Shown here one piece after another: positions 1-36,312 of a stretch of DNA of 36,312 nt. The translations under genes were made by a program, and so were the position numbers. The DNA is from an uncultured Alphaproteobacteria bacterium. Lineage in GTDB: Bacteria > Pseudomonadota > Alphaproteobacteria > Rickettsiales > CAIJLX01. The notes under the pieces are model-generated. The model saw nothing but the letters and a program-made list of their open reading frames with translations. It made no database searches and was not told the DNA's origin. The stretch is taken from positions 1-36,312 of the forward strand of contig CAIJLX010000099.1 in NCBI GenBank assembly GCA_903821695.1, read 5' to 3'. Positions within the stretch are counted from its first letter, which is position 1; each line of letters opens with the position of its first letter.

Positions 1-2
1 TG

Positions 3-74
3 AGGGTCGACAAACTCGATTCCACTTTCATGGCATTCCTTGCCCTTGCCTTTATCAAACTTGAGGTTTGTTAA
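3..74 (+). CDS. C-terminal fragment of IS5-family transposase (partial, 5' end outside window)
   Basis: Only the last 23 codons are present. The tail begins RVDKLDSTFMAFLALAFIKL, matching the typical end of IS5-family DDE transposases, where an R-Y-D-K-L-x-x-x-F-x-A-F segment is followed by a hydrophobic stretch. The stop codon TAA (72-74) lies inside the terminal inverted repeat. Nothing can be said about catalytic residues because they are upstream of the window. Family assignment is from recall of the family pattern, not from a search. Confidence 0.6.
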   Translation, partial: RVDKLDSTFMAFLALAFIKLEVC

Positions 75-84
75 CAGTGCCTAA
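64..84. repeat. Terminal inverted repeat, right end of left IS copy
   Basis: Positions 64-81 read AGGTTTGTTAACAGTGCC and are followed by TAA. The whole 21 bases are the perfect reverse complement of 36174-36194. The internal GTTAAC is itself palindromic. The last three bases may be target sequence rather than IS sequence, since IS5-type elements often duplicate a short T-N-A type target. Confidence 0.8.
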
Positions 85-533
85 CAATCAGGCGCTTGTA
101 ATCCCCATTCTGATCATAAGACACCTGCGCCTCAGCCCATGAAGCACGGACAATTGGAGCTTCTTGCCAATGTCCGTTGTGCACCACGATAGCCGCTCCT
201 GTCTGAAAACTTGCACAAGCACTGTTGGTTTCTAGCCACATGCTCATCATCGTTCCTTTCGACCAATGCCCTTTTCAATCCCCGCACGCAATGTGTAGGT
301 GATTTACTCAGGGCAAACCCTATAGTTCCGCTGCCCTGACCAGATAGGTCGGAATAGGCAGCAGAAACACGACTATGCGTATTATACCTGAGAAATATGT
401 CAATTTGATGACGGTCATTGCCGCTCTGCCCTTCTTTAGTGCACTGAATAATATGGGTATTTTTTATTGCCTCACACGATTGCTGGTTTAGAAGGCAGTG
501 TCCCCGTTTCTACTCCGCACTTTGCAGAAGCCA
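71..533 (-). pseudogene. Decayed minus-strand gene remnant cut by the IS end
   Basis: This 480-base stretch has no intact long gene, but the minus strand carries protein-like fragments in successive frames. From 533 down: about 20 codons starting with ATG; a second frame from 509 to about 303 (contains GNDRHQIDIFLRYNTHSRVS); a short third-frame piece near 299-265 (TYTLRAGIEKG); then an open frame to the stop at 71-73. The last piece could start at ATG 250, behind AAAGGA, giving 59 residues. Its C-terminus (R-H-C-stop) is encoded by the IS inverted repeat. I read this as one small gene broken by several frameshifts and finally by the IS. I do not recognise the family. An alternative is a short intact gene at 250-71 only. 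The plus strand of 85-564 shows nothing convincing. Confidence 0.38.
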
Positions 534-564
534 TTCGTTATCGTACACTCCTGGCGAGATAAAT

Positions 565-1353
565 ATGTTCGCCACACTTCGCCAGTTTTTTTCGCCGCCT
601 ACTGCGCTGCCGCAAATGCCGCCGGTATTTTCTATTCCTTCCGGTATTCGTGTTTATGCGGTCGGTGATATTCATGGCCGGAAACATTTACTCTCCGATA
701 TGCTCTCTGCGATTGAAAATGATGCACGAGCGCATCCCGACAAACGCATCATCGAAGTGTTTTTAGGTGATTATGTCGATCGCGGTTTTCATAGCAAAGA
801 GGTGATTGATCTATTGCTTGCGCCTTCAGCCAATGGGCATGAGCGCATTTGTTTGGTCGGCAATCACGAAGAAGTGCTGCTGCAGTTTTTGAACGACCCG
901 AAAGTAATGCGCGATTGGGCAAATTTTGGTGGTTATGCGACACTCGCTTCTTACGGCGTAGTGATTCCTCCTTCGATGTCGCCGGAAAAATTATCTATTA
1001 TGCGCGATGCATTCAAACGCAGCCTACCCGCACAGCATCTTCAATTTTTGAATAATTTGCAGATGAGCTATAGCCTCGGCAATTATTTGTTTGTGCATGC
1101 GGGCATTCTGCCCAATCTCCCACTCGATCAACAAAAACCAGAATATTTTTTATGGATTCGTGATCGGTTTTTAAAACATACCGATTTTTTCGAGCATTAT
1201 GTCGTGCATGGTCATTCGCCGGTTGCGAAACCCGACATTCTACTTAATCGCGCAAATTTAGATATCAGCGCGGCATCTATTCCTAGCCTCTGTTGTCTTG
1301 TGATTGAGGGCCGAGAGCGCACCGTCCTCACCGTTCAAAATCAGCGCGATTGA
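565..1353 (+). CDS. PPP-family metallophosphatase (Ser/Thr protein phosphatase-like)
   Basis: This is a calcineurin-like metallophosphoesterase of the bacterial PPP group, 262 residues. The metal-binding signature blocks are all present in order: GDIHG at 34-38, GDYVDRG at 68-74, GNHE at 99-102, HAG at 178-180 and HGH at 215-217. This set is typical of PrpE/ApaH/bacterial Ser/Thr phosphatases. The first ~25 residues are proline-rich and precede the fold; there is no signal peptide, so a cytoplasmic enzyme is expected. It starts the plus-strand group that leads into the tyrosine-kinase co-polymerase, 34 bases before the next gene. A role in dephosphorylating the polysaccharide kinase or another EPS regulator is an inference; a diadenosine polyphosphate or small-molecule substrate is equally possible. 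Confidence 0.85.
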   Translation: MFATLRQFFSPPTALPQMPPVFSIPSGIRVYAVGDIHGRKHLLSDMLSAIENDARAHPDKRIIEVFLGDYVDRGFHSKEVIDLLLAPSANGHERICLVGNHEEVLLQFLNDPKVMRDWANFGGYATLASYGVVIPPSMSPEKLSIMRDAFKRSLPAQHLQFLNNLQMSYSLGNYLFVHAGILPNLPLDQQKPEYFLWIRDRFLKHTDFFEHYVVHGHSPVAKPDILLNRANLDISAASIPSLCCLVIEGRERTVLTVQNQRD

Positions 1354-1387
1354 CGTTTGGCACGTGAAGTGAGAAAATCGTCTCAAG

Positions 1388-2065
1388 ATGGAAAAACGCG
1401 TTACATTTCTGATGTTTTCTCTTGTGCTGCTGGTAACATTTGCCAGTGGCCACGCCACGACAAAAACGCCGGCTTACATCATGACGCCGGAAGAAATTGA
1501 ATTACTGAAAGCTCAACCTCTCTCCTTGCTCGCAAAATTTCCGTATGATAGCTCTGCGATGGCACGCTATGTGGCGAGTGCGGTGGTGGAAGATCCTTCT
1601 GTCGTCGGCGCGTTGCTTTCAACCGCCAGCGCAACCAGCCCGGAACAAGCGGCCGCATTAGGTGCTGGCTTAGCGCGCGGTGCGCGCGCAGTTGGCATGA
1701 AGCACCCGAAGATCGCGCGAGCGATAAAAAGACAGGTCCTACAATCCGAAAATCTTCAGCTAAAAGTTACATTCCTGGCGCTCGGGCCAAGTTATGAAAT
1801 TGGACTTACGTCCGAATTACCGGGACCGCTGCCGCCAGCGCCAATTGCCGAAGACAAAAAAATTGGCGGCGAGCTACCGCCTGATCAAAGCAGGCTTGGT
1901 CCCTTTGGTTATTCAGACAATACATACAAAGATAAAAACCAAGGCGATGACATTCCTGCTTTAGATGCAGGAGGAGAACGAATTGCAGACTACATGGTGT
2001 TTAATGAAATTATCAATGACGATGCACCCAAGAATGGAGCTGTTTCCACAAGCCCTACGCAATAA
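1388..2065 (+). CDS. Exported protein of unknown function
   Basis: This is a 225-residue protein with a clear N-terminal signal peptide: a basic start, a hydrophobic core at about 6-19 and a likely signal peptidase I site after GHA (23). The mature part has an alanine-rich helical region at about 50-115 (contains AAALGAGLARGARAVG) and then a proline/glycine/aspartate-rich, probably disordered tail. I do not recognise a named domain. Short exported proteins with a similar Ala-rich helical segment occur in alphaproteobacterial EPS loci, but this is recall and not a search result. It sits between the phosphatase and the co-polymerase gene. A periplasmic accessory role in polysaccharide export is inferred from position only. 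Confidence 0.7.
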   Translation: MEKRVTFLMFSLVLLVTFASGHATTKTPAYIMTPEEIELLKAQPLSLLAKFPYDSSAMARYVASAVVEDPSVVGALLSTASATSPEQAAALGAGLARGARAVGMKHPKIARAIKRQVLQSENLQLKVTFLALGPSYEIGLTSELPGPLPPAPIAEDKKIGGELPPDQSRLGPFGYSDNTYKDKNQGDDIPALDAGGERIADYMVFNEIINDDAPKNGAVSTSPTQ

Positions 2066-2135
2066 TTTCTTGATTGTAATATACGCCAATTAGCGTTAAT
2101 TAAGGTATTGAATATGTGAAGGTAATATATCTCCG

Positions 2136-4457
2136 ATGGCGATTGCGCAGACTAAAAACCCGCCGACTGAAAAATTAGCTAGTTTTGAACCGGATGAGTT
2201 GCTGTCTCTTAGAGAAATTATTGCCGTTCTACAACGCCACCGAAAACTGATCATTATTTGTGTGATTGCTGGCTTAATGCTCGGCGTCACTTACATCTTT
2301 TTTTCTGCACCACGTTATACCGCTGGCACCGCTCTATTGATCGACCCGCGGCAAAATAGCCCGCTGCCACCAATGATGGGTGATGGCATGTCGTTTCAAG
2401 AAAACTTGATTATCGATAGCCAGATCGAGGTCATCACCTCAACTCGCCTAATGAACAAAGTGGCTAAAAAAGCTGGCATTTATCAATCCATCGGCACCCC
2501 CCGTAAGGGCGTTTTCTCTTGGCTGAAGGAGATGATTTCTAGCACGCCTGATGCTACAGCGGAAACTCTGCGGGCAGAGCGTGAGCGGCAAGTACGCCTC
2601 ATGGGTTTTTCCGGTGGGGTGAAGGTCAATCGTGTAAAAAACACCTACGTCATATCGATCAATTACACTTCTGGTAACCCCGATTACTCCGCGAAAATTG
2701 CCAATCTTGTGGCGGAAGAATATTTGAATGACGAGCTAGAAGCACAAAACGAAGCATCACAACGCGCGAATGATTGGCTTAAAGAACGATTGGGCGTTCT
2801 GCGCAAAGAACTAACCAAAAACGAACATGCCGTACAAAGTTACAAAGAAGATAATAATATCGTTCAGCCCGATGGTCGTAATTTTCTTCTTTCAGACCAG
2901 CAAGTATCAGAGTTAAACAGCAATCTCATTATTGCGCGCGCCGATAGTGCGCAAGCCCGTGCGCGTTTTGAAAATATCCAAGCTATCATCGATAGCGGCA
3001 ATCCTGATTTAGCAACGAGCGATGTATTAAACAGCGCTATCATTACGGAGCTACGCAACAAGTACCTCGACATTTCCCGCCTCGCGACAGATATCTTACG
3101 CCGCCAAGGCAAAGACCATATGGCTTACCGTAATTTGCTGCGTCAGATGCAAGATATCCAAAGTCAAATTGTCAATGAACAACGCCGCATCGCCGAGAGC
3201 TATAAAAGTGAGCTAGAAATTGCGCAATCCAAAGAAGCCTCGCTCGAAAAAGAATTGGATGCAGTACAAAACACATCTATGGGCGGTCACCGCGACCAAA
3301 TTGAACTGCGTGAGTTGCAACGTCGCGCTGATTCTACCCGCGCACTTTATACCAAAATGCTTGATAAATCGAATGAAGAGGGCGAGCGCCAATTGGTTCC
3401 TTCCGTGCATGCACGTGTGATCAGCTATGCGGTAGCACCGCTTTCACCAAGCTGGCCTAATAAGCGCGCGGTTATGCTCGTTTCAATCTTTTTAGGCTTT
3501 ATTGCGGGTATTGGTCTTGCCTTCCTGCGCGAACAATTTGAGAAGTTCATCTGGAAAGCAGAAGATCTCGAAGCTGCAACCCAGCGCACCTGTTTAGGTA
3601 TGTTGCCGAAAATTGCGTTTGACCGCGAGAAGATCGGGCATTTCTCAAAACGCTGGTCGACCAAAGATCTCGCACAAGTGGAAGCATCGCCTGCTGCCTT
3701 TAACGCGGGCGGCTTCAAAGAAGTCACCCAATTGCTCGAAAAACAAACCGGCATTACCACAGAGATTATGCGTAACGTACAATTGGCTGTGCAATTCAAC
3801 AAAGAACAAATCGATGGTGGTAGCAAAGCAAAAGTGATTTCATTCGTCTCGGCGCGGCCTGGCGAAGGTAAATCGATTACTTCTTGTTTCCTTGCTAAGC
3901 ATCTCGCAAAAACTGGTGCGCGTGTAGCATTGATTGATTGTGACTTCCGCCGCCCTAGCCTGACTTACTGGTTCTTGCCTAATGCGCGCACGGGTTTTTA
4001 TGAACTTGCCTCACGCATTGGCAACGAGGAGCATAAAAATATCCTGATGGATATTCCTTCCATTTGCCACAAAACGGGGCAGGAGAATCTGTATTTTATT
4101 CCGGCCAAAGGCGCCAATGTTTCGATCAGCGATTTGAATCTTGTGTCTTCCGGTCAAATGCACACACTCATCGATAATTTGCAGCAAGTCTTCGATGTAA
4201 TCTTGATCGACTTACCGCCGATCATGAACATCGTGGATGCGCGGATGATTGCTAATTCGATCGACAGTTTTATCCTGCTCGCTCATTGGGGTAAGACGGA
4301 TCGTGAGGTCGTACGTAAGGCTCTCACTCGCGCGCCAGAGGTTTATGAAAAAACCGTCGGCGCTATGTTAACATTGGTCGATACCGAAAAAGCTAGCCGC
4401 TATGGCTATTACAATTACAACTATTACTATTATTATCATCACCAGCCGTCATCATGA
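2136..4457 (+). CDS. Wzc/GumC-like polysaccharide co-polymerase with C-terminal BY-kinase domain
   Basis: This inner-membrane protein (773 residues) would control chain length and export of the polysaccharide with the outer-membrane lipoprotein at 14117. A Wzz-type N-terminal region has a first membrane helix at about 38-57. A long periplasmic, partly coiled-coil part (about 200-420) follows, then a proline-flanked second helix at about 444-464. The cytoplasmic tyrosine-kinase domain shows Walker A SARPGEGKS (from about 573), Walker A' (ALIDCDFRRP) and Walker B (VILIDLPP). The tail (753-773) has nine tyrosines within 12 residues, the usual autophosphorylation cluster of this family. All functional parts are on one polypeptide, as in proteobacterial Wzc/ExoP. 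The gene overlaps the next one by ATGA. Confidence 0.93.
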   Translation: MAIAQTKNPPTEKLASFEPDELLSLREIIAVLQRHRKLIIICVIAGLMLGVTYIFFSAPRYTAGTALLIDPRQNSPLPPMMGDGMSFQENLIIDSQIEVITSTRLMNKVAKKAGIYQSIGTPRKGVFSWLKEMISSTPDATAETLRAERERQVRLMGFSGGVKVNRVKNTYVISINYTSGNPDYSAKIANLVAEEYLNDELEAQNEASQRANDWLKERLGVLRKELTKNEHAVQSYKEDNNIVQPDGRNFLLSDQQVSELNSNLIIARADSAQARARFENIQAIIDSGNPDLATSDVLNSAIITELRNKYLDISRLATDILRRQGKDHMAYRNLLRQMQDIQSQIVNEQRRIAESYKSELEIAQSKEASLEKELDAVQNTSMGGHRDQIELRELQRRADSTRALYTKMLDKSNEEGERQLVPSVHARVISYAVAPLSPSWPNKRAVMLVSIFLGFIAGIGLAFLREQFEKFIWKAEDLEAATQRTCLGMLPKIAFDREKIGHFSKRWSTKDLAQVEASPAAFNAGGFKEVTQLLEKQTGITTEIMRNVQLAVQFNKEQIDGGSKAKVISFVSARPGEGKSITSCFLAKHLAKTGARVALIDCDFRRPSLTYWFLPNARTGFYELASRIGNEEHKNILMDIPSICHKTGQENLYFIPAKGANVSISDLNLVSSGQMHTLIDNLQQVFDVILIDLPPIMNIVDARMIANSIDSFILLAHWGKTDREVVRKALTRAPEVYEKTVGAMLTLVDTEKASRYGYYNYNYYYYYHHQPSS

Positions 4458-5125
4458 GGGCCTTGCAGATCACGTTCTTTTCTCTGCTCTGTGCCCTCTC
4501 CATGATATGGGCCCTGCTTGCATTATCCGCTCAGCTTGTACACCTTGAACACCGCCAGCTGATCACTGCTATCCAAAACAACACAATGCCTGCTCCGAAA
4601 AAACAAGAACTCGACAGAGCGATCGCGAGTTACGAATGGATCATGCATTTTGTTTCATGCAATGCCCAGTTACATAATGATCTCGCTTTGTTGCTCACCA
4701 AAAATGCTGATCTTGCTGTCATTGCTTCCGATGCCGCCACAGAAGATAAATCTCTCGCCAAAACACTAGCAACTCTAACCTCCCTTCTCTCCTGCACCCC
4801 AATGAACGGTAAAGCCTGGCTTGATTATGCCATGCTCAATACCTACCTGGAGGGCTTCAATAAGCGCTCGCTCAATGCCTATAAAATGTCACAGCAAGTT
4901 TCACCGGGAGAATCATGGCTTGCTGAAAAGCGACTATTATTCGCAGTCAAATTCCGCCTTCTATTTGATGCTGCCGCACTCGAAGCCGCCAATAAAGATA
5001 TCGCCACTTTAGAGCGCGCCGCCCTCTTTCGTCTAAAAAATGTTTTTAAAGCAGCGAACATAAACTCAGTGCAAGATCTGTATGCGCTCTTTAAAAAAAC
5101 TAACGGCAATTCCGCGCCACTTTGA
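4454..5125 (+). CDS. Membrane-anchored protein of unknown function
   Basis: This 223-residue protein begins on the ATGA overlap with the co-polymerase gene, so it is probably translated by coupling. A hydrophobic helix at about 5-27 would anchor it in the inner membrane. The rest is helical and rich in leucine, alanine and lysine, with a repeat-like spacing reminiscent of TPR proteins (for example around SLNAYKMSQQVSPGESWLAE), but no repeat is clean enough to name. Tight coupling to the kinase gene suggests a partner in the export or assembly complex; this is inference. Its 3' end overlaps the convergent gene on the minus strand by 26 bases. Confidence 0.65.
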   Translation: MRALQITFFSLLCALSMIWALLALSAQLVHLEHRQLITAIQNNTMPAPKKQELDRAIASYEWIMHFVSCNAQLHNDLALLLTKNADLAVIASDAATEDKSLAKTLATLTSLLSCTPMNGKAWLDYAMLNTYLEGFNKRSLNAYKMSQQVSPGESWLAEKRLLFAVKFRLLFDAAALEAANKDIATLERAALFRLKNVFKAANINSVQDLYALFKKTNGNSAPL

Positions 5126-6554
5126 ACACAATACCCGCTGGCTCTACACGGTACTTCTTCGTAATATCGGCCAACTGATAATATTCAGGTGGCATATTCG
5201 TTGCTAGATACACTGCTTTGTTGCAAGGCAAACTATCAATATAATGTAGCACCGTACCGCTCCATAATAACCGCTCTTCCCACACCAACTGCACATCCGG
5301 CCGCAACTGCTCCACTGCCTGCATAAAATACAGCGGTCGCCAAAGCGTATAATCCGCAATCAACACCCCATTCTTCTCAATCGCAGCCAATGCTTCTTCA
5401 GCATATTTACGCGGACCAATATCATGTCGTTTTGCCGGCCACATAAAATACCACGCATTGTCGCGGTAAGGGAGCGGACGTGCACCCACCACATCGACAC
5501 CGAGATATTTCGTAGTCTCTATCGCCGCAATATAACCAACAGGTGGCAGCAATCCCAGAAGCACCAAAACCACCGGCAGATATTTTTTATGAAGCGATGC
5601 AGCGCCAACTCCAATAGACACCGCAAGCACTGGATAAACCAACACATAGATATTAAATTTATCTGGGATGGAAGCTGTAATCCCGACGAATATAAAAAGT
5701 AGCAGCCATATTATCAGTGGCGCCATTTCCCAATATTTTTTCTGCCACGCGATAAAAATACCAGAACCGGCCAACACAAAACCGATTCCTAAAAAGTTAT
5801 AGGAGGCATAAGCGATGAATTTTCCAAATTCACGCAGCGGGGAAACATCGAAGAAGCCATTGGAAGGATTCTGTAATCCCATCGCCCGCAGGAACGGCTG
5901 GCCCGCAAATAGCCGTGAAATGCTTTGTTGCCAATAAGGAAAGGATGCAGCAATGAAAACTAATGCCACAATGATCAGGCCCGCTATCGGCACTTTGCGA
6001 ATACGCATAAATATCAGAGGCACAAGTGTGGCCCCTAACACAAGACCCATTGCGTGGTGCAATAATGTAAGACCCGCAAACAAAGCGGCCACCACTAGAT
6101 ATTCCATTTTCTCGCGTTGCCACCACAGTGTGACACAAGCATAGCAAGCAAATACCAATGCCGTATTAAAAGTATACACTTCTGCCAGAACAGACATCAG
6201 CCAGAATGTATGTGATACCATCAACGCAACCGCGGCCGCGGCCGAGGCAAATAATTGTTGTGTAATCATACCGCTGATAAAGGCGACCAGACCGATCGTC
6301 ACTGCGCCAAAAAAGGCTGTCATGATGTTGGCGCGCGTACCTGCATCACCGATCGGAATCAATTGGAACAGTGATCCAACTCCGCGATAAAAAATATAAT
6401 CCCGGCTCGTGCCAACAAAGGAGCGGTCACCCGCATAGACCATCCGCAACGCAAGATCGGCATTATCACCCCAACCAAATGTGGGGGCTAACGTAAAAAG
6501 ATAAAAACCAAAAGCGCACAGCGCGCACAAAAATGAAATGCTTCGGATAGTCAT
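5100..6554 (-). CDS. GT-C-like membrane glycosyltransferase (DUF2723-type)
   Basis: This polytopic membrane protein has 484 residues and about ten hydrophobic helices. After the first helix comes an acidic motif in a loop (GWGDNADLAL, D30 and D33), and further on AEVYT at 124-128. Both resemble the DUF2723 family, which is related to GT-C protein/lipid-linked mannosyltransferases. Such enzymes use polyprenyl-phosphate sugars and act on the periplasmic face. The C-terminal ~120 residues are soluble. It is the last gene of the minus-strand group and its start overlaps the upstream acyltransferase stop by four bases. Addition of a side-branch sugar to the flipped unit is the likely role, by inference. 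The sugar cannot be predicted. Confidence 0.72.
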   Translation of the reverse strand: MTIRSISFLCALCAFGFYLFTLAPTFGWGDNADLALRMVYAGDRSFVGTSRDYIFYRGVGSLFQLIPIGDAGTRANIMTAFFGAVTIGLVAFISGMITQQLFASAAAAVALMVSHTFWLMSVLAEVYTFNTALVFACYACVTLWWQREKMEYLVVAALFAGLTLLHHAMGLVLGATLVPLIFMRIRKVPIAGLIIVALVFIAASFPYWQQSISRLFAGQPFLRAMGLQNPSNGFFDVSPLREFGKFIAYASYNFLGIGFVLAGSGIFIAWQKKYWEMAPLIIWLLLFIFVGITASIPDKFNIYVLVYPVLAVSIGVGAASLHKKYLPVVLVLLGLLPPVGYIAAIETTKYLGVDVVGARPLPYRDNAWYFMWPAKRHDIGPRKYAEEALAAIEKNGVLIADYTLWRPLYFMQAVEQLRPDVQLVWEERLLWSGTVLHYIDSLPCNKAVYLATNMPPEYYQLADITKKYRVEPAGIVFKVARNCR

Positions 6555-7561
6555 TCTTGTATGAAATACCTCTTTGCCGCCGCAAGCAATGGTTTTTCAA
6601 CCCACTGATAATAGAACACGCCCATGCCGCAAGAAAGAATAACAAACAATGTGAATGCGATATACCCATTCGGCACTAACGATGAAAACCTCGCCAACAC
6701 AGAAATCGCCGGACCATGCACTAGATAAATAGCATAAGAAGCAGAGCCCAATAATAACAGCCAGCGGCAACGGCTAAAATCGATATCGCGCTCTATATGA
6801 GCGACACCCAATATGAAGAAAGCAAAACCTACGCCTGTTAATAAATGGATGACAGGAGCTGCATCACTATACAAAGAAAAAAGAGCCGAAATGATAACTA
6901 AGATGATTCCCGATGCTGCCAATAAATAGCGAAATGAATATAGTTTCTGCGTGTGATATATCGAACAAATCATCACCCCTAAAAGAAATTTGATGTTCGC
7001 TGTTCCCACCAGAAAATAAGCCCATCTGGGAAGAGGAAAAAAAGAGAGCGCTAGTATTGGCACCAGCCACACATAAATAAATCGGGGGTTACGCAGCCAG
7101 AAAAAACAGATGCCGAAAAGTAGATAGAAAATAACCTCATATTGCAAAGTCCATGCAACTGTTACTGCGGTTGGAGAATTGGAGGGCAGCAAAAATAAAG
7201 AACCCATAATGCTAAAACCTTCCCGTGCGGCCATAGACACAGAGGGCAGCAGAGAAAGCATGGCGATCATCACAATCGATATGGGTAAATACGGCACATA
7301 AATACGCAAGGCACGAGAAAGCAGATAGCCTCGAGCACCTTTTTTATTCATTGGAAGTGAGCGTGTCGAATGCGCAATAATAAAACCGGACAGCACAAAA
7401 AAATAATCTACGCCGAAATAACCTAAGTGAAATAATTGCAAATAATTGCCTTCCATGCCTTTATAGAAAAATTGGGAAGCATTTGCGGCATGGTGCGAAA
7501 CCACAGCAATCGCCGCCAGTGCCCTTCCAATTTGAAGGCTATAAAGTTGATGTTTTAACAT
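6551..7561 (-). CDS. Acyltransferase 3 family (OafA/ExoZ-like) O-acyltransferase
   Basis: This is an integral membrane protein of 336 residues and about ten helices. The N-terminus has the family hallmarks: a basic residue in the first helix (GRALAA, R13), the histidine pair H23-H24 in VVSHHA, and then GYFGVDYFFVLSGFIIAHS in the second helix. These match acyltransferase-3 proteins that transfer acetyl or other short acyl groups to surface sugars. It overlaps the deacetylase gene upstream by 23 bases and the GT-C gene downstream by four, so the three are surely co-transcribed. The acyl group and target sugar are unknown. The C-terminal fused SGNH domain present in long OafA proteins is absent. 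Confidence 0.85.
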   Translation of the reverse strand: MLKHQLYSLQIGRALAAIAVVSHHAANASQFFYKGMEGNYLQLFHLGYFGVDYFFVLSGFIIAHSTRSLPMNKKGARGYLLSRALRIYVPYLPISIVMIAMLSLLPSVSMAAREGFSIMGSLFLLPSNSPTAVTVAWTLQYEVIFYLLFGICFFWLRNPRFIYVWLVPILALSFFPLPRWAYFLVGTANIKFLLGVMICSIYHTQKLYSFRYLLAASGIILVIISALFSLYSDAAPVIHLLTGVGFAFFILGVAHIERDIDFSRCRWLLLLGSASYAIYLVHGPAISVLARFSSLVPNGYIAFTLFVILSCGMGVFYYQWVEKPLLAAAKRYFIQE

Positions 7562-8471
7562 CAGAATAATCCTGCATTGTCATCACTGACAGCAACCCTT
7601 GTTCACGATACTGCGCCACCTTTTCGATAATCTGAGCAAAATTTTGAACCATCACGGGATGATTAATGAAATTATGAGGATGAAACCACATATGCACTAC
7701 TCCATTATTCTCCACCGCATGCTTGAGGATATGATTCCAACGAAGTTGCGTTACCGAATTCGGCACATGTTTGCGCAAACCTTGTGGCCAGTTTAGAAAG
7801 AAGCCTGCCGGAATAACTGCTAAATTATTTGCATCATGCGCAAGTGTGGTTTGTGATTTCTCTAGAATATTAAACTCGGCAGCGAGGTTACCAAGCCTTC
7901 CTACTATATTCGTTTTATACGCCTTGCCTTCACGATAGCCTATATAGCCATATTTCTTCAGCAATCCGGTAAACCCCACCAAGTTACGGGGATAAATAAA
8001 TGTATTGGGTTTTACTGTGAGAAGCTCTTGCGAAGCCTGAAAGTCATATTTGGCTTCTTCGAGTGTTAGTTCTTGTTCTAAAAAGGCACGGTGAAAACAG
8101 CTATGAGAGGCTATTTCATGAATACCTGCGTCGATCACACGCTTCATCGCGGAAGGGCAAAACCAGCCTTCATATTGTGCCGCCTCCATATCCTGATAAA
8201 ACTTCTTCAGCCAGGCATGATAGGTTTTGGGCGTATTATAAAAAAGATCTTTGTGCTGCTTAAATTGTTGTGACGATTGGGTGAAAGCGCTCACGAATGC
8301 AAAACTCGCCGGGACCTTATATTTCTCCAGCACCGCCAACATCTGCGTATAGGCACCATTAATATTAGCCGTAGTAAAGTACTGTTCATGATAGGGTTGA
8401 ATACTATCGGCCATTCCCCATTTTCCTTCGCAATCCAGCGAAAGAATAAATACTGCTTTATTACATGGCAT
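7539..8471 (-). CDS. Polysaccharide deacetylase (NodB-homology, CE4-like)
   Basis: The protein has 310 residues and no signal peptide, so it probably acts in the cytoplasm on a precursor. The start ILSLDCEGKWGM carries the first catalytic aspartate (D13); the usual second aspartate of the TFDD motif is replaced by cysteine-glutamate (C14-E15). The zinc motif HSxxH is present as HSCFH (H123, H127), and a late histidine-rich stretch (MWFHPHNF) can supply the last motif. This variant with D-C-E recurs in EPS clusters, to my knowledge. It overlaps the upstream GNAT gene by 11 bases. Deacetylation of an N-acetylated sugar, to be re-acylated by the neighbouring acetyltransferases, is a reasonable inference. 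Confidence 0.82.
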   Translation of the reverse strand: MPCNKAVFILSLDCEGKWGMADSIQPYHEQYFTTANINGAYTQMLAVLEKYKVPASFAFVSAFTQSSQQFKQHKDLFYNTPKTYHAWLKKFYQDMEAAQYEGWFCPSAMKRVIDAGIHEIASHSCFHRAFLEQELTLEEAKYDFQASQELLTVKPNTFIYPRNLVGFTGLLKKYGYIGYREGKAYKTNIVGRLGNLAAEFNILEKSQTTLAHDANNLAVIPAGFFLNWPQGLRKHVPNSVTQLRWNHILKHAVENNGVVHMWFHPHNFINHPVMVQNFAQIIEKVAQYREQGLLSVMTMQDYSDVKTSTL

Positions 8472-9498
8472 CGAAATCTCCGCTCATAATATACCAGTTA
8501 TTCGGCGCATAGATATTGGCCGGAAGATTTTCAGTTGTCAGCGGGCGAACGATGAATGGTTTTTTCTGCAATTTCAAAAACCATTGTCGGCAAAGACTTG
8601 TCCGCAAATGCGGCATGTTAGTCATGATCATTACCAGCATACATTTTCTGTCATAGGCATACCGTACAATATCTCGCAGCAATGCATCCACCACCTCTTT
8701 ATTCCCCCACAATTCCGAGATACGGATGAAGCGTTTTTCTGGTTCTCCTTCCAGTGCACTCTCACGAAAAACAGCAAAGCCTTTCAATACTCCGACCTTT
8801 TTTGCACTGAGCCATATATGAGATAATTCTGCCTCTTGATTATAACGCCACTGAAACCATCGCGCGTCGCGCAGAACACGGCAACTTCTCTCCGGGAATT
8901 CAGTCTCACTCATTATTTCCTCAAGCATCGCCGCTTGCGGTTGCTCTATTGTTATCTCAAATCCAGAATCCGATTGAGGCTTTATTACATTCAGCGCTGA
9001 ATGTACCCATTCTGGGACAAAATTAAAACGACGCAGCGGGTGAACAAACCGCACATAGCGTGGAATATCACAAACATGGCGCCAATTCATTTTATGGACA
9101 TGCCCGCCATAAGAGGGTGGATTAGGGAAGCCATAGATTATTTTGATGTGCTGCCCCTTCAGCACATCAAAAATCTCCTTCCCCATTTGGGTAAATAGAC
9201 CTTTTCCACCATGCGCAGGATCAACCATGATATCGAGTGCCTGCGCTGCAGCGACTTGCTGGTTGTTGCATAATACTCGTGTTGGCCACATCGCGTAGGC
9301 ACCAACAAGTTTTCCGTTTTCTTCAGCGAGAATGACAGGTGCAAGCCCAGATTCTGTTTCTGTAAACCGCCAATTATCTTCTGCTATTGTTCGATTACTT
9401 TGATAGACGCGCCGGAAAAGATCCCGAATGGCATCGATATCCTGCGCGCGCATGAGGCGTAGTTGATAATTATTCATAGCGGAATCGAACGCTAGCAT
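8461..9498 (-). CDS. GNAT-family N-acyltransferase
   Basis: The protein has 345 residues. The N-terminal half is a GNAT acetyltransferase fold, with motif A visible as DIMVDPAHGGKGLFTQM (89-105), which binds acyl-CoA pyrophosphate. The C-terminal half may be a second degenerate GNAT domain, as in FemAB-like or long sugar-modifying GNATs. The start at 9498 is preferred over M8 (9477) because GGTGGA lies just upstream of it. It is the first gene of the minus-strand group, head to head with the initiating transferase gene (54 bases between). Together with the deacetylase behind it, it could exchange the N-acyl group on an amino sugar; this is inference from context. Confidence 0.75.
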   Translation of the reverse strand: MLAFDSAMNNYQLRLMRAQDIDAIRDLFRRVYQSNRTIAEDNWRFTETESGLAPVILAEENGKLVGAYAMWPTRVLCNNQQVAAAQALDIMVDPAHGGKGLFTQMGKEIFDVLKGQHIKIIYGFPNPPSYGGHVHKMNWRHVCDIPRYVRFVHPLRRFNFVPEWVHSALNVIKPQSDSGFEITIEQPQAAMLEEIMSETEFPERSCRVLRDARWFQWRYNQEAELSHIWLSAKKVGVLKGFAVFRESALEGEPEKRFIRISELWGNKEVVDALLRDIVRYAYDRKCMLVMIMTNMPHLRTSLCRQWFLKLQKKPFIVRPLTTENLPANIYAPNNWYIMSGDFDAM

Positions 9499-9552
9499 AT
9501 TCCACCCAGATAGTTGATTGAAAAATGGTGCATATATGCTTAAGGTTGGGGC

Positions 9553-10968
9553 ATGAGAAAGTATCTCTATTTAGCCTATGATCTTTCCTGTATTTGCGTT
9601 GCATTGATTGCAGCGCTCTATCTGCGTCACGGCTTTCCCCTGATTCAAGAAGGAAGGCCTGAAGATTTATATCTCATTCTACTCGTTACGTTGAGTGTTG
9701 GCGTCATCATATTGCCCCTCATGCAAACCCACTCCACTATGTGGCGTTTTACTTCTTCTTCTGAGCTGACCAGCATCATGATCGCGGTTGCATTGATTGC
9801 CCTCATCAGCAATAGCAGCATGTTCTTAATTAGCCGCCTTGAAATGATGCCGCGATCGGTTCCGCCAATGCATTGGGCAATCGCTGTTTTTGTGATGTGC
9901 GGCAGCCGCCTGATTGCGCGAAGGATTTTTGGTCACACACGTGGCTCTAAGCCTTCGTCGAAACAGCATGTGATTGTCATTGGCGCAACGCAGACAGCAG
10001 AACTCTACTTACAATTCATCAAAAACATTATCCAACATCCTGTCGTCGTCGAAGGTTTTCTGGATGACGACAAACGTTTGACCGACTGGATGTTCCAAAA
10101 ACATAAAATTCTCGGCACACCGAAAGATCTGCCGCATATTATAGAGCAGTTGAATGTACATGGCATCCATATCAAACAAGTTGTGCTCGCAGAATTGATT
10201 GATAATTTACCGAAGGCGACAAAGAAATTATTGCTCAAAATGGAGCGCAACAAGCAGATTGAGCTGCTGCATTTTAGTAAATATATTGGCCCACAGCTTC
10301 GCTCGCGCACGAAGCGTGCCGCAGCTGATTATTATCACAAAACAAGTTCGCTTTCCCACAATGTGTATGAGAAGCCAACTGGCTTCTACCCTTATTTCAA
10401 GCGTCTATTCGACATTGTAGTTGGCCTTGCACTGATCGTTCTATTATCGCCCGTAATGCTGATCACAGCGCTGCTGATTGCATGTGACATTGGGTTTCCA
10501 TTATTATTCTGGCAGCAGCGCCCTGGGCAATATGGCAAGCCATTCCGCCTATATAAATTCCGAACCATGCGCAAAGCTGGGCGTAAGTTAGAAGAAGATC
10601 GATTGCAGCATAAATCGGGTGATAAAAAACGTACTTCGTTGGTCGGCAAATTATTGCGTCGTTTGCGGCTCGATGAATTCCCGCAGCTCATACACATCAT
10701 TACCGGCAGCATGTCATTTGTAGGGCCACGCCCATTATTGCCAGATGATCAACCGCCGCATGGCGAGGTGCGGTTAAGCATACGTCCTGGCGTTACTGGT
10801 TGGGCACAAATACATGGCGGTGATGCGCTGACTTCGGAGGAAAAGTTAGTACTCGATGTGTGGTATATTCGTAATATGTCGCTCTGGCTTGATATTCGCA
10901 TCTTGCTTCGTACCCTGGTCGTCGTGCTAAAAGAAGATGCACAACAAAAAGTAAAGTCCCATCGATGA
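9553..10968 (+). CDS. Undecaprenyl-phosphate sugar-1-phosphate transferase (initiating enzyme, WbaP/WcaJ type)
   Basis: This 471-residue membrane enzyme starts repeat-unit synthesis by moving a sugar phosphate from a UDP-sugar to undecaprenyl phosphate. Four helices lie in the first ~125 residues, followed by a CoA-binding-like (Rossmann) middle region. The catalytic bacterial sugar-transferase domain begins at KRLFDIV (283). In it are KFRTM (335-339), the catalytic Asp-Glu pair in DEFPQ (374-378) and GPRP (391-394), followed by RPGVTGWAQI. All are hallmark motifs of the polyprenol phosphate transferase family. AAGG lies about ten bases before the start. The stop overlaps the next start by ATGA. 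Which sugar is loaded cannot be told from the sequence. Confidence 0.93.
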   Translation: MRKYLYLAYDLSCICVALIAALYLRHGFPLIQEGRPEDLYLILLVTLSVGVIILPLMQTHSTMWRFTSSSELTSIMIAVALIALISNSSMFLISRLEMMPRSVPPMHWAIAVFVMCGSRLIARRIFGHTRGSKPSSKQHVIVIGATQTAELYLQFIKNIIQHPVVVEGFLDDDKRLTDWMFQKHKILGTPKDLPHIIEQLNVHGIHIKQVVLAELIDNLPKATKKLLLKMERNKQIELLHFSKYIGPQLRSRTKRAAADYYHKTSSLSHNVYEKPTGFYPYFKRLFDIVVGLALIVLLSPVMLITALLIACDIGFPLLFWQQRPGQYGKPFRLYKFRTMRKAGRKLEEDRLQHKSGDKKRTSLVGKLLRRLRLDEFPQLIHIITGSMSFVGPRPLLPDDQPPHGEVRLSIRPGVTGWAQIHGGDALTSEEKLVLDVWYIRNMSLWLDIRILLRTLVVVLKEDAQQKVKSHR

Positions 10969-11669
10969 ACAGTTATAACCAAACGTTTTTTTCGGGCGGC
11001 ATCTTACGCTATTTGCACCATCTGCGATTTAAGTGGCTGGCAAAGCATCTGCGCGACAAAGAAAATACCTATTCATTGTTTGAGTTAGGTTGTTTCGATT
11101 GTCGGAGTCTTTACTTTATTCCTAAGCCCGCGCGTTATGTCGGTGCGGATTCTGGCTGGGAAGGCGGCATCGAAGATGCGCGCATGACCTATAACCAAGA
11201 GCAATGGATCGAATTGGTGATGGCGCAATCGGTGCAAGAACTCAGCATCTATAAAAACCAACGCTTTGATTATAGTGTTGCGCTTGAAACATTACAGCAT
11301 CTGCCAGATTCTGTCTTGCGTGGCTACCTGGAGTTTCTTTCCCAAGTCACCCAAAAACGCCTTTTGATTACGGTGCCAGTTGAAATTGGCCCGGTGTTTT
11401 TAGTGAAACACCTCATCCGCCTTTTATTCGCCGGTTTCAAAAATATGGAAGTCGACCAGTATAGTTTGAAAGAAATAATTTGGCAGACGCGTGGGCAAAC
11501 AGAGCGTGTAGAGAGATTTTGCCAAAAAGGATTTAACTACCGCACGCTTCTTAAAATTCTTGGTGAGTATTTTAATATTAGGATTGTCGAGGGTCTGCCC
11601 TTCCGTCGTTTTCCGCAGCTAAGTTTTCATATCGGCATTATCGCCGAACCGAAGAGGAAAAATGCGTAA
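10965..11669 (+). CDS. Class I SAM-dependent methyltransferase-like protein
   Basis: The protein has 234 residues. A degenerate motif I (LFELGCFD, about residues 38-45) and an acidic end of strand 2 (YVGADSGW) fit a Rossmann-type SAM methyltransferase, followed by the motif-IV-like segment FDYSVALETLQHLPD. The C-terminal third is divergent. It is translationally coupled to the initiating transferase (ATGA) and overlaps the dehydrogenase gene by eight bases, so it belongs to the polysaccharide operon. A methyl or other modification of a sugar is expected, but the target is unknown. Motif I lacks the usual G-x-G-x-G spacing, so activity is not certain. Confidence 0.7.
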   Translation: MNSYNQTFFSGGILRYLHHLRFKWLAKHLRDKENTYSLFELGCFDCRSLYFIPKPARYVGADSGWEGGIEDARMTYNQEQWIELVMAQSVQELSIYKNQRFDYSVALETLQHLPDSVLRGYLEFLSQVTQKRLLITVPVEIGPVFLVKHLIRLLFAGFKNMEVDQYSLKEIIWQTRGQTERVERFCQKGFNYRTLLKILGEYFNIRIVEGLPFRRFPQLSFHIGIIAEPKRKNA

Positions 11670-12933
11670 AGATACGATTGCGATTATTGGTTTAGGATAT
11701 GTCGGCTTGCCACTTGCCGTTGCCTTTGGCCAGAAAAGACCCGTTATTGGCTATGATATTTCAACAGCGCGCATTGCCGAATTACGTCGGGGGATCGATC
11801 GCAACCGCGAATCCTCCAAAGAGCAATTACAGAAAGCAACGCAACTTTCGTTTAGCCACAGACTGGAAGATCTTCGTAAATGCAGTGTGTTTATTGTTAC
11901 CGTTCCTACACCTATTAATGATGCTAAACAGCCCGATTTAACGCCATTGCGCGCTGCTTCGGAAATGGTCGGTAAAGTGATGAAACCTGGCTCTATAGTG
12001 GTCTATGAATCTACTGTTTACCCGGGCTGCGTTCGTGAATTCTGTGTGCCTATTTTAGAAGAAAAATCGGGCCTTAAGTTTAACAAGGATTTCTTTGCGG
12101 GCTACAGCCCAGAGCGCATTAATCCAGGCGACCCGAAGCGAACAATCGCGGATATTGTGAAAGTAACTAGTGGCTCGACACCTAAAGTAGCGCAAGAAGT
12201 GGATACACTTTATCGCTCGATCATTACTGCTGGCACACATAAAGCTTCATCCATTGAAGTTGCAGAAGCCGCAAAAGTAATCGAAAACACACAACGCGAC
12301 TTGAACATTGCGTTCATGAATGAGCTTGCGATTATTTTTCATCGCCTGGGTTTGGATACACATGAAGTATTGGCCGCTGCCGAAACAAAATGGAATTTCT
12401 TGCCTTTCAGGCCCGGCTTGGTGGGTGGGCATTGTATTGGCGTTGATCCATACTACCTCACCTATCGCGCACAACAAGTTGGCTATCATCCGGAAGTGAT
12501 TCTGGCTGGCCGCCGGATTAATGACACGATGGGTGAATATGTAGCAGAGCGTGTGGTGCGGTTGATGCTGCGTGCACGCCGGCCGGTTGCCGATAGTCGT
12601 GTTCTTGTATTAGGATTAACCTTCAAAGAAAATTGCCCCGACTTACGCAATTCGCGCGTGATCGATGTTATTCGTGGTTTAGAAAATTTCCATGCGAAAG
12701 TGGATGTGTATGATCCATGGGCCAATAAAGAAGATGCGAAACATGAATATGATATTACCCTGCTCAAAAAAATGCCTGCTGCAAAAACTTATGATGCTGT
12801 GGTGTTAGCGGTGAGCCATCAAGAATTCTTAGCAATGGGCGCTAAGAAAATTCGGGCTTTGTGTAAAAAGAATGGCATCTTTTATGATGTGAAGGGGCTG
12901 TTCACCCAATCTGCAAGTGATGAGAGATTATGA
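11662..12933 (+). CDS. UDP-sugar 6-dehydrogenase (WbpO/TviB-type, UDP-HexNAc to UDP-HexNAcA)
   Basis: This 423-residue NAD-dependent enzyme oxidises C6 of a UDP-sugar to a uronic acid. The N-terminal NAD-binding motif is GLGYVG (10-15). The catalytic cysteine is C258 in [12 protein letters not shown], the form seen in the WbpO/TviB group acting on UDP-GlcNAc/GalNAc rather than in plain UDP-glucose dehydrogenases. The C-terminal UDP-binding domain is complete (contains [15 protein letters not shown]). The early segment RGIDRNRES also fits the TviB group. It overlaps the gene before by eight bases and the epimerase after by ATGA. Substrate class is inferred from motif form; UDP-ManNAc made by the WecB-like enzyme is a less likely substrate. 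Confidence 0.87.
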
Positions 12934-13940
12934 AAATTTTGGTTACCGGCAATGCTGGCTTTATTGGCTTCCACACCGCAAAGAAATTGCTCGAACGTGG
13001 TGATGAGGTCGTTGGGTTTGATTGCGTGAATGATTATTATGATGTTGGACTTAAAGAAGCGCGCCTTAAATTGCTGCAAGAAACAGCACCAAAAGATAAG
13101 TATCATTTCGTGCGCGCGAATTTGGCCGATAAGGCGGCACTGAATCGCTGCTTTGATGAACATCGTTTTGACCGAGTGATCCATCTAGCCGCCCAAGCAG
13201 GGGTCCGTCACAGTTTAAGTCATCCGGAAGATTATGTGGAATCGAATATCATTGGTTTCACCCATATGCTCGAGGCCTGCCGCCACCATCGCACGCCACA
13301 TTTGACCTATGCCTCGACCTCTAGCGTGTATGGAGCCAACACCAATATGCCGTTTTCAGAACATCACGGCGTTAACCATCCGCTACAATTTTATGCCGCC
13401 ACCAAACGCGCCAATGAATTGATGGCGCATGCCTATAGTAATTTGTTTGCCTTACCGACAACGGGCCTACGTTTTTTTACCGTTTATGGGCCCTGGGGCA
13501 GACCCGATATGGCGCTGTTTCTGTTCACCAAAAACATCCTAGCCGGGAAGCCAATCCAGCTATTTAATAATGGCAATCACATGCGTGATTTTACCTATGT
13601 GGCCGACATCGTAGAAGGGGTGATCAGGGCGAGTGATCATATCGCCACCCCCGACCCGAATTGGGACAGCAACAACCCTGACCCCGCTACCAGTTCCGCG
13701 CCCTTCCGCCTCTATAATATTGGGAATAATAACCCGGTGAATTTGAGCGAATATGTGGCGGCACTCGAAGAGGCATTAGGTAAAAAAGCCGTTAAAGAAT
13801 TGCTGCCTCTGCAACCAGGAGATGTGCCAAACACCTATGCGGACGTCTCTTTGTTGCAAAAAACCCTCGGCTATAAACCCGAAACTACTGTGCAAGAAGG
13901 GGTTAAGCAGTTCGTAGAATGGTATAAAAACTACTACTAG
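12930..13940 (+). CDS. UDP-uronate 4-epimerase (UDP-GlcA 4-epimerase-like, extended SDR)
   Basis: The protein is a 336-residue NAD(P)-dependent extended short-chain dehydrogenase. The nucleotide motif is GNAGFIG (7-13) and the catalytic pair is in YAATK (Y155, K159), with an upstream STSSVYG segment. The segments [16 protein letters not shown] and [12 protein letters not shown] are characteristic of the UDP-glucuronate 4-epimerase group. Directly behind the dehydrogenase (ATGA overlap), it would convert its product to the galacto epimer, e.g. UDP-GalA or UDP-GalNAcA. Whether the substrate carries a 2-acetamido group is not decided by the sequence. A 107-base gap with a palindrome follows, before the next gene. 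Confidence 0.88.
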
Positions 13941-14116
13941 CCCTAGTTATTTGGCAGAAAAACGGCGTTCTTAAAAACCCTTATCTATCAAAGGCAAGCC
14001 GTTAAAATACTCTGTACTTTTCCGCCATCTCTCACTATATATAGTGTGTGCAATTTCGCACGACTTTGTCGCGAGGTATAGTTGATACACACGCAAAGAG
14101 ACGCCATGGACCATAT
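13941..14116 (+). promoter_or_regulatory. Intergenic region with a 14-base perfect palindrome upstream of the export lipoprotein gene
   Basis: This is the widest gap inside the plus-strand group 9553-16723. At 14033-14046 it holds CACTATATATAGTG, a perfect palindrome with an AT core that could be an operator or include a -10 element. Further upstream, AACGGC (13961-13966) pairs with GCCGTT (13998-14003) across a 31-base loop; no T-tract follows, so it is a poor terminator. No clear -35/-10 pair was found. The gap suggests separate initiation or regulation of the export and polymerase genes. Confidence 0.3.
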
Positions 14117-15328
14117 ATGAAGTGTATCCCACCGCCAAAAAGCCTAGGGTTTTGGCGGCTTAGCCACGTCTACGTCTTTTTCTTGGTGTTCTTATTAAAT
14201 GGCTGCGGCGCACTGCCCACTCTGGGGCCGCGCCCGGGTAGTTTTAGCAGCGCCAGTGAGCAACACATAGACGGCGATGGTGGCGACGAAGGAAACCTGC
14301 CCTTCGTATTAGTCGATGTAAACCGCAAAACCGTAGAGCGTCTTTTGGGGGCTGAGGATGCCGAATATTTCAAAGGCGCCTTTACCGATCGTGGCCCGCC
14401 GGCAGATGTTTTGCTGGGCGTGGGCGATACCATTCGTATCACCATTTTTGAAGCTGGCCCGGGGGGGCTTTTCATTCCCGCTAGCAACAGCATCAACAAT
14501 GGAAATTACGTTACATTGCCCGACCAGGAAGTAGACCAAACCGGCTTCGTTACCATCCCTTATGCTGAGCGCAAAGGTGACCGTGGTTTGGTGAAAGTAC
14601 ATGGGCGACGCCCCTCAGAAGTGCAGCATGATATTGAAGAGCGGCTAATGAACCGGGCGATTGAGCCGCAAGTGATTGTGACCTTAGTCAAACGCACGTC
14701 GAATTTATATTCGATCATTGGCGATGTAAATGCGCCAGGGCGATTTAGCCTGGCCCAAGGTGGCTTGCGGATTTTAGATGCACTCAGCACAGCCGGCGGG
14801 CCGAAAAGCAATGATTACAACACATTGGTCACTTTGGAGCGTAGCGGCAATTCCGCAACCACCCGCCTCAGCACTTTATTAACCCAAAGCGAAAATAATA
14901 TTTTCATTCAGCCCGGTGACGTCATCGCAGTCAAAAAAGAAGAGCGTTATTACAACGTGCTCGGTGCAACCCGCACCAATAACCGCATCGCGTTTGATGG
15001 CGAAAATCTGACCGTTGCTGATGCGCTTGCTAAAGCGGGCGGGCTCAATAACGATCTCGCAGAACCGGCAACTGTAGTAGTGTTCCGCCGCGAAGATCCA
15101 AAAACACTGGAAGCCATGGGCGTAAAAATTGCCACCTTTAAAGAAGCAGAGCCGATACCTACTGTCTATCGCATCAACTTCACCGAACCATCCGGCATGT
15201 TCCTCGCCCAGAAAATGCCTCTCCGTAGCAATGATGTGATTTATGTCTCCGAGCATCCATTCAACGATGCGACCAAATTATTGGGTGCATTACGTGATGT
15301 ACTGCTGATCAAACTGATCGACAATTAA
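14117..15328 (+). CDS. Outer-membrane polysaccharide export lipoprotein (Wza/OPX family)
   Basis: The product would form the outer-membrane export channel that works with the co-polymerase at 2136. From ATG 14117 it has a lipoprotein signal: basic start, core YVFFLVFLLNG and lipobox cysteine C30, giving 403 residues. A GTG at 14048 would add 23 residues and bury the signal, so 14117 is preferred, though no strong ribosome site precedes either. The polysaccharide-export domain begins near DVLLGVGDTIRITIFE. Two SLBB-type beta-grasp repeats follow (around YSIIGDVNAPGRFSL and YYNVLGATRTNNRIAF). There is no obvious C-terminal amphipathic helix like that of E. coli Wza, but the end is helical. It lies ten bases before the polymerase-family gene. 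Confidence 0.88.
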   Translation: MKCIPPPKSLGFWRLSHVYVFFLVFLLNGCGALPTLGPRPGSFSSASEQHIDGDGGDEGNLPFVLVDVNRKTVERLLGAEDAEYFKGAFTDRGPPADVLLGVGDTIRITIFEAGPGGLFIPASNSINNGNYVTLPDQEVDQTGFVTIPYAERKGDRGLVKVHGRRPSEVQHDIEERLMNRAIEPQVIVTLVKRTSNLYSIIGDVNAPGRFSLAQGGLRILDALSTAGGPKSNDYNTLVTLERSGNSATTRLSTLLTQSENNIFIQPGDVIAVKKEERYYNVLGATRTNNRIAFDGENLTVADALAKAGGLNNDLAEPATVVVFRREDPKTLEAMGVKIATFKEAEPIPTVYRINFTEPSGMFLAQKMPLRSNDVIYVSEHPFNDATKLLGALRDVLLIKLIDN

Positions 15329-15337
15329 TGGATCAAC

Positions 15338-16723
15338 ATGAACCCTCGGCTATTTCTCAAAAATCTTAGCCGACTGGATATAAGCGCCATTGTTTTTGCT
15401 TGTGTGCTGTCACTCACCTGCCTCGCACGGGGCGCGGTATATGATACAATGGTTGCGATATTATTGCTCATTTCCATACCAATTCTTTTTAGCGCGGCAG
15501 CACAGGCAAAGCCCGTTCATGCCACACTTAAGAAAATGGGGATGGCACTACTCATATCTCTTATTATCGTTCTCATTCTACAACAATGGCTGCAGCCCAC
15601 CTTGCAAGATAAAGGTGCATGGTTTCAAGGAATTGGCCGGCTCTTATTCTTCATCTTTGCATTCGTCATTGCGCTTTATATCGGCTCTTCTGAATCCAGC
15701 GCCCGCCTGTTTTTACAAACATTGTTAGTCAGCGGTACACTTTGCTTAACAGCAACATTCCTCATCACCACTGCCAATGGTGTGCCCACTTCTACTTATT
15801 ATTCCTATGCTCATGGATTTGTGAATGCAAACAATGCCGCAAACTATCTCGGCATCATGCTTTTATTAACATTAACGCAAGCAGCACGCCTTTTAAAACG
15901 CCCCAATTTTTCCCTGCATAAAATTTTGCCAGACTTCATTGATCAATTAAATATTGCCGCCATGATGCAGGGGTTTTTTCTACTCTATGCCCTTTTATTA
16001 GTAATGGCCGGGCTGTTCATGACCGGTTCACGCGGCGGCATTTTTCTGTCGTTACTCTGCGGTTTTCTTTTTTCCGTCATGGTGATTCTAAAAACGAACT
16101 TGCACTCACGCACGCGGAAATTGATCATTGTTTTAACCTCCGTCGTTATGGGAGCGATATTGGTATGGAGCTTCCTCAATTTTGGACAAACAGTTACGAA
16201 CATTCTAGAGCGTGATGGCCTAAACCACCATACAAGGCTTGAAATTTACATCGCGGTGTTGCCTATGATTGGTGATCATTTGGCACTAGGTGTTGGCCTT
16301 AATAATTTCGCAGATATATTCCAACAATATCGCCCGAACAATATTCCCTCTGATGGGATTATCGATAAAGCGCATAATAGTTATTTGGAATTTGCGGCCG
16401 AAATGGGTTTACCTGCCTTGAGCATTCTCTTGGCCGTGCTTTTGCAAATAGGCCATACTTTATATATGGGCGTTAAAGGGCGCAAAGAACGCTATGTAAC
16501 GCCCGCCCTAGGCTTATCTTTATGGGCATTAGTAGGATTACACTCCTTGATCGATTTTCCATTACAAATTCCTGGTCTGGCTGCACTCTGCATTGCCATT
16601 ATTACTGTCTGCGCATCGCAGACAGATCCGCGCTTTTCTGAACCAAACCATAGTTCTGCAAGTGTACGCACAAAGCGTGTACGTATCCGCAAGCGTCGTG
16701 GTTCTACGAAGTCAGTGTCGTAG
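15338..16723 (+). CDS. O-antigen ligase/polymerase family membrane protein (Wzy_C type)
   Basis: This 461-residue integral membrane protein has about ten to twelve helices. GSRGG (from 230) and the large periplasmic loop motif HNSYLEFAAEMG (from H346) are signatures of the O-antigen ligase/polymerase superfamily (WaaL, Wzy, PglL-like). The C-terminus is short, cytoplasmic and very basic (RTKRVRIRKRRG). Located next to the export lipoprotein, it is the best candidate for the repeat-unit polymerase. WaaL-type ligation to lipid A core is the alternative, and the sequence does not separate the two. An EpsG-like second polymerase candidate is encoded at 18870-17818. Its 3' end overlaps the convergent glycosyltransferase gene by 20 bases. 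Confidence 0.85.
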   Translation: MNPRLFLKNLSRLDISAIVFACVLSLTCLARGAVYDTMVAILLLISIPILFSAAAQAKPVHATLKKMGMALLISLIIVLILQQWLQPTLQDKGAWFQGIGRLLFFIFAFVIALYIGSSESSARLFLQTLLVSGTLCLTATFLITTANGVPTSTYYSYAHGFVNANNAANYLGIMLLLTLTQAARLLKRPNFSLHKILPDFIDQLNIAAMMQGFFLLYALLLVMAGLFMTGSRGGIFLSLLCGFLFSVMVILKTNLHSRTRKLIIVLTSVVMGAILVWSFLNFGQTVTNILERDGLNHHTRLEIYIAVLPMIGDHLALGVGLNNFADIFQQYRPNNIPSDGIIDKAHNSYLEFAAEMGLPALSILLAVLLQIGHTLYMGVKGRKERYVTPALGLSLWALVGLHSLIDFPLQIPGLAALCIAIITVCASQTDPRFSEPNHSSASVRTKRVRIRKRRGSTKSVS

Positions 16724-17825
16724 CAATTTTTTGTAAGTAGCTATCCAATACCAATCGTTGATCGAATTCCCGCTCTGCCTTTGCCCGGCTTTCTCTCCCC
16801 ATTTGCGTACGCTGCTCTGGCGTAAGCTTAATAAATTCGATCATGGCCTTACTCAAATCCTGCGCATCCCGCACCCGGCACAAGAAACCGTTCTTGCCCT
16901 GCTCCACCACATGCTTACAGCCAGGCACATCCGTTGCAATGAGTGGCTTACCCACACCGGCACCCTCTAATAACACGCGCGACATGCCTTCGCGATAGGA
17001 AGGCAGCACCACACAATCATGTGCCCTCATGACCTCACGTATGTCACTTCTTTCGCCAAGATATTCTATCTTTTTTTCTGCCACCCATTGATCTATTACT
17101 GCATCTGGAATTGATGTTTTGTTCTGTACGCCTCGTGGCCCCACCAATCGAAAAACAGTCTGCGGGTATGTTGCTTTTACTATGCTTGCTGCTTCCACAA
17201 ATTCACCGACACCTTTATCCCACAACATCCGCGCAATCAGCACAAAGCAAATCGGTTCAGAGTTTTTTTGTTCTTCTTTGGCCGGACAAAAATAATCAAG
17301 ATCAATGCCAGAACCAGGAAGCAGAGCAGCCTTTTCTGCACTCACTAGTTTCATTTTCACAAACAAATCACGGTCTTCCGGATTTTGGAAAAACACACAA
17401 GACGAATGGAGGAATGCCCATCGGTAAAGCATCTTAGCAACGTGTGTCAGCCAGTTATTGTGGATAAACACTGTGCCCAAACCGGACACATTATTAATAA
17501 TAGGAATACCTAATAATCTGGCAGCAAAGGCAGCGTAAATATTAGGCTTAATCGTATAGGTCAATATCACATCCGGCTTTACAGTATGCAGCAACCAAAG
17601 ATAGCGGCAGAACAACAGCGCATCCTGCCATAACGATGTTCCGGCATTTTGCATGGACAAATTAATGTGCCGATCAACAATCGTTTTAAGTCGTGCCGTA
17701 TAGGCATCTTCGGGCGCGGCAGTAATGACCTGATAGTCCTTTTCTTTCAGCGCACGAATCAATGGCGCACGGAAATGATAAATATTCCACGACGTGTTGA
17801 TCGAGATAAGGATGCGCTTAGTCAT
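16704..17825 (-). CDS. GT4-family glycosyltransferase (GT-B fold)
   Basis: This is a cytoplasmic, retaining glycosyltransferase of 373 residues. I use ATG 17825, which gives the normal GT4 beginning MTKRILISINTSWNIYHFR and an eight-base overlap with the upstream gene; a longer reading from 17873 adds 16 unlikely residues. The donor-binding E-x7-E motif is EGMSRVLLE (E279, E287), followed by GKPLIATDVPGCKHVV. The form of the motif with MSR resembles PglA/WbpT-like HexNAc or uronate transferases of polysaccharide loci. It is the second gene of a two-gene minus unit with the EpsG-like protein. Donor and acceptor are unknown. Confidence 0.9.
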   Translation of the reverse strand: MTKRILISINTSWNIYHFRAPLIRALKEKDYQVITAAPEDAYTARLKTIVDRHINLSMQNAGTSLWQDALLFCRYLWLLHTVKPDVILTYTIKPNIYAAFAARLLGIPIINNVSGLGTVFIHNNWLTHVAKMLYRWAFLHSSCVFFQNPEDRDLFVKMKLVSAEKAALLPGSGIDLDYFCPAKEEQKNSEPICFVLIARMLWDKGVGEFVEAASIVKATYPQTVFRLVGPRGVQNKTSIPDAVIDQWVAEKKIEYLGERSDIREVMRAHDCVVLPSYREGMSRVLLEGAGVGKPLIATDVPGCKHVVEQGKNGFLCRVRDAQDLSKAMIEFIKLTPEQRTQMGRESRAKAEREFDQRLVLDSYLQKIATTLTS

Positions 17826-18870
17826 TAAACAATATGTTTTGATAAGGAAGGTAAGCGAAGGCCACGTTACCAAGCATGAACCAACTGCCTAACAGCAGAA
17901 AATGGAACATAATAACGCCAAACATCGCCAGTAATTTTGTACCTCTGGCGGTACTCACTACCAATGCAGGATAAACAATCATCGGCACGAAATAGAGATA
18001 AATCGTCAACCGGCTTGCTACCGTTGAGGAGAAGAGATTGATCATGAATACAGCGAGCGATGCATACAAACCAAAATCCAGCAATCCAGGATTATAGATG
18101 CTGTCCATAATACGTTTTTTATAGATGAAGCCAAGCATTGCGGGAAAGGCAATCATCGCAATGTGATAGAGTGAGCCGATCGACTCCACCGAATAATTTC
18201 CTTCCAAATAACGGTGACGATATTGCACAACGTTATCCGCATAAAGAGATACTTCGGAGCTCAAATAAAAGGTAACTAACAATACCAATGATCCGATAAG
18301 CAGTTTATAGCGGATCGCAATATTCAACTTGGTTACGAGCAAAATATTATTTGCCAATGCACTGGTGTGAAACATCGCTGCTGTCAGAATATAAAGTCCG
18401 CGTGTTAAAAAGCTGTAGCGCTCCCAACGCGAGAGCAAAAACAGCATAATACCCGCCGCCATCGATTGGCGAATACCGGACATACTCACCACCACGATAA
18501 AATAGGGCGTTGCGGCAACCAATGCGAGCCATGGGTTTGCGGTTCGGCGCGCAAAACTAAGCACTCCAATCATCAAAATGATCGCCGCCACCATATTACT
18601 AAGATAGACATGTGTGCCCAAAGTTTCCGAAAGCCAAAACAGCGAGTATGACAGCGGCTCGGCATGAAAAATCATGTCCAAGAAATCAGAGTTGCTTAAC
18701 GATGTGTGGATATATGTATACTGCGCCCAATCCGGGCCAACCTTATAACGCAGGCCAATAAACAGCACATAAATAACAAATGTAAAATACCACAGCAGCA
18801 ATGACATTCTGCGCACGTTCAACAGCGCAAACAGCGACGGAATAATTAGCAATATAAAATATGGAATCAT
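17818..18870 (-). CDS. EpsG-like polysaccharide polymerase
   Basis: The protein is an integral membrane protein of 350 residues with about ten helices. The conserved loop after the second helix reads GLRYKVGPDWAQY (39-51), the signature of the EpsG family, a Wzy-like polymerase group first named in Bacillus biofilm matrix loci. A further conserved segment, SGIRQSMAAGI, follows mid-protein. The family is thought to polymerise repeat units; the reaction in this organism is inferred. It starts 66 bases from the AsnB-type gene on the other strand, so the gap 18871-18936 must hold divergent signals. Its presence beside a Wzy_C-type protein is unusual. Confidence 0.82.
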   Translation of the reverse strand: MIPYFILLIIPSLFALLNVRRMSLLLWYFTFVIYVLFIGLRYKVGPDWAQYTYIHTSLSNSDFLDMIFHAEPLSYSLFWLSETLGTHVYLSNMVAAIILMIGVLSFARRTANPWLALVAATPYFIVVVSMSGIRQSMAAGIMLFLLSRWERYSFLTRGLYILTAAMFHTSALANNILLVTKLNIAIRYKLLIGSLVLLVTFYLSSEVSLYADNVVQYRHRYLEGNYSVESIGSLYHIAMIAFPAMLGFIYKKRIMDSIYNPGLLDFGLYASLAVFMINLFSSTVASRLTIYLYFVPMIVYPALVVSTARGTKLLAMFGVIMFHFLLLGSWFMLGNVAFAYLPYQNILFND

Positions 18871-18936
18871 GATACTCTAGTGTTCATACAAGATTCATGG
18901 CATGATCTCCAACAGATAAACAATAGGAACAATGCG

Positions 18937-20742
18937 ATGTGCGGAATCGCAGGTATTTTTTCATTTAGCCAAGCGCTCAATACGGCACACATAGAGGGCA
19001 TGGTCGATGCGCTTGTCGCTCGTGGCCCGGATGATCGCGGTGTATGGCTTGATGCCGAACAAGGAATTGCGCTAGGACATCGGCGACTCTCCATTATTGA
19101 CCTCTCGCCCCTAGGTCACCAACCAATGTTTTCTGCCTCTGGTCGTTATGTCATTAGTTATAATGGCGAGCTTTATAATTATCGCGAACTGCGCGCCCAA
19201 CTAGATTATCCTTGGCATAGTGAGTCGGATACCGAGGTGCTTCTCGCCGCGATAGAACAATGGGGTATCGAAAAAGCATTGCCCAAATTAAATGGAATGT
19301 TCGCTTTTGCCATCTGGGACAAACAAGAACAAACTCTTTCGCTCGCCCGAGACCGCATGGGCGAGAAGCCACTTTATTATGGCTGGGTCGGCAAACAATT
19401 CGTCTTCGCCTCTGAACTAAAAGCTTTCCACAATTTACCTGGCTGGCCACCCGCCATCAACCGCGAGGCACTTTATCAGCTAATGCAATATAGCTATATC
19501 CCGGCACCTCATTCGATCTACAAAAACATTTCGAAATTAGAGCCAGGCTTTTATTTAAGCATCGCAACCGGCCAACAAACACTCGAGCCAAAAGCGTATT
19601 GGTCTTACGAGGCGATGGTCAAAGAAAATATCTCAAAGCGTGTGACTTATGGAGAAAAAGAAGCTGCCGATCAGCTTGAAGCCAAATTGAAATATGCTGT
19701 GGGCCAACGAATGGTTGCCGATGTGGGGCTTGGTGCCTTTCTTTCCGGTGGCATCGATTCTTCTAGTATTGTTGCTCTGATGCAGGTGCAATCCACACGA
19801 CCCATTGAAACCTTCACTATAGGTTTTGAGGAACGTGGATTTGATGAAGCACCTTATGCCAAAGCAGTTGCCGAACATTTACACACTGCTCATACGGAAC
19901 TTTATGTTTCCTCTGCAAAAGCACTAGATGTCATTCCGAAATTATCAAATATCTATGATGAACCATTTGCGGACCCTTCCCAAATTCCAACCTATTTGGT
20001 TTCACAATTAGCTCGCCAAACTGTGACCGTTGCACTTTCTGGTGATGGTGGCGATGAATTATTCGGTGGTTACAACCGCCATTTCCGTGGCCCAGGCTTA
20101 TGGAATATTCTATCCGCCATTCCGCTACCACTACGCAAAATCGCAGCACTCTATAATGACAAACTAGATGCGATTTCTGCAGAAGATTTTTATCGAAAAC
20201 TTGCCTCCACGAACGCTAATCCAGAAAAAGTAATAAAGGGAAGTATTCCGCCATTACCTCAAGGCGGCAATACTCTGAATCATCCCTTCGCCGAATGGAT
20301 GATGCTGCAAGATGGGCTGACTTATTTCCCCGGCGATATACTAACTAAGGTAGATCGCGCCGCAATGTCGGTCGGCCTGGAAACACGCACACCCTTTACC
20401 GATCCTGCATTGATGGCATTCGCCTGGCAGTTGCCGCTCGATATGAAAATTCGTGACGGCAAAGGTAAGTGGCTTTTGCGACAGGTTCTCTCCCGTTATG
20501 TGCCAGAAAAATTGATTGAGCGGCCAAAGGCCGGATTCGCTATTCCCGTCGGCCAATGGTTGCGCGGCCCGCTGCGCTCTTGGGCCGAGGATTTACTTTC
20601 GCCCGAAACACTCAGACAACAAGAATTATTAAATGCTGATGCCGTTCAAAAATTATGGCTCGAGCATCAGTTGCATTTGCGCAATAACGAGAAACAACTC
20701 TGGACGATATTGATGTTTCAATCCTGGCTCAGCAATGCCTGA
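18937..20742 (+). CDS. Glutamine-dependent asparagine synthase-like amidotransferase (AsnB family)
   Basis: The product has 601 residues from ATG 18937. This start is fixed by MCGIAG: after methionine removal, Cys2 is the catalytic nucleophile of the class II glutaminase domain. A start at 18880 would bury it. AGGA lies upstream at good spacing. The ATP pyrophosphatase loop SGGIDSS (270-276) and the later SGDGGDELFGGYNR complete the synthetase domain. The family makes asparagine, but inside polysaccharide loci related proteins (for example WbpS) are thought to amidate uronic acids. With a uronate dehydrogenase and epimerase nearby, formation of a hexuronamide is the favoured role. True asparagine synthesis remains possible. 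The 3' end overlaps a convergent gene by 25 bases. Confidence 0.9.
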   Translation: MCGIAGIFSFSQALNTAHIEGMVDALVARGPDDRGVWLDAEQGIALGHRRLSIIDLSPLGHQPMFSASGRYVISYNGELYNYRELRAQLDYPWHSESDTEVLLAAIEQWGIEKALPKLNGMFAFAIWDKQEQTLSLARDRMGEKPLYYGWVGKQFVFASELKAFHNLPGWPPAINREALYQLMQYSYIPAPHSIYKNISKLEPGFYLSIATGQQTLEPKAYWSYEAMVKENISKRVTYGEKEAADQLEAKLKYAVGQRMVADVGLGAFLSGGIDSSSIVALMQVQSTRPIETFTIGFEERGFDEAPYAKAVAEHLHTAHTELYVSSAKALDVIPKLSNIYDEPFADPSQIPTYLVSQLARQTVTVALSGDGGDELFGGYNRHFRGPGLWNILSAIPLPLRKIAALYNDKLDAISAEDFYRKLASTNANPEKVIKGSIPPLPQGGNTLNHPFAEWMMLQDGLTYFPGDILTKVDRAAMSVGLETRTPFTDPALMAFAWQLPLDMKIRDGKGKWLLRQVLSRYVPEKLIERPKAGFAIPVGQWLRGPLRSWAEDLLSPETLRQQELLNADAVQKLWLEHQLHLRNNEKQLWTILMFQSWLSNA

Positions 20743-21788
20743 ATCTGATTCGCGATATAAGGCCCATAGCGCTGAATAGAAAATTCTTTTTCAATCTTCG
20801 CCCTGCCCGCATGGCCCATCTGTTTTCGCAATGTTGGATTATCAAGCAATTGTTGCACGGCATCGCGCCACTCTTTCTCGGTAGATGCCAAAAATCCGTT
20901 TACGCCATGCTCCACAATCTCACTATTCACTCCGACCGGCGATGCAATTACTGGAATACCGCACGCCATATACTGAATAAGTTTATAGCCACACTTCCCT
21001 CTCGCCCATGGCTCATTGGGAAGCGGCATCATTCCAATATCCATTTCCTGTATATCTTCAACCTCTCGCGATTCAGACCATTCGCGGAATTTAAATGGCA
21101 GCTGCCGATTCGTCGCGTGACCGGCACCAATCACCAACATCGAAAGCTTGTCTTCTGCGATAAGTGGCAACAGGCTTTTCGCGATCGGCAAACAATAGAC
21201 TTCCCACGTTGAAGGCGAGCCTATCCAGCCCAATACAGGTTTTTGTCCTGCAGCCTTTTCTTTCGGTACATATGTTTTTATATTGAGTGTCGTCGGAATA
21301 ATTTCCGTACGTTTGCAGTATTGTTTTACATATTTCTCCAGATAATCATTTCCACAAAACGCCAGATCACTCGCTTGCAGCAAGGGAATGAGTTTTTTAC
21401 TCAAGAATGTACGCGTCCACTTGTTCGGGTGTTGATCATATTGATGAAAAATAGCATCATCAAAATCGAGTATGATCGGCTTATTCGCGAATTTCAGAAC
21501 GGCATCGATTGTCCCTGGCAAATAGGGAAATAGTTCATATTGCACCCACAAAAAGTCATATTGCCGGACGCGCAGTAAATCCAATAGACGCTTTCCATAG
21601 GCCTGCATTATGCGAAGCGCTTGATGATGACCTTCCTGAAAAAACCTTTCCAGATAGCCATTATCAAACAAAGGGCAAATATCGATTTCGATTCCTTCCT
21701 CCTGTAGATAAGGAATAGTTTGCACAAACCGTTGGCGGGTGCTGGCGGCGAGAGAGCCATATTTCGCAAAGACAAGTCCGCGTTTCAC
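20718..21788 (-). CDS. GT4-like glycosyltransferase
   Basis: The protein has 356 residues of GT-B type. The N-terminal half holds an STRQR segment and the acidic motif PIILDFDDAIFHQ. The C-terminal half shows the GT4 donor-site region KLIQYMACGIPVIASPVGVN followed by IVEHGVNGFLAS. The E-x7-E motif is replaced here by the KLIQYMA form, common in the subset of GT4 enzymes with a shortened C-terminal domain. It is transcribed alone on the minus strand, 64 bases head to head with wzx and overlapping asnB tail to tail. One sugar-transfer step in repeat-unit assembly is inferred; donor unknown. Confidence 0.85.
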   Translation of the reverse strand: MKRGLVFAKYGSLAASTRQRFVQTIPYLQEEGIEIDICPLFDNGYLERFFQEGHHQALRIMQAYGKRLLDLLRVRQYDFLWVQYELFPYLPGTIDAVLKFANKPIILDFDDAIFHQYDQHPNKWTRTFLSKKLIPLLQASDLAFCGNDYLEKYVKQYCKRTEIIPTTLNIKTYVPKEKAAGQKPVLGWIGSPSTWEVYCLPIAKSLLPLIAEDKLSMLVIGAGHATNRQLPFKFREWSESREVEDIQEMDIGMMPLPNEPWARGKCGYKLIQYMACGIPVIASPVGVNSEIVEHGVNGFLASTEKEWRDAVQQLLDNPTLRKQMGHAGRAKIEKEFSIQRYGPYIANQIQALLSQD

Positions 21789-21852
21789 AAAGGTCGATTT
21801 TCCTGCAGAAGTTTTCTAATGAATACCGTAAGAATAAGACTAGTATAAAAAC

Positions 21853-23118
21853 ATGCGAAAAGTATCAAAATTATTTTCTGACATGACGAAATCGGTTGGT
21901 TCTAGCGGCGCACAGTTTTTCCTCACGCTCTGCACCACTCCTTTGATGACACGTTTTTACGATCCCTCTTCTTACGCCACATTTGGTATCATCCATACCA
22001 CAGCCACACTTTTCATCGGCATCGGATTTCTCTCGCTACAAAGCGTCTATCCACAGGAAAAAAAGGCCTCCGGCCGCGCCGAAGTGATGCAGACCATGAT
22101 ATGGCTATTGATCGGCCTTGTATCGCTCGCCGCATTTTCTGCAACAGGACTGGCTGTTGCCAGTCACCTACATATTAGCGCCCCTATTTCGACTCTTTGC
22201 TTAATAATGCTTCCAGTATTGGTGCTAACTTACGGTATTCGCCAAATGGCAACTGCCGTTGCTATCGAGCGCACAAATTTTGGCGCTCTCTCGCTCGGCC
22301 AAATTGTGGAACCTGTTTGCTCGCGCGGCGGTTCCATTGCGTTGGGCGCGACATTGGGCAGTCACTCCATTTTTATGCTCGGTTCCACTGCTGCTGGCCA
22401 CATCATCAACTCGCTGCTGTTATTTAGAAAAGTCCTAAATGGGAAGTTGGGCAAATGGCGTGCGCATGTGAATCCTTTTGCCGTTCTCAAACACCATTCT
22501 CATTTCGTTTTTTTTAATACACTTTCGCAGCAAGCCCAGCCGATGATGATGCTTGGAATACAAATGGCAATCGCTGCATTTTTTTCCGGCGAAGCCGCGG
22601 GGCATTATATTCTTGCCGTATCGATTTTAACCCTACCAACCACCATGATCTTATTAGCGACAACGCCCGCGCTATATCGCCATTTTATAGAAATCGAGCG
22701 CACGCGGGCAGCTCATTTGCCCCAACATTTGCTTAAGGCACTAAGCCTATATCTGCTCGCTGCCTTCTGCCTTTTCACTCCTATTTTTTTCTTCGGCGAA
22801 GAAATTTTCGCATTTGCCTTCGGTGAAAAATGGACCGATTCCGGATCAATCGCCAGCGTGCTAAGTATCGCCTATGTATTGAGCTTTACATTAATGGGTG
22901 TGCAAACTTGTTTCATGGTGGTGCATCGCCTGAAATTACAATTCGTTCTCGAAATGTGCGCCTGCAGTTTTATTTTGGTTGCCGCCATTTTATGTTTCAA
23001 GTTCATGGAGTTTCATGCTGCGCTTCACTGTCTGGCAGCACTTTGGCTAATGCGCAGTCTTCTATTACTCCTCACCTGCATCATCGTTACCTTTAAACAT
23101 GCGGGAAGCCATGAATGA
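21853..23118 (+). CDS. wzx: Wzx-type oligosaccharide flippase (MOP superfamily)
   Basis: This 421-residue integral membrane protein has about twelve helices in the MATE/MOP arrangement. The N-terminus (SGAQFFLTLCTTPLMTRFYD, then YATFGII) is typical of polysaccharide flippases of the Polysacc_synt group. It would move the undecaprenyl-diphosphate repeat unit to the periplasmic face for polymerisation. It opens the long plus-strand run to 34449. Its stop overlaps the following glycosyltransferase start (ATG 23111). No dedicated ABC transporter for polysaccharide is present in the window, which supports a Wzx/Wzy route. Confidence 0.88.
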   Translation: MRKVSKLFSDMTKSVGSSGAQFFLTLCTTPLMTRFYDPSSYATFGIIHTTATLFIGIGFLSLQSVYPQEKKASGRAEVMQTMIWLLIGLVSLAAFSATGLAVASHLHISAPISTLCLIMLPVLVLTYGIRQMATAVAIERTNFGALSLGQIVEPVCSRGGSIALGATLGSHSIFMLGSTAAGHIINSLLLFRKVLNGKLGKWRAHVNPFAVLKHHSHFVFFNTLSQQAQPMMMLGIQMAIAAFFSGEAAGHYILAVSILTLPTTMILLATTPALYRHFIEIERTRAAHLPQHLLKALSLYLLAAFCLFTPIFFFGEEIFAFAFGEKWTDSGSIASVLSIAYVLSFTLMGVQTCFMVVHRLKLQFVLEMCACSFILVAAILCFKFMEFHAALHCLAALWLMRSLLLLLTCIIVTFKHAGSHE

Positions 23119-24325
23119 TCGCCTGAATATTCTTCTCATCTCACCTAATGCGCCGCCAAAAAATACCGCGGAGTCCATTCAGGTGCGTCGTATTCTGGCA
23201 GAGCTCGACAAACACGCTTCTGGCCAATTAGTCACCGTTACCTCCACTGGCTCGTGGGGTAAAGCAGATCCTTCGTTAGCGCTACCTTTGCAACATTTTG
23301 ATACAGAATTGCTTGATCTGCCGTTCCATCTTTTCACTGGTCGTTTATTGATGTCTCGCCACTTTGCGCAGCTACATATGCCAGACGCATTATTCTGGAT
23401 TACCTATAGGGCCAAATACATTATCCGCCGGCTAAAAAAGCAGCCGGATATTATTTATTCCCGCTCGAGCCCTATGAGCGCAGCATTGCTTGCCTACAAA
23501 TTGAAACAAAAACTCGGCGTTCAATGGATCATGCATTTAAGCGATCCCTGGGCTGATAATCCATATAAGAAGTTTGATCCGCGTGATGAAAAAGCAGAAG
23601 CGACCTGTTTTACCCACGCCGATTTAATTACACTTACGACACAGGGGCAAGCGACGCATTACCAGAAAAAATATCCATCCTTTGCGAAGAAAATTTTCGT
23701 TTCACCAAATGTGATGGACGAAGAAAATCATCCGTCCAAACGATTCTCGGATGGGCAGTTGCATATCGTATTTGCCGGCAGTCTTTATGGCGATCGCTCC
23801 CCAGAGCCTTTCTTGAAGGCACTAGACATCTTGCGCAATACACAGCCTGAGTTATTCAAAAAACTTCGTGTCGATTTTTATGGCAATGCCCAAGAGGCTG
23901 CTCTGAAATTACTGAAGGATGCATCTGATGTTGTGCTTTATCATGGCGCTGTTTCTTTTGCAGAAGCCTATGCAGCACAAGCTTCCGCCGATATCGTGCT
24001 TAATATCGAAGCCGAATTAAATGATCCGCTGGGCAATTGTTTTCTGCCCTCCAAAGTGATTGATTGTCTGGCGCTTGGTAGGCCAATATTAGCCATTACA
24101 CCTGCTGGCAGCGAAACCACAGCCATCTGTGAAGAAGGTTATGGATGGGCAGTGCCGCCTTCACAGCCAAACGAGCTTGCGTCGCAGATTGCAAAATTAG
24201 TAGAAATGCTCCCGGAGTTACGAGATGCCCCGGCAAAGGCAGCACCCAAACGTTATAGTGCAAAAACAGTGACAGATGATTTACTATCGCACATGAATCG
24301 ACTTCAACGGGAACACAGATTATGA
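23111..24325 (+). CDS. GT4-family glycosyltransferase
   Basis: This is a GT-B protein of 404 residues from ATG 23111. That start has GGGAAG just upstream and overlaps the wzx stop; an ATG at 23099 would add four residues. The N-terminus RLNILLISPNAPPKNTAES is a usual GT4 beginning. The donor domain shows IVFAGSLYGDRSPEPFLKAL and, near the end, FLPSKVIDCLALGRPILAITP, where S-K-V-I-D replaces the E-x7-E motif. This form is common in EPS GT4 enzymes. The stop is coupled to wecB by ATGA. It transfers an unknown sugar to the lipid-linked intermediate by inference. Confidence 0.88.
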   Translation: MNDRLNILLISPNAPPKNTAESIQVRRILAELDKHASGQLVTVTSTGSWGKADPSLALPLQHFDTELLDLPFHLFTGRLLMSRHFAQLHMPDALFWITYRAKYIIRRLKKQPDIIYSRSSPMSAALLAYKLKQKLGVQWIMHLSDPWADNPYKKFDPRDEKAEATCFTHADLITLTTQGQATHYQKKYPSFAKKIFVSPNVMDEENHPSKRFSDGQLHIVFAGSLYGDRSPEPFLKALDILRNTQPELFKKLRVDFYGNAQEAALKLLKDASDVVLYHGAVSFAEAYAAQASADIVLNIEAELNDPLGNCFLPSKVIDCLALGRPILAITPAGSETTAICEEGYGWAVPPSQPNELASQIAKLVEMLPELRDAPAKAAPKRYSAKTVTDDLLSHMNRLQREHRL

Positions 24326-25443
24326 AACCTTTGCAAATTGCACTCATCGCAGGCACGCGCCCTGAAGTGATCAAAATGCTGCCGGTATATCTGGAACTGA
24401 AGAAGCGCCCCGGCATATTGCCAAAAATGATTTTAACAGGTCAGCACCGCGAATTGGCTCATGATGTTCTACGCATTTTTAATATTGTGCCGGATCTTGA
24501 TATGGAAGTGATGCAAGAGGGGCAAACATTGCTCACTCTCTTCAGCCGCATTTCCTCTGCACTTGCCAATTACATGACTAACGATCGTCCGGATATCGTA
24601 TTGGCACAAGGTGACACTACTTCTGCAATGATGGCCGGAATGTTCGCATTCTACGCCGGTATACCAGTTGGGCATATTGAAGCAGGACTGCGTACCGGTA
24701 ATTTGCAGTCACCATTTCCTGAAGAATTTAATCGCCGTGTGTTGACGCTTGCCGCGCGCTGGCATTTTGCACCAACCAAAACCGCCGCTGAGAATCTTGC
24801 AAAAGAAGGCATCAATCAAAATGTGTGTGTTGTTGGCAATACCGTTATCGATGCCGCACTAATTATGGCAAAACAGAAAACAAAAAATATTGAGGCACTA
24901 CAAAAACGATTCCCTTTCCTCCTGGAGGAAAAGAAACGTCTGGTATTAATAACGGCGCATCGTCGTGAAAACTTCGGCAACGGCATGCGCTCTATTGCTG
25001 CCGCCATCAAAGAGCTCGCTAAATTAAAACCGGAGTTTGAGTTTCTTTTGCCGATGCACCCGAATCCAAATGTACGACCCGTATTTATGTCTGCACTTCA
25101 AGGCTGCCCTAATATCCACCTCACCGATCCAATGGATTATGATGAAATTTTATTCTTAATCCAAAAATCCGTTCTGATTCTAACCGACTCCGGTGGGATT
25201 CAGGAAGAGGCACCTATTTTCGATGTTCCAGTATTGGTGTTACGTAATGAGACAGAAAGGCCAGAGGGCGTTGCAGCCGGATGCAGCGTTTTGGTCGGCA
25301 CTGATCCGAAGATAATTCAGCAGAACTTTCTTACACTTGTGAGTAAACCTGCTGAATATAAAAAAATGGCAAGCGCCAAAAATCCTTATGGCGACGGCAG
25401 CGCAAGCCGCCGCATTGCCGACATTCTTTTAGAACATCTATGA
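24322..25443 (+). CDS. wecB: UDP-N-acetylglucosamine 2-epimerase, non-hydrolysing
   Basis: The 373-residue enzyme interconverts UDP-GlcNAc and UDP-ManNAc in the cytoplasm. Family blocks are intact: GTRPEVIK (11-18), GDTTSAM with D98, HIEAGLRTG with H118 and E120, PFPEEFNRR, and SGGIQEEAP from S290. The length is that of the family. It starts on ATGA with the glycosyltransferase before it and ends on ATGA with the one after, so it is embedded in the operon. A WecC-type UDP-ManNAc dehydrogenase is not obvious in the window, so ManNAc itself or a further derivative such as an amino-uronate could be the product used. Confidence 0.94.
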   Translation: MKPLQIALIAGTRPEVIKMLPVYLELKKRPGILPKMILTGQHRELAHDVLRIFNIVPDLDMEVMQEGQTLLTLFSRISSALANYMTNDRPDIVLAQGDTTSAMMAGMFAFYAGIPVGHIEAGLRTGNLQSPFPEEFNRRVLTLAARWHFAPTKTAAENLAKEGINQNVCVVGNTVIDAALIMAKQKTKNIEALQKRFPFLLEEKKRLVLITAHRRENFGNGMRSIAAAIKELAKLKPEFEFLLPMHPNPNVRPVFMSALQGCPNIHLTDPMDYDEILFLIQKSVLILTDSGGIQEEAPIFDVPVLVLRNETERPEGVAAGCSVLVGTDPKIIQQNFLTLVSKPAEYKKMASAKNPYGDGSASRRIADILLEHL

Positions 25444-26657
25444 AAATCCTGATGCTGACAGCGCAGCTTGGCTATGGTGGCGCGGAAACCTCATTCATTC
25501 GCCTGGCAAATTATTTGGCGCAATCCATGGATGTCACGGTTGCGTTATTTACCAGTGATTATGGCAAAGGTGCTTATGCCCTAGGACACGAGACACTCAA
25601 TGCGAAGATTGTGTTGCTTGATAGCCCCGTGCGCGCTGGTCGCTTAAAACGCTGGTGGCAAAGAATTAAGGCAGTACGGAAACTCAAAGCTGATAGTGAT
25701 GCAGCCATCAGCTTCCTTTCCGGGCCGAGTATGGTGAATGTGCTCGCTGGCCTTAATTCTCGCACCGTTATTTCTCTGCGTGGCTCACGTGTATATGATC
25801 CGGTCGCATCTCGGCCAAGTCGTTTATTGTTTCAATATTTTTTAGACCCTATCGCCTTTTGGTTGGCTGCACGCATTGTGCCGGTATCACCGGGGCTTAA
25901 AAATGAAATTAAACAAATAGCCGGAGTTGGAGTTTTAACAAAAGTCCGTGCCATTCCACCTTTTGTAGAAATAGCCTCCCTGCAACACAAACTCTCTCAA
26001 CTTGCGCCCGAACCTTATACCCAGCTGAGGGGCGAGAAAGTCATTGTCAGCGTCGGTCGTCTATCGGTAGAAAAGGGATTCCATCACTTGATCCGTGTAT
26101 TCGCTGAGTTAACAAAAACAGAAAAGGGCATAAAACTACTATTGGTAGGGGATGGGCCAATGCTGTCCGAATTACGCCATCAATGTATTAAGCGTGGTTT
26201 AGCTATTGATGATTTCTCACCTGGCAAAACATCTGTGTTGTTTGCAGGTTATCAAAAAAATGCGCTGCCGTTGATGGCGCTCGGAAAAGTCTACGCGATG
26301 ACTTCGTCCACAGAAGGGTTTCCAAGCGTTATGTTAGAGGCAATGGCGGCCGGAGTACCGGTAATTGCCACAGATGCACCTTGGGGTGCTCGTGCAATTC
26401 TTTCTGAGCAGGCAGAAGAAAATTCCGATCCCTACCCCACCAGCAAAGCAACTGAGTCTGACTATGGCATTCTCATGCCACGCATTGATGATCCTGGTTA
26501 TGACAGGGAGTGGGTGCGAATATTGAGTGAGTGTTTGCGCACAGAGAAATGGCGTGAACTCTACAGTCAAAAAGGAAAAGGACGTCTCCCTGATTACGAT
26601 ATTGAGCGCATCGGTCAAGAATGGAAGAAGCTGATTGATTCTCTGGTAAAAAAATAG
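25440..26657 (+). CDS. GT4-family glycosyltransferase
   Basis: This is a full-length GT-B enzyme of 405 residues. The glycine-rich acceptor loop is QLGYGGAE at the N-terminus. The donor domain has VIVSVGRLSVEKGFHHLI, then the E-x7-E motif in EGFPSVMLEAMAAGVPVIATD. It is close to the usual GT4 pattern of WecG/RfaB-like polysaccharide transferases. It is coupled to wecB by ATGA and sits 12 bases before the MBOAT gene, linking the sugar genes to the acyl-decoration module. The sugar is unknown; use of the neighbouring WecB product is an attractive but untested idea. Confidence 0.91.
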   Translation: MKILMLTAQLGYGGAETSFIRLANYLAQSMDVTVALFTSDYGKGAYALGHETLNAKIVLLDSPVRAGRLKRWWQRIKAVRKLKADSDAAISFLSGPSMVNVLAGLNSRTVISLRGSRVYDPVASRPSRLLFQYFLDPIAFWLAARIVPVSPGLKNEIKQIAGVGVLTKVRAIPPFVEIASLQHKLSQLAPEPYTQLRGEKVIVSVGRLSVEKGFHHLIRVFAELTKTEKGIKLLLVGDGPMLSELRHQCIKRGLAIDDFSPGKTSVLFAGYQKNALPLMALGKVYAMTSSTEGFPSVMLEAMAAGVPVIATDAPWGARAILSEQAEENSDPYPTSKATESDYGILMPRIDDPGYDREWVRILSECLRTEKWRELYSQKGKGRLPDYDIERIGQEWKKLIDSLVKK

Positions 26658-26669
26658 CACCATTCAGTT

Positions 26670-28109
26670 ATGAATTTTATATCCTTCGATTTTTTTCTAT
26701 TTACAGTTCTTGCCATCTTTTTGATGCGCTTTACAAAGCAACCGCATCTAAAATCAGCGATCGTTCTCTTTCTTAATGCGATATTTTTTGCCAGCTTCTT
26801 TGCTTCACCAATAGAGGCGCTGCCTGTGCTCGGCATGCTTGCACTGGGTTATGTTTGCTTACAAATTGTTGCGCGGTTTCGCTATGCCTTGGGTTTCATT
26901 ATTGTTGCCGTCATATTGCTCTTTGCGTGGCTGAAACGATATGCACTAATTGAGCCTTTATTACCGATCGACGCTTCACCATTGGTGGTAGTCGGATTGT
27001 CCTATATCCTATTCCGCACCTTACATTTGATGATCGATGTGGCGCAGGGCGATAAGGCCGTGCCGCCGCTATTACAATATTTTAATTATTGTCTATTTTT
27101 CCCTACCTTTGTCTCAGGCCCCATTCAGCGCTATGAACATTATGAAGCGGAGATAAGCAAACCTGTACCGTCACTCACAGTGCCTGTGTTGCACAAAACG
27201 CTAAGTCGTATATTGCTCGGCATTATATTGGTCATGGTTATTTCGGCCTATGCTTCCAATATGCTGGAGTGGCTGAAAGGCACTCGCTCACTCTCCACGC
27301 CTGCACAAGCCGAGTGGTTAAAGTCAGGCGTGCTTTTTGCAATTGTATCGTTTTTGATGTTTGTAAAACTCTATACGAATTTTTCCGGCAGCATGCATAT
27401 CATCATCGGCATCGGCACATTAGCTGGTGTAACCTTGCCGGAGAATTTTAACAAGCCGTACTTGGCAAAGAATTTTCTCGATTTCTGGGCGCGCTGGCAC
27501 ATTACGCTATCCGAGTGGATTAAATTTTATCTCTTCAATCCATTGCTCAAATGGCTAACGCGACATTTTCCCTCACCACGCGCAGCGCACACTATCGGCG
27601 CCATCGCATTTTTTGTCTCATTTATGGTAATTGGCCTATGGCATGGCAACACTCTGTTATTTGTAGTGCTCGGCATTTTGTTGGGTCTTGGGGCAACTGG
27701 CAATAAACTCTGGCAACAATTCTGCCTTCGCCGATTAGGCAAAAAACGTTACCAGTCACTTACACAACGCAATTGGTATTTCCAATTCTCCCGCGGACTT
27801 ACTCTCAGCTATATCGCGACCGCACTCATGTGCTTTTGGCTCGATGCAAATTATCTGCACGCAAATAATATTCTATTGTGGCTGAAGATTATGGTGATAA
27901 GCTTCTTAGTAATGACCACTGGGTTTGCCATCCTCGGTGGCATAATCGACACCATTTTTAATCTTGTGCGACGCTGCAATATTCACCCGCCCTCACTTTC
28001 GTCCCAACCCGCAATGATTCTATCAATGGCATTCTTAGTGTTCTTGATATTTAATCTCATTGGTGCATTCGGCAGCGACACTCCCGAATTTATTTACAAG
28101 GGGTTCTGA
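26670..28109 (+). CDS. MBOAT-family membrane O-acyltransferase (DltB/AlgI-like)
   Basis: This polytopic membrane enzyme has 479 residues. Conserved MBOAT blocks are present: FVSGPIQRYEHY, the region from NFSGSMHI to PENFNKPYLAKNFLDFWARWHITLS (F272 to H277 and on), and GLWHG with the catalytic histidine H325. DltB and AlgI of this family accept an acyl group on the cytoplasmic side and pass it across the membrane. It is followed, one base overlapping, by an SGNH protein, then by a carrier protein, methyltransferase, VOC protein and FkbH. The acyl donor is therefore likely the carrier-protein thioester. A role in decorating the polysaccharide is inferred from family logic and position. Confidence 0.9.
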   Translation: MNFISFDFFLFTVLAIFLMRFTKQPHLKSAIVLFLNAIFFASFFASPIEALPVLGMLALGYVCLQIVARFRYALGFIIVAVILLFAWLKRYALIEPLLPIDASPLVVVGLSYILFRTLHLMIDVAQGDKAVPPLLQYFNYCLFFPTFVSGPIQRYEHYEAEISKPVPSLTVPVLHKTLSRILLGIILVMVISAYASNMLEWLKGTRSLSTPAQAEWLKSGVLFAIVSFLMFVKLYTNFSGSMHIIIGIGTLAGVTLPENFNKPYLAKNFLDFWARWHITLSEWIKFYLFNPLLKWLTRHFPSPRAAHTIGAIAFFVSFMVIGLWHGNTLLFVVLGILLGLGATGNKLWQQFCLRRLGKKRYQSLTQRNWYFQFSRGLTLSYIATALMCFWLDANYLHANNILLWLKIMVISFLVMTTGFAILGGIIDTIFNLVRRCNIHPPSLSSQPAMILSMAFLVFLIFNLIGAFGSDTPEFIYKGF

Positions 28110-29167
28110 TGTTATCCATCGCACGCTATCTTTTAAGTGTCTTGGTGTTGGCAGTGATCATGCAGTGCGCCTTTCTAGTGCTAGTCATAAACATAACTTG
28201 GAAAGAGGTGTTGGATAGCCATCATAAAAATAACAGCATTTTCCAAGATGAGGCCCGCGCTGGAATTTACGGCTCGCCGATGATTGTGCGGGGCAGCGAT
28301 CATCTGCAGGTGGTGATTCTGGGCGTATCGAATACCGTCCGTGCATTGCGCCCAGAACAATTGCAGCCTTTGCTCGGTATACCTGTCCATAATATCGGGA
28401 TGGGCGGTCAGCGCTTTCGCGCGTTCGACCAAATGGTTGAACTGCTCTATCGCCAAACACCAAAAGAAAAGCGCCGCAATTATGTGTTCGTAATCGCCCC
28501 AAGCTATCCGCTTATTGCAGACATGAAAGAAAATATGGGGGGCAAAAGATCCTCCGTGGATGAGGAAATGCTACGCTACGGTATATTCGTTGAGACACCA
28601 CAGGGAATCATTCCGCGCGTTTCTGATGCTAGGCTTTCTTCCGCATTACAAGCCGTATGGCCCTTCATGGCCCCGCAGGCGATTTATACGGTAACATTAC
28701 AAACCTTATTACCGAAGGTCGTGTGGTCTTACATCATCAAGGCGGTGCCGTTTACGAATGAGGAGACAAACACCATCACCTTTACGCCCGAACAAAACAA
28801 AGCGCGTATCGATTTTTATAATACAGAAGTCATCGACACCACAGGCGCTTACACCTTTGACCATTTAATCCGCGCGGCCGATCGCATTAGCGCAGAAGGT
28901 GGGCAGCTGGTGATTATCGATCTGCCTTCTGCAACTTGGCTCCAAAAAGCGACACCGCTTTATGCTGCCTATCAGCAGCTCAAAAAACCTTATTATGCCC
29001 GCCTACAAAAACAAAAGAATATTCGCTTCCTTGAGTTACAAGATGGATTTGCCAACGAAGATTTTTATGACGGCATCCATGTGCGTGCGAGAATTAGTTC
29101 GAAAATTGCCACGCTTGCTGCTATCCCTATTGGGCAAGCACTTGATGCATTAAACAAATCACACTGA
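28109..29167 (+). CDS. Membrane-anchored SGNH-fold protein (DltD/AlgJ-like)
   Basis: The protein has 352 residues: one N-terminal helix (about 7-29), then a periplasmic domain. The nucleophile block is ILGVSNT with S74; GxSN instead of GDS is known in several SGNH-like partners of MBOAT proteins. A later asparagine-glycine block is HNIGMGGQRF. The C-terminal catalytic pair is DGIH (D321, H324). All three triad residues are thus visible. Gene order MBOAT then SGNH, with a one-base overlap (TGATG), matches dltB-dltD and algI-algJ style pairs. It would take the acyl group from the MBOAT on the outer face and load it on the glycan; this is inference. A plain esterase is the alternative. Confidence 0.78.
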   Translation: MLSIARYLLSVLVLAVIMQCAFLVLVINITWKEVLDSHHKNNSIFQDEARAGIYGSPMIVRGSDHLQVVILGVSNTVRALRPEQLQPLLGIPVHNIGMGGQRFRAFDQMVELLYRQTPKEKRRNYVFVIAPSYPLIADMKENMGGKRSSVDEEMLRYGIFVETPQGIIPRVSDARLSSALQAVWPFMAPQAIYTVTLQTLLPKVVWSYIIKAVPFTNEETNTITFTPEQNKARIDFYNTEVIDTTGAYTFDHLIRAADRISAEGGQLVIIDLPSATWLQKATPLYAAYQQLKKPYYARLQKQKNIRFLELQDGFANEDFYDGIHVRARISSKIATLAAIPIGQALDALNKSH

Positions 29168-29181
29168 TCGGATGACGAACC

Positions 29182-29421
29182 ATGGAACAAAATGACATCT
29201 CAAAAAAACTCACCTCTGTTTTCCACGCGGTGTTTGATGATGAATCGATTATACTAAAACCCGAAATGACTGCTGCTGATATTGAAGAGTGGGATAGCCT
29301 AACCCACATACGCCTCATTTTATCGGTTGAAAAAGAGTTCGGCGTGAAGTTCTCGGCGGCCGAGGTTGGAAACCTAAAAAATGTTGGTGATTTCCTTTCC
29401 CTCATCGAAAGCAAATTGTAG
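29182..29421 (+). CDS. Acyl carrier protein
   Basis: This is a 79-residue acidic four-helix carrier protein. The 4'-phosphopantetheine attachment serine is S39 in EEWDSLTHI, the standard D-S-L context at the start of helix 2. It is distinct from a fatty-acid AcpP by the tryptophan before D-S-L, as is common in DltC-like and specialised ACPs. It lies 14 bases after the SGNH gene and just before the methyltransferase gene. The nearby FkbH suggests that it carries a glyceryl (or derived hydroxyacyl) thioester, to be passed to the MBOAT protein. No dedicated phosphopantetheinyl transferase is in the window, so a cellular one must act. Confidence 0.93.
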   Translation: MEQNDISKKLTSVFHAVFDDESIILKPEMTAADIEEWDSLTHIRLILSVEKEFGVKFSAAEVGNLKNVGDFLSLIESKL

Positions 29422-29425
29422 TTCT

Positions 29426-30340
29426 ATGCAGCCCGTTTCTTCCTATGTACCAACCATTATTGAAGAAATAAGCGCCACCAATCCGCTACAAAAGAAGTTT
29501 TTGGATAACGCGATCACACAATTAAGCGCGGATGAAATAAACGACCTAAATACCTATCTTTCCTTCTGCGTTGCCTCCGGCATTACCCTGCCCTATCTCG
29601 CGGATTGTTATCTTACCATTGTGAAAGATACACTGAGCGAGCAAACCTATTTCATGGAGCATGAAGCCTATCGTTATAACCGCTTTGCCGATGTCGGAGA
29701 CAATGTCTATTTTAACGATGCCTACATGAAAAAATACATGTATGGGCTGGCGATCACCGCCTTCCTCTGGCCGAACCACACCGCCCTACATCGCTTTTTT
29801 TTAGAAAATATTCCTACGAACAAAAAAGGCAAATATCTCGAGATCGGCCCCGGCCACGGTTATTATTTCATGAACGCAATGGCGCGCAGCGCCTATGACA
29901 ATTTCACTGGCGTCGATATCAGTAAAACCAGCCTCGATCTAACCAAAAATATTATCCACCATTATTATCCTGATGCCAGTTCACGTGTTTCATTAGTGGA
30001 AGCGGATTTTCTAAATTGGCAAGATCACAACGGACCCTATGATGCGATTACGATGGGTGAAGTGTTAGAGCATGTCGAAAACCCGCTCGATTTTTTAAAG
30101 AAGATTGCATCGCTTAGCACGCCGGCCACACATGTGTTTCTAACCACCTGTGTCAATGCACCAGCAATTGATCACATCTATCTTTTCCGAACACCGCAAG
30201 AAGTGGAAACGATGATGGAGGCTGCCGGATTCTCCGTCGTCAAAAAACATTACGCACCGTATGTCGGCAAAACACTGGAATATTGTGCGAAATATAAACT
30301 CGCAATCAACGTTGCCTACGTCGTTAAAAAAAGAAGCTAA
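29426..30340 (+). CDS. Class I SAM-dependent methyltransferase
   Basis: This protein is predicted at 304 residues from ATG 29426; an upstream start at 29381 would overlap the ACP gene by 41 bases and add 15 unlikely residues. The first ~120 residues are helical and not assigned. Motif I is LEIGPGHG (138-145), followed by an acidic end of strand 2 (GVDIS) and a motif-IV-like EVLEHVENP. Its place between the carrier protein and the VOC/FkbH genes suggests that it methylates the carrier-bound acyl group, as O-methyltransferases do next to FkbH in methoxymalonyl-ACP loci. Methylation of a sugar is the alternative. Confidence 0.82.
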   Translation: MQPVSSYVPTIIEEISATNPLQKKFLDNAITQLSADEINDLNTYLSFCVASGITLPYLADCYLTIVKDTLSEQTYFMEHEAYRYNRFADVGDNVYFNDAYMKKYMYGLAITAFLWPNHTALHRFFLENIPTNKKGKYLEIGPGHGYYFMNAMARSAYDNFTGVDISKTSLDLTKNIIHHYYPDASSRVSLVEADFLNWQDHNGPYDAITMGEVLEHVENPLDFLKKIASLSTPATHVFLTTCVNAPAIDHIYLFRTPQEVETMMEAAGFSVVKKHYAPYVGKTLEYCAKYKLAINVAYVVKKRS

Positions 30341-30341
30341 T

Positions 30342-30761
30342 ATGAACGAAGCGGGGCTTACCTTTCATCATCTTGGTTTAGCAGTGAAGGAAGAGGAGCC
30401 AGCGATCCAATTTCTGAATGATCTAGGATATAAGGTTGGTGAGAAGATTTTTGATCCACTGCAAAATGTAAATCTCCGAATGTGTTCTCATCCCGCAATG
30501 CCAAGCGTCGAAATGATTACGCCAGCAGAAGGCAAATCACCGATCGATTCTATCATCGCCAAACATGGCGCCTGCATTTACCATACCTGTTACACCTCAA
30601 ATAACGTCGCCAAATCATTGTCATTCTTAGAAAACAAAGGCCACCGCATCCTACCCGTCTCAACACCAAAAGCGGCCATCCTTTTCCAGGGCAAGCCCGT
30701 TTCGTTTTATAATATTCTTGGATTTGGCATCATCGAAATCATCGACATGGCAACCGCATGA
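30342..30761 (+). CDS. VOC-superfamily protein (glyoxalase / methylmalonyl-CoA epimerase-like)
   Basis: This small protein has 139 residues from ATG 30342; a longer reading from 30261 would overlap the methyltransferase by 80 bases and is rejected. The two beta-alpha-beta-beta-beta modules are visible, with the four classical metal ligands in order: H10 (in HHLGLAV), E57 (VEMITP), H81 (CIYHTCYTS) and E132 (IIEIID). This arrangement fits glyoxalase and methylmalonyl-CoA epimerase-like enzymes. It overlaps fkbH by ATGA. Acting on an acyl thioester (epimerising or isomerising the alpha carbon of a carrier-bound group) is a reasonable inference. I know of no defined reaction for this gene neighbourhood. 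Confidence 0.83.
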   Translation: MNEAGLTFHHLGLAVKEEEPAIQFLNDLGYKVGEKIFDPLQNVNLRMCSHPAMPSVEMITPAEGKSPIDSIIAKHGACIYHTCYTSNNVAKSLSFLENKGHRILPVSTPKAAILFQGKPVSFYNILGFGIIEIIDMATA

Positions 30762-32641
30762 CACGCAATATCTACACCGATTTAACCTGGCTACCGCGCC
30801 CGCCACAAGATTTCTCTGCGCAAGTAAAATCGACGGATGCAGGCAAGAGTTTGCAAAAACTGGCGCAGCATGCACTCAATGAAAATCAACTCAATAGCCT
30901 CGCGAAAAAGTTCAATAAGTTGCGTGCAGCCTCGACCGATTTCTCGCCGCTGACGCCATTTAAGTTAGGCATTATCGGAAACGCGACCACGCATTTTGTG
31001 GCGCCTGCCATACAAGCAAGTGCACTGCGCCACGGCATTGCGCTCACCGTCGCCGAAGGTCATTACGATCAGCCTATGCAGGAGGCACTCGATGTGCGCT
31101 CGACCATTCACCAATTACAACCAGACGGCGTATTGGTCGCGATTGATTATCGCGGGTTGGGGCTATTACCATCACCCGGCAATAAGGAAATGGCGCAGGA
31201 AAACATTGCGGCAGCGATGGCACATCTCAAACAAATCAGCGACGGCATTCACGCCAACAGTAAAGCAATTTGTATTTTCAAAACATTAGCCCGTCCGGTA
31301 GAGCCAGTATTCGGCAGCTTCGATGCGGCTTTGCCAGGCACTCAACGCTGGTTAATTGATCACTTCAATCGCGCATTAGCAGAATGGTTATTGGGGACAT
31401 CAGATGTATTGTTTGATGTAGCAGGCCTCGCCGAAACCGTTGGTCTTGCCGAGTGGCATGACCAGACATTATGGAACATGGCGAAACTTCCTTTCGCCAG
31501 TATCTTCATTCCAATCTATAGCGAAATGCTCGCGCGTATTCTCGGTGCATTGCGTGGCAAAAGTCGGCGCTGCCTGATTCTCGATCTCGACAACACACTC
31601 TGGGGAGGCGTCATCGGCGATGATGGCTTAGAGGGCATTATCATCGGCCAAGGCAACGCTACAGGCGAAGCGCATTTAGCAGTACAGCATACTGCATTAG
31701 GCTTGCGTGCACGCGGAGTAGTGCTCGCGGTATCCTCAAAAAATACGGATGAGATTGCGCGCACACCGTTTCAGAAACATCCCGAAATGGCATTGCGCGA
31801 AGAACATATCGCCGTGTTCCAAGCAAATTGGAATGATAAAGCGACCAATATTCGCGCGATTGCTGGAGAGTTAAATCTTGGTTTGGATGCAATGGTGTTT
31901 CTCGATGATAACCCAGTCGAGCGCGGTTTGGTGCGCCAGATGTTGCCGCAAGTTGCAGTGCCGGAATTACCGGCTGATCCCGCGCTCTATGCACGCACTT
32001 TATTAGCAGCAGGATATTTCGAAGCCGTCGCGTTTTCGGAAGAAGATCGCAAGCGCGCAGACTTCTACAGCCAAAATGCACGCCGCGTTAGCTTGCAAAA
32101 ACAAGCGGGCGATATGGAATCTTATTTGCGTTCATTGCAGATGGTCATGACAATTGCACCGTTTGATGCAGTTGGCCGCGCGCGCATTTCACAACTAGCC
32201 AATAAATCAAATCAGTTTAACCTCACCACTCGCCGCTATTCAGAGGCGGATATTGCAGCAATCGAAGTCGACCCCGCCTGCCATCACTGGCAAATTCGCC
32301 TAAGCGATATCTATGGCGATAACGGCATGATCAGCGTCATCATTTGTCGTGATAAAGGCAAAGAGTGGGAGATTGATACCTGGCTGATGAGCTGCCGCGT
32401 GCTCGGGCGAAAAGTTGAAGATGCTGCACTCCAAAAAATTATCGCACAGGCCAAAAAGCATGGCATTGAAAAACTGATCGGCGTTTATTTGCCAACCGGG
32501 CGAAATGGATTAGTAACCGATCATTATATAAAGCTGGGCTTCACATTAGACACACAAAACGAAGATGGCTCAAAACGCTATCACTTGCTGGTTAAGGATG
32601 CCCCAGTCACTACTTTCCCGATAGAAATTTGCTCAAAATGA
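30758..32641 (+). CDS. FkbH-like HAD-IIIC protein (glyceryl-ACP forming type)
   Basis: The 627-residue protein has the three-part FkbH architecture. An N-terminal SGNH-like/helical region (about 65-250) precedes the HAD-IIIC domain with catalytic DLDNTLWGG (D276, D278), VSSKN and the late acidic loop FLDDNPVER. A C-terminal GNAT-like domain begins with NKSNQFNLTTRRY and contains the conserved WLMSCRVLGR. Characterised FkbH enzymes take 1,3-bisphosphoglycerate, remove phosphate and load a glyceryl group on an ACP. The dedicated ACP, MBOAT and SGNH genes just upstream make glyceryl transfer to the polysaccharide the favoured role. Loading of another hydroxyacid is possible. It is coupled by ATGA at both ends. 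Confidence 0.91.
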   Translation: MTRNIYTDLTWLPRPPQDFSAQVKSTDAGKSLQKLAQHALNENQLNSLAKKFNKLRAASTDFSPLTPFKLGIIGNATTHFVAPAIQASALRHGIALTVAEGHYDQPMQEALDVRSTIHQLQPDGVLVAIDYRGLGLLPSPGNKEMAQENIAAAMAHLKQISDGIHANSKAICIFKTLARPVEPVFGSFDAALPGTQRWLIDHFNRALAEWLLGTSDVLFDVAGLAETVGLAEWHDQTLWNMAKLPFASIFIPIYSEMLARILGALRGKSRRCLILDLDNTLWGGVIGDDGLEGIIIGQGNATGEAHLAVQHTALGLRARGVVLAVSSKNTDEIARTPFQKHPEMALREEHIAVFQANWNDKATNIRAIAGELNLGLDAMVFLDDNPVERGLVRQMLPQVAVPELPADPALYARTLLAAGYFEAVAFSEEDRKRADFYSQNARRVSLQKQAGDMESYLRSLQMVMTIAPFDAVGRARISQLANKSNQFNLTTRRYSEADIAAIEVDPACHHWQIRLSDIYGDNGMISVIICRDKGKEWEIDTWLMSCRVLGRKVEDAALQKIIAQAKKHGIEKLIGVYLPTGRNGLVTDHYIKLGFTLDTQNEDGSKRYHLLVKDAPVTTFPIEICSK

Positions 32642-34449
32642 GCGAGCTTCCATTACTCATCCGCCGAATTTTTAATCGTCTAGGCCGCCCCTTCGGCATC
32701 AACCCTTTTCCGCGCGCATTCCATTATGATGCCACTTCTGAAAATCAGCATGCTTTTGAAAAAATTTATCAGGAGAATTTCTGGGGCTCAGAACAAAGCC
32801 GCAGTGGTGTTGGCAGCGAAATCGCCTTCACCGATAATTATCGCGTAGCGCTCACTAACTTAATTAGACGCGAAAAATTCCATCGCTTTTTTGATGCACC
32901 TTGCGGTGATTTAAACTGGATGTCGGTACTGTTAAAAGAAGTACCACTAGCTTATGAAGGCGGCGATATTTCTGCCAACTTGGTAGAGGAATTAAAGCAA
33001 CGCCACCCACAATTTTCTTTCCACCAATTTGATATCACCCGCGATGCTTTTCCCAAAGCCGATGTTTGGCATTGCCGCGATTGTTTGTTCCACCTTCCCT
33101 TCGCCGATATTCGCGCTGCGCTCGAAAATTTTGTAGCATCCGATATTCCCTATGCGTTGCTTACTACTCATCACGCCTTTCTGCTGCATCGCAATTTGGA
33201 TTTAAATGGCATTGGCTTCCGGTTTGTAGATTTAGAACGTCCGCCGATTTCTTTGCCTAAGCCTCTCGTTTATCTTCCGGATTATCGCATGGGCTTTGAT
33301 TTCCCTCGCTATGTCGGCCTTTGGTCACGCGAGGCGATTAAAGAGGCCTTGAAGCCGATCCTCTATCTCGTAGATGGCTCCATTGCCATTACCGGCGCTT
33401 TCATCGCCGCGCGCAATGAAGCACGTGCACTGGCAGAAACCAAGCGCATCGTATTAGTGCTGCCAAAAGAAAGCAAAATTCTGCCGGAAGAATTGAAAGA
33501 TTTTTGGCGCGTCGAATATCTGCCAATGGTTCGCCTATCCAAAAATGTTTCTGCATTGCTGCGTTATGTGCCAACACTTTTGTATAGCTCTTTGCGTTTG
33601 CGTAGATTGATGAAGAGAGACAATGCTACACTCCTACAGCTCAATGATTTTTATCTGATGCATGGAGCGATATTGCGATTGCTATTGTTCAAGGGTCATA
33701 TTGTTTCTTGGGTGCGCTGCCACCCCAGGAATTTTGCCGGGCCACTTGCACCGCTATTATTATGGTGCATGAAAAAAGCAGCCAATCGTGTCATTGCTGT
33801 TTCTGGATTTATCCAATCACTTTTGCCAAAGTATGATGCCGAAATTTTGTATGATTATTATGCCGGCACCACTCGCGCACCGCGCACATGGCAGGAAAAC
33901 GAAGAGAAAAAATTTGTCTATATCGGTAATTATATCATCGGCAAAGGACAGGATGTTGCGCTCAAAGCATTTGTGGAAGCCGCCAAGCAAGATCCTTCCA
34001 TCACACTCGCCTTTTATGGCGGCGATATGGGCCTCGAGAAAAATCTTAATTATCGCAAACAATTAGAAGCTACTGCACAGCAAAGTGGTTTTGCTTCACG
34101 TATTTCGTTTCATGATTTTGTTGCTGATACTTACTCGGTTCTCGAGGGTGCATTTGCAGCATTAAACTTTTCCACCTCCGAATCTTTTTCAATGACGGTG
34201 TTGGAAGCTTCCGGCGCTGGCTTACCGGTTATCGCGACTGCTTCTGGTGGTCCACAAGAAATCATCAAACCCGATGTAACCGGATTTATTATCCCGGTCG
34301 GTGATGTCGCCGCTGCTGCAAAAAAGATCCTCGCATTAACAAAAGACCCTACTGCTGCCACAAGAATGGGCCAAGCAGGCGCAGAACACATCCACCAGTC
34401 CTTTTCCTCTGAAAGCTTCCGAAACACGCTGGAATCGATTTTACACTAG
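32638..34449 (+). CDS. Fusion of a class I methyltransferase domain and a GT4 glycosyltransferase
   Basis: The protein has 603 residues from ATG 32638, which forms an ATGA overlap with fkbH; a TTG at 32629 is the only longer start. Residues about 30-265 look like a SAM methyltransferase: motif I FDAPCGDLNW (85-94), then GGDIS, and a motif-IV-like VWHCRDCLFHLPF. From about 275 to the end is a GT-B glycosyltransferase: FVYIGNYIIGKGQDVAL, then E-x7-E in ESFSMTVLE (E515, E523) and GLPVIATASGGPQEI. The last gene of the run, it may add a terminal sugar and methylate it, as chain-capping bifunctional enzymes do. The order of reactions and acceptors is not known. Confidence 0.86.
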   Translation: MSELPLLIRRIFNRLGRPFGINPFPRAFHYDATSENQHAFEKIYQENFWGSEQSRSGVGSEIAFTDNYRVALTNLIRREKFHRFFDAPCGDLNWMSVLLKEVPLAYEGGDISANLVEELKQRHPQFSFHQFDITRDAFPKADVWHCRDCLFHLPFADIRAALENFVASDIPYALLTTHHAFLLHRNLDLNGIGFRFVDLERPPISLPKPLVYLPDYRMGFDFPRYVGLWSREAIKEALKPILYLVDGSIAITGAFIAARNEARALAETKRIVLVLPKESKILPEELKDFWRVEYLPMVRLSKNVSALLRYVPTLLYSSLRLRRLMKRDNATLLQLNDFYLMHGAILRLLLFKGHIVSWVRCHPRNFAGPLAPLLLWCMKKAANRVIAVSGFIQSLLPKYDAEILYDYYAGTTRAPRTWQENEEKKFVYIGNYIIGKGQDVALKAFVEAAKQDPSITLAFYGGDMGLEKNLNYRKQLEATAQQSGFASRISFHDFVADTYSVLEGAFAALNFSTSESFSMTVLEASGAGLPVIATASGGPQEIIKPDVTGFIIPVGDVAAAAKKILALTKDPTAATRMGQAGAEHIHQSFSSESFRNTLESILH

Positions 34450-34481
34450 CGACAACCCTCTCATTTGGTTATCACGCGTTG

Positions 34482-35783
34482 ATGGACACCATTTACGCTC
34501 TCGCCACACCGCCTGGAAAATCTGGAGTCGCTGTTATCCGCATTTCAGGCCCACAGGCAAAAACTGCGCTTGCTGCACTCAATGTTGCGTTGCCGCTGGC
34601 GCGCACGGCGAAACTAGCCACACTTAAACATAACGGCGTCGATATTGATCGCGCATTGGTGCTGTGGTTTCCGGCGCCGCATAGTTTTACTGGTGAAGAT
34701 TGTATCGAATTGCACATTCATGGCAGTCGCGCGATTATTCAGGCGCTGTTTTCTCTTTTTGCAACGCTGCCGCAATTTCGCACTGCCGACCCCGGTGAGT
34801 TTTCGCGGCGTGCATTTGAAAATGGCAAGATGGACCTCACCGAAGCCGAGGGTTTGGCCGATCTTATCGATGCCGAAACGAAGGAACAGCATCGGCTCGC
34901 GATGCGGCAGATGCAAGGTGAGTTGCATCATTTATATACAAGTTGGCGTCATCAACTTATTGAATCGATGGCGTTTATCGAAGCCTATGTCGATTTTCCG
35001 GATGAGAATTTGCCACCCTCACTTGCTGCGGATTTTAGAAATAAAATCGAAATGCTCGCGCAAGAAATGCAGCTCCATTTGGCCGATAATCGCGGTCAAC
35101 GCCTGCGAGAAGGCGCAAAACTTGTTATCCTCGGCGCACCCAATGCTGGCAAATCTTCGCTACTCAATTACCTCACCCAAGCCGACACCGCGATCGTCTC
35201 CCCCATCCCCGGCACCACACGTGATACACTCTCCGCGCATCTCGATATTGCAGGTTATCCTGTCACATTAATAGACACCGCAGGTATCCGAAGCTCTTCT
35301 AACCCCATCGAAAAAGAGGGCGTTCGCCGGGCATTGGAGAATGCGAAAGATGCGGATATAAGAATTGTACTTCTAGATGGCGAAACCTACCCACAAATCC
35401 CGTCAGAACTCGCTGAATATACGGATAATTCCCTAACCGTTATAACCAAGGCCGATCTCCTTAAGCCCCTCTCCTCCACCCTCTCTATTTCCGCCAAAAC
35501 AGGCCAGGGTATCCCTGCTCTATTGGAGCAGATTACCCAAAGGCTGCATACCCTGATGCGCCCCTCAGAATCCCCTGCCCTTACCCGCAACAGACATCGC
35601 CAACATGTTGAAAAATCGGTCATTTCTCTGCTCGCCCTGCTGAATGCGCCACAAAACACGCCGCCCGAGCTTCATGCGGAGAATCTACGTCAAGCGGCCC
35701 ATGCTGTAAGCGCCCTCACCAGCCATATCGATTTAGAGGACGTGTTAGACCATCTTTTCAGCCAGTTCTGCATCGGGAAATAA
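34482..35783 (+). CDS. mnmE: tRNA uridine-5-carboxymethylaminomethyl modification GTPase MnmE
   Basis: This is the housekeeping GTPase that, with MnmG, modifies U34 of certain tRNAs in the cytoplasm. It has 433 residues from ATG 34482 (a TTG directly before could also serve). The N-terminal folate-binding domain begins DTIYALATPPGKSGVAVIRI. The G domain shows G1 GAPNAGKSS (218-226), the switch segment PGTTRD, G3 DTAG (265-268) and G4 TKAD (322-325) in place of the more usual NKxD. The protein ends CIGK with the conserved catalytic cysteine C430. It is 32 bases behind the polysaccharide run and marks its right border. It is not part of EPS synthesis. Confidence 0.97.
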   Translation: MDTIYALATPPGKSGVAVIRISGPQAKTALAALNVALPLARTAKLATLKHNGVDIDRALVLWFPAPHSFTGEDCIELHIHGSRAIIQALFSLFATLPQFRTADPGEFSRRAFENGKMDLTEAEGLADLIDAETKEQHRLAMRQMQGELHHLYTSWRHQLIESMAFIEAYVDFPDENLPPSLAADFRNKIEMLAQEMQLHLADNRGQRLREGAKLVILGAPNAGKSSLLNYLTQADTAIVSPIPGTTRDTLSAHLDIAGYPVTLIDTAGIRSSSNPIEKEGVRRALENAKDADIRIVLLDGETYPQIPSELAEYTDNSLTVITKADLLKPLSSTLSISAKTGQGIPALLEQITQRLHTLMRPSESPALTRNRHRQHVEKSVISLLALLNAPQNTPPELHAENLRQAAHAVSALTSHIDLEDVLDHLFSQFCIGK

Positions 35784-35830
35784 TCCTTACGTTTCATCAA
35801 ATTGTCACAATTCTCGGGTACAAATGAAAC
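35784..35830 (+). promoter_or_regulatory. Nested inverted repeats between mnmE and the next gene
   Basis: In this 47-base gap, GTTTCAT (35791-35797) pairs with ATGAAAC (35824-35830). Nested inside is AATTGTCACAATT (35800-35812), symmetric around its central base. The outer arm ends right at the start codon of the following gene. An operator or RNA hairpin controlling that gene is possible; no T-tract is seen, so a Rho-independent terminator for mnmE is unlikely. The function is a guess. Confidence 0.3.
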
Positions 35831-36187
35831 ATGTCGCCCGAGAAGCAAATGGCCCCACCGGAAATGCAGGTACAAAAAAGCGCTGAACCCGCCAAGGTGG
35901 TTGGCATGCGTTATGTGCTGCAAAGCACCCTGTATGATTGGACAAAAATTCTCTCGATTGTTCCTGCGAAAATAGTCATCGATAGTATCAAAGGCCTCAT
36001 CACATCACAAAAAGATTTCTTGGGTGAAACGCTAACCGGCTACGGCACAAGCATTTTTAAAACATCGCTCAAAACCGATGACATTATGGTGGGTATATTC
36101 GGCCGTGCGTTAGCGTTTTACGGCATCAAAGCCTATTCACCTTATGGCCACCCGCTACAAGCATTCGAAACCATTAGGCACTGTTAA
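35831..36187 (+). CDS. Protein of unknown function, 3' end replaced by the IS terminus
   Basis: The open frame codes for 118 residues. I do not recognise it. It has a polar N-terminus (to about residue 24), then a mixed helical part with a moderately hydrophobic stretch (KILSIVPAKIVIDSIKGLI) but no clear membrane helix or signal peptide. The frame enters the IS inverted repeat at 36174, and its last codons and stop (R-H-C-stop) come from the repeat, so the native C-terminus is lost and the original gene was longer. Whether the cut product is functional cannot be judged. Confidence 0.6.
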   Translation: MSPEKQMAPPEMQVQKSAEPAKVVGMRYVLQSTLYDWTKILSIVPAKIVIDSIKGLITSQKDFLGETLTGYGTSIFKTSLKTDDIMVGIFGRALAFYGIKAYSPYGHPLQAFETIRHC

Positions 36188-36194
36188 CAAACCT
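36174..36194. repeat. Terminal inverted repeat, left end of right IS copy
   Basis: After TTA, positions 36177-36194 read GGCACTGTTAACAAACCT, the exact reverse complement of 64-81. The preceding TTA is likewise the complement of TAA at 82-84 and may be target sequence. The identical ends show that the same element, or two copies of it, borders the window. Confidence 0.85.
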
Positions 36195-36237
36195 GTATTT
36201 TTATGATATAGGTTATGGCGAAAGGGAGATTTTTGCC

Positions 36238-36312
36238 ATGAACAAGCGCTTATATCCTGTGTCTCGCGAGGTTTTCGATCTTGAAATTCGTCCGATTATT
36301 GAGGCGGTGACA
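36238..36312 (+). CDS. N-terminal fragment of IS5-family transposase (partial, 3' end outside window)
   Basis: Twenty-five codons are visible from ATG 36238, preceded by AAAGGGAG at 36221-36228. The product begins MNKRLYPVSREVFDLEIRP, which resembles the N-terminal DNA-binding segment of IS5-family transposases (Y-P-x-x-x-x-x-F-x-x-I-R-P pattern). The terminal repeat lies 43 bases upstream. The family call is moderate because the catalytic part is outside the window. Confidence 0.6.
   Translation, partial: MNKRLYPVSREVFDLEIRPIIEAVT

Follow-up and report, generated by a model that had tools for sequence, protein, structure and literature searches.

A candidate FkbH-charged, Dlt-like acyl relay in an alphaproteobacterial exopolysaccharide cluster

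The locus described here raises the question of whether FkbH can charge a Dlt-type transmembrane acyl relay in a Gram-negative bacterium. In Gram-positive bacteria, the Dlt system (DltA-DltX-DltB-DltC-DltD) moves D-alanine across the membrane and attaches it to surface polymers (teichoic acid). In the 36,312-nucleotide stretch of alphaproteobacterial DNA analyzed here (the window), six adjacent plus-strand open reading frames (ORFs) encode an MBOAT, an SGNH protein, an acyl carrier protein (ACP), a methyltransferase (MT), a VOC protein, and FkbH.

The gene run and its setting

A preliminary description had placed this six-gene run at 26670-32641, and all of the ORFs were located there and their families identified. 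The residues it had singled out (MBOAT H325, SGNH S74/D321/H324, ACP S39, and FkbH D276/D278) were all verified in the translations. The features of the locus are as follows.

2136..26657, no strand assigned: exopolysaccharide (EPS) cluster around the module, likely source of the acceptor (family matches)
25440..26657, plus strand: GT4 glycosyltransferase directly upstream of the MBOAT gene, 12-nt gap (family)
26670..28109, plus strand: MBOAT transmembrane acyltransferase of the DltB clade, with His325 and a C-terminal extension (family, fold, tree)
28089..28106, plus strand: codons for the hexapeptide F-I-Y-K-G-F at the C-terminal end of the MBOAT, an FXYXXF acyl-shuttle motif and functional counterpart of DltX (sequence; motif as in PMC12148441)
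28109..29167, plus strand: SGNH-fold protein with an N-terminal membrane helix and Ser74/Asp321/His324, putative DltD/PatB-like final transferase (predicted structure)
29182..29421, plus strand: dedicated acyl carrier protein, phosphopantetheine Ser39 in EEWDSLTH (family, motif)
29426..30340 (longest ORF from 29381), plus strand: class I SAM methyltransferase, proposed to O-methylate the acyl group (family; homologues beside FkbH in about 20 loci)
30342..30761 (longest ORF from 30261), plus strand: VOC-superfamily protein, methylmalonyl-CoA-epimerase-like, proposed acyl-ACP C2 epimerase (family)
30758..32641, plus strand: FkbH (FkbH_N plus HAD-IIIC) with DLDNT D276/D278 and Cys546, proposed charging enzyme (family, alignment)
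32638..34449, plus strand: gene following FkbH in the run, whose product joins a methyltransferase-like domain to a GT4 glycosyltransferase (family)

The genes had also been described as mostly overlapping. The MBOAT/SGNH (1 nt) and VOC/FkbH (4 nt) overlaps are real, as is that between FkbH and the following glycosyltransferase gene (4-13 nt), but the ACP/MT and MT/VOC overlaps of 41 and 80 nt are probably start-codon artefacts, which vanish with the MT and VOC starts at 29426 and 30342, which are more likely than those of the longest ORFs. The surrounding EPS cluster encodes a Wzz/tyrosine kinase, an AT3 acyltransferase, a deacetylase, a GNAT (8461-9498), a sugar transferase, a UDP-sugar dehydrogenase, epimerases, Poly_export/SLBB, Wzy_C, EpsG, and several GT4 proteins. 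This context argues against D-alanine on teichoic acid as the product, and the overlap of the GT4 fusion gene with the FkbH stop codon ties the module to glycan synthesis.

The MBOAT, its tail, and the SGNH protein

The window MBOAT matches PF03062 (E 4e-16), and the top Foldseek match of its predicted model is DltB (8jem/6bug; TM 0.67-0.79). In our MBOAT tree, it falls in the DltB clade, grouped with DltB and with forms that lack the tail (split support, 0.955), and outside an all-fused clade, which is here called AlgI/PatA-like in a tree built without a named AlgI/PatA reference. The NCBIfam DltB equivalog score of the window protein is 164.8 bits, below the cut-off of 375; because DltB was the only MBOAT model matched, these scores fail to separate the MBOAT types, and they were dropped as a classifier in favor of the tree.

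The C-terminal extension of the MBOAT (approximately residues 390-479) ends in TPEFIYKGF, and FIYKGF is an exact FXYXXF acyl-shuttle motif containing Tyr476; the MBOAT tail has low confidence in the predicted model. In this motif, experimentally defined for PatA and DltX, the acyl group is carried on the tyrosine; it is part of PatA itself and in Dlt lies on the separate protein DltX (PMC12148441). The tail had been overlooked in the preliminary description.

The 352-residue SGNH protein gave no match in a Pfam search and no match to the DltD family model in a profile search, and its assignment was made by structure prediction after sequence searches came up short. In the AlphaFold2 model, the SGNH core is predicted with confidence and an N-terminal helix spans residues 2-37, whereas residues 139-240 have low confidence; the Foldseek matches of the model include GDSL hydrolases, PatB, and DltD. 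The SGNH sequences are strongly divergent (12-19% identity), and iterated profiles yielded a sole clear homologue of the window protein, in the relative locus L052. In sequence searches, neither plasmids nor the 174 further genomes sampled from the order yielded a homologue, and a search of viral contigs gave no match. Since the gene was not found in those 174 genomes, the module is rare in the order and was probably acquired recently by this genome.

Charging and tailoring of the carrier protein

The module ACP (79 residues) scored 20.7 bits against PP-binding PF00550, just below the cut-off of 20.8, and is separate from the housekeeping ACP, which lies on another contig (C33). FkbH, the only one in the genome, matches FkbH_N (6e-13) and, at 293.7 bits, TIGR01686 above its curated cut-off of 146.65. 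The MT matches Methyltransf_23 (1e-20), and the VOC protein matches Glyoxalase_4/VOC (2e-15), with a sub-cut-off match to the methylmalonyl-CoA epimerase model TIGR03081. No AMP-binding (DltA-type) protein was present among the window ORFs scanned, and the window ORFs likewise included neither a PKS nor the FkbI/FkbK-type dehydrogenases of the methoxymalonyl route.

We think it probable that the six genes encode a Dlt-type relay that depends on a carrier protein, moves an acyl group across the membrane, is charged by FkbH, and esterifies an exopolysaccharide. FkbH would load the dedicated ACP with a D-glyceryl group from 1,3-bisphosphoglycerate, a donor that would make both an ATP-dependent ligase and CoA unnecessary. 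The MT and the VOC protein would tailor the ACP-bound group, most likely by O-methylation and C2 epimerization. The MBOAT, through His325, would then pass the group from the ACP across the membrane to Tyr476, in its own FIYKGF tail at the outer face, and the SGNH protein (Ser74/Asp321/His324) would take it from the tyrosine and esterify the exopolysaccharide that the neighboring genes produce.

The glyceryl-derived nature of the group is suggested by FkbH family chemistry, for which the precedents come from polyketide systems (PMC7489565). The same relay might instead carry a different group, either because another acyl phosphate is used or because the group is dehydrated or oxidized beyond recognition before export. 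FkbH identity to the window protein is just 33-51% across the set, its charging specificity is taken from family precedent, and L052, the closest MBOAT/SGNH relative, has a MaoC plus SDR protein in place of MT/VOC, so that the final acyl group is not fixed. Against this, neither the FkbH motif residues nor Cys546 vary across the alignment and the methoxymalonyl-route dehydrogenases are absent from the window, and we regard a nonglyceryl group as unlikely. The assignment of methylation to the MT and epimerization to the VOC protein is likewise conditional. MT homologues adjoin FkbH in about 20 loci, and MT and VOC are also found with FkbH and ACP where the MBOAT is absent, as would be expected if they act on acyl-ACP.

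Recurrence beside FkbH

The recurrence of the gene set was surveyed in 80 named genome loci that carry the closest relatives of FkbH. Of these loci, 69 have an ACP within 600 bp, and 47, from many phyla, have an MBOAT no more than 3 kb from FkbH (42 of the 47 on the same strand); the same survey of same-phylum genomes gave 15 of 40 loci. An SGNH-like ORF abuts the MBOAT, ACP, or FkbH gene in 44 loci. The full set of six also occurs in sphingomonads, in Phenylobacterium, and in one Verrucomicrobia MAG, with differing gene orders. The absence of the SGNH gene from the other genomes sampled in the order might be read as a sign that unrelated genes have simply come together here, but an MBOAT would be expected this close to FkbH in well under 1% of loci (a rough estimate from MBOAT density), and chance adjacency can be excluded for practical purposes.

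Seven FkbH-linked MBOATs stop at the DltB core and do not have the FXYXXF motif. All seven are accompanied by a separate single-helix microprotein of 33-48 residues ending in Y-x-x-F (M in one), and, MBOAT tails apart, the 2.13 Mb scanned contain no other micro-ORFs of this kind. Judged by sequence, these microproteins are DltX analogues. Among members of the window MBOAT's clade without FkbH, four of the five examined have a nearby AMP-binding (DltA-type) enzyme, and the FkbH-linked members, with one doubtful exception, have none.

These data bear on a further possibility, that two pathways share one operon: MBOAT and SGNH would O-acetylate the polysaccharide from acetyl-CoA in the style of PatAB/AlgIJ, and FkbH, ACP, MT, and VOC would make a glyceryl-type group attached to the sugar before export by a cytoplasmic acyltransferase such as the GNAT at 8461-9498. 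MBOATs bearing the same fused tail do use acetyl-CoA (PMC12148441), the EPS cluster includes both the GNAT and an AT3 acyltransferase, and the ACP, FkbH, MT, and VOC genes can occur with no MBOAT close by. However, the MBOAT/SGNH/ACP/FkbH core recurs in many lineages, and in Stutzerimonas an MBOAT-FkbH-ACP-SGNH run is flanked by unrelated genes, and no further acyltransferase is recognized beside it. The window MBOAT, moreover, belongs to the carrier-dependent DltB clade and not to the AlgI/PatA-like one, most members of its clade that lack FkbH are accompanied by an AMP-binding charging enzyme, and the dedicated ACP and FkbH speak against acetyl-CoA as the donor. Two separate pathways therefore seem improbable.

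Gene content, motifs, folds, phylogenetic placement, and recurrence are established here, and a Dlt-like, ACP-based architecture with FkbH replacing the ligase in a Gram-negative organism is strongly supported. The claim to this effect in the preliminary description is borne out and can be extended, on the evidence of the tail, the microproteins, the DltB clade, the FkbH/AMP-binding exchange, and the survey; the group and acceptor it named are put forward here as proposals.

The Stutzerimonas module adjoins BrkB/LpxR, and a Sphingomonas relative adjoins RTX repeat proteins. Such very different contexts would fit an acceptor other than the exopolysaccharide, either a different polymer of the envelope or an intermediate linked to a lipid. 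The window module, however, lies inside an EPS cluster and runs on from one GT4 gene into another, and we consider a different acceptor doubtful and the exopolysaccharide of this cluster the presumptive one.

Significance and comparison with known systems

If the proposed relay is correct, the Dlt principle (charged carrier, MBOAT, tyrosine shuttle, and SGNH protein) is a general chassis with a swappable charging enzyme, reaching beyond Gram-positive D-alanylation. The combination recurs across many unrelated bacteria, which suggests a widespread and so far undescribed means of decorating cell-surface sugars; what appears to be new is FkbH as the loading enzyme, the Dlt-type relay itself being known. 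No description of the system turned up in the open-access literature searched, on gellan glyceryl transferase genes and on FkbH in connection with MBOATs, polysaccharides, or lipopolysaccharides, and a subscription paper or preprint may exist. On balance, and with some reserve, we favor the broader view that FkbH-charged ACP/MBOAT/tyrosine-shuttle/SGNH relays form a widespread, undescribed class of surface acylation systems in Gram-negative and some other bacteria, driven directly by a glycolytic acyl phosphate, with exchangeable tailoring enzymes that act on the carrier and two shuttle forms, the fused tail and the DltX-like microprotein, that can stand in for each other. The sphingomonad versions could supply the L-glycerate ester of gellan-type polysaccharides, with the VOC protein as a possible D-to-L epimerase. 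L-Glycerate affects the gel strength of gellan, and the reviews consulted name a glyceryltransferase activity and no gene for it; the module offers candidate genes for such glycerate esters of bacterial polysaccharides.

The module resembles Dlt in its dedicated carrier protein, its DltB-clade MBOAT with a catalytic histidine, its tyrosine shuttle motif, and its transmembrane-anchored SGNH protein, and some of its relatives keep a separate DltX-like microprotein. It differs in having FkbH in place of the adenylating DltA, in the fusion of the shuttle motif to the window MBOAT, in the added MT and VOC genes, and in its location in a Pseudomonadota EPS cluster with no teichoic acid. Like PatA/PatB and AlgI/AlgJ-AlgX, it is Gram-negative and pairs an MBOAT carrying a fused C-terminal FXYXXF with an SGNH partner, but unlike them it has a dedicated ACP and a charging enzyme. 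Non-Dlt MBOAT/SGNH pathways have been said to have neither a carrier protein nor a DltX-like microprotein (PMC12148441), a statement that the FkbH-linked ACPs and microproteins contradict at the sequence level. With the glyceryl-ACP systems of polyketides and tetronates (FK520, oxazolomycin, and tetromadurin), the module shares FkbH with the catalytic DxD, a dedicated ACP, and a nearby O-methyltransferase; it has no PKS or FkbI/FkbK-type dehydrogenases, and its product would go to a transmembrane acyltransferase. In the suomilide/banyaside clusters, too, FkbH occurs together with an MBOAT and with O-methylation of glycerate bound to a carrier, but there FkbH, with the O-methyltransferase, belongs to an NRPS loading module, the MBOAT is proposed to acylate a hexose of the peptide, and the two have not been proposed to be coupled (PMC13122637).

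The module and its exopolysaccharide setting

All six plus-strand ORFs of the module (26670-32641) and the catalytic residues of the preliminary description (MBOAT His325; SGNH Ser74/Asp321/His324; ACP Ser39; FkbH D276/D278) were found where that description had placed them. Its picture of mostly overlapping genes held less well: the long ACP/methyltransferase and methyltransferase/VOC overlaps probably arise from longest-ORF starts, with likelier start codons at 29426 (methyltransferase) and 30342 (VOC). Profile matches identified the MBOAT, PP-binding/ACP, class I methyltransferase, VOC and FkbH families. The FkbH has an FkbH_N domain and matches TIGR01686 well above cut-off, and the VOC protein resembles methylmalonyl-CoA epimerase with a score under that model's cut-off. 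The SGNH protein gave no match in a Pfam search; in the AlphaFold2 model, an SGNH core predicted with confidence follows an N-terminal helix, and Foldseek matched the model to GDSL hydrolases, Neisseria and Campylobacter PatB and Enterococcus DltD. The genome encodes one MBOAT and one FkbH, and its housekeeping ACP is encoded separately from the module ACP. Two GT4 genes flank the module inside a large exopolysaccharide cluster. The first gene listed below is the downstream one of the two; the other three follow one another elsewhere in the cluster and may form a further acyl modification system, independent of the module (6551-9498).

32629-34449, directly downstream of FkbH, methyltransferase-like N-terminal domain joined to a GT4 glycosyltransferase in one protein
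6551-7561, minus strand, AT3 acyltransferase
7539-8471, minus strand, polysaccharide deacetylase-like
8461-9498, minus strand, GNAT

Recurrence of the gene set

FkbH alignment A1 was scanned against genomes, one per species, and the best 80 loci were evaluated. In 69 of these 80, FkbH has an ACP no more than 600 bp away; an MBOAT is present within 3 kb in 47, on the same strand in 42. In 349 same-phylum genomes, searched separately, 15 of 40 FkbH loci had an MBOAT within 3 kb; because the two sets have at least one contig in common (L045 = L100), their counts are kept apart. The adjacency from which a Dlt-like module had been proposed therefore recurs, and the survey excludes chance as its cause. 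Loci with an MBOAT span alpha-, beta- and gammaproteobacteria, Verrucomicrobia, Omnitrophota, Myxococcaceae, Clostridium, Prevotella and others. In 44 loci, MBOAT, ACP or FkbH directly adjoins an SGNH-like ORF, recognised by GxS close to the N-terminus and DxxH close to the C-terminus; some of these ORFs match GDSL or ALGX in Pfam. Stutzerimonas has a self-contained MBOAT-FkbH-ACP-SGNH run between BrkB and LpxR genes, and all six genes, in differing orders, occur in Sphingomonas, Novosphingobium, Phenylobacterium, a further alphaproteobacterium and a Verrucomicrobia MAG. Sinorhizobium meliloti megaplasmids (including L077, 815-5849) carry MBOAT-SGNH-like-ACP-FkbH, the SGNH-like gene being annotated as a TonB receptor; this species is genetically tractable.

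Fused and separate tyrosine motifs in one MBOAT clade

The window MBOAT ends in SDTPEFIYKGF, a feature overlooked in the preliminary description. PatA acylates the Tyr of its own C-terminal FXYXXF motif, this residue then delivers the group to the partner SGNH protein, and in Dlt systems this motif is the C-terminal end of the microprotein DltX (PMC12148441, 2025). The FIYKGF ending therefore points to a tyrosine acyl shuttle at Tyr476. Seven FkbH-linked MBOATs in other genomes (L053, L062, L086, L109, L111, L140, L147) lack the motif and end at the DltB core; immediately nearby, six of the seven have a separate single-helix ORF with a Y-x-x-F end, and the L062 micro-ORF, as read, ends VYKNM. 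When 2.13 Mb were scanned blind for hydrophobic micro-ORFs with a hydrophobic-Y-x-x-F end, there were 60 matches (54 MBOAT tails and the 6 microproteins of tail-less FkbH-linked loci), with none in MBOAT-less loci or outside the MBOAT in fused-tail loci. These FkbH clusters have the DltX arrangement. One cluster (L191, 4203-13216) combines two MBOATs (fused and tail-less), a DltX-like micro-ORF, FkbH, methyltransferase, VOC and two ACPs.

A FastTree phylogeny of 94 MBOATs, in which a single DltB fragment served as reference and no named PatA or AlgI was included, puts the window MBOAT in one clade with DltB and every genuine tail-less MBOAT (split support 0.955). Within that clade the fused window protein sits among tail-less relatives, in a tree with many weak inner nodes. 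The remaining, AlgI/PatA-like sequences are all fused; two seeming exceptions, L103 and L113, are apparently explained by a frameshift and a contig end. Five Pseudomonadota clade members that lack an FkbH link (L192-L196) were inspected, and all five tail-less MBOATs have a nearby single-helix microprotein with a DltX-like end; DltX analogues therefore seem general among tail-less MBOATs.

L192, 5227-5379, minus strand, microprotein ending FIYVSF
L193, about 7942-8088, plus strand, microprotein ending FIYWDN
L194, 7377-7544, plus strand, microprotein ending FLYGRF
L195, within 7660-7830, minus strand, microprotein ending FRYAGF
L196, about 7505-7630, minus strand, microprotein ending FEYQKF

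Pfam identified AMP-binding enzymes near the DltB-size MBOATs of three of these, which are Dlt-like loci in Pseudomonadota:

L193, 2746-5955, two AMP-binding ORFs and a radical SAM/SPASM gene
L195, 8944-10464, AMP-binding locus, sulfotransferase also present
L196, 4950-6383, AMP-binding locus, Dlt-like

L194 gave a weaker match to a profile made from these enzymes, and neither Pfam nor the profile found one around L192. Among FkbH-linked clade members, 13 of 14 lack an AMP-binding enzyme by profile search; L140 has a match some kilobases off on the opposite strand. In this small sample, a single MBOAT clade is thus predicted to be served by either an AMP-binding enzyme or FkbH.

Proposed chemistry and relation to known systems

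Following family precedent (PMC7489565), FkbH would form D-glyceryl-ACP from 1,3-bisphosphoglycerate, and the methyltransferase and VOC protein may then tailor it. Homologues of both lie beside FkbH and ACP, with no MBOAT close, in Paroceanicella (L074) and Rhizobium (L112), which suggests a role on the acyl-ACP, not in the transfer step. O-methylation of carrier-bound glycerate has been proposed for suomilide/varlaxin (PMC13122637), and the sub-cut-off epimerase match suggests that the VOC protein may epimerise the acyl thioester at C2. In L052 (6873-8306), the nearest MBOAT/SGNH relative of the module, a MaoC dehydratase-short-chain dehydrogenase fusion between FkbH and MBOAT replaces both genes and presumably provides alternative tailoring of acyl-ACP. 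The acyl group would pass from ACP via MBOAT His325 to Tyr476, by the relay of PMC12148441, and thence to SGNH Ser74 and a presumed polysaccharide ester. Candidates for the exported group are glycerate, O-methylglycerate and the C2 epimers of these. Gellan carries L-glycerate on a glucose at C-2 (PMC9104527), which a review attributes to a glyceryltransferase activity, gene unnamed (PMC9737242); several sphingomonads have the module including VOC, a candidate and testable link. As read from sequence, the module is real, recurrent and functionally coherent, and its chemistry is a proposal.

We found no published account of FkbH/ACP/MBOAT coupling in the open-access literature. The module is proposed to function like Dlt, but it lacks DltA, its polymer is probably not teichoic acid and its MBOAT scores under the equivalog cut-off, so that it is not the Dlt pathway. 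With PatA/AlgI systems the window MBOAT shares the fused tail, but it differs in belonging to the DltB clade and having its own carrier. MBOAT/SGNH pathways outside Dlt have been described as having neither a carrier protein nor a DltX-like microprotein (PMC12148441); at the level of gene content, the FkbH loci go against both points as a generalisation.
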